A stretch of 64,000 bases of DNA from Giesbergeria anulus (GTDB taxonomy: Bacteria > Pseudomonadota > Gammaproteobacteria > Burkholderiales > Burkholderiaceae_C): NCBI RefSeq assembly GCF_900111115.1, contig NZ_FOGD01000001.1, forward strand, positions 428,910-492,909. The letters are read 5' to 3'. Shown in pieces: positions 1 through 64,000 of this stretch; position 1 is the first letter of the stretch, and each line of letters opens with the position of its first letter. Under the pieces are notes generated by a model. The model had not been told where the DNA came from, searched no databases, and saw only the letters and a list, made by a program, of their open reading frames with translations. The position numbers and the translations under genes are program-made.

Positions 1-858
1 CGGGTTGCGCCGCTCCACGCTGTCGGGCAGGCGGTTCATGACTGCCTCTAGGGCACCGGCGGTGCGGTCGCGCAGGCGCAACTCCAGCCAACGCCCCGTG
101 AGCAGGAAAAAGACAAACATGGTGAGGGAGTCAAAAAACACCTCACGCCCAAACGGCCCGGACGGATCGAATGTGCCTGCCGTACTGACGACAAAGGTAA
201 TCACCATGCCCAAAGCCACGGGCAAATCCATGCTCACGCGGCGCTGACGGATATCGCGCAGGGCGCTGGTAAAGAATGGCCCACAGGCAAACAACACTAC
301 AGGCAGCGAAATTACCCAAGAAGCCCAGCGCAACAACGTTTCCATCTCTAGCGTGAGATCACCGGGGGCCGCGACATAGGCAGGCCACGCATACATCATC
401 ACCTGCATCATGCAAAAGCCTGCCACCAGCCAGCGCCACAGGGCGCGGCGGTTTTCACGCCGACGCTGCTCGCGGGCCAAAGCATCCATGGCGGGCAGCG
501 CGCCATAACCCGCTTTGCGCACCGCAGCCACCCATTGCGAAGGCAATACTCGGCACGGCTGCCAAACCACACGCGCACGCTGGGTAGCTGCACTGACTTC
601 TGCCTGCATCACTCCCGGAACAGACTGCAAGGCATCTTCGATGGTCAGGGCGCAGGCGGCGCAGTGCATACCCTCCAGCACGACATGGGACTCCCACGGG
701 CCACTCTCAGGGCCAGCTGGGGCCGCCAACTCGGTACAGGGACGCCCAAAGGCGGGCCACTCTTGGGGATCATCTAACAGCGCATGGAGGGTGCTGCCTG
801 CCGCTGCACCATCAGCGGCATGACCCGGTGCAAAGGCATTCTCGGAATTCGTGGACAT
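1..858 (-). CDS. Copper-translocating P-type ATPase, N-terminal part (cut by left window edge)
   Basis: Reading from an ATG at 856-858, the frame stays open for all 286 codons to the left edge, so the gene continues outside the window. The product begins with an unrecognised region of about 60 residues. A heavy-metal-associated domain follows with the metal-binding motif GMHCAAC. Next come hydrophobic segments, then the VSMDLPVALG stretch and the TGRWLELRLRDRTAGALEAV stretch found after the early membrane helices of P1B copper ATPases. The phosphorylation and ATP-binding domains lie outside. Family role: ATP-driven Cu(I) export across the inner membrane. CcoI/FixI-type members supply copper to cbb3 oxidase. 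A ccoS-ccoNOP neighbourhood to the left is plausible but not visible. It is divergent from the universal stress gene. Confidence 0.88.
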   Translation of the reverse strand, partial: MSTNSENAFAPGHAADGAAAGSTLHALLDDPQEWPAFGRPCTELAAPAGPESGPWESHVVLEGMHCAACALTIEDALQSVPGVMQAEVSAATQRARVVWQPCRVLPSQWVAAVRKAGYGALPAMDALAREQRRRENRRALWRWLVAGFCMMQVMMYAWPAYVAAPGDLTLEMETLLRWASWVISLPVVLFACGPFFTSALRDIRQRRVSMDLPVALGMVITFVVSTAGTFDPSGPFGREVFFDSLTMFVFFLLTGRWLELRLRDRTAGALEAVMNRLPDSVERRNP

Positions 859-959
859 GCAGCGAGCTTACCCCTTTTGCGTGCCATACTGCCCCGCCTG
901 CGTTATTTTCCCTACTGGCCTAGTACAGCTGCAGGCATGGTTTTTTGAGAGGATTTTGC

Positions 960-1403
960 ATGTACCAATGTATTTTGATTGCCACCGATGGTTCCGAGCT
1001 TTCTGAAAAAGCCGTACAGAGCGGCCTGTCACTGGCGGCCTTGGCGGGTGCCAGCGTGATTGCCCTGAAGGTGGTGCCACGCTATCCGCGCAGCTATTTT
1101 GAGGGCGGCTTGCCTGTGGATGCCCAAGACATTGAGCGCATCGAAAAGCAGTGGGATGACGCCGCCCACAGTTTGATCGAAAAGATCAAGGCCGATGGCG
1201 CAGCACAGGGCGTGACCGTGCAGCCGGTGCTGGCCAAATCTGACTTGGTAGCTGAAGCCATCATTGCCGCCGCCAAAAAGCACGAATGCGATTTGATCGT
1301 CATGGCCTCGCATGGCCGCAAGGGCATACAGCGGCTGCTGCTGGGAAGCGAAACCCAGCACGTCTTAACCCATTCGCACGTGCCGGTGCTGGTACTGCGT
1401 TAA
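960..1403 (+). CDS. Universal stress protein (UspA family)
   Basis: 147-residue single-domain Usp, a cytoplasmic stress-responsive nucleotide-binding protein. It opens with YQCILIATDGSELSEKAV. Near the C-terminus it carries the ATP-binding signature MASHGRKGIQRLLLGSET followed by VLTHSHVPVLVLR, the usual Usp ending. I chose ATG at 960 over an upstream in-frame ATG at 945 because a GAGAGGA ribosome-binding site lies just before it and the protein then begins at the family start. It stands alone on the plus strand between a divergent copper ATPase and a convergent malonyl-CoA decarboxylase gene. The specific stress is unknown. Confidence 0.93.
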   Translation: MYQCILIATDGSELSEKAVQSGLSLAALAGASVIALKVVPRYPRSYFEGGLPVDAQDIERIEKQWDDAAHSLIEKIKADGAAQGVTVQPVLAKSDLVAEAIIAAAKKHECDLIVMASHGRKGIQRLLLGSETQHVLTHSHVPVLVLR

Positions 1404-1412
1404 ACCAAGCCC

Positions 1413-2876
1413 TCAGCCCCGGCACAGGCTCTCAACCTCGCGCGAGGCGGCCACGCGCCCTTGGGCCAGCAAGCTGCGGTGCTTATCAATGCGCTTGAGG
1501 TCGTAGAGATAGTTGACCATCAGGCCATAGGATTGCTTGATGCCCTTGGCAGACGGATCACCCGCCCAATTGAGCCGCTCGACACGGGCACCATTGCCCA
1601 AGTGAAAGCGGGCCACGGGGTCAAGGGGTTTGCCCGCTTGTAGCTCCTGTGTCAGGTAGTAGGCTGCACACTGCAACAGCCATTGGCCTAGCGGTGATTT
1701 AGCCTCTACTGCCAAAGGCTTGTCTAAAGCGGCCAGAAGATGTGTGGCCTCCAAGGCTTGCGCTGACTCCAGCCCCAAGGCTCGCGCCAGCTCGGTGCGG
1801 CGTTTTTCCGTCAGTGCTTGCAACCTTGCATCGGCCTGCTTGCCCAACCAAGCACGCAGCCCCGGAATGGGGGAAAGCGTGGCAAAGGTACGCAAACGCG
1901 GAAACTCTGCCGATAGCGTCTCTACGACGTGTTTAATCAAAGAGTCGCCAAAGCTGACGCCGCGCAGCCCGACTTGGGTGTTGCTGATGGAATAAAAAAT
2001 AGCGGTGCTGGCACGATGGATGTCTGCGGGAGCTGCCGTTTCATCGAGCAAGGGGGTGATGCAATCGGACAGGCGATCCACCAATGCTACTTCGACAAAA
2101 ATCAGTGGTTCATTGGGCAGATTGGGATGGAAAAAACCGTAGCAACGCCGGTCGCTATCGAGGCGGTTTTTGAGATCACTCCAACTGCGGATGTCGTGCA
2201 CGGCCTCGTATTGGATGAGCTTTTCTAGCAGCGATGCGGGAGAGTCCCAAGACAAGCGGCGCAACTCCAAAAAGGCCACATCAAACCAAGTGGAAAAGAG
2301 CTGCTCTAAATCGGCGTCCAGCGCCAGCAAACGCTTGTCGGCCTTGAGCCGGGGCAGCAGTTCAGCGCGCAAGTCGAGCAAAAAACGCATACCGCCAGCA
2401 AACACGGCAAAACGCTGCAACAGCCGCGTTCGTGGCGACACCAAGGCACGGCGCAAGGCGATTTCGGCCTGTGCCTGCTCCTCTGTGCCTAGGGCCACTT
2501 CATAAGCTTGACGGGCTGCCTGCACCCGCGCTGGATCGGAAACAAATTGCTCACACAGCAGCGACCAAAGGTCGCCCCGCTCTTCGGGGGAGGCATTGGC
2601 ATACCAGACCATCACGGTCTGGGCATGGCGGGCACCCTCGACATCGCTGACCTGCACGGCAGCTGCCGCTTGCAAATCAGCCAACAATTTGCGCAAGGCT
2701 CTGGGTGTGAGCGCCTCTTGACCGCGCCGCAAAGTAGCTTGCAAGCGCTCGTGGGTACTGCGCGGTGGTGCAGGTGGGCGCGTAGGCGCAGCGGTCTCAT
2801 TCACACTGGCCGTATCTGATGCCCCAGAACGCAAACGCGAAACACCACGGGCTAGCCAATCGGTAGCAGTTGTCAT
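1413..2876 (-). CDS. mcd: Malonyl-CoA decarboxylase
   Basis: 487 residues, normal for bacterial malonyl-CoA decarboxylase, which converts malonyl-CoA to acetyl-CoA and CO2 in the cytoplasm. The N-terminal half is the helical domain. The C-terminal catalytic domain shows GLRGVSFGDSLIKHVVETL, then FATLSPIPGLRAWL, and near the end PVARFHLGNGARVERLNW followed by a conserved SYGLMVNYLYDL. The first 40 residues are Ala/Pro/Arg-rich and poorly conserved, so the true start could be slightly downstream. It converges on the universal stress gene with only 9 bp between the stop codons. No malonate transporter or malonyl-CoA synthetase is adjacent, so its pathway role (malonate use or fatty-acid control) is inference. 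Confidence 0.92.
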   Translation of the reverse strand: MTTATDWLARGVSRLRSGASDTASVNETAAPTRPPAPPRSTHERLQATLRRGQEALTPRALRKLLADLQAAAAVQVSDVEGARHAQTVMVWYANASPEERGDLWSLLCEQFVSDPARVQAARQAYEVALGTEEQAQAEIALRRALVSPRTRLLQRFAVFAGGMRFLLDLRAELLPRLKADKRLLALDADLEQLFSTWFDVAFLELRRLSWDSPASLLEKLIQYEAVHDIRSWSDLKNRLDSDRRCYGFFHPNLPNEPLIFVEVALVDRLSDCITPLLDETAAPADIHRASTAIFYSISNTQVGLRGVSFGDSLIKHVVETLSAEFPRLRTFATLSPIPGLRAWLGKQADARLQALTEKRRTELARALGLESAQALEATHLLAALDKPLAVEAKSPLGQWLLQCAAYYLTQELQAGKPLDPVARFHLGNGARVERLNWAGDPSAKGIKQSYGLMVNYLYDLKRIDKHRSLLAQGRVAASREVESLCRG

Positions 2877-2961
2877 GTAACACCTCCTCTAAACCCAAAA
2901 CAGCTTATGAAATTTATGGGCTGCACAAAGGATACACAATACAGACCAGAGAAAATTCTGA

Positions 2962-3783
2962 CTACCTGCGAATGGTGTCAGTGTGCTGCTGCGCCCACCA
3001 CCACAGGCCGATACCGCCCAGAATCATCGGCAAACACAGCCACTGCCCCATACTCATACCCAAGGGTAGCAAGCCCAAAAAGCTGTCAGGCTCGCGGAAA
3101 AATTCAGCCACAAAGCGCAGCAGGCCATAGCCTAGCAAAAATGCGGCAGCCACCTGCCCCTGACGACGCTGGCGTCGGGCATAGAGCCAGAGCAAGACAA
3201 ACAGCAACAGCCCCTCCAGCAGAAACTGGTAAATCTGCGACGGATGGCGCGGTTGCAAAGACCCGCTATGGGCAAACACCATGCCCCAAGGCAAATCGGG
3301 GCTGGCAAAACGCCCCCACAGCTCACCATTGATAAAGTTGCCTACCCGCCCAGCCGCCAGCCCAGTGGGCACGCAAGGGGCGACAAAATCGGCCACTTGC
3401 AACCAAGGGCGCTGGCGCGAGCGCGCAAACCAAACCATAGAGGCCACCACCCCCAACATGCCGCCGTGAAAACTCATACCTCCCTGCCAGATGGCCAAGA
3501 TTTCTAGCGGATGGGTAGCATAGTAGCCGGGTTTGTAGAACAGGCAGTAACCGAGCCGCCCACCCAAAATTACGCCCATCACGCCCAGAAACAGGATGTC
3601 TTCGACATCTTTGCGTGACCAAGCCCCAGGCCCGGAGATATGCACAAACGGCGCATGGCGCAGGCGCAGACTGCCCAAAAACAGGAACAGGCCAAACGCT
3701 GCCAAGTAAGTCAGGCCATACCAGTGGATGGCCACCGGCCCCAATTGCAGGGCCACAGGGTTGATGTCGGGGTAAATCAGCAT
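2962..3783 (-). CDS. lgt: Prolipoprotein diacylglyceryl transferase
   Basis: 273-residue integral inner-membrane enzyme that transfers diacylglycerol from phosphatidylglycerol to the lipobox cysteine of prolipoproteins, the first step of lipoprotein maturation. Visible family motifs are the N-terminal [12 protein letters not shown], the essential HGGMLG segment, the signature [13 protein letters not shown], and [16 protein letters not shown], with about seven hydrophobic segments between them. I set the start at the ATG at 3781-3783 because the sequence then begins [15 protein letters not shown], as in the family. An upstream in-frame extension to 3957 overlaps the next gene and has no family features. 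It lies just downstream of, and on the same strand as, the hydrolase gene. Confidence 0.95.
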
Positions 3784-3817
3784 AGTGCCATTGTGCCCGG
3801 CTTGTGTGCAATCCGGA

Positions 3818-4630
3818 TCAATGCAGCAATTGCCCCCATTGGGGCGCGGTAAGCTGCGCCATCCAGCTATTGTGATCTGCATCAGCGATGAGCATGACCT
3901 CTGCCGGGCCACGTTTTTTGGCCTGCGCCAATAATTGCAATCCGGTTTGTGGGCCAATCACTTCATCTTTTCCCGCAATCAGTATACTGACTGGGCCTGC
4001 ATAATCTAGCAAATGCTGTGCTGATTCAAAAGTGTCCTTGAGCAACCAGCGCACCGGCAGCATCCAGTATTTTTGCGCAGCCACTTCGGTGATACTGCTA
4101 AAGGGTGTTAATAAAACCAACTTGCTCGGTGGCATACTGGCTTGAGCGGCTACTTGTACGGCCACACCAGTACCCAAAGATTTTCCTACCAAGATCACCG
4201 GCTGATTTTCTGGCGTCATGTGACGCCAATGGCTGTAGAGTGCCACGCCCTCGTCCACCATTTGATGCTCATTGGGCTGACCCAAGCGCCAACCAAATCC
4301 GGGGTACTCGGCCAGTACCATGCGATAGCCCATCGCATTGAATACTTTATGGTAGTGCAGATATTTCCAAGCGCTGCCTGCATTGCCGTGGTAAAAAATA
4401 ACCGTGCCTTGGCTGGGTTGCTGCGCTGGCTCCACCACAATAGCATGGTGTTTCTGATCTACTTTGGAACCAACAGGCAGTGCTGCCACCGCCTGAATGA
4501 GAGCATCCGTACTATGCTGATCTGGATGGTAAAGCAGCTTTCCTTGCTGGCTATACATATAAGCACAAACCAGCAAATATCCTCCAACGATCAAGAGAAT
4601 CAGGTATTTAAATTTTTTCATTTTGAGCAT
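3818..4630 (-). CDS. Membrane-anchored alpha/beta hydrolase (YfhR/BEM46-like)
   Basis: 270 residues. A single N-terminal hydrophobic helix ([19 protein letters not shown]) probably anchors it with the catalytic domain in the periplasm. The fold shows the oxyanion segment [13 protein letters not shown], the nucleophile elbow [10 protein letters not shown] (G-x-S-x-G), an Asp candidate in [11 protein letters not shown], and the terminal His in [11 protein letters not shown], consistent with a Ser-Asp-His triad. Substrate is unknown. The family is often called peptidase or esterase without proof. ATG at 4630 and an in-frame ATG nine bases downstream are both possible starts. It precedes lgt on the same strand. 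Confidence 0.85.
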
Positions 4631-4768
4631 AGGCTTATCTTTGGTAAAAACGCGCCATCATGGCCGTAACGTGTTCAGGATTGGAACAGTGTTGTCTATT
4701 TTTGCCACTTATCAGTAAGCACTGCTTCCCGTACAGTAACCAGCATCCTCCATCCACACCCCACGACC

Positions 4769-5653
4769 ATGCTGCACATCACCGATACCCCTTGGCCTGC
4801 CACACCCCGCAGCGTTGAACAACTCATCATCGGCCACCCCACCTCTGACGGGGCTGGGGTCAAGCTCACACGGGTGTTGACGCAAAATCTGCAACGCCGC
4901 CTCGACCCCTACCTGATGCTAGACGCCTTTGGCAGCGATAACCCCGATGATTACATTGCCGGGTTTCCAGAGCATCCACACCGGGGTTTTGAAACCATCA
5001 CCTATATGCTCAGTGGCTGTATGCTGCACCGCGACAGTGCTGGGCACGAGGGCTTGCTGCAAAGCGGCGATGTGCAATGGATGACCGCTGGCAGCGGCGT
5101 GATGCACTCCGAAATCCCGCAACAAAAAGATGGTGTCATGGAGGGCTTTCAGCTCTGGCTCAACCTGCCCAGCACCGAAAAAATGTGTACGCCTTGGTAC
5201 AAAGATTTCAGCAACCAAGCACTGCCACGCTACCAAACCACAGCCGGGGCAGCCGTCACGGTGATTGCCGGTAACAGCCACGGTGTGACCGGTGCCGTAG
5301 TGCGGGCCAGTACCCAAGCGCTGTATTTAGACGTGCATCTGCCCGCAGGGGCCGCATTTGCCCACCCCTTGCCCGCCGAGCACAACGCTTTTGTCTATGT
5401 GTATCGAGGACAGGTGACGATTGCGGGGCAAGCTGTGCCCACGCAACGCATGGCTATTTTGGACAACATGCCGGGCACCGATGGCGTGCTGATCGAGGCA
5501 TCCGAAGATGCCCAACTGCTGCTGATAGCAGGCCGCCCCTTGAACGAGCCGATTGTGCAATACGGCCCGGTGGTGATGAACACACAGCAAGAAATCCGCC
5601 AAGCCTTGAGCGACATCCACGCCGGGCGCTTCGGCAGCATCTCAGCAGCGTAG
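4769..5653 (+). CDS. Pirin-family protein (bicupin)
   Basis: 294 residues with the pirin N-terminal cupin. The metal-binding signature is clear: FPEHPHRGFETITYMLSG, then HRDSAGHEGLLQSGDVQWM and GSGVMHSEIP, which supply the His/Glu ligands. The C-terminal pirin domain contains YVYRGQVTIAG and a conserved ending. Bacterial pirins bind Fe(II); some show quercetin dioxygenase activity and others affect redox or central-metabolism regulation, so I would not assign a reaction. No good Shine-Dalgarno sequence is visible before the ATG. It is convergent with ilvD. Confidence 0.9.
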   Translation: MLHITDTPWPATPRSVEQLIIGHPTSDGAGVKLTRVLTQNLQRRLDPYLMLDAFGSDNPDDYIAGFPEHPHRGFETITYMLSGCMLHRDSAGHEGLLQSGDVQWMTAGSGVMHSEIPQQKDGVMEGFQLWLNLPSTEKMCTPWYKDFSNQALPRYQTTAGAAVTVIAGNSHGVTGAVVRASTQALYLDVHLPAGAAFAHPLPAEHNAFVYVYRGQVTIAGQAVPTQRMAILDNMPGTDGVLIEASEDAQLLLIAGRPLNEPIVQYGPVVMNTQQEIRQALSDIHAGRFGSISAA

Positions 5654-5656
5654 CCC

Positions 5657-5679
5657 CCCAAGCCCTTTCGGGCCTTGGG
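5657..5679. terminator. Hairpin between convergent pirin gene and ilvD
   Basis: CCCAAGCCC and GGGCCTTGGG can pair around a TTTC loop with one bulged base. It lies in the 37-bp gap between two stop codons facing each other. There is no U-tract on either strand, so termination is inferred from position and stem only. Confidence 0.4.
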
Positions 5680-5690
5680 AGCCAACGCCA

Positions 5691-7550
5691 TTAGTCGTCA
5701 AGCAGGGAGACGTCGCGCACCGCACCCTTGTCGGCCGAAGTTACTAGCTTGGCATAGGCTTTGAGAGCAGCCGACACCTTGCGCGGGCGTGGCTGCTCAG
5801 GCTTCCAGCCCTTGACCTCTTGTTCAGCGCGGCGTTGAGCCAGCACTTCATCACTGAGCAGCACATCAATGCGGCGGTTCGGGATGTCGATACAAATGCG
5901 GTCGCCATTGCGCACCAAGCCAATCGCACCGCCTGCGGCAGCCTCTGGCGAGCAGTGACCAATCGACAAGCCCGACGTGCCACCAGAAAAACGCCCATCG
6001 GTAAGCAAGGCACAGGCTTTGCCCAAGCCTTTGGACTTGATATAACTGGTGGGGTAGAGCATTTCTTGCATACCGGGGCCGCCTTTGGGGCCTTCGTAGC
6101 GCACGATCACCACATCACCAGCCTTGACCTTGTCGCTCAGGATATTGGCCACGGCTTCGTCTTGGCTTTCAGTCACATGGGCAGGGCCTTCAAACACCAA
6201 CAGTTCATCATCGACGCCAGCGGTTTTGACCACGCAACCATCGAGTGCGATGTTGCCATGCAGCACGGCCAAGCCGCCTTCTTGCGAGAAGGCGTGCTCA
6301 GACGAACGGATGCAGCCTTCAGCACGATCGGTATCCAAGCTGGGCCAGCGCACCGACTGGCTAAAGGCAGTTTGCGTAGGCACGCCACCGGGGCCAGCCA
6401 TGTAAAAGGTTTTCACGGCCTCGTCAGCGGTTTGCAAAATGTCCCACTGCTTGAGGGCATCGCCCAAAGTTTTGCTGTGGATGGTGGGCACATCGGTATG
6501 CAGCTTACCGGCGCGGTCTAACTCGCCCAAAATAGCCATGATGCCACCAGCGCGGTGAACGTCTTCAATGTGGTACTTGTTGGTGTTGGGAGCCACCTTG
6601 CACAACTGTGGCACTTGCAGGGACAAGCGATCAATGTCCTTCATGGTGAAGGCAATCTCGGCCTCTTGGGCAATGGCCAGCAAGTGCAAGATGGTGTTGG
6701 TCGAGCCGCCCATCGCAATGTCGAGCGTGATGGCGTTTTCAAAGGCTTTAAAGCCAATGGCGCGCGGCAACACGGTTTCTTCGTTGCCTTCGTAGTAGCG
6801 CTGCGCCAACTCGACAATCAAATGCCCAGCGCGTTTGAACAATTGCTCACGGTCGGCATGGGTAGCCACCACGGTGCCGTTGCCGGGCAGGGACAGGCCC
6901 AGCGCCTCGGTCAGGCAGTTCATGGAGTTGGCGGTGAACATGCCAGAGCAAGAGCCGCAGGTGGGGCAGGCCGAGCGCTCTACTTCGGCCACATCGGCGT
7001 CTGACACCTTGTCATCGGCGGCCATGACCATGGCGTCAATCAAATCGAGTTTTTTGATCTCGATGGTTTTGCTGCCGGGCTTGCTCAGTTGCACCTTGCC
7101 CGCTTCCATCGGGCCGCCAGAGACAAACACCACCGGAATGTTCAGGCGCATGGCGGCCATCAGCATACCGGGGGTGATTTTGTCGCAGTTGGAGATGCAC
7201 ACCATCGCATCAGCGCAATGGGCATTGACCATGTACTCGACCGAGTCGGCAATGATGTCGCGGCTGGGCAGGGAGTACAACATGCCGTCGTGGCCCATCG
7301 CAATGCCATCATCGACGGCAATGGTGTTGAACTCTTTGGCTACGCCACCAGCAGCCTCGATCTCACGCGCTACCAGTTGGCCCAAGTCTTTGAGGTGGAC
7401 GTGGCCGGGCACAAACTGCGTGAACGAGTTGACCACCGCAATGATGGGCTTTTGAAAGTCGGCATCTTTCATGCCAGTGGCACGCCAGAGCGAACGGGCA
7501 CCGGCCATGTTGCGGCCAGCGGTGGAGGTTTTGGAACGGTAAACAGGCAT
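5691..7550 (-). CDS. ilvD: Dihydroxy-acid dehydratase
   Basis: 619 residues, the usual length for IlvD. It dehydrates 2,3-dihydroxy-3-methylbutanoate and -pentanoate to the 2-oxo acids, the step before transamination in valine, isoleucine, leucine and pantothenate synthesis. The start is placed at the ATG at 7548-7550 ([20 protein letters not shown]), where family members begin; an in-frame upstream ATG adds an unconserved leader. Fe-S and active-site segments are visible: [36 protein letters not shown], and [18 protein letters not shown]. It is a stand-alone gene; no other ilv gene is in the window. Confidence 0.97.
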
Positions 7551-7635
7551 GAGAATTTTTCTGGGAAGTTGGGCGCATCCATCCGCAGATGCTGCTGGAT
7601 TATGTCCCAGCCATCCCCACCCTGCTGGCATCTGG

Positions 7636-7878
7636 TTAGCGTGGCTTGTTGGGGCGCATACCCAAATTTTCCTTCTGCTTGTTGAGGCGGTCTTGCTTGC
7701 GCTGATCGATTTTTTCCATCGCCTTGCGCTTGGTGTAGCCAGAAGAGTCTGCCCAACCCCACCACAATAGCGTCAAACCAAAGGGCGACAACACCCACAA
7801 CCACGACCACTGTGCTACCGGCCCGACCTCTAGGTACTTGAGCAAGACCAGTGCAATTCCTAACATCAACAGGTACAT
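7636..7878 (-). CDS. Small Trp-rich membrane protein
   Basis: 80 residues starting [21 protein letters not shown] second hydrophobic stretch, [20 protein letters not shown], is unusually rich in tryptophan, and a basic tail ([18 protein letters not shown]) would face the cytoplasm. This matches the small Trp-rich protein family of Burkholderiales, whose function is unknown. The start at 7876-7878 is preferred because upstream in-frame sequence runs into the promoter area of the divergent cytochrome gene and lacks membrane character. Confidence 0.8.
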
Positions 7879-7987
7879 GGTAAATCCTTCGTCAGATGAG
7901 CACCGTACAACAGGGCGCTGCCATCGCATACCAATACAATTGCCATCGCATTGAAACAATGTAACCCAACCCGAAGAAAGCTCCACT

Positions 7988-8293
7988 ATGAAACGCTCTT
8001 TGACTTTGCTTGCCTTGGCGCTGTCTGCTGCCGCGCCTGCCTTTGCCGATCAGGCACTGGCCACTGCCAAAAATTGCATGGCTTGCCATGCCGTAGACAA
8101 AAAGCTGGTCGGCCCCGCTTACAAGGAGGTGGCCGCCAAATACAAGGGTGACAAGACCGCCGTAGACAAGCTGGCCGCCAAAGTCATCAAGGGTGGTGGC
8201 GGCGTTTGGGGTCCTGTGCCCATGCCCGCTAACCCACAAGTCAATGATGCTGAAGCCAAGAAACTGGTGGCTTGGGTACTGACGCAAAAATAA
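7988..8293 (+). CDS. Periplasmic class I cytochrome c
   Basis: 101-residue precursor with a Sec signal peptide (MKRSLTLLALALSAAAPAFA, cleavage before DQ). The haem-binding motif CMACH comes soon after, with the distal Met ligand in the VPMPANP segment. The size and the ending AEAKKLVAWVLTQK match small c551/c552-type electron carriers that pass electrons to terminal oxidases or nitrite reductases. Its partner is unknown. It is divergent from the Trp-rich protein gene and is followed by a strong terminator. Confidence 0.93.
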   Translation: MKRSLTLLALALSAAAPAFADQALATAKNCMACHAVDKKLVGPAYKEVAAKYKGDKTAVDKLAAKVIKGGGGVWGPVPMPANPQVNDAEAKKLVAWVLTQK

Positions 8294-8326
8294 GCCCTGA
8301 GCGTTTTGCAACGCTGGTCTTATCCA

Positions 8327-8365
8327 TCCGACCGGAGCGCTATAGCCGCTGCGGTCGGATTTTTC
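8327..8365 (+). terminator. Rho-independent terminator after the cytochrome c gene
   Basis: TCCGACC (8327-8333) pairs with GGTCGGA (8353-8359), the latter followed by TTTTT. It ends the cytochrome transcript and sits between that gene and the stop codon of the convergent RND gene. Confidence 0.85.
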
Positions 8366-11300
8366 TTAGCGCCTAGCACCGGGCGCAGCAGCACGGGCCA
8401 GCAGGGCATACAAAGTAGGCACGACAAAAATGGTCAACACTGTGCCCAAACCCATGCCGCCGACGATCACCCAGCCAATTTGCGTACGGGTTTCGGCCCC
8501 AGCCCCACTAGCTAAAGCCAAAGGTACCGCACCGAGCACCATAGCGCCCGTAGTCATCAAAATGGGGCGCAGGCGCTGCGCCGAGGCTTGTACCAGTGCA
8601 TCGACCATCTCCAGCCCCTGCTGGCGCAGTTGGTTGGTAAATTCAACGATCAGGATGCCATGCTTGGTAATCAAGCCCACCAGCGTAATCAAACCAATTT
8701 GTGAATAGACGTTGAGTGAGCCGCCGCTCCAGCGCAAGGCCAGCAAGGCCCCGACCACCGACAGCGGCACGGACACCATGATGACCAGCGGATCGATAAA
8801 GCTTTCAAACTGCGCTGCCAGCACTAAAAAAATGAACACCAGCGCCAGCACAAACACCAAGCCCAGCGCCCCTTGTGAGTTTTTGAATTCGCGCGAGGTA
8901 CCATTCAAATCGGTGGTGTAACCGGGTTTGAGCACCCGCGTTGCCGTGGCATCCATAAAGGCCAGTGCTTCGCCCAAAGCATAGTCAGGAGCCAGATTGG
9001 CGGTGATGGTGGCCGAACGGCGCTGACCAAAGTGGTTCAGTTCACGCGGGCTGACGCTCTCGCGCACGGTCACTAAGGCCGACAGCGGAATCATCGCCTC
9101 CTTTTGGCCGCGCACGTAGATGCTATCAATATCCTCAGGCGTGGTGCGGCCACTGGGTTGTGTTTGCACTATCACATCGTATTGTTCGGCATCGCGTTTG
9201 TAGCGGGTAACGGTACGCCCGCCCAACATGGTTTCAATGGCCTTAGCCACGACATCCACATTGACACCCAAATCGGCGGCCCGCTCTCGATTCACATCAA
9301 TGCGCAGTTCGGGTTTGTTCAGGCGCAAATCGACATCGGGCGACAGGATGCCCGGATTTTTCGCCATTTCAGCCAGCACTTGCTCGGCCACAGCACTGAG
9401 ATTCTCGTAACTGTCTGAGGTTTGAATCACATAGTGCAGCGGCCTAGAACGAAACCCCTGGCCCAAAGAAGGCGGCGTGATGGGAAAGGCGTTCACCCCC
9501 GGCAAGCCCGCGAGGCGCGGCTGTAATTGCCGGGCAAGATCGAGCGTGCTGCGGCTGCGCTGCTCCCAATCGACCGTGCGATAAACCACGCTGCCTTGGG
9601 ACACAGTAGGGTTGCCAATGTTGGCAAAGATGCGGTCAAACTCTGGGTAATCGCGGCCTATCTGCTCTAGTTCTAGCGCATAGCGATTCGTGTAGTCGAG
9701 CGTGGCCCCATCGGGCGCGGTGATATTGGCGACAATCGTGCCACGATCCTCTAATGGCGAGAGTTCTTGCTTCATTTGTGGGTATACCCACCACAAGGTC
9801 AGGGCACTCGCAGCCATCAGTGCCAACACCAACCAACGAGCCTGCAAACAGGCAGCCCCCATAGCCCCCGCCCCCCGATAACGGGCCGTAAGCAACCAGC
9901 GCAGCAGCCGTGCATAGGCTTGCGACAACGCCGTCAAGCCGCGCTCCATCGTGCGGTCAAACCAGTGCGGCTGCGGGTTGTGCTTGAGCAGCAGCGAGCA
10001 CATCATGGGCGACAGCGTTAAGGCGACAAAGCCCGACACCAGCACAGCACCGGCCAGCGCCAGCGCAAACTCGACAAACAAGCGCCCGGTGCGCCCCGGC
10101 GTAAAAGCCAGTGGCGCATACACCGCCACCAAGGTCAGGGTCATGGCGACAATCGCAAAGCCGATTTCGTGCGCTCCCTTGATAGCCGCCGCAAACGGCT
10201 CCATGCCTTCCTCAATATGGCGGTAGATGTTCTCTAACATGACGATGGCATCGTCCACCACCAAACCAATCGCCAGCACCAAGGCCAACAAGGTCAGAGT
10301 GTTGATGGAAAACCCGGCCCACTGCATCAGCGCAAAGGTACCCACCAAACTGACCGGAATGGTGATGATAGGAATGATGGACGCACGCAGCGTGCGCAAG
10401 AAAACGAAAATCACCAGCGCCACCAACACCACCGCTTCCACAATGGTCTGGTAAACGCTTTTCACCGAGCGGTCGATAAAAATGGAGTTGTCATTGGCTA
10501 CCTCCACTTTGACGTCAGCGGGCAAATCAGCCTGCAACGTCGGCAACATGGCGCGCACACCGGCTGACAACTCCAACGGGTTGGCCGTGGCTTGGCGGAT
10601 GATGCCCACCGAGATCGCCTCGCGGCCATTGAGCCGCACTTTGCTGCGGTCGCTGGCTGGGCCTTCTTCTACATTGGCCACGTCGCGCAGGCGCACCGGA
10701 AAGCCATTGACGGTACGCACCACAATGTTGGCAAACTGCTCGGGCTGCACCAGATTGGTCTGCGAAGTCACACTGAACTCGCGTTGCTGCGATTCAATGC
10801 GCCCAGCAGGCAGTTCTAGGTTGTTGCGCCGGATGGCGTCTTCTACATCCTGCGGCGTGAGGCTATAGCCCGCCAGCCGCTGTGGGTCTAACCAAACACG
10901 CATGGCATAACGGCGCTCACCATAAATCGGCACATCGGCCACACCGGTCACGGTTTGCAACCGGGGCTTGACGATGCGGTTGAGCAGGTCATTGATCTCT
11001 AGCGGCGTGCGCGTATCGCTGCTAAAGGCCAACCACATCACCGGAAAGGCATCGGCCTCGACCTTGGCGATCACCGGCTCGTCCACATCGGCAGGCAAGC
11101 GGCTGCGCACCCGTGCCGTGCGGTCGCGCACTTCGGCGGCGGCGTTGTCGGCATCTTTTTCGAGACGGAAACGCACCGAAATTTGGCTGCGCTCGGCCCG
11201 GCTAATCGAGGTGATGACATCGACCGCATCAATGCCCGCAATGGAATCCTCTAGCGGTTTGGTGACTTGCGATTCAATCACCTCGGCGGAAGCACCCGCA

Positions 11301-11452
11301 TAGGAGACACTAACCGTGACCACCGGCTCGTCAATTTTGGGATATTCGCGCACCGATAAGCGGGTAAAGCTGACCGCGCCAATCAACAAGACCAACAGTG
11401 ACAACACCGTAGCCAATACTGGGCGGCGGATAGAGATTTCAGCAAGCTGCAT
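8366..11452 (-). CDS. RND efflux pump inner-membrane transporter (AcrB/MdtC-type)
   Basis: 1028 residues, typical of the HAE1/RND superfamily: a trimeric proton-driven pump exporting drugs or other amphiphiles. The N-terminus MQLAEISIRRPVLATVLSLL is the first helix motif. VVDDAIVMLENIYRHIEEG in the TM4 region carries the paired Asp residues for proton relay. GLVTKHGILIVEFTNQLR-like sequence and late helices complete the second repeat, and two large periplasmic domains are present. It lies 12 bp downstream of its membrane-fusion partner on the same strand. No outer-membrane factor is adjacent, so it probably borrows a TolC-like channel. Substrate cannot be read from sequence. Confidence 0.95.
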   Translation of the reverse strand: MQLAEISIRRPVLATVLSLLVLLIGAVSFTRLSVREYPKIDEPVVTVSVSYAGASAEVIESQVTKPLEDSIAGIDAVDVITSISRAERSQISVRFRLEKDADNAAAEVRDRTARVRSRLPADVDEPVIAKVEADAFPVMWLAFSSDTRTPLEINDLLNRIVKPRLQTVTGVADVPIYGERRYAMRVWLDPQRLAGYSLTPQDVEDAIRRNNLELPAGRIESQQREFSVTSQTNLVQPEQFANIVVRTVNGFPVRLRDVANVEEGPASDRSKVRLNGREAISVGIIRQATANPLELSAGVRAMLPTLQADLPADVKVEVANDNSIFIDRSVKSVYQTIVEAVVLVALVIFVFLRTLRASIIPIITIPVSLVGTFALMQWAGFSINTLTLLALVLAIGLVVDDAIVMLENIYRHIEEGMEPFAAAIKGAHEIGFAIVAMTLTLVAVYAPLAFTPGRTGRLFVEFALALAGAVLVSGFVALTLSPMMCSLLLKHNPQPHWFDRTMERGLTALSQAYARLLRWLLTARYRGAGAMGAACLQARWLVLALMAASALTLWWVYPQMKQELSPLEDRGTIVANITAPDGATLDYTNRYALELEQIGRDYPEFDRIFANIGNPTVSQGSVVYRTVDWEQRSRSTLDLARQLQPRLAGLPGVNAFPITPPSLGQGFRSRPLHYVIQTSDSYENLSAVAEQVLAEMAKNPGILSPDVDLRLNKPELRIDVNRERAADLGVNVDVVAKAIETMLGGRTVTRYKRDAEQYDVIVQTQPSGRTTPEDIDSIYVRGQKEAMIPLSALVTVRESVSPRELNHFGQRRSATITANLAPDYALGEALAFMDATATRVLKPGYTTDLNGTSREFKNSQGALGLVFVLALVFIFLVLAAQFESFIDPLVIMVSVPLSVVGALLALRWSGGSLNVYSQIGLITLVGLITKHGILIVEFTNQLRQQGLEMVDALVQASAQRLRPILMTTGAMVLGAVPLALASGAGAETRTQIGWVIVGGMGLGTVLTIFVVPTLYALLARAAAPGARR

Positions 11453-11464
11453 GGCTGGCGGCCT

Positions 11465-12598
11465 TTAACTCGGCTTGCCCGTAGCAACAGGCACAAATAC
11501 CAGTACCTTGGCACCATCTTTTTGCAAGCGCTGCTGCCCCGCTGTCACCACCCTGTCGTCAGGCTCTAGGCCCTGCGTGACTTCTACCCAACCGTCACGG
11601 CGCAGACCCAATTGCACCGGGGTGCGGCGCACTTGCCCACTTTTGCCATCAGCAGCGGTAGTCACAAACTTCCACACGGTGGTGGCATTGCCTTGCGGCA
11701 CGATGGCTTCTTCGGGCACCATGCGGCTGCCGGTGCGCTGGCCCAGCTCTAAGGTGATACGGGCGAACATACCGGGGCGCAGCGGGCCGTTGCGGTTGTC
11801 TAAACTGGCCCGCACCGACAAGGAACGGCCATTGGCGTCAATTTGCGGGTCTAGCGCTTGCACAATGGCGCTGTGTTCACTGCCCGGCAAGGCATCCAAA
11901 CTGATACGTACCGTTTGCCCCGGTTTAACGTGGCTTTGGTAACGCTCAGGCAGCCGAAAATCCACCAGCAGACCATCAATATCTTCGATATTGACGATGT
12001 CGGTGCCATCTTTCAAATAGTCGCCCACATGCACATTGCCAATACCGGCAATACCATCAAACGGTGCCACCATGCGCAGCCGGGCCGCTGTGGCTTGGGC
12101 CAGCGCCAGCTTGGCTTGGGCGACTTCTAAATTGGCCGCGCTTTCGTCCAAGGAGCGCTGGCTGATAAAGCCTTGGGCCACGAGTTCGCTGTTGCGTTGG
12201 TGGTTGGCACGGGCAATCGAGAGTTCTGCCTGCGCCTGCTGCACCTGCGCTCTGGGCAATTGATCGTCGAATTGGGCCAGCCACTGTCCTTGGCGCACTC
12301 TGGCCCCATCCCGAAAATTGAGTGCCGCAATGCGGCCACTCACTTCAGGGCGCAGCACCACACTACGCCGCGAGCGCAAACTGCCCACCGCCTGCACCTC
12401 ATCACGCAGCGTGACACTGCGCACCGCTGCCACCTCCACGCTTACCGGCTTGGCGGCTGCTGGTGCCCGACCGCCCTCTGCCACCCGTGGAGCAGCCTCT
12501 TTGGCTGGAGATACCGGTTGCTGCCACCACCAAGCGGCCAAACCTGAGCCGGCAATACCAATGGCGGCAACAACAATGTAGAGGGCTCTGGGGGTCAT
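11465..12598 (-). CDS. RND efflux periplasmic adaptor (membrane fusion protein)
   Basis: 377 residues from the ATG at 12596-12598 (MTPRALYIVVAAIGIAGSGL), one N-terminal helix facing the periplasm. The HlyD/AcrA-type architecture is visible: a lipoyl-like half (SGRIAALNFRDGARVRQGQ), a coiled-coil hairpin with Ala/Gln-rich heptads (QQAQAELSIARANHQRNSEL), the second lipoyl half (VAPFDGIAGIGNVHVGDYL), and a beta-barrel C-terminal part. It bridges the RND transporter to an outer-membrane channel. Co-transcribed with and upstream of the transporter gene. An in-frame extension to 12685 lacks family features. Confidence 0.93.
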   Translation of the reverse strand: MTPRALYIVVAAIGIAGSGLAAWWWQQPVSPAKEAAPRVAEGGRAPAAAKPVSVEVAAVRSVTLRDEVQAVGSLRSRRSVVLRPEVSGRIAALNFRDGARVRQGQWLAQFDDQLPRAQVQQAQAELSIARANHQRNSELVAQGFISQRSLDESAANLEVAQAKLALAQATAARLRMVAPFDGIAGIGNVHVGDYLKDGTDIVNIEDIDGLLVDFRLPERYQSHVKPGQTVRISLDALPGSEHSAIVQALDPQIDANGRSLSVRASLDNRNGPLRPGMFARITLELGQRTGSRMVPEEAIVPQGNATTVWKFVTTAADGKSGQVRRTPVQLGLRRDGWVEVTQGLEPDDRVVTAGQQRLQKDGAKVLVFVPVATGKPS

Positions 12599-12724
12599 GA
12601 AAAGGGCTGGAACAGGTCGTGCAAGAGAGGGCACTGTAGCAGTGCCTCTTGGCCAGCACAGCGCCTGATCTTGGCAAGGTAGCAAAAGACAGAGCCTTTT
12701 ACGCCAGCTTTACCTGCACAGAGC

Positions 12725-13177
12725 CTATGCCTTACATCCTAGGGCCTGCTCCACGCCCCGGTTGGCCAGCGCATCAGCGCGCTCATTGCCCGGATCGCCC
12801 GAATGCCCCTTGACCCAGTGCCAAGCAATGCGGTGGCCGCCGCCATGCACCAAGGCATCTAGGCGCTGCCAGAGTTCGACATTTTTGACGGGCTGGTTGC
12901 TGGCAGTTTTCCATCCCTTGGCCTTCCAGCCATGAATCCACTCGGTAATGCCCTTGCGCACATACTGGCTATCTAGGTACAGCGCCACGGCACAGGGCCG
13001 CTTGAGGGCCGATAGTGCCTCAATCACCGCCAGCAGTTCCATGCGGTTGTTCGTGGTACCCATCTCGCCACCACACAGCTCTTTTTCTGCCGCACCAGAG
13101 CGCAACAAAGCCCCCCAGCCACCGGGGCCGGGGTTGCCTTTGCAAGCACCATCGGTATAAATGACCACCTCGTTCAC
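12725..13177 (-). CDS. rnhA: Ribonuclease HI
   Basis: 150 residues. Endonuclease degrading the RNA strand of RNA-DNA hybrids (R-loops, Okazaki primers). Catalytic acidic residues are recognisable: Asp in [19 protein letters not shown], Glu in [15 protein letters not shown], Asp in YLDSQYV, and the final Asp in GNERADALA; the HWVKGHSG handle segment is also present. It follows the methyltransferase gene on the same strand with a 21-bp gap, an order common in this bacterial group. Confidence 0.97.
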
Positions 13178-13198
13178 ACTTTTTTCCTATCTATGCGG

Positions 13199-13963
13199 TT
13201 AATCGCGGCTGCGGTTCAGGGCGGATACACCATGTACCACCCGTGACTGGCGCTGACGCCAAGCTGGCTCTAACAGGCGCATACCATGCACCCGCTTGAT
13301 AGCCACCAAAAAATAGCCCGCCCCGAGTATCGGCCAAGCATGGGGGCCGAGGCGATCCAACCACGCAAAGCGGCGCAACCAACAGGCTGTGCGCAAGGCC
13401 GGACGGTAGCAACCAAATTGGGTAGCACCGACCTCAAAACTGAGCAGCCGCAACCAATCGCGCAAGCGCCAAGGGGTGATGAACTGGCAATCATCGGGCA
13501 AATACCACGGCCCGCCCCAACGCTGCATCCAGCGCAAACGCCTTTGGTGCATGCCCCACAAACTGACCGGGTTAATGCCACTGATGACCACCCTGCCTTC
13601 AGGCACCAACACCCGCGCCACCTCGCGCAGGGTGGCATGGGGGTCTAAACTCAGCTCTAGAGAGTGCGGCAACAGCACCAAATCCAAACTATGGTCAGCA
13701 AAAGGCAAGGCCACTGTGTGCAGCAACAAGTCGGGGGCAGGCCCCGCATTGGGGCCTGCCACAAAGGTGGAGTCTGCCGCCCGCCAGCGGTGCGGGATGC
13801 GACTGGCACCCAAGCCATCAAGCAAGGGCATACCCACTTGCAAAGCATGGTAGCCAAAAATATCAGCCACGGCTTGGTCAAAGCAGTGCTGTTCCCATTG
13901 CAACAAGTAGTGTCCGGGGGGAGAATCGAACCAATGGTGCAAATCTATAATTTGGGTGCTCAT
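13199..13963 (-). CDS. Class I SAM-dependent methyltransferase
   Basis: 254 residues. The central part resembles Methyltransf_11-type folds: VALPFADHSLDLVLLPHSLE at the end of the SAM-binding half, then DPHATLREVARVLVPEGRVV, typical of the strand after the acidic SAM contact. The usual glycine-rich motif I is not well preserved (LQVGMPLLDGLGASRIP occupies its place). Substrate is unknown. It is divergent from gloB, and the two start codons physically overlap, so the start is constrained. Located between rnhA and gloB as in many Burkholderiales. Confidence 0.8.
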   Translation of the reverse strand: MSTQIIDLHHWFDSPPGHYLLQWEQHCFDQAVADIFGYHALQVGMPLLDGLGASRIPHRWRAADSTFVAGPNAGPAPDLLLHTVALPFADHSLDLVLLPHSLELSLDPHATLREVARVLVPEGRVVISGINPVSLWGMHQRRLRWMQRWGGPWYLPDDCQFITPWRLRDWLRLLSFEVGATQFGCYRPALRTACWLRRFAWLDRLGPHAWPILGAGYFLVAIKRVHGMRLLEPAWRQRQSRVVHGVSALNRSRD

Positions 13964-14741
13964 GAATCTGCTACCACTGCCCGCCTTCTCTGATAACTAT
14001 ATCTGGCTACTGCACGACGCAGGCCAGGCCCTTGTAATCGACCCTGGTGATGCTACGCCTGTACTGCAAGCGCTAGGCAAGCTGGGGCTGCAATTGCAAG
14101 CCATTCTAGTCACGCACCACCATGCCGACCATGTCGGTGGGGTAGAGGCCCTGCGCGCCGCTACGGGCGCTGTAGTGTATGGCCCGGCCCAAGAAACCAT
14201 GCCCGCAGGCACATTGCCGGTGCAGGGTGGTGCGCAGGTGCAAGCGCTGGGTTTATCGTTTGCGGTGCTGGATGTGCCCGGCCACACTGCCGGCCATGTG
14301 GCCTATTACGCTACCGTGCCCGCACAAGCACCACTGCTTTTTTGTGGCGACACGCTGTTTTCTGGCGGTTGTGGCCGCCTGTTTGAAGGCACGCCCGCGC
14401 AAATGTTGGCCTCTTTAGACGCTTTGGCCGCCTTACCACCCCAGACCCGTGTGTGCTGCGCGCACGAGTACACCTTGTCCAATTTAAAGTTTGCCCGTGC
14501 CGTAGAGCCGGGCAATGCCGCGCTGGCCCAATACCAGCAACAGTGCGAGGCCCAGCGGGCACAGCAGCAGCCCACCTTGCCCTCGCACATCGGGCTAGAG
14601 TGCCAAATCAACCCCTTCCTGCGCGCCCGTGTGCCCGCCGTGGTGGCAGCGGCGCAAGCCCAAGCCCCTTCTTCTTGTCTCAACCCCGATGATGCGGTGT
14701 CTGTGTTGGCCACGCTGCGGGAATGGAAAAATAACTTCTAA
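13962..14741 (+). CDS. gloB: Hydroxyacylglutathione hydrolase (glyoxalase II)
   Basis: 259 residues. Hydrolyses S-lactoylglutathione to lactate and glutathione, the second step of methylglyoxal detoxification. The metallo-beta-lactamase zinc motif is THHHADHVGG. Further metal ligands are in VPGHTAGHVAYY, FCGDTLFSGGCGRLFEG and CAHEYTLSNLKFA, and the C-terminal HAGH domain is present. The start is set at ATG 13962 (MNLLPLPAFSDNYIWLL), the usual N-terminus. Its start codon overlaps that of the divergent methyltransferase. The stop overlaps the mltD start (TAATG), indicating translational coupling. Confidence 0.95.
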   Translation: MNLLPLPAFSDNYIWLLHDAGQALVIDPGDATPVLQALGKLGLQLQAILVTHHHADHVGGVEALRAATGAVVYGPAQETMPAGTLPVQGGAQVQALGLSFAVLDVPGHTAGHVAYYATVPAQAPLLFCGDTLFSGGCGRLFEGTPAQMLASLDALAALPPQTRVCCAHEYTLSNLKFARAVEPGNAALAQYQQQCEAQRAQQQPTLPSHIGLECQINPFLRARVPAVVAAAQAQAPSSCLNPDDAVSVLATLREWKNNF

Positions 14742-16357
14742 TGCAACTTCTGTCCTTGACTTGCTTGGCTGGTGCCCTGCTGCTTTCAGGCTGTGCCACC
14801 ACCTCGGGCACTGGCAACAGCCCATCCTACAGCACAGACAGCGCTTGGGAAACCACCAGTTCTACAGCACTGGCGCCCGACCAAACCTTGGAGCCCATCA
14901 CCCCCAGTAAAGCGGGCAATGGCAAGGTAACTCCCCTGTTTACTCCCGCCGATCTGTGGGATCGCATCCGCCGTGGCTTTGCGATGCCCGATCTGCAACA
15001 TGATTTGGTGCAAGACCGCGAGCAGTGGTACGCCCAGCGTCCAGACTACATGCTGCGCATGACAGAGCGCTCGAGCAAATACCTGTTCCACATCGTCGAA
15101 GAGCTAGAGCGCCGGGGTATGCCCACCGAGTTAGCCTTACTGCCCTACATTGAGAGCGCCTTTAACCCGCAAGCAGTCTCTAGTGCCAAAGCTGCCGGTA
15201 TGTGGCAATTTATGCCTGCCACTGGCACCTATTTTGACCTCAAGCAAAACGTCTTTCGCGATGACCGGCGCGATGTGCTGGCCTCAACCCGCGCCGCGCT
15301 GGACTATCTGCAAAAGCTGCACGGCATGTTTGGCGACTGGCACTTGGCGCTGGCGGCCTACAACTGGGGCGAAGGCAGCGTAGGCAGGGCCATTGCCAAA
15401 AACCAAAAAGCAGGCCTGGGCATCCGCTACACTGACCTAAACATGCCCGCCGAAACGCGGATGTATGTGCCCAAGTTGCAGGCGGTCAAGAACATTGTTG
15501 CCAACCCCGATGCCTTCCGCACCGAACTGCCACTGATTGAAAACCACCCCTACTTTCAGACGGTAGATATCACCCACGATATTGATGTGGCCTTGGTGGC
15601 ACGTTTGTCTGGGGTGCGCGAGGCTGATTTTCGCGCCCTCAATCCATCGTTTAACAAGCCGGTGATTTTGGCCGCAGGCACGCCGCAAATTTTGCTGCCT
15701 TGGGACAACGCCAAAGTGTTTGAGCGCAACCTGCAGGCGCACAACCAAGGCCAATACGCCAGTTGGACGGTCTGGACAGTCCCCAGCACCATGAACGTGG
15801 CCGAGGCAGCGCAACGCGCTGGCATGTCCGAAACCGATTTGCGCGCCCTCAACAACATCCCGCCCCGCATGCTCATTAAGGCAGGCTCGGCCCTGATGGT
15901 GCCGCGCTCGACCACCATGCGCGAAGATGTAACCGAGCATGTGGCAGACAACGGCCACATGGCCCTAACCCCAGAAATCGTGACCCGGCGCACTGTAGTG
16001 CGTGCCAAAAAACGCGATACCGTCATTACGCTGGCCCAGCGCTACCGTGTCAGCCCAGCTAGCGTGGCCGACTGGAACGACATCAAGCCCAAGGCCGCCT
16101 TCAAGCCGGGACAAGAGGTGGTGCTGTTCTTGCCAGTGCAAATCAAAACCCATATGGCGGCACGCGATAGCAGCCGTGACACTGCCAAAAAAGCCGTGCC
16201 AACCACCCGCATGGCGGCCAAAGACGGCAACAAAGCTGACAGCAAAAAAGCGCTGGCCTCTAAGCCACGGGGCATAACCACTGCCCAAGCCAAAAAGAAA
16301 GAACCCGTGCGCAAGGTAGCGCAGGCTGATTCTCCGGCCAAAGTGCGCCGCCACTAA
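14741..16357 (+). CDS. mltD: Membrane-bound lytic murein transglycosylase D with LysM domains
   Basis: 538-residue lipoprotein precursor. The N-terminus is a signal peptide with lipobox LLSGC. The SLT catalytic domain includes the Glu in LLPYIESAFNPQAVSSAKAA and the following GMWQFMPATGTYFDL, plus AAYNWGEGSVGRAI. At least two LysM peptidoglycan-binding regions lie in the C-terminal half (WTVWTVPSTMNVAEAAQRAG and the RDTVITLAQRYRVSPASVAD stretch). A basic, low-complexity tail rich in Lys/Ala ends the protein. It cleaves glycan strands to 1,6-anhydromuropeptides during wall remodelling. Its start overlaps the gloB stop. Confidence 0.93.
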   Translation: MQLLSLTCLAGALLLSGCATTSGTGNSPSYSTDSAWETTSSTALAPDQTLEPITPSKAGNGKVTPLFTPADLWDRIRRGFAMPDLQHDLVQDREQWYAQRPDYMLRMTERSSKYLFHIVEELERRGMPTELALLPYIESAFNPQAVSSAKAAGMWQFMPATGTYFDLKQNVFRDDRRDVLASTRAALDYLQKLHGMFGDWHLALAAYNWGEGSVGRAIAKNQKAGLGIRYTDLNMPAETRMYVPKLQAVKNIVANPDAFRTELPLIENHPYFQTVDITHDIDVALVARLSGVREADFRALNPSFNKPVILAAGTPQILLPWDNAKVFERNLQAHNQGQYASWTVWTVPSTMNVAEAAQRAGMSETDLRALNNIPPRMLIKAGSALMVPRSTTMREDVTEHVADNGHMALTPEIVTRRTVVRAKKRDTVITLAQRYRVSPASVADWNDIKPKAAFKPGQEVVLFLPVQIKTHMAARDSSRDTAKKAVPTTRMAAKDGNKADSKKALASKPRGITTAQAKKKEPVRKVAQADSPAKVRRH

Positions 16358-16471
16358 TCTCCGGTGCGCCGCGTTGCCACGCGCACAGCGATGAAAAAAT
16401 ACAGATGAGCGCAACAAGTCATGGGTGTTGTCGCTGCACCCGCCTGCGCTTGTGCCCCTCAAGGAATATAC

Positions 16472-18262
16472 ATGCGACAGTTCAAATCCAGTCTGCGCTC
16501 CCTCTTCGTTTGGCTGACCGTGTTGTCGCTGCTCTTGGTATTGATCACCTTCGCAGCCTTGTCTGGCTTGTCATCGGCAGCCAATCGCGTCATTGAGGCA
16601 GAGACCAACCGCCACCAATCCTACCTGCTGGCTGACATGCTGCGCCAAAGCTCGGACGACCTGACCCGGCTGGCCAGAACTTACGTTGTCACTGGCGACG
16701 CCCAATTTGAAAAACAATATTGGGAAGTATTGGCCATCCGCAAGGGCGACAAACCCATGCCAGAGGCTTACCACCGTATTTATTGGGATTTTGTGGCTGC
16801 TGGACAAGCAAAACCACGCCCAAACGGCCCCAAAGTGGCCCTGCACCAGTTGATGAAAGAGGCAGGTTTTACCGAGTCCGAATTTGCCAAACTCGACGAG
16901 GCCGTAGAAAAATCCGACATCTTGGTGCGCCAAGAAACTATCGCCATGAACGCCATGAAAGGTAATTTCCAGGATGGCAATGGGGAGTTTACCAAGCATG
17001 GTCGCCCTGACTTCGAGCTAGCACGGCGGCTGATGCACGACGACAGCTACCACGCCGTAAAGTCCAAAATTATGCAGCCCATCGACGAATTTTTTGTGTT
17101 GATGGAGCAACGCACGGCCAAGGCCGTCCAGGAGGCAACACAGGACCGCGATTTGGCACGCAAAGAAGTCTGGGCCACCATCGTCCTCAACTTTCTGGGG
17201 GTAGCACTGGGTTTACAACTAGCCTACCGACACCTACTCAAAGTACTAGGAGGCGAGCCAGCCACCGCCACACGGGCGGTACAGCGTGTGGCCGACGGTG
17301 ATCTGCGCGAACTAGAACTAGAAAAATCCGTGCAGCCCGACAGCCTGATGGGCCACCTCAAAACCATGCAACACAAGCTCGGCTTGGCACTGGGCAATGT
17401 GAAAACCACCGCCGAAGCCGTACACAGCAGCACACGAGACATCAAGGCATCTATCATGCAGCAGGCGGCATCGTCGTCGCAGATGTCAGCCTCGGTGAGT
17501 GAAATCACCGCCACGATGGAAGAGATGTCGGCCACTTCATCGCAAATTGCAGAGCATGCCAAATCAGTGGTCGATCTGGCAGAACAGGGCTGGGAAAACA
17601 GCCGCGACTGCCTACAAGCCATCGAAGAAGTGCAATCGCGCATGGCAAGCATTCGTGCACAAAGTGAACACGGCACCCAAGAAATTATCGCGTTGGGCGT
17701 CAAGTCCAAACAAATTGGCAAAGTGATGGAAATCATCAGTGACATTGCGGGCCAAACGCGCCTGATTGCCTTCAATGCGGCCCTAGAAGCCTCCAGTGCC
17801 GGGGATGCCGGTCGGCGTTTTTCTGTGGTTGCCAGCGAAATTCGCCGCCTAGCCGATAGCGTCACAGCCTCAACACAACAAATTGCCGATGAAATCAACG
17901 CCATCCAAGACTCAATTGAGCGCTTGGTTCTGACCTCGGAGAAAGGCGTAGCCAGTATCGAAGAAGGTATGCAGGCCACGGGTGCAGCAACGCAGCGCCT
18001 AGAAAGCATGGTTACTGCCACCAGCCGCACCAATGAGGCCGCGCTGCAAATTTCTCTATCGACCCAGCAGCAAAAAACGGCCAATAGCCAGATTTTGACG
18101 GCACTGCGTGAAATCATGCAAGCCAGCGGCAATACGTCCGATTCCATCCAGAGCATTTCTAATGTCAGCAAGCACCTGTCAGAACTGGCCGCCTCACTAA
18201 ACGAGGCCGCAGGCAGTTTCCAACATGACGGACACAGCTTGGTAGACCCGCAGGTTCACTGA
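16472..18262 (+). CDS. Methyl-accepting chemotaxis protein, first gene of a Wsp-like cluster
   Basis: 596 residues from ATG 16472, which has an AAGGA ribosome-binding site; an upstream in-frame start at 16421 is less likely. Two membrane helices (residues about 10-33 and about 230-250) enclose a periplasmic helical sensor domain of about 200 residues without a recognised ligand fold. A HAMP region and a long cytoplasmic signalling hairpin follow. The hairpin tip reads DIAGQTRLIAFNAALEASSA, differing from the common QTNLLALNAAIEAARAGE of flagellar receptors. That variant suits receptors of alternative (non-flagellar) chemosensory systems. It heads the operon running to 26008. Confidence 0.9.
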   Translation: MRQFKSSLRSLFVWLTVLSLLLVLITFAALSGLSSAANRVIEAETNRHQSYLLADMLRQSSDDLTRLARTYVVTGDAQFEKQYWEVLAIRKGDKPMPEAYHRIYWDFVAAGQAKPRPNGPKVALHQLMKEAGFTESEFAKLDEAVEKSDILVRQETIAMNAMKGNFQDGNGEFTKHGRPDFELARRLMHDDSYHAVKSKIMQPIDEFFVLMEQRTAKAVQEATQDRDLARKEVWATIVLNFLGVALGLQLAYRHLLKVLGGEPATATRAVQRVADGDLRELELEKSVQPDSLMGHLKTMQHKLGLALGNVKTTAEAVHSSTRDIKASIMQQAASSSQMSASVSEITATMEEMSATSSQIAEHAKSVVDLAEQGWENSRDCLQAIEEVQSRMASIRAQSEHGTQEIIALGVKSKQIGKVMEIISDIAGQTRLIAFNAALEASSAGDAGRRFSVVASEIRRLADSVTASTQQIADEINAIQDSIERLVLTSEKGVASIEEGMQATGAATQRLESMVTATSRTNEAALQISLSTQQQKTANSQILTALREIMQASGNTSDSIQSISNVSKHLSELAASLNEAAGSFQHDGHSLVDPQVH

Positions 18263-18286
18263 GGGACGCCATAGGAACAAGGAACT

Positions 18287-19324
18287 ATGCCTGCCAAAAT
18301 ACGGGTCGTCATTGCCGATGACAGCAAACTGACGCGCGAGGTGCTGCGCACCTTGCTGCAAGAGGACGATGGCATCGAGGTGGTGGGTGAAGCTGCCAAT
18401 GGCCGCGAAGCCATCGATTTAGTGCAGCGTCTCAAGCCCGATGTCCTCACACTCGACATCATCATGCCGGTCATGACCGGCACACAAGCCATACGGGAAA
18501 TCATGGCGGCATCGCCTTTGCCAATTCTGGTGATTAGCAGTGTGGCAAATGCCAAAAATGCCTTTGACTGCATCCAAGGTGGTGCCTTGGACGTGGTCAT
18601 GAAACCCCAGTTTAATGCCACCTCAGGGGCCGACTTGGCACGCCGAATACGGGTGCTAGCCAACACCAAGGTGATGCGAAACGGGCCAATGCGCCGCACG
18701 CCAGAATCTAGCCCCACCTCAAGCCTGCTCGAACCTACAGGCCAGCGAACGCAGTTCAGCCGGGTCTTTGCCATTGCATCCTCTACCGGCGGGCCACAGG
18801 CACTCGCTACGATCTTGCCCGCCTTGCCCAGCAGCTTTCCTTGCCCTGTGGTGGTGGCACAGCATGTAGCGTTCGGGTTTGCCCAAGGCATGGTGGACTG
18901 GTTGGGTAGCCTGTGCCCGATGCCAGTGCATCTGGTCACAGAGGCCGTGTGCCTGCAAGCGGGGCACATCTACATTGCGCCACCAGAACGCAACCTCAGT
19001 ATCAACCGCCGCCTTCAATTGGTGCTAGACGAACAAAAGTCTGGCGACATCTTTCACCCCAGCTGCGACCACCTGCTCAAATCGGTGGCCAATATCTGCG
19101 GCTTGCAAGCGGTGGGCATCATCTTGTCGGGCATGAGCTCCGATGGCGTGCAAGGCATGGCCCAGATTCGCCAAAGCGGTGGTGTCACCTTGGCACAGGA
19201 TGAAGCCAGCTCAGTGATTTTTGGCATGAACCGCGTTGCCATCGAGTCGGGGGCCGTGCAACAGGTCTTGCCCATCATGGCTATTAGCGAGCAGATGCAA
19301 AAGCTAGCAGGTGGCTGGGCATGA
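18287..19324 (+). CDS. cheB: Chemotaxis response regulator protein-glutamate methylesterase
   Basis: 345 residues. The N-terminal receiver has the acidic pair in VVIADDSK, the phospho-acceptor Asp57 in LTLDIIMPVMTG, and Lys in VMKPQF. The C-terminal methylesterase has the serine nucleophile in AIASSTGGPQ, the His segment VVVAQHVAFGFA, and ILSGMSSDGVQG with the catalytic Asp. It removes methyl groups from receptor glutamates and acts against the CheR encoded next to it. The stop overlaps the cheR start by 4 bp (ATGA). Confidence 0.95.
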   Translation: MPAKIRVVIADDSKLTREVLRTLLQEDDGIEVVGEAANGREAIDLVQRLKPDVLTLDIIMPVMTGTQAIREIMAASPLPILVISSVANAKNAFDCIQGGALDVVMKPQFNATSGADLARRIRVLANTKVMRNGPMRRTPESSPTSSLLEPTGQRTQFSRVFAIASSTGGPQALATILPALPSSFPCPVVVAQHVAFGFAQGMVDWLGSLCPMPVHLVTEAVCLQAGHIYIAPPERNLSINRRLQLVLDEQKSGDIFHPSCDHLLKSVANICGLQAVGIILSGMSSDGVQGMAQIRQSGGVTLAQDEASSVIFGMNRVAIESGAVQQVLPIMAISEQMQKLAGGWA

Positions 19325-20832
19325 GTGCGCCGGTCGATCTAGCACCGTTCAAGGTGCTGATTCATGAGCGCTGCGGGCTGGGCTTTGCCAGCGCTGGCGA
19401 TGATGCCAAACTGCGCCAAGCCATCATGACCCGGGTGCAATACCTACAGTTGCGCGCCGATGCCTATTTTCTGCGCCTTGGGGTGAGCAATAGCGAGTTT
19501 CAAGAACTGGTCAATCTATTAACCATCAACGAAACCTATTTTTTCCGCGAACCAGAGCAGTTGCGTTTTGTGATTGATCGGGTTTTGCCGCGCTTTGTAG
19601 CCCGGCCAAGCCAGCCCTCACCGATTCGTATTTTAAGTGCAGGCTGCTCCTCAGGAGAAGAACCCTATTCTTTGGCCATCGCCCTGCAAGAAAAATACGG
19701 CACCGCCGCCGCCGAAATGTTTTCCATTCATGCGGGCGATATTGACAGTGCCATGTTAGAAAAGGCGCGCCGGGCGATTTTTTCCGAATTCTCTTTTCGG
19801 GGCGTGGCCCCTGACATTCGGCAGCGCTATTTTGAGAAGTCTGCATCCGGCTATGCACTGGCCGCCAATATGTGCCAGCGGGTGCAGTTTCGGCTGCTCA
19901 ATCTGCTACAGCCCGAAAGGCCGTTGCCACTGACGGATTTTGACGTCATTTTGTTTCGCAACGTCTCGATTTATTTTGACGCTGCCACGCGCAAACGCAT
20001 TCAGCAGCACCTGTCTGAGGTCTTAAGGCCCGATGGCCTGCTGTTTACCGGCACCGCCGAAACGCTGGCCAACGACCTCAACGTCTTTGAGTTGATCGAA
20101 GAAGACGGGATGTTCTATTTTGCCAAGGGCAAGCCGCCGCTGCCCAGTACGCTGTCGCGCCGGGCTGCACTGCACAGACCACCACCAACGCTCACACCAC
20201 CTCCCCCTCTGCGGCGCGCCCCGATGGCGGCTGCGGCTGCGGCTGCGCCTGCGGTTTCGGCGCTACAACGCCCCACATCTGTCGTCACTAGCCAAGCAAG
20301 CACAGCACCGACACGGGCAACAGCCATCGACGGCGATGCCTTGCGCCGCTTGGTGGCCGGTCACCATTACGAATCAGCCTTACAGCAACTCGACGCCGCC
20401 CTCGCCATCACCCCCCACAACCCGGCCTTGCTCTTGCTCAAAGCTACGGTGCTGCTAGAGCGGGGCCAGTTCTCAGGGGCCGAGGCGCTGGCCCACAGTG
20501 TCTTGAGCCAAGACCACTGGTCGATTGATGCCAGTTTTTTGCTCGGCCAAGCAGCGCGCAGCCAGCAACGGGTGGATGAGGCCATCCGCTGCTTCAAACA
20601 GGCTGCCTATGCACACCATGCTTGTTGGCCCGCCCACTATTACTTGGCCGATTTGTACCGCCAGCGTGGCGATACGCAACTGGCCCGTCGGGCCTATCAC
20701 GCCGTGCTGCAATTGCTCGATGACAGCAACACTGACCACGGCATCCGCCATCTCCCTCTGGCACTGCCTACGGGCGAAATACGCAAGCTGTGTGAGCGCC
20801 ATCTGGCCAGTCTGCCCGCAGGACGGAAATAG
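19321..20832 (+). CDS. CheR-type protein-glutamate methyltransferase with TPR-like C-terminus
   Basis: 503 residues, much longer than the about 280 of flagellar CheR. The N-terminal helical and Rossmann domains include TINETYFFREPEQL, ILSAGCSSGEEPYSLAI (SAM motif I) and FDVILFRNVSIYFDAATR. A low-complexity Pro/Ala linker (residues about 265-330) leads to a C-terminal region with tetratricopeptide-like helices (LLLLKATVLLERGQFSGAEA and the AQLARRAYHAVLQLL-like pair). WspC-type CheR proteins have this layout, which supports an alternative chemosensory system. It methylates the receptor encoded by the first gene. Confidence 0.92.
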   Translation: MSAPVDLAPFKVLIHERCGLGFASAGDDAKLRQAIMTRVQYLQLRADAYFLRLGVSNSEFQELVNLLTINETYFFREPEQLRFVIDRVLPRFVARPSQPSPIRILSAGCSSGEEPYSLAIALQEKYGTAAAEMFSIHAGDIDSAMLEKARRAIFSEFSFRGVAPDIRQRYFEKSASGYALAANMCQRVQFRLLNLLQPERPLPLTDFDVILFRNVSIYFDAATRKRIQQHLSEVLRPDGLLFTGTAETLANDLNVFELIEEDGMFYFAKGKPPLPSTLSRRAALHRPPPTLTPPPPLRRAPMAAAAAAAPAVSALQRPTSVVTSQASTAPTRATAIDGDALRRLVAGHHYESALQQLDAALAITPHNPALLLLKATVLLERGQFSGAEALAHSVLSQDHWSIDASFLLGQAARSQQRVDEAIRCFKQAAYAHHACWPAHYYLADLYRQRGDTQLARRAYHAVLQLLDDSNTDHGIRHLPLALPTGEIRKLCERHLASLPAGRK

Positions 20833-20834
20833 AC

Positions 20835-23003
20835 ATGGCCATTGATATCCGCAAGTTTATTACCCGTTTTGTTGAAGAGGCCCGCGACCACATCCGCCAA
20901 TTGAGCGAGGGCATCGCCCAACTTGGCAATGGCGGCGCCAGCCACGACACCATCAATGCCCTGTTTCGATCAGCGCATACGATCAAGGGGTCGGCACGCA
21001 TGCTCAAGCTGCTGCCCATCACCGAGACCGCCTTTCAGGTCGAAGAGGTATTGGGCAAGCTGCGCGATACCAGCCTGACCTACACCCCCACCTTGGGGCC
21101 ATTACTGCAACAGGCAATTGACCAGTTGGCCACGTTGGTCGATGTGCTGGCCGGCACGGGCGACCCCGGCAGCCTGCCCGCTGTAGATGCAGCACTGGTG
21201 GCTGCACTGATGCAAGCCAGCACGGGCGTAGGCCCTGCCACTACAACACCACAACCCACAGCATCTACAGACAACGCCGAGCAGAGCGCACCACCAGCGC
21301 CCACCCCTGCCCCGGCGGCAGTGGAACCCAGGCTTAGCACCACCGACACCGTGCGCGTGCGCCTGACCAAGCTCGACGAGCTCATCAAGCTAATGGGAGA
21401 AGTAGTCTCTAGCCATGTCCGGCTGCAACAGCGCCAAGCAGACTTGCGTGCGCTAGAACACGCTGCGGCCCAGCACGATGCCGGACTAGCCCAGCAACTG
21501 CGGCGCTTTGCTCAAGCCCTCAGAGACGACGTGCAATCCCAAGCTATGCTGATAAATGAACTGCATGACAAGACACTGGCTATGCGCATGCTGCCACTAG
21601 CCATCGTCTTTGAGCCAGCGGCGCACTTGGTTCGCGACCTTGGACGCTCGGTGGGCAAGCAAATCGATTGCACCGTGCGCGGTGCCGACATCGAGCTAGA
21701 CAGGCAGATGATCGACCAACTAACCGACCCCTTCATCCACCTGATCCGCAACGCCGTAGACCACGGCATCGAGCCACCAGAGCTGCGGGCGGCCAGAGGC
21801 AAGCCCACCGTGGGCACACTCACGCTCAGTGCCTGCCAAGATGGCAACTGGGTTCTGCTGGAAGTGAGCGACGATGGCGGGGGCATTGCACTCGACCAAG
21901 TGCGTGATAAAGCCATCAAAAAAGGATTTATTACCCCTGAAAAAGCAGCCGCCTTGAGCGATAGGGGCCTGATCGACCTGATCTTCTTGCCGGGCTTGTC
22001 CACCAACCACATCATCACCGACCTGTCTGGGCGTGGTGTGGGCATGGATGTAGTCAAGGAATGCGTCTTGAACGAGCTGCATGGCATCATCAGCGTTGAT
22101 ACCCGCGCGGGCGTGGGCACCACCTTCTCGCTGCGCCTGCCTTTGTCACTGGCGATGATGCGTATGCTGCTGGTCGAGGTGCAGGGCCTGCCCTTTGCCA
22201 TCAATGCCCAATATGTTGGCGAACTGCTGCGCCTACCCACCGAGGCCCTGATGCTGGTGGCGGGCCGCCAAGCCGTGATTATCCGCAACGAATTTGTGCC
22301 TGTGGTACGTCTAGCAGAACTGCTGGCCATTCCGCCCAAACGCACTCCATCACCCCGACAGGGTTCCACCACCGACGCCAACCTACTGATGCTGGTGCTG
22401 CGCGTGGACAATCAGGCGCTGGCCGTCTGTGTTGATGCCCTCTTGGACGAACACGACATGGTCATCAAGGCACTGCCTGCCCACCTCAAACACCTGCCAC
22501 TGCTCTCGGGCATGGTACTGACCGGACACAATGAGCTGGCCAGCGTGCTGCATGCGCCGGCCTTGCTCGATGCCGCCCGCCAAGCACGCGGCGAGTCAGT
22601 GCGCGCCGAAGCCACCCACCACCAAGGCGACGTCAGCACTTACCATGTGCTGGTGGTAGATGATTCGCTCAATACGCGTGAAATTGAACGTGATGTACTC
22701 CAAGCCTATGGTTATCAAGTCACTTTGGCCGAAGATGGCCTCGATGGCCTCAACAAGGCCTTGGCTAACGATTTTGATGCCGTGCTAACGGATGTGGAAA
22801 TGCCCCACATGGATGGCTTTACGCTCACTGCACGTCTGCGCCAAGAGACCAAGTACCAAACCAAGCCCATCATTATTATCACCTCGCGCGAAAAAGACGA
22901 AGACAAACGACGAGGCATCCAAGTCGGAGCAGATGCTTACATCGTCAAAGGGGATTTTGATCGCAGCAATCTGGTAGATACACTCAAGTCGCTGCTCGGC
23001 TAA
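20835..23003 (+). CDS. CheA-type hybrid histidine kinase with C-terminal receiver
   Basis: 722 residues. Domain order: Hpt (phospho-accepting His48 in LFRSAHTIKGSARML), an Ala/Pro-rich linker where a response-regulator-binding P2 domain would be in flagellar CheA, dimerisation helices (TVRVRLTKLDELIKLMGEVV), HATPase (DPFIHLIRNAVDHGIEPPE and DDGGGIAL), a CheW-like coupling domain, and a receiver (VLVVDDSLNTREIERDVL; acceptor Asp in AVLTDVEMPHMDGF). This CheA-REC layout is that of WspE/FrzE. The kinase likely passes phosphate to its own receiver, to the lone receiver and to the diguanylate cyclase encoded downstream. It starts 2 bp after cheR. Confidence 0.94.
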   Translation: MAIDIRKFITRFVEEARDHIRQLSEGIAQLGNGGASHDTINALFRSAHTIKGSARMLKLLPITETAFQVEEVLGKLRDTSLTYTPTLGPLLQQAIDQLATLVDVLAGTGDPGSLPAVDAALVAALMQASTGVGPATTTPQPTASTDNAEQSAPPAPTPAPAAVEPRLSTTDTVRVRLTKLDELIKLMGEVVSSHVRLQQRQADLRALEHAAAQHDAGLAQQLRRFAQALRDDVQSQAMLINELHDKTLAMRMLPLAIVFEPAAHLVRDLGRSVGKQIDCTVRGADIELDRQMIDQLTDPFIHLIRNAVDHGIEPPELRAARGKPTVGTLTLSACQDGNWVLLEVSDDGGGIALDQVRDKAIKKGFITPEKAAALSDRGLIDLIFLPGLSTNHIITDLSGRGVGMDVVKECVLNELHGIISVDTRAGVGTTFSLRLPLSLAMMRMLLVEVQGLPFAINAQYVGELLRLPTEALMLVAGRQAVIIRNEFVPVVRLAELLAIPPKRTPSPRQGSTTDANLLMLVLRVDNQALAVCVDALLDEHDMVIKALPAHLKHLPLLSGMVLTGHNELASVLHAPALLDAARQARGESVRAEATHHQGDVSTYHVLVVDDSLNTREIERDVLQAYGYQVTLAEDGLDGLNKALANDFDAVLTDVEMPHMDGFTLTARLRQETKYQTKPIIIITSREKDEDKRRGIQVGADAYIVKGDFDRSNLVDTLKSLLG

Positions 23004-23047
23004 GTGCTGGCCCACTATCAACAGACCCCTAAAATAAGGACAAGACC

Positions 23048-23419
23048 ATGCGTATTTTGATAGTCGATGATGACCCGATGGCCGCAGAGATGATCAGCAG
23101 TATCCTCCAAGAGCTCGGGCACAGCGTGCTGCTGGCTCAAGACGGCATGGATGCGGTGGGCCATCTGAACACCGACGCCACCATTGAGATGGTCGTCAGC
23201 GACATGAACATGCCACTGATTACAGGCATTGACCTGTTCCGCGAACTGCGCGAGCAGGGCAGTACGCTGCCCTTTATTTTGCTCACCGGCGACGATCCGG
23301 CCAAACTGCTGGCGCTAGAGCCGCGTCTGGGTGCTTGCGTCATGAAAGATTTTGATCTGGATAGCACACTGCCAGTGGCTATAGCCCAGGCCTGCACACT
23401 CACCGCAACCAAAGCATGA
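23048..23419 (+). CDS. Single-domain response regulator (CheY-like)
   Basis: 123 residues, receiver only. Acidic pocket in ILIVDDDPMAAEM, phospho-acceptor Asp52 in VVSDMNMPLITG, Thr in ILLTGDD, and Lys in CVMKDFDL. It has no output domain and could be an output to a partner or a phosphate sink for the CheA encoded upstream. An AAGGACAAGACC leader precedes the ATG. Its stop overlaps the next gene's start by 4 bp. Confidence 0.92.
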   Translation: MRILIVDDDPMAAEMISSILQELGHSVLLAQDGMDAVGHLNTDATIEMVVSDMNMPLITGIDLFRELREQGSTLPFILLTGDDPAKLLALEPRLGACVMKDFDLDSTLPVAIAQACTLTATKA

Positions 23420-25086
23420 CAGCCCAGGAAAGAATCGCTGCCCTGCGCAAGAAGTTCTTAGAACAACTGCCTGAGCGATTGGAGCGCATCAAGGTATTGT
23501 CTACACAGCTGAGCACCACCGCAGCTGCTGCCCCCGTGCTCGATGAATTACACCGGCTGGTACACAACATCAAAGGCACTGGGCGCTCGTTTGGCTTCAG
23601 TGATCTTGGCGATGTGGCTGGACAAGTAGAAGACCTAGTGTGTTCTTTGCTCGACTCTGGTGCTAGCGCCCCCACTACAGACTGCCATCAGTTATTTGGG
23701 CAATCTGTCCAAGTGCTTGGGCTGCACATTGCTGCACTGTGCACCACCGAATCTGCATCAGAATACACTGAACACGAGGCCCTGCTCTTGCCTGAAACAT
23801 GTATTGCCCCACTCAGCCCCAAAGAGACCTGCTTGGTCTACCTATGCGAAGACGATGAGCTGCTACTGCAACAACTGTCTATTCAGCTGGGTTGTTTTGG
23901 TTATGAAATCCACACTTTTCTGAGCACAGAGGCGTTGCGCGAAGCAGTGCGCGAGCGCTGGCCGGATGTCGTGCTCATGGACATTGAGTTTCCCGAAGGC
24001 CGTTCGGCAGGAACCTCCATTGTGCAGGCCATTCGCCAAGAAATGGGCAAACCGCTGCCAGCCGTGTTTATGTCCAGCCACGATGACATCCAATCGCGGC
24101 TCAATGCCGTCTTGGCGGGCGGTGAAGCCTATTTTCACAAGCCAGTCAATGTCATGGATTTGGTGCGGGTGATGGACGAACTGAGCAACCGTTCACAACC
24201 TGAGCCCTACCGGGTGCTGATCGTGGATGATGAACCGGGAGTAGCCACCTACCATGCCATCTTGCTCCAAGAAGCAGGAATGCTGACAGCACAACTGACC
24301 GATCCAGCCCAACTGCGCAATGCACTGGATGATTTCCGGCCCGACATCGTGCTGATGGATATTTACATGCCCGGATGCAATGGTCGCGATCTGGCCAAGT
24401 TGATTCGCCAATTGCCCGACTATGTGGGTTTGCCCATCGTTTATCTGTCCAGCGAAACAGATCGCCAAAAACTTTTTTCGGCCATGCAGGTGGGGGTAGA
24501 AGGCTTTTTGTGCAAACCGGTAGTGCCCCAAGAGCTGGTGGCTGCCGTGAGCGTACGGGCCGACCGGATGCGCATTTTGCGCTCTCGGATGGTGCGCGAC
24601 AGCCTAACAGGGCTGCTCAACCACACCGCCATCACACAGTTTCTAGAAAACGTCTTGGCCAACGCCGAGCGGCAACAGGCTGAGCTGTGCTTTACGATGA
24701 TCGACATTGATGCTTTCAAGCAAGTCAACGACACTTACGGCCACCCCGTGGGCGACCAAGTGCTGCTGGCCTTGTCGCGCTTGATGCAACAACGCCTGCG
24801 TGGCTCCGACATTGTGGGCCGCTACGGCGGCGAAGAGTTTGCCATTATTCTGGCAGGAGCCTCGCCCGCGATGGCCTGGGACATCATTGACGAGTTGCGC
24901 CGCAATTTTGAATTGTTCAAATTTAAAACGCCGCAAGGCACTTTTTCTTGCACGTTCAGTGCGGGCATTGCCAGTTGCACCCGCCATACCACCCTGACGG
25001 CATTGCGTGAAGCCGCAGACAAAACGCTTTACCGCGCCAAGCACAATGGGCGCAATCAGGTGCTGATTGAGGAAGATGCACCATGA
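23416..25086 (+). CDS. Hpt-REC-REC-GGDEF diguanylate cyclase
   Basis: 556 residues. An Hpt domain comes first (His50 in ELHRLVHNIKGTGRSFGF). A first receiver follows (CEDDELLLQQ; acceptor Asp in VVLMDIEFPEGRSAG), then a second (VLIVDDEPGVATYHAILL; Asp in IVLMDIYMPGCNGRD). The GGDEF domain has the active site RYGGEEFAIIL and a product-inhibition site RGSD five residues before it. The enzyme should make cyclic-di-GMP from two GTP. In Wsp the cyclase WspR is REC-GGDEF only; the added Hpt and second receiver suggest a phosphorelay inside one protein. Start and stop overlap both neighbours, so it is firmly part of the operon. Confidence 0.93.
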   Translation: MTAQERIAALRKKFLEQLPERLERIKVLSTQLSTTAAAAPVLDELHRLVHNIKGTGRSFGFSDLGDVAGQVEDLVCSLLDSGASAPTTDCHQLFGQSVQVLGLHIAALCTTESASEYTEHEALLLPETCIAPLSPKETCLVYLCEDDELLLQQLSIQLGCFGYEIHTFLSTEALREAVRERWPDVVLMDIEFPEGRSAGTSIVQAIRQEMGKPLPAVFMSSHDDIQSRLNAVLAGGEAYFHKPVNVMDLVRVMDELSNRSQPEPYRVLIVDDEPGVATYHAILLQEAGMLTAQLTDPAQLRNALDDFRPDIVLMDIYMPGCNGRDLAKLIRQLPDYVGLPIVYLSSETDRQKLFSAMQVGVEGFLCKPVVPQELVAAVSVRADRMRILRSRMVRDSLTGLLNHTAITQFLENVLANAERQQAELCFTMIDIDAFKQVNDTYGHPVGDQVLLALSRLMQQRLRGSDIVGRYGGEEFAIILAGASPAMAWDIIDELRRNFELFKFKTPQGTFSCTFSAGIASCTRHTTLTALREAADKTLYRAKHNGRNQVLIEEDAP

Positions 25087-25601
25087 GTGGCCAGATTCTC
25101 GATCAAATATTGTCCCAACACCAAGAGGCAGAGGCGCGCCAAGGCATCATCAATGTCGATGAGCCCACGCTCAAACTGGTGATTTTTGAGTGTAGCCAGC
25201 AATGGTTTGCTTTTCACGGTGAACAGATCAAAGAAATTTTGGCCCACCAGCCGGTGTTTTTTATTCCCGGAACACCTGCCACCCTCGAAGGGGTGATTAA
25301 CGTGCGCGGCGATATCGAATCGGTGCTGCTGCCACACACGCTGCTGGGCTTGCCTGCCATGCCGGCCTCGACAGACTCACTGATCCTGATCGCACAGGGG
25401 GATACGGTGCGCAGCGGCATTCGGGTCGATCGGGTGATCGATGTTTGCGATGTGCTGCACAGCAACATCCAGCCACCACCCGCCACTGTGCCGATGCTAC
25501 TGCGGCCACTGATTTTGGGCGTGCTGCAACTTCATGGGCAGCCAGTGTCGGTGTTAGATGTCAACCGACTACTGTCAGACTACGCCAACACTGGTGATTA
25601 A
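25083..25601 (+). CDS. CheW-like coupling protein
   Basis: 172 residues. CheW beta-barrel features: LKLVIFECSQQWFAFHGEQI at the start of the domain, then IPGTPATLEGVINVRGDIES, and GVLQLHGQPVSVLDVNRLL at the end. It should link the receptor to the CheA-REC kinase. Its start overlaps the stop of the cyclase gene by 4 bp. Confidence 0.9.
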   Translation: MSGQILDQILSQHQEAEARQGIINVDEPTLKLVIFECSQQWFAFHGEQIKEILAHQPVFFIPGTPATLEGVINVRGDIESVLLPHTLLGLPAMPASTDSLILIAQGDTVRSGIRVDRVIDVCDVLHSNIQPPPATVPMLLRPLILGVLQLHGQPVSVLDVNRLLSDYANTGD

Positions 25602-25606
25602 AGAAC

Positions 25607-26008
25607 GTGTCGCTGCCCTCCGTTGTTGCCTCCCTAGAGCTGGTCGTGCTCAGTGCCGGTGGCTACTGCATTGCTTGCCCTAGCGACCAAGTGGACGCAA
25701 TGGTGACCACACCAACGTCCGCGCCTTGGGGTAGCCTAGAGAGTCTGCTGGGGCTGGATGATCTAGAGCCTGTCAAGGGCGCTGCGCGCCAATACCTAAA
25801 AATTTACCGAGGGCGGGAGCCGGTGTTGATCTCGCTGCCAACCCCCCCGCACCTGATCACGCTCGATGCCACAGCTGTCTACCCCCTGCCCGTGCTGGTG
25901 CGCCAACACTGCCGCCTGCCCGGATTGGTGGCGCTAGGCTCCTTGCATCAGGGATGGAGCCAAGGTGCCGATCAATGGTTGCTGATTTTTGATTTTCGCC
26001 AGCTATGA
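25607..26008 (+). CDS. Second, divergent CheW-like protein
   Basis: 133 residues, GTG start 5 bp after the upstream cheW stop. Only weak CheW character is visible: ELVVLSAGGYCIACPSDQVD at the N-terminus and a terminal WLLIFDFRQL. Wsp systems also carry two CheW-type proteins, which supports the reading. It may be a coupling protein with altered partner choice. The operon ends here. Confidence 0.65.
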   Translation: MSLPSVVASLELVVLSAGGYCIACPSDQVDAMVTTPTSAPWGSLESLLGLDDLEPVKGAARQYLKIYRGREPVLISLPTPPHLITLDATAVYPLPVLVRQHCRLPGLVALGSLHQGWSQGADQWLLIFDFRQL

Positions 26009-26197
26009 GCAGCGGCTCCCTCTTTTTCTGATTTTTACCTCATAACAATCTACAAAATAAAATCAGATAAACAAGATTGTTTTTATATAAATAAATTTCA
26101 ATTTGTTATATCGCAACAAATACTCTATTCGATACTGATAGATTGATTCTGCTACAATACAAAAACCAATCAATTCACTCCTGCAAAGCCACTGATA
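26009..26197 (+). promoter_or_regulatory. AT-rich leader with promoter candidate for the acetyltransferase gene
   Basis: This 189-bp gap is strikingly AT-rich compared with its surroundings. A TACAAT box at 26153-26158 lies about 40 bp before the start codon, with a weak TTCGAT at 26128-26133 at about the right spacing. A short GAGC/GCTC hairpin followed by T-rich sequence at 26007-26025 could end the chemosensory operon. No coding potential is seen. Confidence 0.4.
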
Positions 26198-26713
26198 ATG
26201 CACATCAGAGATGCCACTGTGGCTGATATTTCAGCCATTTTAGAAATATACAACCATGCCGTGCTACACACCACTGCCATCTGGAACGAAAAAACCGTAG
26301 ACTTGGCCAATCGCACAGCTTGGATGGCGGAGCGCCAAAAAATGGGTTATCCGATCTTAGTTGCTGTGGATGCAGAACAACGGGTGCTCGGTTATGCCAG
26401 CTTTGGCGACTGGCGCGCTTTTGAAGGCTATCGGCACACAGTAGAGCATTCGGTGTACGTACACCCAGCGGCGCAGCGGGGTGGCGTAGGCAAAGCCTTG
26501 ATGCACGAACTGATCGAGCGAGCGCAGCAGCTACATAAACACGTTATGGTGGCAGCGATTGAAGCAGGCAATACTGCCTCTATCGGCCTGCACCGTCAAT
26601 TAGGTTTTACACAAACCGGATTGATGCAAGAAGTTGGCACCAAATTTGGCCGCTGGCTTGATTTGGTTTTTATGCAATTACTCCTTAATACCCAAGAGCA
26701 TCCCCCGACCTGA
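26198..26713 (+). CDS. GNAT N-acetyltransferase (phosphinothricin/L-amino-acid acyltransferase type)
   Basis: 171 residues. It begins MHIRDATVADISAILEIYNH, then SFGDWRAFEGYRHTVEHSVY, and the acetyl-CoA loop HPAAQRGGVGKALMHELIE followed by AGNTASIGLHRQLGF. This is the pattern of the MnaT/PAT subfamily, which acetylates phosphinothricin, methionine sulfoximine or related amino acids. Its place beside a methionine transporter fits an amino-acid-analogue role, but the substrate is inferred only. Confidence 0.88.
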   Translation: MHIRDATVADISAILEIYNHAVLHTTAIWNEKTVDLANRTAWMAERQKMGYPILVAVDAEQRVLGYASFGDWRAFEGYRHTVEHSVYVHPAAQRGGVGKALMHELIERAQQLHKHVMVAAIEAGNTASIGLHRQLGFTQTGLMQEVGTKFGRWLDLVFMQLLLNTQEHPPT

Positions 26714-26764
26714 TACACAGGCTTTCATTGGCAACCACTCTCACTTTAAAAAGGTATTTTTGAT

Positions 26765-27550
26765 ATGTTGAAGAAAACCCTCTCTGCCTTGGCCTTGGCG
26801 ACTTTGGCCCTGACCAGTCATGCTGCTGATGTGCTCAAAGTGGCCGCTACTGCCGTGCCCCACGCTGAAATTTTGCAATTTGTGAAGCCCCAGCTACAGG
26901 CCCAAGGCGTAGATTTGCAGGTGCGTGAATTTAGCGATTACATCCAACCCAATGCAGCGGTTGAAGACAAGCAACTAGATGCCAATTTCTTCCAGCACCA
27001 GCCGTATTTAGACAGCTACAACAAAGACCGCAAGAGCAGCTTGGTGTTGGTGCCCAACGGCAAAATCCATGTCGAGCCTTTTGGTGCTTACTCGCACAAA
27101 ATCAAAGATATCAAGGCCCTAAAAGATGGCGCAGTGGTAGCTATTCCCAATGACCCGTCAAATGCCGGTCGTGCTTTGTTGCTGCTGCAAAAACAAGGGC
27201 TTATTGAACTCAAAGACCCGGCAAACATCACCGCCACCCCGATTGATATCGTCAAGAACCCGAAAAAGCTCAAGTTCCGCGAACTAGAAGCCGCCTTGCT
27301 GCCACGCGCGCTGGCCGATGTTGATCTGGCGTTAATCAACACCAACTACGCTATCGAAGCCAAACTCAATCCAACCAAGGATGCCTTGTTCATTGAGGGT
27401 GCTGATTCACCGTACACCAATATCATTACTGCCCGCGCCGACCGAGCCAATGACCCACTCATCCAAAAGCTAGTCAAGGCCCTGCGTACCCCCGAAGTGA
27501 AAAAGTTTATCTTGGAAAAATACAAGGGCGCGGTGGTTCCGGCTTTCTAA
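26765..27550 (+). CDS. metQ: Methionine ABC transporter substrate-binding protein
   Basis: 261 residues of the NlpA/MetQ family, which captures D/L-methionine for the MetNI importer. A signal peptide (LSALALATLALTSHAA) is followed by VLKVAATAVPHAEILQF, QVREFSDYIQPNAAVEDKQL, and DANFFQHQPYLDSYN, all family landmarks. There is no lipobox cysteine, so it should be a free periplasmic protein rather than a lipoprotein. A ribosome-binding site AAAAGG precedes it. Oddly, it is convergent with metI-metN rather than in the same operon. Confidence 0.95.
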   Translation: MLKKTLSALALATLALTSHAADVLKVAATAVPHAEILQFVKPQLQAQGVDLQVREFSDYIQPNAAVEDKQLDANFFQHQPYLDSYNKDRKSSLVLVPNGKIHVEPFGAYSHKIKDIKALKDGAVVAIPNDPSNAGRALLLLQKQGLIELKDPANITATPIDIVKNPKKLKFRELEAALLPRALADVDLALINTNYAIEAKLNPTKDALFIEGADSPYTNIITARADRANDPLIQKLVKALRTPEVKKFILEKYKGAVVPAF

Positions 27551-27558
27551 AGCCGGAA
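27537..27558. terminator. Perfect hairpin across the metQ stop codon
   Basis: TTCCGGCTTT (27537-27546) and AAAGCCGGAA (27549-27558) form a perfect 10-bp inverted repeat. It spans the end of metQ in the convergent gap to metI. There is no U-tract, so termination is plausible but not certain. Confidence 0.5.
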
Positions 27559-27585
27559 AAGATGAGACTAAAGGGGATGGGGGTA

Positions 27586-28251
27586 TCAGCGGTGGCTTAA
27601 GCGCCGCACGGCCCAATCTCCTAGGCTCTGGATGGCTTGCACAAACACGATAAGCACCAGCACCACCGCCAGCATGACATCGGGCAAGAAGCGCTGGTAA
27701 CCATAGCGGATGCCCAAGTCGCCCAAGCCACCACCGCCAATGGCCCCGGCCATTGCCGAATAGCCGGTCAGGCTGACCAGTGTGATGGTTAAGCCCGCAA
27801 TAATGCCGGGCATGGCTTCGGGCAACAATACTTTGTACACAATCTGGCTGGTGGTAGCTCCCATCGATTGGGCGGCTTCCACCAAGCCGTGATCGACCTC
27901 GCGCAGCGCGGCCTCTACCAACCGGGCCACAAAGGGTGCTGCGGTCAAGGTCAGGGGCACAATCGCCGCTGCCGTGCCAATCGACGACCCCGTGAGCACA
28001 CGGGTGAGCGGGATGATAGCCACCAGCAAGATGATGAATGGCGTGGAACGCACGGCATTGACCACCCCGCCTACCGTCTTATTGAACAGGCGGTTTTCCA
28101 AAATACCGCCTTGGTCGGTCAGGCGCAAAAACACACCCAACGGGATGCCCAGCAGTGCCCCCACCAGCCCTGAAACGGCCACCATCACCAGCGTTTCCCA
28201 CAAGGAGGTGGCAAACAGCTCCAGCATCATGGCAGAAAGATTGTCAAACAT
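27586..28251 (-). CDS. metI: Methionine ABC transporter permease
   Basis: 221 residues with five hydrophobic segments. The permease EAA loop, facing the ATPase, reads [20 protein letters not shown] followed by [31 protein letters not shown] near the N-terminus is typical of MetI. It forms the inner-membrane channel of the methionine importer with MetN and MetQ. Its start overlaps the metN stop by 8 bp. Confidence 0.95.
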
Positions 28252-29299
28252 GTTGGGCGCTCCCGGTGTCTACTTCTTCAACGCGCACGCCTTCGCTGCG
28301 CAGTTGTGCAATCGCAGCTTGCAATGGCCCACTCTGGCCGCTGACGTAAATCGCCAAGGAGCCAAAAGCCTGCCCTTGGATCTCGTCAATCTGGCCGTGC
28401 AAAATGGACAAGTCCAGCCCATACTCCCGAATCAAGTGCGAAAGAATGGGCTGATAGGCACGCTCCCCAGCATACGATAGCCGCAGTAGTTGCCCACTGC
28501 CACCATGCAAGGGGGGCTGAAGCTGGCGCACGTGGTCAATCACGGTGGCAGGCAATTCTTGCGGCACGATCTCATCGATCAAGCGTTTGGTAATCGGCTG
28601 CTGCGGTGCAGTAAACACATCAATCACCCGGCCCTGCTCGACAATGCGGCCCGCATCCATCACCGCGACACGGTCGGCAATTTGCTTAATCACCTGCATT
28701 TGGTGGGTGATGAGCACCACGGTCAGACCCAGTTCTTGGTTCACTTGGCGCAATAGGGCCAAAATGGAGCCGGTGGTTTCTGGATCGAGTGCGGAGGTGG
28801 CCTCATCGCTTAACAGCACCTTGGGCTGGCTGGCCAAGGCCCGTGCAATACCCACACGCTGCTTTTGTCCGCCACTGATTTGTACGGGGTAGCGGTCGGC
28901 CAAAGCCGTTAACCCGACCAGTTCTAGCAGCGGGTTCACACGCTGGCGGATGTCATTTTTAGCCATACCAGCCAATTCGAGCGGCAGGGCAACGTTGTCG
29001 AACACGGTGCGTGAAGACAGCAAATTGAAATGCTGAAATACCATGCCAATATCGCGCCGCGCTGCGCGCAAACGGGCATCGTTGAGTTGCGCCAGATCAT
29101 GCCCGGCCACAATCACCTGCCCTTGGGTAGGCCGATTGAGCAGGTTGATGACACGCACCAGCGAGCTTTTGCCCGCACCGCTGCGTCCGATGATGCCAAA
29201 AACTTCACCCGGCAAGATGTGTAAATCAATGCCGCGTAGTGCTTGTACCGGGCCTTGTGGGCCCGGATAAATTTGGGTGATACCCCGTAAGTCAATCAT
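28244..29299 (-). CDS. metN: Methionine ABC transporter ATP-binding protein with NIL domain
   Basis: 351 residues. ABC domain: Walker [11 protein letters not shown]-loop in [10 protein letters not shown], signature [15 protein letters not shown], Walker [14 protein letters not shown], and the switch His in VVLITHQM. The C-terminal NIL domain (about residues 265-345) binds methionine and mediates transinhibition in this family. It energises MetI. On the same strand, recR lies upstream with a 48-bp gap. Confidence 0.96.
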
Positions 29300-29347
29300 G
29301 AAAAAAGCAAAAGCAGAGAGAAGGGAGAGAAGCGCTACCGGTGCGCC

Positions 29348-29944
29348 TTAACGGCGCTCGGCCAAGGCGTGGGCAATGGTACCCAGATCGACATATTCCA
29401 GCTCACTGCCCACCGGCACGCCGCGTGCCAGACGAGTAGCCCGCAAGCCACGGGCTTTGAGGGCTTGGGCCATGACATGGGCAGTCATTTCGCCTTCTGC
29501 CGTGAAGTTGGTGGCCAAAATGACCTCTTGCACCACACCATCGCTGGCCCGGTCTAATAGCTTTTTCAGCCCAAGGTCGTGGGGGCCAATACCATCCAAG
29601 GGGCTGATGCGCCCCATTAGCACAAAATACAGGCCAGCAAAGGCCCCGGTGCGCTCCATCGCGGCTTGGTCTGCCGGGGTTTCTACCACGCACAGCCGGG
29701 TGGCATCGCGTTGCGGGTTTTGGCAGATGGCGCAAATGGGCGCTTCGGTAAAGGTGTGGCAACGCTCGCAATGGCGCATGTGGTCTACCGCCTGCACCAG
29801 TGCTTGGGAAAGCTGCAAAGCGCCATCGCGGTCGCGCTGCAACAGGTGGTAGGCCATACGGGCTGCCGACTTGGCACCCACGCCCGGTAGACGCCGCAGG
29901 GCTTGGATGAGCGCCTCAAGGCTGTGCGCAGGTGCAACAGGCAT
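29348..29944 (-). CDS. recR: Recombination mediator protein RecR
   Basis: 198 residues. RecFOR pathway protein that loads RecA at gaps. The helix-hairpin-helix [20 protein letters not shown] is followed by a zinc finger (CERC...CAIC) and a Toprim domain with [16 protein letters not shown], then [10 protein letters not shown]-like [20 protein letters not shown] at the end. Third gene of dnaX-ybaB-recR, the conserved bacterial order. Confidence 0.97.
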
Positions 29945-29961
29945 GGGGAAGCGGTTTGGCG

Positions 29962-30294
29962 TTAGAACGGGAACTTCATGCCACCGGGCAGTCCGGGCAT
30001 ACCTGCGGTGATCTTGCCCATTTTTTCTTGCGAGGTTTCTTCGGCCTTGCGCACAGCAGCATTGAAGGCGGCAGCCACCAAGTCTTCGAGCATATCTTTG
30101 TCTTCGGCCAGCAGGCTGGGGTCGATGGTGACACGCTTGACGTCGTGCTTGCAGGTCATGGTGACTTTGACCAGACCCGCACCGGATTCGCCCTGGACTT
30201 CGACGTGGCCCAGTTCGTCTTGGGCTTTTTTCAGGTTGTCCTGCATGGCTTGGGCTTGTTTCATCAAGCCAGCCAGTTGTCCTTTGTTAAACAT
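29962..30294 (-). CDS. ybaB: YbaB/EbfC nucleoid-associated protein
   Basis: 110 residues. Begins [20 protein letters not shown] and contains [20 protein letters not shown] and [16 protein letters not shown], standard for the dimeric DNA-binding YbaB family. An AAGGAAC ribosome-binding site sits before its ATG. It lies between dnaX and recR on the same strand. Confidence 0.95.
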
Positions 30295-30357
30295 GTAAGT
30301 TCCTTTCGTTGTGAACTGAAAAAAGGGAAAAAAATCAATGCCTGTTTGAGCAGCAGC

Positions 30358-32184
30358 TTACTGGGGCTGGATGCTGCCCGGCACGATGCGCGCATCGTAA
30401 TCGCGCATCCAAGCCTGCACCCGGCTATCGGCCAGCACGGTAGCACGGGCTTGCTCTTGGCGGGATTTTTCGGCAGCAGCATTGCGGCGGGCGGGGGTGT
30501 CAGAGACCGGCCCCAGCTCAATACGCAAACCGCTTTGGGCATGGCCTGCGGCCTGCAAGGCAGTAGTGAGCCGTTCGCGGGCCGTGGGCTGGTTGAGAGT
30601 TTCGTGCTCAATGCGCAAGCACCAAGGCCCCTCATCGCAGGACTGCAATTGTGACTGCAACGCCAACTCACGGGCCAAGGCGGTGATGGCCTCACTGGTT
30701 ACCAGTGACTGCACCAGCGTATGCCAGCGCTCGCCCAAGGGGGTATCGGCAACGGCTGCCGGTGCTGGTACTGGTGCCAAGACTGGTTCTGGAGGCGCAT
30801 CTTCCCAAGGCAAGGGGGCCACAGGCGGGGCGGGTACAGGGTCTGGCTTGGCAGGAGCGACTGTGGGCACGGGCGGGCGCTGTGCTGTCTCCGGCAGCGC
30901 ATGCGGCATCACCTTGGGCGCGGGTAGCGGCGCTGGCGCGATGGCTGGGGCAGCAGCCGCAGCCATCGGCGGCGGGGCCGGTGCAATGGCCTGCCTAACG
31001 ACAAGGGGCGCTGGCAGCGGCGCTGTATCAGCCGTTGTCAGTGTTTTTTTTTCTGTCCCCCCCGCTGCGGCGGCGGGCTTGAACGCCAACAGACGCAACA
31101 GCACCATGGTCAAGGCAGCATACTCATCGGGGGCCAAGCCCAGCTCGGCGCGCCCATGCAGGCAGATGCTGTAGAGCAACTGGGTCTCGTCTGCGGGCAT
31201 CAGAGCGGCCAGACGCACAGTGGCCGCTGCATCAGGGTCATCAGCGTCTACAGCGGCAGCGGCGGCCATTGGCGGCACAGCCTGAAATACCGCCATGCGC
31301 TGCAACATCGCAGACATGTCTTCTAGCGCAGCGGCAGCAGAAACACCATGTAAGCGCAGCAGTTCAGCGGTTTCGACCACGGTCTTACCATCGCCCAGCG
31401 CCAGTGCTTCAATCAAGCGCAACACATGGGAGCGGTCTACCGCGCCCAGCATCAGGCGTACCGCTGCTTCTTGCAATTGCCCACTGCCAAAAGCAATGGC
31501 TTGGTCAGTGAGCGACAAAGCATCGCGCATCGACCCCCGTGCCGCTCGCGACAGCAAGCGCAGTGCCGCCACCTCGGCGGGGATATGCTCTGCTGCCAGC
31601 ACATGACTCAGGTGCTCCAGCACGGTCTCAGGGGCCATCGGGCGCAGATTAAATTGCAGGCAGCGCGACAACACCGTGACCGGCACTTTTTGCGGATCGG
31701 TGGTAGCCAGCACAAACTTGAGGTATTCGGGCGGCTCCTCCAGCGTTTTGAGCATGGCGTTAAACGCCGTGTTGGTCAGCATGTGCACTTCGTCGATCAT
31801 GAAGACCTTAAAGCGCCCCTGCACCGGCTTGTACACCGCCTGCTCTAGCAGGCTTTGCACTTCATCTACGCCCCGGTTGGAGGCGGCGTCGAGTTCGGTG
31901 TAATCGACAAAACGGCCACTGTCGATGTCTTGGCAGGCTTGGCAAACGCCGCAGGGCGTGGCGGTGATGCCGCCTTGGCCATCTGGCCCTTGGCAATTGA
32001 GAGATTTGGCCAAAATGCGCGACACGGTGGTTTTACCCACGCCACGGGTGCCGGTAAACAGGTAGGCATGGTGCAGGCGCTGTTGCGTGAGGGCGTTGCT
32101 CAGGGCCTGCACGACATGCTCCTGCCCCACCATCTCAGTGAAGTTGCGTGGACGGTATTTGCGGGCGAGCACGATGTAGGACAT
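30358..32184 (-). CDS. dnaX: DNA polymerase III subunits gamma/tau
   Basis: 608 residues. The clamp-loader ATPase subunit and replisome organiser. AAA+ features: Walker A GTRGVGKTT, zinc-binding CGVCQACQDID, Walker B VFMIDEVHML, sensor 1 LATTDPQKVP, and the SRC arginine finger in VLSRCLQFNL. The ATPase and collar domains end near residue 370. A long Ala/Pro-rich linker and the tau-specific C-terminal domain follow. An A9 run at codons 378-381 lies exactly at the junction, and both shifted frames stop within a few codons, which would give a gamma-like short form (see separate entry). First gene of dnaX-ybaB-recR. Confidence 0.96.
   Translation of the reverse strand: MSYIVLARKYRPRNFTEMVGQEHVVQALSNALTQQRLHHAYLFTGTRGVGKTTVSRILAKSLNCQGPDGQGGITATPCGVCQACQDIDSGRFVDYTELDAASNRGVDEVQSLLEQAVYKPVQGRFKVFMIDEVHMLTNTAFNAMLKTLEEPPEYLKFVLATTDPQKVPVTVLSRCLQFNLRPMAPETVLEHLSHVLAAEHIPAEVAALRLLSRAARGSMRDALSLTDQAIAFGSGQLQEAAVRLMLGAVDRSHVLRLIEALALGDGKTVVETAELLRLHGVSAAAALEDMSAMLQRMAVFQAVPPMAAAAAVDADDPDAAATVRLAALMPADETQLLYSICLHGRAELGLAPDEYAALTMVLLRLLAFKPAAAAGGTEKKTLTTADTAPLPAPLVVRQAIAPAPPPMAAAAAPAIAPAPLPAPKVMPHALPETAQRPPVPTVAPAKPDPVPAPPVAPLPWEDAPPEPVLAPVPAPAAVADTPLGERWHTLVQSLVTSEAITALARELALQSQLQSCDEGPWCLRIEHETLNQPTARERLTTALQAAGHAQSGLRIELGPVSDTPARRNAAAEKSRQEQARATVLADSRVQAWMRDYDARIVPGSIQPQ
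31044..31052 (-). promoter_or_regulatory. A9 slippage-like site in dnaX
   Basis: On the coding strand nine consecutive A residues cover parts of codons 378-381 (Glu-Lys-Lys-Thr). A -1 shift gives Asn-Thr-Asp-Asn-Gly then TGA; a +1 shift gives His then TGA. Either would end the protein just after the clamp-loader domains, at about 381-385 residues. Other bacteria make the short gamma subunit by frameshifting (E. coli) or by transcriptional slippage on an A9 tract (Thermus thermophilus). Use of this site here is inferred. Confidence 0.6.
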
Positions 32185-32286
32185 GGGGCGTGATTCTATG
32201 TGTGCCCCGCCTTAGTGCTGAGGCACCTTCAGAAAACCTTCAGTTAGGCGGGCGAAGATGGCCTTTTTGCCTAGGATTCAAAAAAC

Positions 32287-32838
32287 ATGGTCACCCCCGC
32301 CGCTCCACAACGCTACCACCGCTTTTCTATCGCCATGCACTGGCTGATGGTTTTGCTGTTGATTGCCACAGCCACCACGATGGAACTGCGGGGCATGTAC
32401 CCCAAGGGGACTCCTGCGCGTGAACTGATTAAATCGGCCCACTATGCCCTGGGGCTGGCGGTATTTGTGCTGGTTTGGGTGCGCCTGATGGCCAGCCTGT
32501 CTAGCACCACACCAGCCATTGAACCAGCCCCCCCCGCATGGCAATCCTTGCTGGGCCACGGTGCCCATGCGGGGCTTTATGTTTTGATGATCGGGCTACC
32601 GGTATTGGGTTGGCTGGCACTCAGCTTTAAGGGCGCCCCTGTCTATTTTCCGGGAGGTATCCCCGTGCCGCTGCTGACTTCTACCAACAGCAACACCGCC
32701 CACTGGTTCAAAGAGGTACACGAAATCGGGGCTGTGGTCGGTTATGGACTGGTGGCACTGCACGCCGCTGCTGCGCTGGTACACCACTATGTGCTGCGCG
32801 ACAACACCCTGCTGCGGATGCTGCCCGGCAAACGCTGA
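32287..32838 (+). CDS. Cytochrome b561 family membrane protein
   Basis: 183 residues with four hydrophobic helices. Haem-ligand histidines are expected in RFSIAMHWLMVLLL, KSAHYALGLAVF, and the HEIGAVVGYGLVALHAAAAL / VHHYVLRD region. Members of this family (YodB/CybB type) carry di-haem b and move electrons between quinone and periplasmic partners, for example superoxide:quinone reduction by CybB. The partner here is unknown. It is followed directly by the 4.5S RNA gene. Confidence 0.9.
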   Translation: MVTPAAPQRYHRFSIAMHWLMVLLLIATATTMELRGMYPKGTPARELIKSAHYALGLAVFVLVWVRLMASLSSTTPAIEPAPPAWQSLLGHGAHAGLYVLMIGLPVLGWLALSFKGAPVYFPGGIPVPLLTSTNSNTAHWFKEVHEIGAVVGYGLVALHAAAALVHHYVLRDNTLLRMLPGKR

Positions 32839-32860
32839 TCTCTTATAGATTACAATTGCC

Positions 32861-32960
32861 GTTGACGGGCCTCCCCGCATGGGGAAGCGGCCAACCGGGT
32901 CAGGTGGGGAACCAAGCAGCCCTAACCGCAGATACAGTGCCGGGGGTAAGGCTCGTCAAA
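32861..32960 (+). ncRNA. ffs: Signal recognition particle 4.5S RNA
   Basis: The Ffh-binding signature is present: GGTCAGGT at about 32898-32905 and AAGCAGCCCTAACC at about 32913-32926, bracketing the conserved asymmetric loop. The ends GACGGGCCT (32864-32872) and AAGGCTCGTC (32948-32957) pair with one G-U/mismatch to close a long hairpin of about 100 nt. A TACAAT box at 32851-32856 sits where a -10 element should be. The RNA targets membrane proteins to FtsY/SecYEG. Exact ends are estimated. Confidence 0.9.
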
Positions 32961-33034
32961 CCTCTTTTATGTGCGTTGCCAGCGGCAGCGCCTGCCAGCA
33001 GGGCCACCACGGCCCTTGCTTCAATCCCTTTGTT

Positions 33035-33739
33035 TTAGCGACGGCGCTTTTTGTTACCCACTGGGTGTACATGGCCTACTGCGGGTGCCTCTGGCACAGG
33101 CGCTTTGTTTTTGCTTTGGCCCAGCTTGGACTCGGTGCCACGCAGCAAGCGCCCAATGTTTTCTTGGTGCCGCCACACCAGCAAGCCCGCCATCGCTCCA
33201 ATGGCCGCTGCCACACGGTGATCGGCATACCACAGCGGCCCACCCGCCAATAAAAAGAAGGTAGGCGCAAACAAAGCCGCCGCCATAGACGACAGCGAGA
33301 CATAGCGCGAGATGGACACCACCACCAGCCAAGCCGCCAGTGTGGCAAGCCCCAGCCAACCACTCACGCCCAACAACACCCCCAACGCCGTAGCCACGCC
33401 CTTGCCGCCCTTAAAGCCAAAGAACACCGGCCAGAGATGCCCGACAAACGCCGCCAAAGCCACCAGCGCTTGCGTGCCTTCTTCGAGGCCATAGGGCGCG
33501 CCAAACCAGCGCACCAGTGCCACGGGCAACCAGCCCTTGGCGGCATCGAGCGCGAGCGTCAAAATGGCAGCGGCTTTGCTGCCCGAACGCAACACATTGG
33601 TGGCACCCGGATTTTTACTGCCAAAGGTGCGCGGGTCATTCAGGCCCATGACGCGGCTCACAATGACTGCAAACGACAACGAGCCCAGCAAATAGGCCGC
33701 CAGCACCGCCAGAGCGGAATAAACGAGGGGCAAAATCAA
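33035..33739 (-). CDS. plsY: Glycerol-3-phosphate acyltransferase PlsY
   Basis: 234 residues with five or more hydrophobic segments. PlsY transfers acyl groups from acyl-phosphate to glycerol-3-phosphate, the first step of phospholipid synthesis. Motifs: LLGSLSFAVIVSRV, FGSKNPGATNVLRSG, and GFKGGKGVATALGVLLG. The C-terminal 30 residues (SKLGQSKNKAPVPEAPAVGH) are a polar tail longer than in many homologues. Confidence 0.95.
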   Translation of the reverse strand: MILPLVYSALAVLAAYLLGSLSFAVIVSRVMGLNDPRTFGSKNPGATNVLRSGSKAAAILTLALDAAKGWLPVALVRWFGAPYGLEEGTQALVALAAFVGHLWPVFFGFKGGKGVATALGVLLGVSGWLGLATLAAWLVVVSISRYVSLSSMAAALFAPTFFLLAGGPLWYADHRVAAAIGAMAGLLVWRHQENIGRLLRGTESKLGQSKNKAPVPEAPAVGHVHPVGNKKRRR

Positions 33740-33787
33740 TCTCCAGAAGGGTTTAGCGGGGCGTCATTGTGCCAGCGGCCCGTGGTT

Positions 33788-34291
33788 TTATTCTGCCAAG
33801 GCGCATTGCACTGGCGTTGCGCCCAGCAAACGCACGCACACTTGCGGCTCGATCTGTACCAAAAAGCCCCGACGGCCACCATTGATGGCAATGCGCGGTA
33901 GCTCCAGAATCGACGATTCGATATACACCGGCATGGTTTTGCGCGTGCCAAATGGCGATGTGCCGCCCACCAAATAGCCACTGTGGCGGTTAGCCACCTC
34001 TGGGGTGCAAGGCTCCACCGATTTGGCACCGATCTGGCGGGCCAGCGCCTTGGTCGAGACCTTGCAATCGCCGTGCATGAGCACGATCAGCGGCTTGGCG
34101 TCTTGGTCTTGCATCACCAAGGTTTTGACCACGGTATGCTCATCCAGCCCCAAGCTGGCAGCACTGTGCGCGGTGCCGCCGTGCTCTACATAGTCATAGG
34201 GCAGCCCCGTGAATGCTACCCCCTGTGCTTTGAGCCATTGCGTGGCCGGGGTTTCACTGACGTGGGTGGTTTTGCTGTCTTTTTTTGCCAT
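33788..34291 (-). CDS. ybaK: YbaK-type Cys-tRNA(Pro)/Cys-tRNA(Cys) deacylase
   Basis: 167 residues. The start is set at the ATG giving MAKKDSKTTHVSETPATQWL; an upstream in-frame extension shares bases with the preceding gene and is not family-like. Family landmarks: LGLDEHTVVKTLVMQD, VLMHGDCKVSTKALARQIG, and GYLVGGTSPFGTRKTMPVYI with the conserved Gly-Gly loop. It removes wrongly attached cysteine from tRNA(Pro). It is downstream of the aldo/keto reductase gene on the same strand. Confidence 0.92.
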   Translation of the reverse strand: MAKKDSKTTHVSETPATQWLKAQGVAFTGLPYDYVEHGGTAHSAASLGLDEHTVVKTLVMQDQDAKPLIVLMHGDCKVSTKALARQIGAKSVEPCTPEVANRHSGYLVGGTSPFGTRKTMPVYIESSILELPRIAINGGRRGFLVQIEPQVCVRLLGATPVQCALAE

Positions 34292-34332
34292 GATGGCAAA
34301 TTGAACCACAAACGCTACCCCTGCCCAGCGGC

Positions 34333-35394
34333 TCAAAGGGCTGGGTCACCCAACTCCCAGCGGATAGCATCCACTTCGGCCAGCAATTCGGGCGACAAGT
34401 TGGTGCCCCAAGCATCCAAATCTTCCTCCAGTTGCGCCAGCGAGGTGACGCCAATAATGGTGCTGGCTACCTGCCATTTGGTATAGCAAAACGCCAGTGC
34501 CAGCCGAGTGGGTGTCAGGCCATGCTGACGGGCCAGCGCGTTGTAGCGGCGCGCAGCGGCCAGGGCTTCGGGTCGGCCCCAGCGCTGTTTGCGCACCGAC
34601 TCATAGGTGGACAAGCGCGCCCCCTGCGGTGCCTCTGGCCCCGTGGTGCCGCTTTGGTCGTATTTGCCCGTGAGCAGACCAAAACCCACCGGAGAATAAG
34701 CCAACAGCGACACATTCAGGCGGTGGCAGGTCTCATCGAGGGCATTTTCGTAACTGCGGTTGATGAGGCAATAGGGATTTTGCACGGTAGCAATGCGCGG
34801 CAGGCCATGCTGCTGGGCCAGACGTACAAACTCATGCACGCCGTAAGGGGTCTCGTTAGACAGACCAATGTGGCGCACCTTGCCTGCTTTTACCAGCCCA
34901 GCCAGTGCTTCCAATTGCTCATGCAGTGAGGTTTGGGTGCGCTCTTGCGTTGGGTCGTAGTATTTGATGCCAAAAGCGGGCACATGGCGCTCAGGCCAGT
35001 GGATTTGGTACAGGTCAATGACTTCGGTTTGCAAGCGGCGCAAGCTGCCCTCGCAAGAGGCCACGATGTCGGCCGCCGTCAGGCCATCGCTACCACGCAA
35101 CCAAGGCATGCCACGCGAGGGGCCTGCTACCTTGGTGGCAAGCACGATTCTTTGGCGCACACCGGGGTTTTGCGCCAGCCAGCGGCCAATGATGGTTTCG
35201 GTGGCACCAGCGGTTTCGGCGCGGGCAGGCACCGCATACATCTCGGCGGTGTCGATAAAGTTAATACCACGCTCTAAAGCACGGTTCAGAATGGCGTGGG
35301 CATCTGCTTCAGCCACCTGCTCGCCAAAAGTCATGGTGCCTAGGCAAATAGGGGTAACGTGCAGGTCACTCTGACCTAACTGGATGGTGTCCAT
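34333..35394 (-). CDS. Aldo/keto reductase (Tas-like)
   Basis: 353 residues from the ATG giving MDTIQLGQSDLHVTPICLGT. NADP-dependent TIM-barrel oxidoreductase. Catalytic Asp and Tyr are in INFIDTAEMYAVPARA, Lys in VLATKVAGPSRG, and His in IDLYQIHWPERH. NADP contacts lie in the GVTSLAQLEEDLDA segment near the end. The similarity is strongest to E. coli Tas, whose physiological substrate is unsettled. An in-frame upstream start at 35466 would overlap the divergent hydrolase gene. Confidence 0.9.
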   Translation of the reverse strand: MDTIQLGQSDLHVTPICLGTMTFGEQVAEADAHAILNRALERGINFIDTAEMYAVPARAETAGATETIIGRWLAQNPGVRQRIVLATKVAGPSRGMPWLRGSDGLTAADIVASCEGSLRRLQTEVIDLYQIHWPERHVPAFGIKYYDPTQERTQTSLHEQLEALAGLVKAGKVRHIGLSNETPYGVHEFVRLAQQHGLPRIATVQNPYCLINRSYENALDETCHRLNVSLLAYSPVGFGLLTGKYDQSGTTGPEAPQGARLSTYESVRKQRWGRPEALAAARRYNALARQHGLTPTRLALAFCYTKWQVASTIIGVTSLAQLEEDLDAWGTNLSPELLAEVDAIRWELGDPAL

Positions 35395-35457
35395 GCGCTT
35401 GCTCCGGTCAAAACTTCCAGTGTACGCAGGGCGACATGGCCTTGCAGGCATCAGTTC

Positions 35458-36456
35458 ATGACGCAAACATCGTTGGCCCCTAGTGGGTTACTGGCCGCCA
35501 CACAGCGATGGTCAGCCTTGCTGCGGAATAATCCAAGGATGTACCAAAGCCTTCGCCCTTTTCAAACCGAATGGATTCCCCTGCGCGGCCTGCGCTACCA
35601 TGTACGCCACTGGGGCAGCGCCACCAGCACCGAACCACCGCTCGTGCTACTGCATGGCTGGATGGATGTCGGGGCCTCGTACCAATTTGTCGTCGATGCG
35701 TTCAGTGAGGCTTTTGTGCAGGGGCGGCGCATCATTGCCCCCGACTGGCGCGGCTTTGGCCTGACACAGCCCCCCGCTGGCAACGACCACTACCAGTTTC
35801 CCGACTATCTGGCCGACTTAGAACGCCTGCTAGAGCATTACTCCCCCGGCCAAGCCGTCGATCTGGTGGGCCACAGCATGGGCGGCAACATCGCCATGAT
35901 GTACGCCGGGGTGCGGCCTGAGCGCATCCGCCGCCTCATCAACCTAGAGGGCTTTGGCATGCCTGCCAACACCCCAGAACAAGCCCCGGCCCGCTATGCA
36001 CAGTGGCTAAACGAGCTGCACCAATACGAGTGTGGCACCCTGACCATGAAGGCCTACGACAGCGCCGAGGCCGTAGCCCAACGCTTAATAAAAACCAACC
36101 CACGCCTGCCCCAAGACAAGGCCGACTGGTTGGCACAACACTGGGCGCAAGCCAACGCCCAAGGCGAATGGCGCATTTTGGGCGATGCGGCGCACAAAAT
36201 TATCAATGCCCAACTCTACCGCGTGGAAGAAGTGTTAGCCCTGTGGCGTGCCATCACCGCGCCCACCTTGGCCGTAGAAGCCACCGACAACCACATGGCA
36301 CACTGGTGGCAAGGCCGCTATACGCTGGAGCAATACCATGAACGCCTGCAAGCGGTGTCCAACTGCCAACAGGCCGTAGTGCAAGATGCGGGGCATATGC
36401 TGCACCACGATCAGCCCCAAGCCGTGGCTGCGCTGATTGAGGGCTTTGTGTCGTAG
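35458..36456 (+). CDS. Alpha/beta hydrolase
   Basis: 332 residues. The oxyanion segment VLLHGWMDVGASYQFV and the nucleophile elbow LVGHSMGGNIAMMYAG (G-H-S-x-G) give the Ser. The C-terminal VVQDAGHMLHHDQPQAVAA supplies the His. Asp in VEATDNHMAHWW is a candidate third residue. The layout suits an epoxide-hydrolase or esterase-like cytoplasmic enzyme, but substrate cannot be named. The N-terminal 30 residues are not conserved in type. Confidence 0.88.
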   Translation: MTQTSLAPSGLLAATQRWSALLRNNPRMYQSLRPFQTEWIPLRGLRYHVRHWGSATSTEPPLVLLHGWMDVGASYQFVVDAFSEAFVQGRRIIAPDWRGFGLTQPPAGNDHYQFPDYLADLERLLEHYSPGQAVDLVGHSMGGNIAMMYAGVRPERIRRLINLEGFGMPANTPEQAPARYAQWLNELHQYECGTLTMKAYDSAEAVAQRLIKTNPRLPQDKADWLAQHWAQANAQGEWRILGDAAHKIINAQLYRVEEVLALWRAITAPTLAVEATDNHMAHWWQGRYTLEQYHERLQAVSNCQQAVVQDAGHMLHHDQPQAVAALIEGFVS

Positions 36457-36485
36457 CGCTACGCCATGAGGCCAGCGTGCAATGG

Positions 36486-36872
36486 TCAGGCCACCGAAGG
36501 CAAAGCACCACCGTTCACCATCGCATCCACCACCTGCAAAAATTCTTTATAGCGCAAGGGTTTGGCGATGTAGGCATCGCACCCAGCGGCCAGAATTTTT
36601 TCGCGATCACCGCCCATAGCCAGCGCCGTCAGCGCCACAATTTTGATGCCTTGGGTGGCCGCATCGGCCTTGAGCAGGTGCGCAGCCGTCAAGCCATCCA
36701 TGCCCGGCAGTTGGATGTCCATCAAAATCAGGTCTGGCTCCAGCGCGCGCGCCAAGCGGATGCCTTCTTCGGCGTCGGTGGCCTGCGTGACCTTGTGGTG
36801 CGCATTCTCCAGCAGAAAAACCGCTAGTTTCATGTTTGCCGGGTGGTCTTCCACGACCAGTACGTGGGCCAC
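36486..36872 (-). CDS. Single-domain response regulator
   Basis: 128 residues, starting at a GTG (36870-36872) placed 7 bp after an AAGGAG ribosome-binding site that lies inside the end of the kinase gene. Longer in-frame versions overlap the kinase gene by about 70 bp. The receiver shows HVLVVEDHPANMKL, acceptor Asp in LILMDIQLPGMDGL, Thr/Ala in VALTALAM, and Lys in AYIAKPLRYKEF. DivK-like architecture. Third gene of an HD-GYP/hybrid-kinase/receiver cassette. Confidence 0.92.
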   Translation of the reverse strand: MAHVLVVEDHPANMKLAVFLLENAHHKVTQATDAEEGIRLARALEPDLILMDIQLPGMDGLTAAHLLKADAATQGIKIVALTALAMGGDREKILAAGCDAYIAKPLRYKEFLQVVDAMVNGGALPSVA

Positions 36873-36873
36873 T

Positions 36874-39800
36874 TCAGTGCTCCTTCCAGGCAATCGCCCG
36901 TTTGACTTCATCGATGAAACGGCCGTGGTTGAGCTTTGATTTCTCAATCAGCAAGTCAACGTCGCCCGCCAGTTTGGCGCGGTCTTGGGCCGTGATTTGC
37001 TTGGCGGTGACCACGATCACGGGGATGCTGGCCGTGTGCGGATCGGCCTTGAGCGTAGCCACGACATCAAAACCACTGACCTGCGGCATCATCAAATCGA
37101 GCACGATCAGGTCGGGGTGTTCGCGCTGTGCCATGTCGATACCTTCTTGCCCGCTAAAGGCCATGAGCACCCGAAAATCGGCCGGATTGAGGTAAGTGCC
37201 CAGCAATTGTAGAGATTGCGGATCATCGTCTACCAGTAACACCGTGCGCCTGCTGCCGTCGAGGTGCAGCTGAAAACCGAGGCCCGCCAGCGCTTGGGTC
37301 AGCTCTTCGCGGCCCACCGGCTTTTGCAGCACCCGGCTAGCCCCCATCGACAGGCCCAGTACCTTGTCGGCCACGATGGAGACAATGACCACCGGGACGC
37401 CAGAGAAATGTGGGTGCTGCTTGAACTGGTTCAGAAACTCCCAGCCATCCATGCCGGGCAAGTGGATGTCTAGCGTAATCAAGTCGGGGCACTCTTGCTC
37501 TGCCAGCGTCATGGCGGCTTCGGCACTGACCGCACGCACGGTGCGAAAGCCGGTGTGCTCCAGTTGCACGCGCAGCAGCTCGGCAGATTTGTCGTCGTCC
37601 TCTACCACCAGCGCCAGCGGTTGCCCGCCACGCGCCAGTGCGTGTACGGGTGTGCTCACCTGAGCGACCAAAGCCACAGGGGGCAACACCAGCACCGGTT
37701 CCGCCTCGGCTTGGGTGCGCCACGGCAACCAAACCGTGAACGTGGAGCCACTGCCCGGCGCGCTGTGCAAGCCAACCTGCCCGCCGTGCAGCTCAGTCAA
37801 GCGCTTGACCATCGCCAAGCCCAAGCCGGTGCCCTGAAAACGCCGCGCCAAGGTGCTGTCAATCTGCGTGAAAGGCTGAAACAACCGGGCTTGGTCTGCT
37901 GGCAAGATGCCGATACCGGTGTCGCTGACTGCAATCTCTAGATACTGGGCGTGCGTGCCTTGCGCCACTGCCTCCTGCCCCACGCGCCGGGCAGACAAAC
38001 CCACCGTACCTCCTTGGGGCGTGAACTTGACGGCGTTGGAGAGCAGGTTATAGAGAATTTGCTTGACCTTTCTGGCATCCAACCAAATCTCACCCAAAGG
38101 CCCGGGCGGCTCGGCCACGATGTGCAAGCCGTGGGCCAAGGCTTGTTCGCGCACCACCTGCAAGCCCGATTGCAACAAGGGTTCCACCTGCAAAGGCTCT
38201 AGCTCCAGCGTCATCTTGCCAGCTTCCACCTTGGATAGGTCAAGAATATCGTTGATAAGCGAGAGCAGGTGGGTGCCGCTGGTGGTGATGTCGTTGGCGT
38301 ACTCTTTTTGCTTGGGTTGTAGCTCGCCCAGCAGGCCATCAGCCAGCACCTCAGAAAACCCGATGATGGCGTTCAGCGGTGTGCGCAGCTCGTGCGACAT
38401 ATTGGCCAAAAACTCCGACTTCATGCGGCTGGCCTCTTCGAGCTGGCGGTTTTTGACGGCAATCTCTTCACTGCGGGTGCGCAGTTGCTCGGTCAGCAGG
38501 CGCAAATCGCTGTATTGGCGCATATTGTCCAGTGCCACCCCCAAGGTCACGGCCAGCCGCTCGACAAAGGCGCGCTCGCCATCATCGAGACGGCTGCTGG
38601 CCGCCAGCACCAGCACCGCCAAGCGGCGCTCTTGGTAACTCACCGGGAGCATCAGCACTTGCATGGGTGCAAAGTCCAGCAAGCCCGTTTGTAGCGTGAG
38701 CTCGGCACAATCGAGCACCGCCGTGCGCCCGGTTTGCGCCGCCTGCCCCAGCAGTCCCTCGCCCAGCGCAAACTGGCGTGGCCCGTCCAGACCCATACCG
38801 TGCGCGGTTTCGCAGCGAAAGCGCCCGCTAGCCTCTTCAAAGCCATACAGGGCCGACACCGGAAACGGATGGCGCTGCGCCAGCAAGGCCAGCAGCCCAA
38901 CGAGGATTTTTTCGCGATCAAAGGTAGTAGAAAACAGCGCCAGCGCTTGGCTCTGGGTTTCGTCAAAACGGGCGGTGGCACGCAACTGGCGCTCGGTGCG
39001 TTTGAAGCTTGTGACGTCAATGTTGACGGCGATGGCACTGACCACCGCGCCCGTCGCGTTGCGAATCGGCATGGCGTAGCTGGCGATGGTCTTGCGGCTT
39101 CCATCGCGGCAGTGGATATCAACCAACTCGTCGCCAATGGTCTCGCCCGTGTGCAAGGCGCGCACCAGTGCCCAATCGTCTGGGGCCAGACGTTTGCCCG
39201 ACTCGGGCCAGAAACCCACGTATTCGCCATACTGCAACGGATCGGCCAGCGGGTCTGAGGCCCAGATGCTGCGCGCTGCCGGGTTGATGTGGGTCAGCGC
39301 GCCTTGGGCATCGGCCACCAAAACCCCCACAGGCAGTAGGTTGAGCACTTGCTTTAACAAAGCACTTTCTTGTGCCGAAGCCTCATCGACCACCCGGTTG
39401 CGGGCATCCACGCGCAGCCGCCACCACAGCAACAACATACCGATCACCGTCAGCCCGACCAGCAAGGCACTGACTGAGAGCGCCCACTCGCTGTTGGATT
39501 GGGCGCGTTCGGTGCGCTGCTGGAGCAAGCTGTGCTCCGCAGCGGTAAGCAAGTTGATTTCTTTGAGCAGCGCCTGCATGGTGCGCTCAGAGACGCCGCT
39601 GCGAATCAGGTCACGCGCGGCCTCAAAACCCTGGGCCTGAAACACGGCTACGTTGTTGTCGAGCAGTTGCAGGCGCGACTCGGTCAGTTGAGCAATTTGG
39701 CTGCTGCGCATTCCCTGGGCGGGATTGTCAGCAGTCAGGCGCTCCAGACGTGCAAGCACAGCGCGCACGGCCTCTGCCTCGCGGGCGCGTTGGGCCACAT

Positions 39801-40056
39801 AACGCGGATCGCCAGTAATGATGTAACTGCGCTGGCGGCTTTCAATCTCGCGCACACCCGACACCACCTCGCCCAACGCATCGAGCACTTGGTATGAATG
39901 CACTACCCAGTGCATGGTGTTTTTGTAGCCATAGACCGATCTCGCCATCTGGGCACCGGCCAGCAGCAGTGCGGCCATAGCGAGGCCCAAGCCCACCACC
40001 AACCGCAGTTCGAGGCGGCTGGCAGACTTTTTTGCGCCAAGGGGAGGGCTAGCCAT
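36874..40056 (-). CDS. CHASE3-PAS-GAF hybrid histidine kinase with two receivers
   Basis: 1060 residues from the ATG giving MASPPLGAKKSASRLELRLV. Order: N-terminal membrane helix; periplasmic CHASE3 domain (VVSGVREIESRQRSYIITGD); second helix near residue 200; a PAS domain with PAC-like end (SAIAVNIDVTSFKRTERQL); GAF domain; HisKA with His in LANMSHELRTPLNAIIGFSE; HATPase (LLSNAVKFTPQGG, DTGIGI, GTGLGLAMVKRL); then two receivers (LALVVEDDDKSAELLRV; Asp in LITLDIHLPGMDGW, and VLLVDDDPQSLQLL; Asp in LIVLDLMMPQVSGF). It overlaps the HD-GYP gene by 8 bp and the following receiver starts immediately after it. Signal is unknown. Confidence 0.94.
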   Translation of the reverse strand: MASPPLGAKKSASRLELRLVVGLGLAMAALLLAGAQMARSVYGYKNTMHWVVHSYQVLDALGEVVSGVREIESRQRSYIITGDPRYVAQRAREAEAVRAVLARLERLTADNPAQGMRSSQIAQLTESRLQLLDNNVAVFQAQGFEAARDLIRSGVSERTMQALLKEINLLTAAEHSLLQQRTERAQSNSEWALSVSALLVGLTVIGMLLLWWRLRVDARNRVVDEASAQESALLKQVLNLLPVGVLVADAQGALTHINPAARSIWASDPLADPLQYGEYVGFWPESGKRLAPDDWALVRALHTGETIGDELVDIHCRDGSRKTIASYAMPIRNATGAVVSAIAVNIDVTSFKRTERQLRATARFDETQSQALALFSTTFDREKILVGLLALLAQRHPFPVSALYGFEEASGRFRCETAHGMGLDGPRQFALGEGLLGQAAQTGRTAVLDCAELTLQTGLLDFAPMQVLMLPVSYQERRLAVLVLAASSRLDDGERAFVERLAVTLGVALDNMRQYSDLRLLTEQLRTRSEEIAVKNRQLEEASRMKSEFLANMSHELRTPLNAIIGFSEVLADGLLGELQPKQKEYANDITTSGTHLLSLINDILDLSKVEAGKMTLELEPLQVEPLLQSGLQVVREQALAHGLHIVAEPPGPLGEIWLDARKVKQILYNLLSNAVKFTPQGGTVGLSARRVGQEAVAQGTHAQYLEIAVSDTGIGILPADQARLFQPFTQIDSTLARRFQGTGLGLAMVKRLTELHGGQVGLHSAPGSGSTFTVWLPWRTQAEAEPVLVLPPVALVAQVSTPVHALARGGQPLALVVEDDDKSAELLRVQLEHTGFRTVRAVSAEAAMTLAEQECPDLITLDIHLPGMDGWEFLNQFKQHPHFSGVPVVIVSIVADKVLGLSMGASRVLQKPVGREELTQALAGLGFQLHLDGSRRTVLLVDDDPQSLQLLGTYLNPADFRVLMAFSGQEGIDMAQREHPDLIVLDLMMPQVSGFDVVATLKADPHTASIPVIVVTAKQITAQDRAKLAGDVDLLIEKSKLNHGRFIDEVKRAIAWKEH

Positions 40057-41125
40057 GAGGATGTGCCTCGTAAATGGCTGCAAACAGCGGTGCCTGCGCC
40101 ACAAAGCAAGCCAGCACAGCGGGGTCAAAATGCTCAGGCTGGGTACGCCCGTCGCCTAGGACAATGATGTCTACTGCTTGAGCGTGTTCCATGTCTGGCT
40201 TGTAGGGCCGCCGACTGCGCAGGGCGTCGTAAACGTCGCAAATCTGCATCAGGCGTGCGGCCATCGGGATATCCGTGCCGCGCAGGCCGGCCGGATAACC
40301 ACTGCCATCCCAGCGCTCATGGTGGCCCAGCGCAATCTCAGCGCCCATGCGGGTATAGCGCGAGGTACCGCTGGACAAAATACGCGCTCCCAGCGCACAG
40401 TGGGTCTGCATGGTGGCCCATTCGTCGGGTGTCAGTGGCCCCGGCTTGAGCAGCACATGGTCGGGGATACCAATTTTTCCGATGTCATGCATGGGACTGG
40501 CATGGAAGATAACGTCGCTGCCCACCTCTGGCAAGGCCATAGCATCAGCCAGCACCACGCAGTAGTGGCTGATGCGGCGCACATGGTGCCCGGTTTCTTC
40601 GTCTTTGCGCTCGGCGGCGCGCACCAGCGTTAGCACGGTGTCGCGGTAGGCTTCTTCGAGTTGTGCCGTGCGCTCTTTGACCTGTGTTTCTAGCAACTGG
40701 TTGTGGTGGGTCAGGAGATCGCTGTACTGCTTGAGCCGCAGCAGGTTGCGCACGCGCACCGTCAAATCAGCACGAATGATGGGTTTGCTCAAAAACTCCT
40801 CAGCCCCGGCCAGCAAGGCACGTTGCTTGGTGTCGCGGTCATCCAGCGATGTGACCATGATGACCGGCACCTGCCGGGTGCGTGGGTTAGCTTTGAGTTG
40901 CGCCACCGTCTCAAAACCATCCATGTCCGGCATCATGATGTCGAGCAAGATCAGGTCGGGGCAGGCCGATACGGCAGCCGCCAGTGCCTCGCGCCCATTG
41001 AGCGCAGACACCGTGGCGTAGCCCTCGGCTTGTAGCAAGACTTCGAGCAGCTTGACGTTGCGCTCTTCATCGTCCACCACCAAGATGGTGGCGACGGGAG
41101 CAGTGGGGGCGGCGGACAGGTTCAT
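40049..41125 (-). CDS. Response regulator with HD-GYP c-di-GMP phosphodiesterase domain (RpfG-like)
   Basis: 358 residues from ATG 41125. Receiver: ILVVDDEERNVKLLEVLL, acceptor Asp in LILLDIMMPDMDGFE, Lys in EEFLSKPIIRADL. A coiled linker (residues about 135-175) leads to the HD-GYP domain: EETGHHVRRISHYCVVLADA, ASPMHDIGKIGIPDHVLLKP with the HD pair, and GHHERWDGSGYPAGLRG with the GYP motif. It should hydrolyse c-di-GMP to GMP under control of the adjacent hybrid kinase. The gene is first in a three-gene cassette. Confidence 0.94.
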   Translation of the reverse strand: MNLSAAPTAPVATILVVDDEERNVKLLEVLLQAEGYATVSALNGREALAAAVSACPDLILLDIMMPDMDGFETVAQLKANPRTRQVPVIMVTSLDDRDTKQRALLAGAEEFLSKPIIRADLTVRVRNLLRLKQYSDLLTHHNQLLETQVKERTAQLEEAYRDTVLTLVRAAERKDEETGHHVRRISHYCVVLADAMALPEVGSDVIFHASPMHDIGKIGIPDHVLLKPGPLTPDEWATMQTHCALGARILSSGTSRYTRMGAEIALGHHERWDGSGYPAGLRGTDIPMAARLMQICDVYDALRSRRPYKPDMEHAQAVDIIVLGDGRTQPEHFDPAVLACFVAQAPLFAAIYEAHPHG

Positions 41126-41308
41126 GAAATGGGCAGGAACAACGTTCGTGCCTTCAGCATAGGACTGACACTGTGCGCGGTCTGTGCGGTAGCGCACAGC
41201 CAGCGGGCCGCCGCCAACACGAGAACCGGCAGTTCGGGAGCCGTGTGGTGCTGCGCGTGAGAAAATCCCCCGTTATCGGTTATTTCACCCATTACTCAGG
41301 ACAACACC

Positions 41309-42413
41309 ATGGAAGCAGAACGCGTCAACCTTATCGGCAACACCTTGCAAGACCTGTCCACCCGGACAGAAGAGTTACGGAGGTATCTTTGACTACGATG
41401 CCAAATTTGAACGCCTGCGCACCGTCAATGCCTCGCTAGAAGACCCCGCCGTCTGGAACGACCCCAAAAAAGCCCAAGAACTGGGCAAAGAAAAAAAACT
41501 GCTCGACGGCGTGGTGCTGACCCTAGAAAAGCTCACCCGCGAGCTGGCCGACAACGCCGAACTGTTTGAGATGAGCAAAGAAGAAGGCGATGAGGCCGGT
41601 CTGCTCACCATCGAAGAAGAGTCAGGCAAACTCAGCCCGCTGATTGAGCAGCTAGAGTTTCGCCGCATGTTCCGCTACGAGGCCGACCCGCTCAACTGCT
41701 TTGTCGATATCCAAGCGGGTGCCGGTGGCACTGAGGCTTGCGACTGGGCCAGTATGTTGCTGCGCCAGTACCTCAAATATGCCGAGCGCAAGGGCTTTAA
41801 AGCCACGGTGGAAGAAGAAACCCCCGGCGATGTGGCGGGCCTCAAGAGTGCCACCATCCATATCGAGGGCGAATATGCCTACGGCCTGCTGCGCACCGAA
41901 ACCGGCGTCCATCGCTTGGTGCGCAAATCGCCGTTTGATAGCTCCGGTGGCCGCCACACCAGCTTTGCCAGCCTGTTTGTCTACCCGGAGATTGATGATT
42001 CGATTGAGATCAACATCAACCCTTCGGATGTGCGTACCGACACCTACCGCGCCAGCGGCGCAGGCGGCCAGCACATTAACAAGACCGACTCCGCCGTGCG
42101 CCTGACGCACATACCCACCGGCATCGTCGTGCAATGCCAAGATGGCCGCAGCCAACACGGCAACCGTGACATCGCTTGGCAACGTTTGCGCTCTAAGCTG
42201 TATGACTTTGAGATGCGCAAGCGCCAAGAAGAGCAGCAAAAGCTCGAAGACACCAAGACCGATGTGGGCTGGGGCCACCAAATCCGCTCCTATGTGCTGG
42301 ACAACAGCCGCATCAAGGACTTGCGCACCAATGTCGAAATCTCCGCCACGCAAAAAGTGCTGGACGGCGATTTAGACGCATTCATCGAAGCATCGCTCAA
42401 ACAGGGCGTTTAA
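41309..42413 (+). CDS. prfB: Peptide chain release factor 2 (programmed +1 frameshift)
   Basis: Translation starts at ATG 41309, reads 27 codons to an in-frame TGA at 41390-41392, and continues in the +1 frame from 41391 to 42413, giving a 367-residue protein. RF2 terminates at UGA and UAA. The SPF tripeptide for stop-codon recognition lies in [16 protein letters not shown], and the GGQ peptidyl-hydrolysis motif in [16 protein letters not shown]. The shift site is described separately. It precedes pepN by 8 bp. Confidence 0.97.
41378..41392 (+). promoter_or_regulatory. prfB autoregulatory +1 frameshift site
   Basis: A Shine-Dalgarno-like GGAGG (41379-41383) sits three bases before CTT TGA C, the classical RF2 shift signal. 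Low RF2 lets ribosomes pause at UGA and slip +1, restoring RF2 synthesis. The layout matches the E. coli site closely. Confidence 0.95.
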
Positions 42414-42421
42414 GGAAAACC

Positions 42422-45130
42422 ATGTTGCTTATGCCTGACGGACAGGGTCAACCCACGGCCATCCACCGCAGCGACTACCAGCCCCCGGCGTGGTGGATTG
42501 ACACGGTAGAACTGACCTTCGACCTCGATCCGGCCAAAACCCGCGTGCTCAATAAGATGCGCCTGCGCCGCAACCCCGATGTGGCGGCGCAAGCCCTGCG
42601 TCTGGAGGGCGAAGAGCTGAACCTCTCGCGGGTGCTGGTCAATGGGGCCGGAACGTCGTTCAAGATGGACGGCAGCCAGCTGGTGCTGGAAAACCTGCCC
42701 GAAGGCCCAGAGCCGTTTGATCTGGAGATCTTCACCACCTGCGTGCCGGAGAAGAACACCCAGCTCATGGGTCTGTACGTCAGTCAAGGCACTTTCTTTA
42801 CGCAATGCGAGGCTGAAGGCTTTCGGCGCATCACCTACTTCTTGGATCGCCCCGATGTCATGGCCAGCTACACCGTGACGCTGCGCGCCGACAAGGCGGC
42901 GTACCCGGTGTTGCTGTCTAACGGCAATCTGCTGGAGCAGGGCGATCTGGACGCTGGCCGCCACTTTGCCAAGTGGCACGATCCGCACAAAAAGCCCTGC
43001 TATCTGTTTGCGCTGGTAGCGGGCAAGCTGGTGGCACGCCAACAGCGCATTGTGTCGCGTGCGGGCAAAGAGCATTTACTAGAGGTGTATGTGCGCCCCG
43101 GCGACTTGGGCAAGACCGAGCACGCCATGAACTCGCTCATGGCGAGCGTGGCTTGGGACGAGGCCCGCTTTAATCTGCCGCTGGACTTAGAACGCTTCAT
43201 GATTGTCGCCACCAGCGACTTCAACATGGGCGCGATGGAAAACAAGGGCCTGAACATCTTTAACACGAAGTATGTGCTAGCCAGCGAAGCCACGGCCACC
43301 GACACCGACTTTGCCAACATTGAGGCCGTGGTGGGCCATGAATACTTCCACAACTGGACGGGCAACCGCATCACCTGCCGCGATTGGTTCCAGCTCTCGC
43401 TCAAAGAGGGGCTAACCGTCTTTCGGGATCAAGAATTTAGCATGGACATGGCGGGCAGCCCCTCAGCCCGCGCCGTCAAGCGCATTGAGGATGTGCGCGT
43501 GCTGCGCACCGCGCAGTTCCCAGAAGATGCTGGCCCGATGGCACACCCCGTGCGCCCCGACAGCTATATCGAAATCAACAACTTCTACACCGTCACCATC
43601 TACGAAAAAGGGGCCGAAGTGGTGCGCATGATGCACCACTTGGTGGGCCGTGATGGCTTTGCCAAGGGCATGGCGCTGTATTTTTCCCGCCACGACGGCC
43701 AAGCCGTGACCTGCGACGATTTTGCCCAAGCCATTGCCGATGCCAACCCCGGCAGCGCACTGGCGCTGCAACTGGAGCAGTTCAAACGCTGGTACAGCCA
43801 AGCGGGCACACCACGGGTGCAGGCCAGCGGCCAGTACGATGCCGACCAACGCACCTATACCCTGACGCTGCGCCAAAGCTGCCCCGCCACACCGGGCCAG
43901 CTGGGCAAAGAGCCGTTTGTCATTCCTGTGGAGTTGGGGCTACTTAACCATGACGGTCAAGCACTGGCCTTGCAGTTGGAAGGTGAAGAAGCCGCCACCG
44001 GCAGCAACCGCACCGTGGTGCTGCACGAGGCCGAGCAGCAATGGACGTTTGTGAAGGTGGCGCAAGCGCCAGTGCCCTCGCTGCTGCGCGGCTTTAGCGC
44101 GCCAGTGGTGCTGGAGGTGGATTACACCGATGCCGAACTGCTAACGCTACTGGCCCACGACCACGATGCCTTCAACCGCTGGGAAGCCAGCCAGCGCTTG
44201 GTCTTGCGCCGCGCCTTGCAGGCCATCGCCACCCCAGACAGCGGCAACGATGCCGCCATTTTGGACGAGGCCCTGTTGCAAGCGCTGCGCCAAGTGCTGC
44301 GCGATGCCACGCTGGACGCCGCGTTCAAAGAACTGGTGCTCACGCTGCCATCAGAAACCTACATCGCCGAACAGTTGGCGGTGGTCGATCCGCAACGCAT
44401 CCATACCGTGCGCGAGGCCATGCGCCTGCAATTGGCCTTGGCCCTGCACGCAGACTGGCAATGGGCCTACGAAGCCCACCAAGCCAGCGGAGCCTACCGG
44501 CCCGATGCCATCTCAGCAGGGCGGCGCGCACTGTCGGGCTTGGCCCTGACCATGCTTTGCTTAGGCGCTCAACATACGCAGGACAGCGTCTGGCCCGGCA
44601 AGACGTTGCAGCGGTTCAAAGACGCAGGCAACATGACCGACCGCTTCCAAGCCCTCGCGGCTTTGGTCGGCTGTGGTCATGCACTGGCAGCGCCAGCGCT
44701 AGAGCGCTTTCATACGCTGTTCAAGGACGACCCGCTAGTACTGGACAAATGGTTTGCGCTGCAAGCCGGGGCCAGCGACCGCGCTGGCCATGTACTGCCC
44801 ATCGTGAAACAACTGCTCACGCACCCGGACTTCACCCTCAAGAACCCGAACCGCGCCCGCAGTTTGATTTTCAGCTATTGCAGCGCCAACCCCGGTGCCT
44901 TCCACCGCCAAGATGCTGCCGGTTATGTCTTTTGGAGTGAGCGCGTCTTGGAGCTAGACGCCATCAACCCCCAAGTGGCCGCCCGCCTCGCCCGCGCCCT
45001 CGACCGCTGGAAAAAACTGGCCGAGCCTTGGCGCAGTGGTGCCCGCGAGGCCATTGCCCGCGTGGCAGCCCGCCCCGATTTGAGTAACGATGTGCGCGAA
45101 GTCATTAGCCGCGCACTGGCCGACGAATAA
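42422..45130 (+). CDS. pepN: Aminopeptidase N (M1 family)
   Basis: 902 residues. Zinc metallopeptidase removing N-terminal residues in cytosolic peptide turnover. Exopeptidase motif [18 protein letters not shown] and zinc motif [11 protein letters not shown] with the third ligand Glu in [13 protein letters not shown] are clear. The C-terminal helical domain extends to the end. Length matches proteobacterial PepN (about 870-900). It starts [19 protein letters not shown], 8 bp after prfB, and fbp follows 10 bp after its stop. Confidence 0.97.
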
Positions 45131-45140
45131 GGAGAGAACT

Positions 45141-46148
45141 ATGGCAAAACGAATCAGCCTGACCCGCTATCTGGTCGAACACCAGCGCGTAGATGGACTT
45201 ATCCCCTCGCAACTGCGCCTGCTGCTCGAAGTGGTGGCCCGCGCCTGTAAGAGCATCAGCCAAGCTGTGAACAAGGGCGCGCTGGGTGGCGTGCTCGGCA
45301 GCGCCGACAGCGAAAACGTGCAAGGTGAAGTGCAAAAAAAGCTCGACATTATTGCCAACGAAGTGTTGATCGAGGCCAATGAGTGGGGCGGCCACTTGGC
45401 AGCGATGGCCTCGGAAGAAATGGACGGCATCTATGTCGTGCCCAACCGCTACCCGCAAGGCGAATACCTGCTGCTGTTTGATCCCTTGGATGGCTCCAGC
45501 AACATTGACGTCAATGTCAGCATCGGCACCATCTTCAGCGTACTGAAAAAGCCTGAAGGCGACCGGGGCGTGGAAGAAAAAGACTTCCTGCAACCGGGCT
45601 ACCAACAAGTAGCGGCGGGCTATTGCGTCTATGGCCCGCAAACCACCTTGGTGCTGACTGTGGGCGATGGCGTGGCCATGTTCACCCTAGACCGCGAGCA
45701 AGGCTCGTTTGTCTTGACGCAAGAAAGAGTGCGTATCCCCGAAGACACCAAAGAATTTGCCATCAACATGAGCAATATGCGCCACTGGGACGAACCCGTG
45801 CGCCGCTACATTGACGAGTGCCTGCAAGGCAAGGAAGGCCCACGCGGCAAAGACTTTAATATGCGCTGGATTGCCAGTATGGTGGCCGATGTGCATCGGA
45901 TCATGACCCGTGGTGGCGTGTTCATGTACCCTTGGGATAAGCGCGAACCCAACAAGCCGGGCAAACTGCGCCTGATGTACGAGGCCAACCCGATGGGCTG
46001 GCTGGTAGAGCAAGCGGGTGGCGCTGCCACCAATGGCCGTCAACGCATTTTGGACGTTCAACCTACGCAACTGCACGAACGGGTGAGCGTGATCTTGGGC
46101 TCCAAGAACGAAGTGGAGCGTGTCACTAGCTACCATCAGTCGGTATAA
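45141..46148 (+). CDS. fbp: Fructose-1,6-bisphosphatase class I
   Basis: 335 residues from ATG 45141, with GGAGAG as ribosome-binding site. Hydrolyses fructose-1,6-bisphosphate in gluconeogenesis and, if present, the Calvin cycle. Metal and substrate motifs: [35 protein letters not shown], and [20 protein letters not shown]. The tail [14 protein letters not shown] is typical. The promoter box of the tRNA-Thr gene overlaps its stop codon. Confidence 0.97.
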
Positions 46149-46149
46149 T
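46144..46149 (+). promoter_or_regulatory. -10 box of the tRNA-Thr promoter
   Basis: A perfect TATAAT overlaps the fbp stop codon (TAA at 46146-46148) and lies about 10 bp before the mature tRNA 5' end. A weak TGTCAC at 46121-46126 stands at -35 spacing. Confidence 0.7.
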
Positions 46150-46158
46150 GACGCCTTC

Positions 46159-46234
46159 GCCGGTGTAGCTCAGTCGGTAGAGCAGCTCATTCGTAATGAG
46201 AAGGTCGGGTGTTCGATTCATCTCTCCGGCACCA
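46159..46234 (+). tRNA. tRNA-Thr (anticodon CGT)
   Basis: 76 nt with encoded CCA. Acceptor GCCGGTG pairs with CTCCGGC apart from one T-T mismatch. D-arm GCTC/GAGC, anticodon loop TTCGTAA (anticodon CGT, reading ACG), T-loop TTCGATT. Its 3' part from 46189 is the attachment site of the integrative element that follows. The copy here remains intact, so host tRNA function is preserved. Confidence 0.95.
46189..46234 (+). repeat. attL: 46-bp direct repeat, left end of element 1
   Basis: The sequence from the anticodon stem to the CCA end of tRNA-Thr is repeated exactly at 58089-58134, 11,900 bp away. This is the usual product of tyrosine-recombinase integration into a tRNA 3' end. The bases outside the two copies differ. 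Confidence 0.93.
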
Positions 46235-46249
46235 TAAAATCAACAACTT

Positions 46250-46276
46250 AGCCACTCTTAACCGGGTGGCTTTTTT
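46250..46276 (+). terminator. Rho-independent terminator after tRNA-Thr
   Basis: AGCCAC (46250-46255) pairs with GTGGCT (46266-46271), followed by TTTTTT. It lies inside element 1, just past attL, and would end the tRNA transcript. A near copy lies just past the second att site at 58151. Confidence 0.85.
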
Positions 46277-46279
46277 GTT

Positions 46280-46300
46280 GGGCTAGCACGGGGCTAGCAC
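46280..46300 (+). repeat. Two GGGCTAGCAC repeats, left arm (11-bp period)
   Basis: GGGCTAGCAC occurs at 46280-46289 and 46291-46300. The same word occurs three more times, plus once inverted, beside the integrase at the other end. Spacing of 11 bp is about one helical turn. Likely integrase or excisionase arm-binding sites. Confidence 0.6.
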
Positions 46301-46361
46301 CAGAAAAAAATGGGGACTGTTTGTTGCGCGAATCTGACAGCTTTTTGCCGTAGCTCTGTCG

Positions 46362-46601
46362 TTAAGCCAGCCCCAAAACGGCCCATGCCTTTACCGCAAC
46401 TGGTGACGCTGGCCTAGGCAGTTGCTCCACGGCGGCCAGCACCACATTGGCGGATACCGCTCTTGAGACCTCATTCGGATTGACGCGCGACAGTGGACGG
46501 CGTACAAATGAGTGCAGCCCGGCGATAGGGGCGAACCTTGAACTAGCTTGCTGGTCAGGCCGCCCATAGGAATCCTGGGCTGCTTCGTCGTTTTGGGCCA
46601 T
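46362..46601 (-). CDS. Possible small hypothetical protein
   Basis: 79-codon open frame starting MAQNDEAAQDSYGRPDQQ. No ribosome-binding site and no recognised domain are visible, and an overlapping frame is also open. I list it because the 46301-46610 stretch otherwise holds nothing recognisable. Probably not a real gene. Confidence 0.2.
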   Translation of the reverse strand: MAQNDEAAQDSYGRPDQQASSRFAPIAGLHSFVRRPLSRVNPNEVSRAVSANVVLAAVEQLPRPASPVAVKAWAVLGLA

Positions 46602-46610
46602 TGCACAGCC

Positions 46611-47181
46611 GGTTCACAACCCCCGGTTTACAGCCCCAAAACGTGTAAACCAGTTTGTAAACTGCCCCAACTGGTTAACGGTTAACTGCCCCCAAACCAC
46701 GTTAACCACGGCGTTAACCTGAGTGGCAAGGGGCCAGCGCCGATACTTCACGCCACTCGCTTAACACCCCAAAATCTTGTTAAGCAGCCTGTTAAGTAAG
46801 TGCCCTGTTGGCACCTCTTGCCCACTAACCACGGCGCTAACCTGCACCACGCTAACCAAAGTACGCACTCAGAAATAGCGCTTCCGTGCGTACCGGGCTG
46901 CGTACCGTGGCCTTGCGTACCAACTTCGTGCCTACCCTTGCAGTCGGCATCTACTCCCAGAAGGTGCAGTTTCGCTGCGCACCTGCCTGCGCACCACACT
47001 TTGCGCACCAGCTCAAAAATGCGGGTTTCCGTGGAAACCTGCTTGGAAACCCCCAGTTTGGAAACCGGCCCTAAATATGCGGCTTTGGCTTGTAACCTTG
47101 CCTGCAACCATTGCCTCTGTAACCATCCTGAAAATGCCCGATTCCTTGGATACCAAGTTGGATACCTTGCCCTTGGATACC
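46611..47181 (+). repeat. Multi-word repeat array of element 1
   Basis: Non-coding array of distinct 7-bp words in classes. Classes with two inverted and two direct copies: GGTTCAC/GGTTTAC (46611, 46625) with GTAAAC (46645, 46657); GGTTAAC (46673, 46680) with GTTAACC (46701, 46713). One inverted and two direct: GCTTAAC (46759) with GTTAAG (46779, 46791). Triplets at 12 then 15 bp: CTAACC-type (46824, 46836, 46851), GCGTACC (46888, 46900, 46915; inverted GTACGCAC at 46861), GGAAACC (47033, 47045, 47060; inverted GGTTTCC at 47024), TGTAACC/TGCAACC (47091, 47103, 47118), GGATACC (47148, 47160, 47175). GCGCACC (46977, 46989, 47003) has 12 then 14. Element 2 has the same series. Confidence 0.93.
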
Positions 47182-47559
47182 ACGCAAACGCTTGTATCTC
47201 TGCTATTTAATAAATAGCGCTGGGCTGGCCTGCACCGAACGTGACGGGAAAGATTTCGGCACGTTCACAGCGGCGTTGTGCTGGATACCTCTTGGCTACT
47301 TTTGGCAACCAACAGCGCCACCGCCAAAAGCAAAATCCGGCACTGGGCCGGGCTGGGTAGGGGTCAGATTTGGAATCTAATCAAGACTGCTGGGCCACCA
47401 CAGTGGTATCCAGTCACGGCGGTAGCGACCCACCTTTAATTGGTTAGCCTCAACCTATCGCCGAATCAACAAGGATTGAACGCTACGGATTGGCCTAGCA
47501 GGGCAACGTGACAGACGGGAATCGACCCAAAGCGGATGTTTTCGCAGACCGAGGAGGAC
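47182..47559. other. Gap with no recognisable feature
   Basis: Between the array and the membrane-protein gene. Only short frames without ribosome-binding sites are open, and no repeat, RNA signature or strong promoter was seen. Confidence 0.5.
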
Positions 47560-48213
47560 TTATATATCCTGAAACTCTGGCAAGAAAGTGTATTCGCGAA
47601 TGGTATGGATGCCAGCACCTCCAAAATCAATAGAGAAGCGGGTACACATTTGAAGCACGTCATTCACAGCTTTCAGCGCGTGCTGCGCAGACTCCATGTA
47701 AGCGACCTCAAGTGCAACAACTGCCTCCAGAACGCCGAAGTAACGAGGTGTGATTCTTGCATTATCAAGCTGAGCAACATCCAACCGTTCTGCGAAACGC
47801 CTCAACGCTTCGATCCGGTGCGCCATCACATCGGTTCGGGCAGGCGTCTCGACGATGCCGCAAGTTTTGGTTAAGTCTTTCTGGATTCCAGTGGACACAT
47901 AGCGTATGTATCCAATAGCGGCCAAAACAATGGCAGTGTTTCTCAGACGTCTTTCGTATTCCTCGCATTCTCTTTTTTTACGCTCCCTGTCAGCTTGCGT
48001 ATGTGCAAGCCATACAGCTGCACCAATCGCTGCAACCGAGCCAATGGCTTGTACCCACGCAGCAGCATTCGCTCCCGAGAGTAGCCCCCGCGCAGCTGGC
48101 CAAGCAATAAGAAGAAGTAAGAGAACTATTGAAATGACAACACTGGTGCCAACAACCATCTGTGTAACGGTGGGTGGCGCATCCTCGGAATCTGGAGTAT
48201 TTTCTTTGTGCAT
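47560..48213 (-). CDS. Unknown two-helix membrane protein (cargo gene)
   Basis: 217 residues, not recognised. Residues about 20-45 (VVGTSVVISIVLLLLLIAWP) and about 50-68 (AAAWVQAIGSVAAIGAAVWL) are membrane helices. A charged segment with many Arg/Glu/Lys follows (ADRERKKRECEEYERRL), then a mostly helical cytoplasmic domain of about 130 residues. It occupies the variable end of element 1 between the repeat array and the decayed backbone gene. Element 2 carries no homologue in view. Such positions in P4-like elements often hold defence or host-interaction genes, but nothing in this sequence proves that. Confidence 0.7.
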   Translation of the reverse strand: MHKENTPDSEDAPPTVTQMVVGTSVVISIVLLLLLIAWPAARGLLSGANAAAWVQAIGSVAAIGAAVWLAHTQADRERKKRECEEYERRLRNTAIVLAAIGYIRYVSTGIQKDLTKTCGIVETPARTDVMAHRIEALRRFAERLDVAQLDNARITPRYFGVLEAVVALEVAYMESAQHALKAVNDVLQMCTRFSIDFGGAGIHTIREYTFLPEFQDI

Positions 48214-48299
48214 CTTGAAAAGTGTACTGTTGCACCATGGCGTAGTTGGAAGACCTCAGCAACCGCCCGTGCCCAAGCTGTAACCCTGAGTTGCGCCGT

Positions 48300-48796
48300 C
48301 CTACGACCAGGTTCTCCAGTACGGCATCCATCTCGTTGCAGTCAAACATTTCGTACGCGGGGTCATGTAGCGCGCAGCACGGCCTTGGCCTCGTCGCGGG
48401 TCTTGGGCCGGATGGTTGCCATGCAGTGGAATAGGTAATCCTCTCTGGCGGCATCACCAGTCTGCACCACTTGACGCAACCACAGTACGGCGTCCAAGTC
48501 GTCATCACCCGTTGCGGCTACGGGCTGGGGCGGTGCAACCGGGGTTTGCAGTGCTGTGCAATGGCTGGCTACCGGGTCAGGCAGCCGAAAAAACTCGCGC
48601 ACAGTTTGGGGTTGTCGCGGGTGATGCCAGAGTGGCTACTGATGGCCTTGACGGTGCCTAGAGGGATTCCAATGGGTTGAGATACCGCCTTGGCCGATTC
48701 CGTGCGGCGCAGCGCCAGCACCTAGGCGCGTAAGTGGTCAGGGATGGATGACCGGGTGGGGGCGCTTGCAACCCCCGGTTGCGATGTGTTCATCAT
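48300..48796 (-). pseudogene. Decayed copy of the HTH gene intact in element 2
   Basis: Alignment by eye to the 318-residue protein at 60985-61941 shows a start (MNTSQPGVASAPTRSS), then DHLRA followed by TAG where the intact copy has CAA. A 2-bp insertion lies before the EFF.LPDP segment. An internal deletion joins VVQTGDAA directly to REDYLFHCM, losing about 165 codons. A further frameshift precedes the MDAVLENLV tail. The normal upstream overlap with the Zn-ribbon gene is also lost. It therefore makes no full protein. Confidence 0.88.
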
Positions 48797-48804
48797 GGTT
48801 TGGC

Positions 48805-49398
48805 TCATTTTGCCGCTGCCTGTTCGTAGGCGGAATGCAGTTGCTGGCCTTCGGTGCAGCGGGCGCTGTGCCCCCCACTGCGGGCGGCGGCCTTGCAAGT
48901 GGGGCAGCTCCAGTGATGGGCCTGATAGGTGCGGTCGGCTACGTTCCAAGGCTGGGCCACATGGAACTTGGGCAGTGGTTTGGGGACTGGCGTCTGCACT
49001 GGTGCCTTTGCTGGTGCTGATGCTTGCATTGGTAGCTGGCTTTGCAGGTAGCGCTGCAAGTCGCCACGCAAGCCGGGCGGTGTCTGCTCGATGTCGGTGC
49101 GCCAGTCTTGCCGGGCCTTGTCACTGGCACCAGTTCGATCACACAAGGCCATCGCCAGCGCCAGCAGCGGGGCAATGCCGGGGTCAGGCGCTGGGGGTGA
49201 TGGCGTCCAATCTGAGGGCGATTTCTGATTTTCACTCTGCCCTCGTTCTTTTTTTGGGGCTACCGGGGCTACCGGGGCTACCGAAGCGTTTTCCCCTCTG
49301 AGGATGTCATTTTTTTCGGTAGCCCCGTGCAAAGTCTGCGGGGCTACCGGGGCTACCGGAACGGCTTTTAGGCGTTCCATCAGGCTAGGAACGGTCAT
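48805..49398 (-). CDS. Zn-ribbon-like protein following the replicase
   Basis: 197 residues. The N-terminal 60 residues are low-complexity and encode VAPVAP repeats because nine-base repeats run through them. A helical module (PGIAPLLALAMALCDRTGAS) and a C-terminal cysteine motif (WSCPTCKAAARSGGHSARC) follow, ending in QLHSAYEQAAAK. The last about 130 residues closely match the element-2 protein at 61938-62747. Function is unknown; the Cys/His pattern suggests metal or nucleic-acid binding. Its start overlaps the replicase stop by 4 bp. Confidence 0.85.
   Translation of the reverse strand: MTVPSLMERLKAVPVAPVAPQTLHGATEKNDILRGENASVAPVAPVAPKKERGQSENQKSPSDWTPSPPAPDPGIAPLLALAMALCDRTGASDKARQDWRTDIEQTPPGLRGDLQRYLQSQLPMQASAPAKAPVQTPVPKPLPKFHVAQPWNVADRTYQAHHWSCPTCKAAARSGGHSARCTEGQQLHSAYEQAAAK
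49256..49357 (+). repeat. Iteron cluster 1 of element 1 (six GGGGCTACC)
   Basis: GGGGCTACC occurs in tandem at 49256, 49265 and 49274, inverted at 49318, and in tandem again at 49340 and 49349. Gaps are 35 and 13 bp. The long gap holds a small dyad (CCTCTGAGG). It lies in the 5' part of the Zn-ribbon gene. The cluster at 56430-56533 is its mirror image. Confidence 0.92.
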
Positions 49399-52205
49399 TC
49401 TGTCGCCTCCGCACCATCGGGATACACTTCATAAAACTTCAGGTTTCGCCCTGCAATCTTGCGCTGGCGCTGGCGTTTTCCCCCTTGCCCGGCTGGCCCA
49501 ATCAGCCCGGCGGCCTCTAGGTAGGCCAGTGCCCTGCCGAAGTCAAAACCCTTCAAGGCTTCGCGCATCCCGGCCCCAATGAACAGGTACACGCGGCCTT
49601 GGTCGGTCTTGCGCCAGTATCCAGCCCGGTCACGAATCAATGGGGCGCGTGCATCCTCTGTGGCGTCGGCATCGCTAAATCGGCTGTCGCCATGCTTATC
49701 AATGAAGTCGGTCACGGCCTGCACAATCTGGCCCTGTTCTGCATTCGCGCCCGTCTTGTCAGTGCGCAGACTGCGCCACGCCTGAAAGCCCACAGCAGCA
49801 GCGCAGATAGCTTCGCCTGCGGGCCAGCCGGTAATGCCGTAGTCGGTAGCCAGTTCGCCCGCCATCGCCAGCACGGCAAAGCGGCCTGCAACCCGTTGTT
49901 CTTGCCCTTCGCCGTCGGTGCTGAATTCAGGCCGGGCGCGTATAGCGGCCAACAGTTCGCCCAAGTCGCTATCTTCGGTTGCCAAACGCTCTAGGAAGGC
50001 CCGGCCAGCGTGCCCGTAGTGGGTGGCGGCCTCAGTTTTGAGCGCGTCAGACAAGGCGCGAGCGCTGGGGTGGTGGTGCAAGGTGTCCCAAGCGCCAAAG
50101 GCACGCGGCGCACATGGCACATCAAACAGGCGCACCTGTTGCCCGGCCTTGATACGGTAGCCACCCTCGGCCATGCTGGTACCTATGCTGTATTCGCCAT
50201 TGGAGATAACGGCGCAGCGCCAGCGGGTCAACTGCCTACCGCCACCGTGCCGGGTAGCCCGTTGCTTGCCTTGTCCGTTCCCCAGCATATAGACCACTTC
50301 GCCCACGTCCTTCGGGTCGCATTCGCTGATTTCATCCAAGGCCAAAAGGCAGTCATTGAACATGGCGGCAGCAGCCTCTAGCCCGTTGCTGGTAGCGCGC
50401 CAGCTTCGTTTGTAGCCCTTGCCACCCCAGACACTGCACGCGGCTTGCAAGATGCTGGTCTTGCCCGTGGAACTGCCACCGATAAAGTGGGGGCCACCGT
50501 TTTCGGCATGGACTTTTGCCAGCACTGGCCCAGCAAAGGCCGCACACAAACCCAGCGCCAGCATAGGATTGCCCACCGCCATAGCCGCTATGCCAGCTTG
50601 CCAGCCTTGCAAGGTGCCAGCAGTGCCGTATTCACCACTGGCGCGGTCTTCAGACTGATAAACCACGTCGGCAGCTTGTGGGCCAATCACGGCATCGGGC
50701 AGAACAAAGGCTTTGCATTTGGCATCTACCCAACCCGTTTGCGCCACGCATTGCAGGTGCTTATTGGGGTGCTGGCTTTGCAGGTACATCGCCAGTGCTT
50801 GCCTAGCGTTGGGACTCAAGTCGGCCCCCATATCCAGCAAGATAGAACGCAGCTCGATACCGTCACCGGCCAGCATACGCATAGGCATGGCCCACTCTAC
50901 CCAGTTGCCACGCCGGTTTTTAATGCGCAGCATTTGCCCATAGCTGCCGTCGTGTGCATCCGAAGTAATGGCTTCAACGTGCATCGGGCTGCATATCCAT
51001 TGCTGGGTGGGCACCAAGGTAGCGCTATCGCCCTTGCCCACCGACTTCATGGCGAAAAGCCAGACACCGGGGCGAAACTTTTGCCCGTCTTCACTGTGCC
51101 AGTCTTCAAACACCACATAGGCCGGGCGTTCGTTTTCGGCGGGTATCTGGCTGGTGCTGGCCTTGGTATCGGTGGGTGCTGGTGGTGGCTTGGTGGGCTG
51201 GGTGGCCGTAGCCAATAGGTCGGCTAGGGCTTGGGGGCCATGCGCTTGCAGGTAGTCCCAAGCGTCCGTGTTGTCCTCCCAGTCGCCGGGCAAGGGCACC
51301 ACGGCGCAACCTAGCTCTTTGGCCGTCTTTTGGGCTTGGGCTTCCTGCCCTACGTCTGGCACCAGCACCGGCCATGCTTGCGGGTGGTGCTCTATCACCG
51401 CCTTGGTCACTGCTGTGGTGCGGCCTACGCCAAAGGTCACTACCGCTGCGGTGCCCGTGGCCTGATAGATGGCCCATGCCGCGCCTATGCCCTCCACGAT
51501 ATGCACCGGCTGGCCTGCCTGTATTTGGCCGATAACGTGGAACCCTTGTGCGCCCGTGTCGGTTTTAAAGTGGTAGCCCCTCAGATTCGGCTTTTCAAAC
51601 TGGGGTGAACCGTCGGGCTTGGTGCCCACTTGGGCAACGCACTGCACAGTGAGCAACGCACCATCGGGCAAGCAAACAGGCACCAACAAAGCACCGGCCA
51701 TGCTGTGGCCTTTCAGGCGCAGCGGGTCATTGTCTGGCAGCACGCGCAAACCCTCCAAGGCCGGGCCATCGGTCACACCTTTGGCAATGCAGTAGGGGTG
51801 CTGGGCTGTGGCTGGCGCTGCCCGCTCCCAGATATTGAGCAGGTCGTACACCGGGTTTGGCGGCTTGGGCGCTTCGGTGGGGGCTGGCGCTGGTGGGGGC
51901 GGTGGTGTCCTTTTCTGGGTGGCAGCGCCTGTCCGTGGTGCCTTGGGCGCGTTCCATCCATCACGCTTTGCCATGCCGTATAGGGTAGCAACACCAATGC
52001 CGCCTTCTTTGGGTGGCAGACTGTTCCAAGTGGAACGGCACGCGCTGGCATCGTAGGTGTCACCCCCACGGCTCCATTGGTCGAACGTGTCGAATTCAAT
52101 CCCAGCGGCACGAACGGCGGCGCAGACTCTGGCCCAATCCTCACGCGGCATATTGGGGCTAAGGTGGTGCAAGGCACTGATAGCCTTGTCAAGTTCATGG
52201 GTCAT
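49395..52205 (-). CDS. P4 alpha-type primase-helicase (PriCT_2, Toprim-like, DUF927)
   Basis: 936 residues. N-terminal PriCT_2-like domain (residues 1-85, LSPNMPREDWARVCAAVRAA). Toprim-like region (about 200-320) with Glu238 in VHIVEGIGAAWAIYQATG. The DUF927 region begins about residue 360. Helicase Walker A is GGSSTGKTS at 576-584, Walker B LLALDEIS at 620-627, and a sensor-like VISNGEYSIGTSM follows. In P4-type satellites such a protein primes and unwinds DNA for autonomous replication and binds iterons. It is the largest gene of the element and the last but one of the overlapping-start operon. Tandem 9-bp repeats start just past its stop codon. Confidence 0.92.
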   Translation of the reverse strand: MTHELDKAISALHHLSPNMPREDWARVCAAVRAAGIEFDTFDQWSRGGDTYDASACRSTWNSLPPKEGGIGVATLYGMAKRDGWNAPKAPRTGAATQKRTPPPPPAPAPTEAPKPPNPVYDLLNIWERAAPATAQHPYCIAKGVTDGPALEGLRVLPDNDPLRLKGHSMAGALLVPVCLPDGALLTVQCVAQVGTKPDGSPQFEKPNLRGYHFKTDTGAQGFHVIGQIQAGQPVHIVEGIGAAWAIYQATGTAAVVTFGVGRTTAVTKAVIEHHPQAWPVLVPDVGQEAQAQKTAKELGCAVVPLPGDWEDNTDAWDYLQAHGPQALADLLATATQPTKPPPAPTDTKASTSQIPAENERPAYVVFEDWHSEDGQKFRPGVWLFAMKSVGKGDSATLVPTQQWICSPMHVEAITSDAHDGSYGQMLRIKNRRGNWVEWAMPMRMLAGDGIELRSILLDMGADLSPNARQALAMYLQSQHPNKHLQCVAQTGWVDAKCKAFVLPDAVIGPQAADVVYQSEDRASGEYGTAGTLQGWQAGIAAMAVGNPMLALGLCAAFAGPVLAKVHAENGGPHFIGGSSTGKTSILQAACSVWGGKGYKRSWRATSNGLEAAAAMFNDCLLALDEISECDPKDVGEVVYMLGNGQGKQRATRHGGGRQLTRWRCAVISNGEYSIGTSMAEGGYRIKAGQQVRLFDVPCAPRAFGAWDTLHHHPSARALSDALKTEAATHYGHAGRAFLERLATEDSDLGELLAAIRARPEFSTDGEGQEQRVAGRFAVLAMAGELATDYGITGWPAGEAICAAAVGFQAWRSLRTDKTGANAEQGQIVQAVTDFIDKHGDSRFSDADATEDARAPLIRDRAGYWRKTDQGRVYLFIGAGMREALKGFDFGRALAYLEAAGLIGPAGQGGKRQRQRKIAGRNLKFYEVYPDGAEATE

Positions 52206-52573
52206 ACGCTTACCCCCGCTTGCTGCACTGCGCTGGCTGGCACTTGCTGGATGTATTTTTTAGGAAGGTGAAAGACCGCAACATGGCGGCTACGGTTACG
52301 GCGCGATGGCTCCGGTACCGTTACCTTGTCGATAGGCCAGCCCAATTTTTTGAGCCTCCCCACTGCGGCGGGTAGCCGGGTGCTCTCGGTCAGTTGGCGA
52401 AACCGTTCCACAGTGACAAATTCGCCAGCAATGAACAGTTCCAAGGCGGTGTAGTCGCCGGTGCCCATGTTGGGCCAGCGTGGTGCGAACGGTGGCAAGG
52501 GGATAGCAGGCAAATCCATTTGCACGGGCACCCCGGCGGCGCAGCTTGGGCGCTGCATTTGGTTTTTAGTCAT
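52202..52573 (-). CDS. Small hypothetical protein before the replicase
   Basis: 123 residues. Not a named family. The middle part (TALELFIAGEFVTVERFRQL and PAAVGRLKKLGWPIDKV) looks like a winged-helix fold that reads DNA or RNA. Its position directly before the replicase, with a 4-bp start-stop overlap, suggests a replication or copy-control accessory. Confidence 0.72.
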   Translation of the reverse strand: MTKNQMQRPSCAAGVPVQMDLPAIPLPPFAPRWPNMGTGDYTALELFIAGEFVTVERFRQLTESTRLPAAVGRLKKLGWPIDKVTVPEPSRRNRSRHVAVFHLPKKYIQQVPASAVQQAGVSV

Positions 52574-52583
52574 GGCTGGCGTC

Positions 52584-52775
52584 CTACTGGGTCAGGTTCG
52601 GCGTCTGGCTGGCGATGAACTCACGCAGCACGCTGCGGGCGGTCATCAAGTCAACCATGCGGGCGGCAGCATCAGCAAAGCCGGGGCTGTTCAGGCTGCG
52701 ATGTTCGGCAAGGTCAGTAGCCGCATCGTCCAGTTCGGCATCCAGCCACGCCAAGTAATCGGTGGTGGTGCTCAT
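52584..52775 (-). CDS. Small acidic hypothetical protein
   Basis: 63 residues from ATG 52775, preceded by a strong GGAGGAGG. It reads MSTTTDYLAWLDAELDDAAT and is helical. The start overlaps the upstream stop by 4 bp (ATGA), which decides the start against a longer in-frame version. No function can be assigned. Confidence 0.7.
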   Translation of the reverse strand: MSTTTDYLAWLDAELDDAATDLAEHRSLNSPGFADAAARMVDLMTARSVLREFIASQTPNLTQ

Positions 52776-53050
52776 ACCTCCTCCGACTCGTTCAACAGGC
52801 GTTGCAGCCGGTCGTTGACGTGAGAAAGCACGTTGGGCAAGGTGTCGTGGTGTGTGTCCCAATTGCAGGGCGCAACTACACGGGCGTTAATGCGCTCACT
52901 CACTTCTGGGTACCAGCGACGAACCTCGTCGATACCCTCTAAGGTGCGGCGGGCATCAGCAGCAAAGGCGGCCAGCGTGATGATGTCGTTGAGGTTTTGC
53001 AGTTCGCACCACGTTTCAGCGTCCAGCGTTTTTTTGGTGATGGTGCTCAT
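52772..53050 (-). CDS. Small hypothetical protein
   Basis: 92 residues, MSTITKKTLDAETWCELQNL. Helical, no recognised domain. Starts and ends overlap both neighbours by 4 bp, so it is translationally coupled in the replicase operon. Confidence 0.72.
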   Translation of the reverse strand: MSTITKKTLDAETWCELQNLNDIITLAAFAADARRTLEGIDEVRRWYPEVSERINARVVAPCNWDTHHDTLPNVLSHVNDRLQRLLNESEEV

Positions 53051-53262
53051 GCTGCCACCTCCATGACTTGCAGGGCCTTGAGCAGTTGCACGGCCTTGCG
53101 GCGGGCGGCTGGCAGGTTGCCACGGCGGATATAAAGGCCAGCCAGCGCGGATGCGTTGATGGCTTCAAGCAAGGCGAATGCTTGGGCTTCGGTGGGGGTG
53201 GTGCCCGTGGTGGGCGTGTGGATGGGCGCAGCGCAGCGGCTGGCCACGGGGGACGTGGTCAT
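53047..53262 (-). CDS. Small helical protein, first of the coupled gene set
   Basis: 71 residues from ATG 53262, with AGGAG about 10 bp upstream. It reads MTTSPVASRCAAPIHTP and then a helical part rich in Ala and Arg (LYIRRGNLPAARRKAVQLL). The frame stays open upstream to 53685, so a longer product is possible; I prefer the short form on its ribosome-binding site. Confidence 0.65.
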   Translation of the reverse strand: MTTSPVASRCAAPIHTPTTGTTPTEAQAFALLEAINASALAGLYIRRGNLPAARRKAVQLLKALQVMEVAA

Positions 53263-53668
53263 GGTTTCGGCTCCTAACTGAGACGGCAAACCACTCGGGC
53301 CAGTGTTCAAGCTGTACCGGGTGGGCTGGGTGGTTGAACAGGTGCAGTTAGTCACCCCCCGCACCTCACGGATACGGGACACCCAGCCCAAAACCATCGC
53401 GCCCCGGAAAATTCGGGAACGCATGAAAACTAGGCATGGCAAAGCCCCGCTATCGTGGGGGCCTTGGACGCTAACTGCGATTTGTTCAACTTTGGTGTGT
53501 TCAGCACCGTGGCGGACTGTAGCACGGGCCTGCACGGTGGTACAAGCGGCCAGCGCCAGCCGATTGACGGCCCGCATGGTGGTGGCAGAATGCAGCTTGC
53601 TTAATGCGGCGCTCTCCATTGCCTTCGGGTGGTGGGGGGCGTTTTGCTTGGTGTGCATCTTTTGCCCC
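53263..53668 (-). other. Leader region with an unbroken upstream frame
   Basis: About 400 bp between the HTH gene and the first small gene. The minus-strand frame of the downstream gene stays open across all of it (for example VLGWVSRIREVRGVTNCTCS). In P4-type islands an Ash-family frame commonly occupies this place, and the sequence has that flavour, but I cannot confirm it. It may be a transcribed leader with regulatory RNA or an extended coding region. Confidence 0.35.
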
Positions 53669-53935
53669 CTACACCGTAGCGCCACTGACGCGGCACCGTT
53701 GCTGCAACCAATCTTCCAAGTCGGCGCGGCGATAACGCACGTTGCGGCCTACCTTGAGAAAGGGCAGTTTGTAGCGGCCTGTGCTGCGCCAGACAGACAG
53801 CGTTCCGGGTGACAAGTCCAGCACGGCGGCGGCTTGCCTTTCGTCCAATAGCTCCTTGGTAGGTTCGATCAGGGCCTGAATATGCGGTGTGGGCGTGGTT
53901 ACGCCTACCGGGTGGGCGGTATTGATTGCTTGCAT
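53669..53935 (-). CDS. HTH (MerR/excisionase-like) DNA-binding protein
   Basis: 88 residues. The C-terminal half has the helix-turn-helix DERQAAAVLDLSPGTLSVWR, then KLPFLKVGRNVRYRRADLED, the wing typical of HTH_17 excisionase-type proteins. Likely regulates the element's operon or directs excision. AAGGGG precedes its start, 9 bp after the AlpA-type gene. Confidence 0.85.
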   Translation of the reverse strand: MQAINTAHPVGVTTPTPHIQALIEPTKELLDERQAAAVLDLSPGTLSVWRSTGRYKLPFLKVGRNVRYRRADLEDWLQQRCRVSGATV

Positions 53936-53944
53936 AGTGGCCCC

Positions 53945-54502
53945 TTACAGCGAAGCCACTAGGGCGCGAATATCAGCGGCACGCCATGCAACGGCACGGG
54001 TGGCAATCTTTACGGGTGGGGGGTATATGCCAGACTTCACACCAGCAAACCAAGTGCGTTTACTGACCGGATAGCGCTGTAACACCGTGGGCAATCGCCA
54101 CAGTTCAAATTCTGGATTATCGGGAGGGGGTGCGCCAGTACGAGTTACCGCATTGCACGGTGGGGCGCGAAGGGGGGATAGGCTAGGGGATGGTCGCCAC
54201 CCGTCGGGGTCGCCGTCACCATCCCCGCCATCATCATCGTCGGATGATGCTTCGGGCGCAGCGTCGGTGCCAGTGGCTTCGGTGCAAGCCGATTCGGTAG
54301 TGGATACACCACCTCCGCCGGATTCTGGGAAGCCGTTGGTAATGGCGTTCTTAACTCCTTCAAAAATAGAAGGAGCTGTACGGCGGCAAGTATTCTGATG
54401 GCGGTGGTTTTGGGTGCCGTAGTCCCCCATGAAAGCCAACGCCGTAGATTCGCCACCAATGCCAAAGCCGATATATGTTGCAGCAATCATATCTCTGTTC
54501 AT
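53945..54502 (-). CDS. AlpA-type regulator with long acidic N-terminal extension
   Basis: 185 residues. The last 50 match AlpA regulators (RLPTVLQRYPVSKRTWFAG, then PPPVKIATRAVAWRAADIRA). AlpA usually has only about 70 residues. Here a 130-residue N-terminal part of unknown nature precedes it, including an Asp-rich stretch (SSDDDDGGDGDGDPDG). AlpA proteins switch on excision genes of P4-like elements. The ATG has AAAGGG upstream. Either this is a fused regulator, or only a shorter downstream start is used. Confidence 0.8.
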   Translation of the reverse strand: MNRDMIAATYIGFGIGGESTALAFMGDYGTQNHRHQNTCRRTAPSIFEGVKNAITNGFPESGGGGVSTTESACTEATGTDAAPEASSDDDDGGDGDGDPDGWRPSPSLSPLRAPPCNAVTRTGAPPPDNPEFELWRLPTVLQRYPVSKRTWFAGVKSGIYPPPVKIATRAVAWRAADIRALVASL

Positions 54503-54694
54503 GTTTTCCCTTTCACGCTGCTAAGAAGTGCAGCGCGGGGCAAATATACCCGAAGCCGTAGGGCACTACACCGGCATGGCAAAGCTCCCAGCACCAGATA
54601 TGCAAGGTTTATCCAAGGGGGCAGCACGCTCAAATGTCAGGTTTTTTTAGGTTTTGCACCCAGCACCAGCAAGGCAAAAGCCACGGTCAAGGGT

Positions 54695-55012
54695 TTAGGC
54701 GTGCACCATTTGCGGGGCCGGTTGAACGTGCATAGGCGTGGCCTTAAATCGCTGCTCGACTTGCCACACGTCATAGGCGCTTTGTTCTGCCAGCCACAAC
54801 CGGGCTTCGCCACCACGTTCTACCCCCAGCCATGCCTCTATGCGCAGCGCCATTTCAGGCGATACAGCAGCGCGGCCATTCAATACGCGGGACAAAGTCA
54901 CGCGGGATACGTCCAATTGCTGGGCAGCTTGGGTAACGCTTAGACCCAAGGCGGGTAATACATCATCGCGCAGCGTGAGGCCGGGGTGCGGTGGGTTGAA
55001 TATGCGGGGCAT
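54695..55012 (-). CDS. HigA-family regulator without toxin partner
   Basis: 105 residues. XRE helix-turn-helix LGLSVTQAAQQLDVSRVTLS with PHPGLTLRDDVLPALG, then MALRIEAWLGVERGGEARL, the HigA/VapI pattern. No HigB toxin is adjacent. It follows the MazF-type toxin gene by 12 bp on the same strand. It may be an orphan antitoxin or a regulator of the cassette. Confidence 0.88.
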   Translation of the reverse strand: MPRIFNPPHPGLTLRDDVLPALGLSVTQAAQQLDVSRVTLSRVLNGRAAVSPEMALRIEAWLGVERGGEARLWLAEQSAYDVWQVEQRFKATPMHVQPAPQMVHA

Positions 55013-55024
55013 GGTGCTTGTCGG

Positions 55025-55363
55025 TTAATCCAGCAAGGCAGCAAGCCGGGCGCGTACTTCCTCAGTAATGTGGTCTGGTGCCCGCTCTATCCAACGGGCA
55101 CGGCGGGCGCTGGCGTCAATCATGCGGAACTGTTGCACCAGCACAATCCCCGCTGTTTCAGTCCCTGCCCCGGTCAGGGATACCGCCATACCCACAGCAC
55201 GGGCACCCTGTCCGCCTTGGGTAATGGGGCACACGCCTATCAAGCCCAATCGGTTAAAGGCTTGTGGCGTCAACACCAGCGCCGGGCGGTGGCCTTGCTG
55301 TTCACGGCCCAAAGTAGGGTCAAAGGTCAGGGCTACGATGTCGCCACGTTCAAACACCTTCAC
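55025..55363 (-). CDS. MazF/PemK-type toxin
   Basis: 112 residues. Begins FERGDIVALTFDPTLGREQQ, then GHRPALVLTPQAFNRLG and VCPITQGG, the MazF/ChpB fold. Members cut mRNA at short sequences. The gene overlaps the antitoxin stop by 4 bp, a normal operon arrangement, so it forms a TA module. Confidence 0.92.
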   Translation of the reverse strand: MKVFERGDIVALTFDPTLGREQQGHRPALVLTPQAFNRLGLIGVCPITQGGQGARAVGMAVSLTGAGTETAGIVLVQQFRMIDASARRARWIERAPDHITEEVRARLAALLD

Positions 55364-55614
55364 AGTGCCACCTCACGGCCTGTTGCTGGCATGGTGTCCC
55401 AATCGGTATCCAGCGCCAGCGGGGCGTCACCTTGCATAGCAAGCACCTGCTCTAGCGTGTAGCTACGGCGGGCAGCGGGTGCCACGATGAGGCGGCCCTG
55501 TTCCGCGTCTAGGCTCACTGTGTCGCCAGCGTGTAAGCCCAAGGCACGGGCCAGCTTTTGCGGGATGGTCAGGGCGATGGAACCGCCTACGGTGCGAAGG
55601 GTAGAGGTGTGCAT
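55360..55614 (-). CDS. MazE-type (AbrB/SpoVT) antitoxin
   Basis: 84 residues from ATG 55614. MHTSTLRTVGGSIALTIPQK is a swapped-hairpin AbrB DNA-binding start, followed by LARALGLHAGDTVSLDAEQG. The C-terminal tail (LDTDWDTMPATGREVAL) would wrap the toxin. A longer frame to 55893 has no such features. A dyad just upstream is a likely autoregulatory site. Confidence 0.9.
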   Translation of the reverse strand: MHTSTLRTVGGSIALTIPQKLARALGLHAGDTVSLDAEQGRLIVAPAARRSYTLEQVLAMQGDAPLALDTDWDTMPATGREVAL

Positions 55615-55624
55615 AGTGGTTGCT

Positions 55625-55654
55625 CCAAAAGTTGCACACAGTTTAACTTTTTGG
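55625..55654. promoter_or_regulatory. Dyad upstream of mazE, possible operator
   Basis: CCAAAAGTT (55625-55633) and AACTTTTTGG (55645-55654) form an inverted repeat with one extra base, 11 bp before the antitoxin start. MazE-type antitoxins bind such palindromes to repress their own operon. Confidence 0.45.
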
Positions 55655-55756
55655 GCGTTTTGGCGCTGGTGAACGGCGGCATACACACCACGGCACCAGC
55701 GGGAAGGGGTACCAGCACCAGCAAGGGCAAACAATGGCACCGGCTGGCGCTGTCGG

Positions 55757-56068
55757 TCAGGCGTGGGCCAGCTTGGGCGTGTGGCGTTGGATGCGTGCCA
55801 ACACGTCCGACATGGCATCTTTGGCGCGAAGGATGTCGTAATCGGTTTGCAGGTTGACCCAGCTTTGCGCGTCGGTGCCAAAGAAGGCAGCAAGGCGCAG
55901 CGCGGTATCGGCGGTAATGGCGCGTTGCCCCTTCACGATCTCATTGATACGCCGGGGCGGTACCCCGATAGCCTTGGCTAGGGCGTATTGACTCAGGCCC
56001 ATAGGGGACAGCCATTCTTCTTGCAGCACTTCGCCGGGGTGGGGCCACTTCAGTTGTTCATCGGTCAT
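55757..56068 (-). CDS. higA: HigA-type antitoxin
   Basis: 103 residues from ATG 56068, preceded by GAAAGG. Contains WPHPGEVLQEEWLSPMGLSQ, YALAKAIGVPPRRINEIVKG and ADTALRLAAFFGTDAQSWV, a standard HigA. It lies 11 bp after higB in the usual toxin-first order, and the pair autoregulates by HigA binding. Confidence 0.94.
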   Translation of the reverse strand: MTDEQLKWPHPGEVLQEEWLSPMGLSQYALAKAIGVPPRRINEIVKGQRAITADTALRLAAFFGTDAQSWVNLQTDYDILRAKDAMSDVLARIQRHTPKLAHA

Positions 56069-56079
56069 TGCATTGCCTT

Positions 56080-56358
56080 TCAGTGGTAATCGGTGATTTC
56101 TACCCGGTGGGCGCGGCCATCGCACCAGACAAAGCACAGCCGCCATTGCTCGTTTATGCGGATACTGTGCTGGCCTTTTCTGTCGCCTTGCAGGGCCTCT
56201 AACCGGTTGCCGGGGGGCACGCGCAGAAAGTCCAATGTGGTAGCAGCGTTCAACTGCGCCAGCTTGCGTAAGGCCACGGCTTCAATGTTGGCAAAGCGTG
56301 GCACCCGGCGGCGCAGAAATAGCGCGTGGGTGTCTGCACACTGGAAGTCTTGAATCAT
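56080..56358 (-). CDS. higB: HigB-type toxin (RelE fold)
   Basis: 92 residues, MIQDFQCADTHALFLRRRVP. The family pattern RKLAQLNAATTLDFLRVPPG, RLEALQGDRKGQHSIRINEQ and WRLCFVWCDGRAHRVEITDYH is complete, including the conserved RINEQWRLCF. A ribosome-dependent mRNA interferase. Confidence 0.95.
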   Translation of the reverse strand: MIQDFQCADTHALFLRRRVPRFANIEAVALRKLAQLNAATTLDFLRVPPGNRLEALQGDRKGQHSIRINEQWRLCFVWCDGRAHRVEITDYH

Positions 56359-56367
56359 GCCTTAGAT

Positions 56368-56386
56368 GATAACGTATGGCGTTATT
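56368..56386. promoter_or_regulatory. HigA operator candidate
   Basis: The palindrome ATAACG-TATGG-CGTTAT (56369-56385) lies 10 bp before the higB start codon. HigA-type repressors bind dyads of this kind at their own promoter. Confidence 0.55.
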
Positions 56387-56429
56387 GATTGACACAAAAA
56401 GCACCAGAAAGGGCAAGAAATGGGCTTTC

Positions 56430-56533
56430 GGTAGCCCCGGTAGCCCCGCAAAAAATCCAAGGGGCTACCAACTTTTGGGCCTGTTTTCCCTCTGTGGAGG
56501 GGTCAAGGTAGCCCCGGTAGCCCCGGTAGCCCC
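56430..56533 (-). repeat. Iteron cluster 2 of element 1 (mirror of cluster 1)
   Basis: GGTAGCCCC in tandem at 56430 and 56439, then GGGGCTACC at 56461, then GGTAGCCCC in tandem at 56507, 56516 and 56525. Gaps are 13 and 37 bp. In reverse orientation this is the same 3-1-2 layout as cluster 1. The long gap again holds a dyad (CCCTC...GAGGG). It is intergenic between higB and the integrase gene; no gene is seen in 56359-56712. Confidence 0.92.
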
Positions 56534-56712
56534 AAAATAAATACAAGTCGCGCGAGAGTTTTCCCAAGCTGGGCCACTTGCACCAGCCGTAGAGGGTTGC
56601 CCTTGCTGGTACTGGGTGCCCTTTCTTGCCTTCGCTGGCGCTGGTGGCCCCAGAAAGGACAAACCCGGCGCATGGCCGGGCTGGTGGTGGGGTGCTGGTG
56701 GTTCGTGCGGCC

Positions 56713-57924
56713 TTAGGCGGCCTTTGCTAACAGTGGCACCACTTGGGCAGGCTGTTTTAGGCCAGCGGCTTCCATCATTGCGCTGGTGGCTGCATTGACC
56801 GACTGGCGTACCGGGTGGAGGTCAAGGCGCGCATAGATGCCGGTAGCGCGCTGGGTCTTGTGGTTCAGGCTCTTACCAATGATGGCTAGGCTGGTGCCTG
56901 TGCGCGCTTGCCAGCTCCCCAGCGTGCGGCGCAAGTCGTGAACGCGCAAGCCCTCGATATTGGCCGCTTCCAACAATCTAGCCCATGCCCGTTTGGGTTC
57001 CACAATATGGCCGGTACTGCCTGTGCCGGGGAAGACGTAACCGCTACTGGTGCCCTCGGACAAGTCCTTGCGTTGCTGCAACACGGCCACGGCTTCGGGG
57101 CTAAGGGTCACATTCTGGGGCGTGCCGTTTTTGGTCATGGCAATGCGCCAAAGGCCAGCACCCATATCAATGTCTTGCCAGCGCATAGAGGCCACGTTAG
57201 CGCGGCGTGCCCCCGTCAACAGTGCCACCATAAAGAAGTCGCGCATGGTGGGGTTGGGCATATCGGCCAGCGCCTGAAAGAACCTTGCCAGTTCGTCCGA
57301 TAGCAAATAGCGGTCACGCTCGATAGGTGGGTTCTTCTTGATACGTTCCGCCGGATTGGGGCCAGCGAAGTGCTCCATATCCTTCATAAACGAAAACACC
57401 GCCGACACCAGCGCCACACACTTATCGGCTTGGGCTGGGCTGCCCTTGGTGACACGGGTATGGGTGGCCTTGATTTCGGTGCGCTCGATGGCCGATAGCT
57501 TTTTGGCCTTGATGCCATCCATGTGCAAGCGCAACAGATCGCCGTAATCCTTTTTGGTCTTGGCACCGATAGGCGTGCCGTCACGCTTGCGCTTGTCCTT
57601 GAGGAAAATCTCTAACGCTTCGGCAAAGGTGGGTTCTTCCTTCAATGCACGCTTAACCGCTGCTGGATTCGCCCCAGTCGCAAACTCTCCCAGCACCTTG
57701 CCAGCTTCGGTGCGGGCCTGTTCCACGGTCATATCCGGGAACGCTCCCAGCTTGAACCATGCCATGCTGGTGCCAGCACGCTTAATCACATAGAAAGTCT
57801 TGGCCCCAGTCGAGGTAACACGAACGGCCAAAGCCGGAACCTTGGTGTCGTAGATGGTTTTGCGTTGCCGGGCTAGCGGTAGCGCAACGGCTTGCAGCAA
57901 TGTTTTGGTTAAGTGCTCTCTCAC
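56713..57924 (-). CDS. int: P4-type tyrosine integrase
   Basis: 403 residues from a GTG at 57922-57924, chosen because AGAAAGG lies 7 bp upstream; an ATG at 57948 would start inside the arm repeats. An N-terminal DUF4102-type arm domain (YDTKVPALAVRVTSTGAKTF) precedes a SAM-like core-binding domain. The catalytic domain has Arg in LTGARRANVASMRW, HDLRRT, and the His/Lys-Tyr box LNHKTQRATGIYAR. It recombines the tRNA-Thr att sites. The gene lies next to attR and reads away from it. Confidence 0.94.
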   Translation of the reverse strand: MREHLTKTLLQAVALPLARQRKTIYDTKVPALAVRVTSTGAKTFYVIKRAGTSMAWFKLGAFPDMTVEQARTEAGKVLGEFATGANPAAVKRALKEEPTFAEALEIFLKDKRKRDGTPIGAKTKKDYGDLLRLHMDGIKAKKLSAIERTEIKATHTRVTKGSPAQADKCVALVSAVFSFMKDMEHFAGPNPAERIKKNPPIERDRYLLSDELARFFQALADMPNPTMRDFFMVALLTGARRANVASMRWQDIDMGAGLWRIAMTKNGTPQNVTLSPEAVAVLQQRKDLSEGTSSGYVFPGTGSTGHIVEPKRAWARLLEAANIEGLRVHDLRRTLGSWQARTGTSLAIIGKSLNHKTQRATGIYARLDLHPVRQSVNAATSAMMEAAGLKQPAQVVPLLAKAA

Positions 57925-57938
57925 AATGGGGCCTTTCT

Positions 57939-58005
57939 GGGCTAGCACCGGGCTAGCACTGGGCTAGCAGGAACGGTTAAAAATGGGGTGGTTTGGTGCT
58001 AGCCC
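57939..58005 (+). repeat. GGGCTAGCAC repeats at the integrase end (right arm)
   Basis: GGGCTAGCAC at 57939-57948 and 57950-57959, GGGCTAGCAG at 57961-57970 (11-bp period), and inverted GTGCTAGCCC at 57996-58005. With the left-arm pair this gives six sites flanking the joined attP in the circular form. Likely integrase arm sites. Confidence 0.65.
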
Positions 58006-58088
58006 GTTAAGGTCATTCTATGGTTAAGATGTTGTTTTATAAAGGAGCGTTAAGGTAGGGCAAAGATGGTAAAACACCCGGCCCACAG

Positions 58089-58134
58089 ATTCGTAATGAG
58101 AAGGTCGGGTGTTCGATTCATCTCTCCGGCACCA
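58089..58134 (+). repeat. attR of element 1 / attL of element 2
   Basis: Exact copy of the tRNA-Thr 3' part (46189-46234). The upstream tRNA half is absent, so this is not a functional tRNA. It separates element 1 from the next, related element. Confidence 0.93.
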
Positions 58135-58150
58135 ATAAAAACAACAAATT

Positions 58151-58177
58151 AGCCACTTCTTCGGGAGTGGCTTTTTT
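58151..58177 (+). terminator. Rho-independent terminator at the left end of element 2
   Basis: AGCCACT (58151-58157) pairs with AGTGGCT (58166-58172), followed by TTTTTT. It corresponds to the terminator behind tRNA-Thr at 46250 and is a diverged copy. Confidence 0.85.
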
Positions 58178-58192
58178 GTTGGTCGTGCTGGT

Positions 58193-58211
58193 GTAGCCAC
58201 TGCGTAGCCAC
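58193..58211 (+). repeat. Two GTAGCCAC repeats, 11-bp period, element 2
   Basis: GTAGCCAC at 58193-58200 and 58204-58211. Same place and spacing as GGGCTAGCAC in element 1 but a different word, as expected for a different integrase. The remainder up to 58592 shows no other recognisable feature. Confidence 0.5.
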
Positions 58212-58592
58212 GGGTACATGGTTTTTGCACTTTTTGGCCCACATTGCCAGCTCAGTGCAGCATTGACGGGGCGACTCTTTTGATAGTGCTGGCCGGTGGG
58301 TTGGGGTGTCCTGCTGTACATGGCCAACAGCACTAGCTTAGGTACTTGAAGCGCGCACCTGTTTTCTGCGATGTACCGGGTGTTCCAGTAGGATACGTGG
58401 GGGGGGGTGCAGTCCGATTGCAGAACTCGCCAGCGGGCACAAGCTAGCTGGGCAACCATCGGGCACATCGAACCCTTGCAATGCAGCGGTATAAGACGAA
58501 ACTTTCGTAGTAAGCGCTGGATAGACACCAGAAGCCTTTGTCAAGCACCATCACCCCAGAGCTTCAAAATCACCTCTGTGCGGAATCTTCCA

Positions 58593-59621
58593 ATGAACAT
58601 CACTCACTTCACCTTCGCAGATATGCTCAAGAAGACCGAGCTCCAGCAACTTCAAGAGAAAATTGAACGTCAGTTGGATCCATTCCGTCAAATTGAGGCC
58701 ATGCAACGCCTAATGCAGAGGCATTCACCGGAATACCTATCCAAAGACCTAGCAGGTCAAGTCGCTTCGTATCAGAAAGCTCAAGAAATGCTTGAGGGTT
58801 CAATGACTCACAAGCGCATTGAAGAATCAATCCTCGCAGCACAGGGCGAGCGCATGATGGAAAAGCTGTTCCCTAAAAGCGTTTTATCCAGTTTTAGTCT
58901 GGGTAACGACGCTGTTCTACGAGCGGCTGGGCTGATAGAAAACCCAATCCTGCAAGCGACAAAGATGGAGCTCGCTGGACGCTTTACCACTCAGTATGAG
59001 CAGCTTCTAGGGTCAGCCTCCACACTCAGGACAATCGAGGATGTTCAGAAATCGCTGGATCGCTTGTGGCCAGCGCTCAGTGATATGAACCTTGGACGAT
59101 TCGAGTTCAGCGAGGAAGACGAGCAGGAAGCTAGGCAGGTTGCAGAATCCACGACGCTGATAGCCGCTCAACAGGCGTCCATGCGGGATGCCCTTGAATA
59201 CATTGTTAGCACTATTCAAGCGGAGAAAAATCCGACTGTGCAGAAAAGGCTGTATCAAATTTTCGTCTGGCTGATGCTAACGCTATTGGGAGGCGCTATT
59301 CAAACAGTCATGGGCTACCACGCGCCTTCAGTGTTAGGGGGCAGCCCACAGGCAGCAAAAAAGGAAATACAGGAAAGCGCTCGCGTCGCCGTCCCATCAG
59401 TGGTGCTGCTGGAAGAGTACCGTTACGTTTCAGCGAAGACGCTTGTTGTTAGACAGAACCCAAGAGCTAGATCGCCAGAGGTCGGCCATCTGCCCTTCGG
59501 CAGAACGGTGAAGCTACTGAAGAAGGAGGGCGATTTTTCTTTGATCGCATGGACTAATCGGGAGAGCGGCACCGAGATCCACGGCTGGGTTTTTTCGCGA
59601 TACCTTGGCAAGTTCAACTGA
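58593..59621 (+). CDS. Coiled-coil/SH3b membrane protein of unknown function (cargo gene)
   Basis: 342 residues from ATG 58593. The N-terminal 220 residues are helical with coiled-coil character (LKKTELQQLQEKIERQL). A single hydrophobic helix follows (LYQIFVWLMLTLLGGAIQTV, about residue 230). The C-terminal about 70 residues are a bacterial SH3-like domain (VSAKTLVVRQNPRARSPEV, ending in HGWVFSRYLGKF). Not a named family. It lies in the variable end of element 2, where element 1 has another unknown membrane protein. Composition is less GC-rich than the host genes, suggesting acquisition. Confidence 0.78.
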   Translation: MNITHFTFADMLKKTELQQLQEKIERQLDPFRQIEAMQRLMQRHSPEYLSKDLAGQVASYQKAQEMLEGSMTHKRIEESILAAQGERMMEKLFPKSVLSSFSLGNDAVLRAAGLIENPILQATKMELAGRFTTQYEQLLGSASTLRTIEDVQKSLDRLWPALSDMNLGRFEFSEEDEQEARQVAESTTLIAAQQASMRDALEYIVSTIQAEKNPTVQKRLYQIFVWLMLTLLGGAIQTVMGYHAPSVLGGSPQAAKKEIQESARVAVPSVVLLEEYRYVSAKTLVVRQNPRARSPEVGHLPFGRTVKLLKKEGDFSLIAWTNRESGTEIHGWVFSRYLGKFN

Positions 59622-59641
59622 CCCACCCAGTGGCTAGTGCT

Positions 59642-60158
59642 GGTTAACGTAGGCTGGTTAACGCCCCAAAATCGCGTTAACCACGGCGTTAACCTGAGTG
59701 GCGTGGGGCCATGCCGGTGCTTAACACCCCCAAATCGCGTTAAGCACGGTGTTAAGCAACAGGCCTTTCGCGTCCTGTCACCGCTACCTTTTTACCACCC
59801 ACACCGCGCTAACCACGGCACTAACCTGCACCACACTAACCAGACAAGTACGCACCCAGAAAGTGCGCTTTCCGTGCGTACCATGCTGCGTACCGGGTCT
59901 TGCGTACCAACTTCAACCCCACATTTGCAGTCGGCACCCACTCCCAGAAATAGCGCTTTCGCTGCGCACCGGTCTGCGTACCGCAATCCTTGCGCACCAG
60001 TTCCAAAATGCGTATTTTCTTGGAAACCTGCTTGGAAACACCGGCCTTGGAAACTTGGCTTTGGCTGGTAACCGCTGCTGGTAACCAGTGCTTTGGTAAC
60101 CATCCTGCAAACGCTCAATTCTGTGGATACCGCTCTGGATACCTTGCCCTTGGATACC
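59642..60158 (+). repeat. Multi-word repeat array of element 2
   Basis: Same ordered series as in element 1: GGTTAAC (59642, 59656) with GTTAACC (59676, 59688); GCTTAAC (59719) with GTTAAGC (59739, 59751); CTAACC-type (59808, 59820, 59835); GCGTACC (59876, 59888, 59902; inverted GTACGCAC at 59848); GCGCACC/GCGTACC (59964, 59976, 59992); GGAAAC (60022, 60034, 60049); GGTAACC (60067, 60080, 60095); GGATACC (60125, 60137, 60152). Most spacings are 12 then 15 bp; exceptions are 13, 14 and 16. Linkers differ from element 1 at many bases. No gene is seen in 59622-60227. Confidence 0.93.
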
Positions 60159-60227
60159 CACAGCGCCATCGCCAAAAGCAAAACCCGGCGCAATGGCCGG
60201 GTTCTTCATCAGGATGGCATCGTGGGC

Positions 60228-60563
60228 CTACGCAACTTTTTTCCACTCTTCAAGCTGGTGCTCAACCTCTACGGCCTTAGCCTCGTGGTGTTGTAGCACT
60301 TCACGCATCAGTTCGGGCAATGCGCGTTGCAGGATGTCACGCATCAGCGGTTGATACCCGACACCGTGGTGAGCGCCAATCAGCTTGTAGCCATCAATCA
60401 ACTGTTTGGGTAGCCGGATGGAAATGGCTTGTAGCCCCAGACTGGCATCAATGGCAGCTTCCATATCGGCGGGCGCTGGTTTGGTATGGGCTGGGCTGGC
60501 CCCCAAGGTGCCCGATTCCCATGCTTGATCTGTGCTTTCAATTTTTGGCGTGGTTTGCTTCAT
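60228..60563 (-). CDS. BrnA-like/CopG-type antitoxin
   Basis: 111 residues from ATG 60563, with AGGAAG upstream. The ribbon-helix-helix AISIRLPKQLIDGYKLIGAH and HHGVGYQPLMRDILQRAL match the BrnA-type DNA-binding end. A helical tail ends in LEEWKKVA. It follows the toxin-like gene by 13 bp in toxin-first order. Confidence 0.75.
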   Translation of the reverse strand: MKQTTPKIESTDQAWESGTLGASPAHTKPAPADMEAAIDASLGLQAISIRLPKQLIDGYKLIGAHHGVGYQPLMRDILQRALPELMREVLQHHEAKAVEVEHQLEEWKKVA

Positions 60564-60576
60564 ATTTACTTCCTGT

Positions 60577-60891
60577 TTAGCGGGCTTGGGTTTCGTATAG
60601 CCGTTGAATTTCTGCACTTGCATCGTAGGCTGAGCGCAAATGCACTAAGCCATCGCGGAAGATGAAGATGATCTTGAGCAACCTTCCGGCATTGGTCGGG
60701 GCCACGAACCACAGGGTAGGCGGGTCGGTGCGGTGTTCTTCTCTATCGTCCATCAGTAGCAGGCCACACTTGTTTTCAAAGCACTGCTCCACTTCGCGGC
60801 GCATGACGTTATGTTTGGCCTTGAGCTTTTCCAAGACCGCTTCCGAGATACGAAGGTTCTGCATGTGCTTTGGATGTTGATTCCGGTTCAT
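60577..60891 (-). CDS. BrnT-like toxin
   Basis: 104 residues. Not a close match to classical BrnT, but the pattern LKAKHNVMRREVEQCFENKC, TLWFVAPTNAGRLLKIIF and LRSAYDASAEIQRLYETQ is that of BrnT/DUF4258-like RNase-toxin relatives. Pairing with a BrnA-like gene immediately downstream supports it. Could also be an unrelated small enzyme. Confidence 0.65.
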   Translation of the reverse strand: MNRNQHPKHMQNLRISEAVLEKLKAKHNVMRREVEQCFENKCGLLLMDDREEHRTDPPTLWFVAPTNAGRLLKIIFIFRDGLVHLRSAYDASAEIQRLYETQAR

Positions 60892-60902
60892 CTTACGCTA
60901 TT

Positions 60903-60912
60903 TGTATATACA
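60903..60912. promoter_or_regulatory. Palindrome upstream of the BrnT-like gene
   Basis: TGTATATACA, a perfect 10-bp palindrome, 11 bp before the start codon. A plausible autoregulatory operator for the CopG-type antitoxin. Confidence 0.45.
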
Positions 60913-60967
60913 TGAAGATCTGAAAAAACAAACCCCGACGCATGGCCGGGGCTGGGTGGTGAGTATT

Positions 60968-61927
60968 GCAACCGGGGGTTGCGCCTATCCAATCAAGTTA
61001 TCCAAGATGGCGTCAACGCCTGTCCTGTCCATGCGCTCGTGGTCGGCCAGATAGCGCAGTATCGACTTGGCTTCCTGCCTGCTCTTGGGTCTGAGCTGGC
61101 CCATGCAGCAGAACAGGTAATCCTCTCTGGCGTTGACTTCGGCGGGGCCATCGCCGCAACCGGTACCCCAGCCATCGCGTAGGCGGTAGAGACCATCCCA
61201 GAAGGCCAGCTCATAGAGACAGTCACTCAAAGTGTGCGGTGCCATATCTGCCTGAGCGGCAAAGGCGGCATTGGTCAGGGCGATGTCGAACTGCCAAATG
61301 CTTTTCTCTTGCTTGGGCACCAGCGCCAGTGCATCTAGGCAAAACTGCTCTTGGGGCAAGGTGGCAAATACCGCATCGACACTGCCAAAGCGGGCCAGTG
61401 CCTCACGCTGGTGGGCCTGTTTGTCCAACGTGCGCTCGGCCAAGCCTTTGATGTTGGCAAAACCAATGCTGCCAAACACTGCACGCATGGTGTCGCCGTT
61501 GGACACGCGCATCAGGTAGTCGCCATATCGCTTCTCCAAGTCCTTCTCTAGCGTCTTTATGCGCTGGGCGGCCTGCATGGCTTTGGCTATCAGGGCTGCG
61601 TCCCCAGTCTGCACCACTTGGCGCAGCCACAGCACCGCATCCAAGTCGTCATCACCCGTGACGGCTACGGGCTGGGGCGGTGCAACCGGGGGTTGCAGTG
61701 CTATGCAGTGGCTTGCTGCTGGGTCAGGCAGCTTGAAGAACTCGCGCAGCTTGGCATTGTCCCGTGTGATACCTGATCGGCTACTGATGGCCTTGACGGT
61801 GCCTAGGGGGATTCCAAGGGCTTGAGATACCGCCTTGGCCGATTGCGTGCGGCGCAGTGCCAGCACTTGGGCGCGCAAGTGGTCAGAGATGGATGACCGG
61901 GTGGGGGCGCTTGCAACCCCCGGTTGC
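60968..61927. repeat. Three copies of GCAACCCCCGGTTGC palindrome
   Basis: GCAACC and GGTTGC arms around a C3/G3 core occur at 60968-60982 (just past the stop of the HTH gene), 61682-61696 (inside it) and 61913-61927 (near its start). Element 1 has one exact (48768-48782) and one degenerate copy (48535-48549) in the decayed homologue. Confidence 0.6.
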
Positions 61928-61941
61928 AATGTGTCCGTCAT
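60985..61941 (-). CDS. HTH protein of unknown function, intact copy
   Basis: 318 residues, with AGGAG before ATG 61941. N-terminal helix-turn-helix (LRAQVLALRRTQSAKAVSQA, LGIPLGTVKAISSRSG). A middle helical part follows (IKTLEKDLEKRYGDYLMRVS) and a long C-terminal domain without recognised family. It starts with a 4-bp overlap on the Zn-ribbon gene. Element 1 has a decayed copy at 48300-48796. Likely a DNA-binding regulator of the element. Confidence 0.82.
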   Translation of the reverse strand: MTDTLQPGVASAPTRSSISDHLRAQVLALRRTQSAKAVSQALGIPLGTVKAISSRSGITRDNAKLREFFKLPDPAASHCIALQPPVAPPQPVAVTGDDDLDAVLWLRQVVQTGDAALIAKAMQAAQRIKTLEKDLEKRYGDYLMRVSNGDTMRAVFGSIGFANIKGLAERTLDKQAHQREALARFGSVDAVFATLPQEQFCLDALALVPKQEKSIWQFDIALTNAAFAAQADMAPHTLSDCLYELAFWDGLYRLRDGWGTGCGDGPAEVNAREDYLFCCMGQLRPKSRQEAKSILRYLADHERMDRTGVDAILDNLIG

Positions 61942-62747
61942 GGTGTGGCTCCTTTTGCCGCTGCCTGTTCGTAGGCGGAATGCAGTTGCTGGCCTTCGGT
62001 GCAGCGCTGGCTGTGCCCATTGCTTCGGGCGTAGGCTTTGCAGGCGTCACAGCTCCAATGGTGGGCTTGATATGTCTTGTCTACCTCATTCCACGGCTGG
62101 GCAACATGGAACTTGGGCAAGGGCTTGGCCGGGTCAGTCTTGGCAGCAATGAAGCGCTCACGGCTTGCGGCCTCGATATAGGCGTCACTCAGGCGCTGGC
62201 CTTTGGGGCACTTGGCACCCGTGCGGCATTGCTTGCAGGCCCAATAGTGAGATTGATCGGCGTGGTCGGCATCGCGCCATGTGGGTGCAGGTGCTGGTGG
62301 GCTTGGGGCTGCCACCACGGCGGGCGGCATGGCCTTGGGCATCAAACCTTGCAGCAGTGCCAGCAAGTGGCCCCGATTTTCTGGCGCGGCCTGCTCAATA
62401 TCGGCGCGCCAGTCTTGCCGGGTCTTTTCACTGGCCCCCGTTCGATCACACAAAGCCATCGCCAGTGCCAGCAATCGAGCCATGCCGGGGTCAGGCAATG
62501 GTGCGGGCGGCGTCCAATCTGGGGCGGTTGCCGGTTTTGACAGCAGTTGCACCAATTGAGGTTTACACGCCCTGATGTCTTGCGCCAATTGAGCAATGCC
62601 AGCACGGCACCCAACGGCGTGCAATTCGCCACCAGACAAGGCCAGTTTCACGCCCAAGGCTTGCGCCTTTGCCAGCACTTGGGACGCGGTCAGGGCATCA
62701 CCTTTTTTTATCTTATGGCCCAGATGGTAGGCAAGGGCGGCCATCAA
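61938..62747 (-). CDS. Zn-ribbon-like protein with TubC_N-like N-terminus
   Basis: 269 residues. The first about 70 resemble the TubC docking-type domain (LGVKLALSGGELHAVGCRAG, QDIRACKPQLVQLL). A helical module (DPGMARLLALAMALCDRTGA) and two Cys motifs follow: YWACKQCRTGAKCPKGQRL and HWSCDACKAYARSNGHSQRC. The element-1 homologue lacks the N-terminal domain and the first Cys motif. Start and stop overlap both neighbours by 4 bp, so it is coupled in the replicase operon. Confidence 0.82.
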   Translation of the reverse strand: MMAALAYHLGHKIKKGDALTASQVLAKAQALGVKLALSGGELHAVGCRAGIAQLAQDIRACKPQLVQLLSKPATAPDWTPPAPLPDPGMARLLALAMALCDRTGASEKTRQDWRADIEQAAPENRGHLLALLQGLMPKAMPPAVVAAPSPPAPAPTWRDADHADQSHYWACKQCRTGAKCPKGQRLSDAYIEAASRERFIAAKTDPAKPLPKFHVAQPWNEVDKTYQAHHWSCDACKAYARSNGHSQRCTEGQQLHSAYEQAAAKGATP

Positions 62748-64000
62748 AATGCCACCTCGATAACTTCATCGTCACCGCCTTGGGCATTGGGGGATAGTTG
62801 ATCTACCAATGTCCTGAATGTCCTAATGTCCTGCTCATGTCCTGCCGTGGTGGCATTTTTGCCTAAATTTTCAGCAAAAACCGGGGTTTTGGGGCTGGTT
62901 GCAGGACTTGCAGGACTTGCAGGACATTCAGGACTTGGGGTCGTCAACTTTCCCCCGCTGTCGCAATCCTTCACGCTCCATTTCACGGTGCCGCCTACCT
63001 TGCCCAAGGACTTCACTTCCACGCCGATATAGCGCAGTGATGGTGCGGCGCGGCGCAGTGCATCGCCAAAGCCTTTGGCACTTTTAGGCCATGCGTCGGC
63101 GCCTAGGGGCTTGAACTTTTCCACTTCAGTCAGTAGCACCTTGGCAGACATTTCCGCGCTGGCGTTAAACCGGCTCTCGAACCATTCCAGCAATGCGGTC
63201 GCCACCGGGCTGGAATCAATGGTGCGGGCAATGCTTTCCTGCCGTGATGCGTGGAACTGGCGCAGAAACTCGCCAGCCGGGGCACCTAGGGCGCGCTCCA
63301 TTGCTACACCAAGCCGGGCAAAACCCGCCATACGAATGTTTTCGCCATCGGGTAGCCGGGTGCTGGGAAGCTCCTTGAGGGTCTGGGCCATAAGTAAAAA
63401 AAGCCCTGCCACCAAGGACGGATAAGTGGCCTCAAATTCGCGCTGAATGTCGCCATCCTCACGGCGCTGGTGTAAGCGTTGCGGCTCGATGCAGATACTG
63501 CGGTCGATCAGGTCATGGGCAGTAATGCTGGCCGAGATGCCGTTAATCACCACGGGCCGGGTGACGTTGATAACGCTTTCATCCGCGTCGGTGTAGTGCT
63601 TGCGTTTGGCGTAGCCCCCGCCTGTAGCCAGCACGCACAGTGCATCCTGCATGGGTGCAGCGAGGTGGCTCACGTTTTCGAATGAGACTACCCAGTTCAT
63701 GCCAGCACTGACAAATACATCCTCTACCGACTTGGGCGGGCTTCGTAGGTTGCTGGCGTTGGGGTCAATCAGCATCCGCAGATAGCGCTGTGTAGTGCTT
63801 TTGGCGCTACCGGCCTCCCCTACCAATTCCAGCACCGGAAAAACGCTGTCGGGGCGCAAGCATTCCAACAACCACGCCAGCACCAACAGACGCGCATCCT
63901 CTGGCACGTTCACAAAGTTCCAAAGCTGGCTTACCTCCCCCACGGTAGGCGTGGGCAATGGGCGCATGGTGTCCGGGCGCAAAAAACGCACCGGCGGCGC
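62744..64000 (-). CDS. Phage-type ATPase/replicative helicase, C-terminal part (cut by right edge)
   Basis: The frame runs open to the right edge, so the start lies outside. About 419 residues are visible. P-loop VGEAGSAKSTTQRYL and Walker B-like MNWVVSFENVSHL, then a sensor-like VTRPVVINGISASIT, match helicases of the primase-helicase type used by satellites, though it is not the same protein as the element-1 replicase. The C-terminal 90 residues are low-complexity where tandem 9-bp repeats pass through them (CPASPASPATS). It overlaps the Zn-ribbon gene by 4 bp. Confidence 0.85.
   Translation of the reverse strand, partial: APPVRFLRPDTMRPLPTPTVGEVSQLWNFVNVPEDARLLVLAWLLECLRPDSVFPVLELVGEAGSAKSTTQRYLRMLIDPNASNLRSPPKSVEDVFVSAGMNWVVSFENVSHLAAPMQDALCVLATGGGYAKRKHYTDADESVINVTRPVVINGISASITAHDLIDRSICIEPQRLHQRREDGDIQREFEATYPSLVAGLFLLMAQTLKELPSTRLPDGENIRMAGFARLGVAMERALGAPAGEFLRQFHASRQESIARTIDSSPVATALLEWFESRFNASAEMSAKVLLTEVEKFKPLGADAWPKSAKGFGDALRRAAPSLRYIGVEVKSLGKVGGTVKWSVKDCDSGGKLTTPSPECPASPASPATSPKTPVFAENLGKNATTAGHEQDIRTFRTLVDQLSPNAQGGDDEVIEVAF
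62811..62934. repeat. Iteron-like cluster of element 2 (GTCCTG / CAGGAC)
   Basis: GTCCT(G) at 62811, 62820, 62828 and 62839, then CAGGAC at 62902, 62911, 62920 and 62929, mostly at 9-bp period (CAGGACTTG). The two arms face each other across a 57-bp gap inside the 3' end of the ATPase gene. Same place relative to the gene order as cluster 1 of element 1, but a different word. Confidence 0.85.

Follow-up and report, generated by a model that had tools for sequence, protein, structure and literature searches.

The window analyzed here, a stretch of 64,000 nucleotides of Giesbergeria anulus DNA, holds at 46611-47181 a row of short repeats in which the 7-bp word changes from one unit to the next, and the question raised by this locus is what would read such a series. 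Direct reading of the letters agreed with an earlier, sequence-only reading that nine word classes follow one another in order over these positions, all read on the forward strand. The first three classes are direct pairs 12 bp apart without a third copy at 15: unit 1 (46625-46663) holds inverted GGTTTAC and then GTAAACC/GTAAACT, unit 2 (46673-46719) two inverted GGTTAAC and then two copies of GTTAACC, and unit 3 (46759-46797) inverted GCTTAAC and then GTTAAGC/GTTAAGT. The inverted upstream copies previously claimed for these classes were present in each. Exact triplets spaced 12 and then 15 bp (12/15) were found in three of the nine classes, GCGTACC in unit 5 (46860-46936; copies at 46888, 46900, and 46915, with inverted AGTACGC before them and a fourth copy, GCCTACC, at 46930), GGAAACC in unit 7 (47033-47066; copies at 47033, 47045, and 47060), and GGATACC in unit 9 (47148-47181; copies at 47148, 47160, and 47175). 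Two more were no more than one letter off, with one copy deviating, namely unit 4 (46824-46857; ACTAACC/GCTAACC/GCTAACC at 46824, 46836, and 46851) and unit 8 (47091-47124; TGTAACC/TGCAACC/TGTAACC at 47091, 47103, and 47118). In unit 6 (46977-47009) the three copies of GCGCACC (46977, 46989, and 47003) are spaced 12 and then 14, not 15. The 12-then-15 geometry was thus exact in three of the nine classes and within one letter of exact in two more.

A second array in the window (59639-60158, forward strand) contains GTTAACC, GTTAAGC, ACTAACC, GCGTACC, GCGCACC, GGAAACC, GGTAACC, and GGATACC in that order, i.e. eight of the nine classes of array 1 (GTAAACC is absent) with the order unchanged. One class differs between the arrays as a whole set, TGTAACC in array 1 and GGTAACC in array 2. 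All 12 start positions of an exact 7-mer in the arrangement W-12-W-15-W within the window fall inside one or the other array; across the 33 x 33 spacings tried on the window the mean was 0.04, and the runner-up spacing (9,9) had 10. Clusters of at least three words were absent from 2.8 Mb of second-order Markov sequence, in which seven single units occurred. This null does not mimic coding repeats, which yield period-12 clusters in real loci. An RNA gene was rejected as a candidate, as only a tRNA reached the cut-off in an Rfam search of 46000-48300, and a coding repeat was rejected because the unit lengths break frame, although open frames (119-143 aa) cross the array. Searches by blastn with the array gave no match in phages or plasmids and a match in 2 of 250 family genomes, one of them its own genome; this scant similarity is attributed to little being kept beyond the words and their spacing.

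Two integrative elements, inserted in tandem at tRNA-Thr, contain the arrays; they span 46189-58182 (approximately 11.9 kb) and 58089-69533 (approximately 11.4 kb). The integration target, tRNA-Thr(CGT), was located at 46159-46234 on the forward strand by ARAGORN and Rfam (RF00005). The left attachment repeat of element 1 (46189-46281, forward strand), comprising the 3' part of the tRNA gene and downstream sequence, is 91.7% identical to the repeat between the two elements (58089-58182, forward strand), and a copy past the window end, 69480-69533, matches 46187-46240 at 96% identity. Element 1 encodes on the reverse strand a primase-helicase with DUF927 and PriCT_2 domains (49395-52205; PHROG DNA primase), an AlpA-like helix-turn-helix protein of an excisionase/regulator family (53669-53935; Pfam HTH_17, PHROG 66), and a tyrosine integrase with an Arm-DNA-bind_3 domain (56713-57948); it also encodes toxin-antitoxin genes. 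The AlpA-like protein had a weak additional match to small-terminase family phrog_57 (E 3.6e-4). A separate integrase and a Toprim protein are encoded by element 2; the C-terminal part of the primase-like gene of this element (62744-63991, reverse strand) runs past the window, with Toprim present in the L733 reading. A 318-aa protein of PHROG 6204 is encoded at 60985-61941 on the reverse strand of element 2 and has relatives in array loci L009, L136, L616, and L625 (E at most 1.1e-64) and a fragment in L619. Its structure model was poor (mean pLDDT 57), and by eye its N-terminus is helix-turn-helix-like. Attachment repeats, an integrase, and a replication gene, taken together as the criterion for a phage satellite, were found for both elements. 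No capsid, portal, or large-terminase gene was detected among 15 proteins of element 1 scanned with Pfam and/or PHROGs; for element 2 the scan covered only some of the proteins. The size of P4, about 11-12 kb, is similar to that of the window elements.

Each array sits near the left end of its element, and array 1 adjoins the attachment site, opposite to the integrase-primase operon. Direct repeats of GGGCTAGCAC occur at 46280-46302 and 57938-57988, just inside the attachment repeats of element 1, and are likely the arm sites of the element 1 integrase. The array itself could be read as a set of integrase arm sites, or as an accreted row of old attachment sites, given that it lies a few hundred bases from an attachment repeat and that the integrases have arm-binding domains. 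This reading is scarcely credible: the GGGCTAGCAC repeats beside both attachment repeats suit integrase arms better, the words track the recognition helices of phage small terminases as described below, and a relative of the window integrase was found in only 2 of 240 listed viral loci with two of the words. The last is a weak test, as those loci are short stretches and a single integrase served as the query.

Viral contigs were scanned for GGAAACC and GCGTACC triplets (at least 120 stretches each). In 182 of the 240 loci listed, the triplet is antisense to an open frame, in which it reads as V-x4-V-x3-V. Two such proteins matched PHROG 1206, the terminase small subunit (TerS), with E values of 1.1e-70 and 2.7e-89. 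A total of 56 phage records contained TerS homologues, for many of which the annotation was small terminase, and terS stood directly before terL in all seven phage records inspected. Among the matches listed at 12/15, the triplet was internal to terS in 90 of 93 cases for GCGTACC, 85 of 93 for GGAAACC, 97 of 104 for GGATACC, and 19 of 22 for GGTAACC, and for the rarer words in 1 of 1 for GCTAACC and 0 of 2 for GCGCACC. With all allowed spacings the corresponding counts among listed matches were 114/124 (GCGTACC), 85/120 (GGAAACC), 98/121 (GGATACC), and 24/124 (GGTAACC, with 26 further matches in sense orientation within a TerS-like gene), and 1/24 for GCTAACC and 1/91 for GCGCACC, the remainder of these two being mostly at 12/12 or other spacings. 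The TerS HMM behind these counts was built from word-picked genes. Outside terS, GGTAACC triplets spaced 13/15 or 13/16 in L383, L432, L440, L444, L451, and similar loci open a frame that by eye resembles a ParB-like or methylase-associated phage protein.

A word-independent sample was taken as the best 80 of 496 loci by TerS homology, with a query alignment derived from word-picked genes. An exact 12/15 triplet of some 7-mer was present antisense in 69 of the 70 distinct terS genes so obtained, compared to a mean of 0.6 and a maximum of 2 in 20 runs of synonymous-codon shuffling. Of 24 matches to TerS in family genomes, a set with many remote or fragmentary members, 5 contained the triplet (shuffle mean 0.1). 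Since codon-shuffled genes lose the triplets, the constraint acts on DNA, and selection on DNA, not on protein alone, keeps the triplets in terS. A site in or next to terS, beside terL, is expected of a pac- or cosB-like element; the phage triplets meet this criterion, and no terS lies near the array copies.

A second expectation, that the sequence of the site be set by the TerS helix, was met by covariation only. A helix-word table was compiled from 302 distinct terS genes with one mismatch allowed; 16 helices were unparsed, one was misparsed, and seven genes had no triplet. GGATACC goes with helix THGA[IV]N, GGAAACC with [ST]HTAI[NSG], GCGTACC with [ST]EGA[IV]R, GGTAACC with SHVAI[AQGS], SHAAIS, and SHPAIT, GGCAACC with [ST]HQAIS and SHTAIQ, and GTTAACC with SHVSIN, SHVTIS, and SHVAIH; single genes link GCTAACC to SDAGII and GCGCACC at 12/12 to PESTIR. 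SHVAI comes near to a clash, going with GGTAACC except when the last residue is H. The word GCGAACC was picked as a prediction from Pseudomonas and Halomonas arrays: it was terS-internal in 86 of 120 loci, and the helix was [STC]DTAIR or SETAIR in 77 of 78 distinct genes, the remaining one being unparsed. Residues 3 and 6 of the helix sort with the word as G,N with GGATACC (85 genes), G,R with GCGTACC (81), T,R with GCGAACC (77), and T,N with GGAAACC (74), so that the off-cells of the 2 x 2 residue-base table are empty; the minor helices T,S and T,G (GGAAACC, one each) and one misparsed helix bring no conflict. From these sequences, base 4 would be A when residue 3 is T and T when residue 3 is G, and bases 2-3 would be GA when residue 6 is N and CG when it is R. 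The choice at base 4 is silent in TerS because GTT and GTA both encode valine. The TerS recognition helix thus appears to set which word is read, an inference from covariation without binding data.

To this extent the sequence-only suggestion of binding sites for related proteins of different specificity gained support from sequence, the proteins likely being TerS, since the words match helix types. Unit 2 carries the word of SHV[ST]I-type TerS, unit 4 that of the SDAGII type (one gene only, L499), unit 5 that of [ST]EGAIR, unit 7 that of [ST]HTAIN, and unit 9 that of THGAIN, and the array 2 counterpart of unit 8, with three copies of GGTAACC, that of the SHVAI type. No TerS was assigned to units 1 and 3, and none convincingly to unit 6. 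GCGCACC, GTTAAGC, GTAAACC, and TGTAACC fall outside the TerS-assigned words, which limits the reading.

When the words were mapped onto a tree built from TerS with the helix and triplet regions removed, 65 changes were required, compared to a possible minimum of 9 and an average of 86.8 in shuffles; few columns were available, and many forks were unresolved. In independent pairs on well-supported branches, base 4 and residue 3 were concordant in 13 of 13 and base 2 and residue 6 in 12 of 12, and the crossed pairings were not significant (of 13, approximately 3 the same, 1 opposite, and 9 without difference). On this tree phages switch specificity often, helix and word together. The TerS proteins of L295, L686, and L252 are near neighbors, separated by short branches, and carry three different helix-word pairs (THGAIN, THQAIS, and SEGAIR), a placement pointing to modular swaps. 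All seven named phage records inspected, of 56 matches, fit the code: GCGTAC occurs in HK639, SEN34, GF-2, GZ7, and Erwinia phage 49, GGATAC in Acidovorax phage AP1, and GCGAAC in Pseudomonas phage Shamal, the latter two matching over six letters only. The spacing is 12/13 in GZ7 and 13/12 in Erwinia phage 49; spacings of 13/12 and 13/13 are also seen in the Pseudomonas and Halomonas arrays.

The code bears on the possibility that the words are origin iterons, sites of the element's own replication protein (DUF927 or DUF3987). The array does lie beyond the primase operon in many loci, but a single initiator can hardly be expected to recognize eight or more words that differ, the words that could be assigned belong to phage TerS, and element 1 and L009, whose arrays have words in common, have unlike primases (DUF927 and DUF3987, respectively); taken together this leaves iterons a very improbable explanation.

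Arrays were sought in other genomes with a pattern joining GGTAACC and GGATACC; across 84,980 genomes it returned 21 stretches, of which L610, L617, L618, L624, and L627 were dropped for showing no unit. Arrays or short arrays were found in Azotobacter, Pseudomonas, Halomonas, Thauera, Simplicispira, Zoogloea, Marinobacter, Variovorax, one Burkholderiales genome, and some viral contigs. Clusters of at least three words were present in both window arrays and in L013, L024, L046, L081, L136, L355, L501, L609, L613, L614, L615, L616, L619, and L625; period-12 rows, as well as L382, L398, and L600, were excluded on visual inspection, and L001, L002, and L012 are the window arrays again. The census arrays have one unit per word, except for GCGTACC, which occurs twice in L013. 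Of 25 stretches checked, 24 contained one to five of the eight TerS-assigned words and L010 none, with the counts of GGTAACC and GGATACC favored by the search pattern. Elsewhere in the G. anulus genome, L009 has a further array, L010 has a degraded one, and at L011:8231-8405 the words TGTCGCG, GCTGCGT, and TGCTACC occur at closer spacing in what may be an array for other terminases.

Neighborhoods were compared in 12 of the 21 loci, hand-chosen at one per genome; L616 and L619 (which share a genome with L615), L623, L626, and the five unit-less loci lay outside this sample. Seven of the twelve (L608, L611, L612, L620, L621, L622, and L628) have at most two ACC units and are thus regarded as short arrays. 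A reversed control pattern gave no match in the 12 genomes examined in full. A tyrosine integrase was encoded on the array contig within 16 kb in 10 of 12 cases, none being found on the array contigs of Azotobacter and Simplicispira, and in nine of the ten contigs it lay on the opposite strand, 6-16 kb off, reading towards the array; the exception was Variovorax guangxiensis (G726). DUF927 occurred within 12 kb of 6 of the 12 arrays, on the opposite strand every time. Elements 1 and 2 and L009 share this layout, with the integrase opposite the array. The expectation that arrays track with P4-type integrases and replicases was therefore borne out for proximity to tyrosine integrases, and for replicases only in part, DUF927 or DUF3987 being present in some cases. 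In two Pseudomonas loci a lone tail gene lies between primase and array (L609:3865-4827, baseplate hub PHROG 196; L612:3762-4571, tail assembly protein PHROG 32), and a tape-measure gene (L614:4247-7180) lies on the far side of a Halomonas array. Among array-bearing genomes the TerS family was detected in 2 of 12, among family genomes in 19 of 349, and among genomes of the class, at a stricter limit, in 7 of 369; TerS of the PHROG 1206-type family was not found in the array's own genome. Given this rarity in array-bearing genomes, helpers would mostly arrive by infection.

Results are consistent with the array being a set of pac- or cosB-like packaging-initiation sites by which a phage satellite would serve phages of several specificities, an explanation held with considerable confidence although binding and packaging are inferred. 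The case is built from sequence features, namely the triplets, their location in terS, the helix-word code, the repeated joint switches, and the shared element architecture; binding of TerS to array units, initiation of packaging by that binding, and travel of the elements in virions are inferences. A helper TerS, inferred to bind three direct 7-bp copies inside its own terS, would be supplied in trans and bind the matching array triplet on the excised or replicating element. The bound TerS would recruit the large terminase, and packaging would start. Serving whichever TerS type arrives, the array would allow the element to ride in particles of several phage kinds, and by covering many alternatives at once it may answer the specificity switching of phages.

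Sites identical to terS words would equally suit a decoy with an antiphage function, which would titrate or misdirect TerS from many phages while the element itself stays unpackaged, and restriction genes adjoin some arrays (L009 and L620). A sponge should gain from many copies, however, and mostly a single unit per specificity is present; a fixed strand and place relative to integrase and primase would also be unneeded for titration. Packaging is favored over the decoy because of the shared strand and the mostly single units, and the decoy is considered unlikely. The restriction genes are of type I (L009:11804-14857 and L620:2567-5931), and their position beside the array is reminiscent of the P4 cos defense hotspot; as described in the available part of PMC8628076, P4 cos lies in a variable region also holding defense genes.

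The arrays might also be inert fossils, terS fragments captured by recombination and without a present role. Some units do read as a TerS-like peptide on the minus strand (PVSKLGVSKQVSTET), L013 has a weak TerS HMM match (E 7.7e-6), and same-word terS was the closest group in three of six units tested. Against this, an entire triplet distinguishes array 1 from array 2, and similarity in the flanks is mostly gone with words and spacing kept, a combination which in our reading indicates selection on the words and makes a fossil origin without function highly improbable. Linker and flank identity between units and same-word terS was at best 0.44-0.66. Plain copies of terS were likewise rejected on a mostly negative flank test, and with little kept beyond words and spacing the units are not recent copies.

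Packaging by a helper terminase has precedents with which the array can be compared. The cosB R sequences of lambda, 21, and N15 likewise form three related TerS-binding sites at the TerS gene, and helix and R-site differences set packaging specificity in lambda-like phages, according to the accessible portions of PMC9026076 and PMC4669245. There, however, each genome has one specificity, R2 is inverted, and an IHF site lies between R3 and R2, whereas each phage triplet consists of a 7-bp word in three direct repeats at 12/15 within terS, and the satellite joins many specificities. The pac site of P22 also lies within the small-terminase gene; it is a single 22-bp asymmetric site, in contrast to the 7-bp word repeated three times (PMC9611059, in the text available). 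P4-like satellites also have an integrase, AlpA, and a primase-helicase and lack virion proteins, as far as the accessible text of PMC8628076 extends; they carry a cos of one helper type, and the window element a multi-specific array. Outside any dedicated search, the P4 core genes psu, sid, delta, and epsilon were not encountered in the window element. In Gram-negative PICIs the satellite packaging site likewise redirects the helper terminase, but this is done through the adaptor Rpp, which has an R3 site of its own, and helper R sites are absent, whereas the window array displays helper words (PMC9026076, in part). The principle of helix and R-site specificity, and of helper-type cos sites on satellites, is thus known. 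As the sequence-only reading had supposed in finding no described feature class that fits, no earlier report of a multi-specificity array was found in open-licence PMC full texts, and in the portions of open-licence full texts on TerS recognition that were available, no helix-word code was found beyond lambda-like phages.

That satellites could widen their host range via several helpers has been proposed (PMC8628076, available in part). It is probable that a widespread family of satellites of approximately 11 kb stocks a polyvalent array, such that many unrelated phages can package it, and that the code of TerS is readable from its words. How TerS recognizes DNA was named a key unanswered question in a 2022 review, as far as the accessible text of PMC9611059 goes. 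Because word and helix change together, residue by base, the recognition code is readable and testable, and hundreds of natural terS genes in effect represent an experiment already done on TerS recognition.
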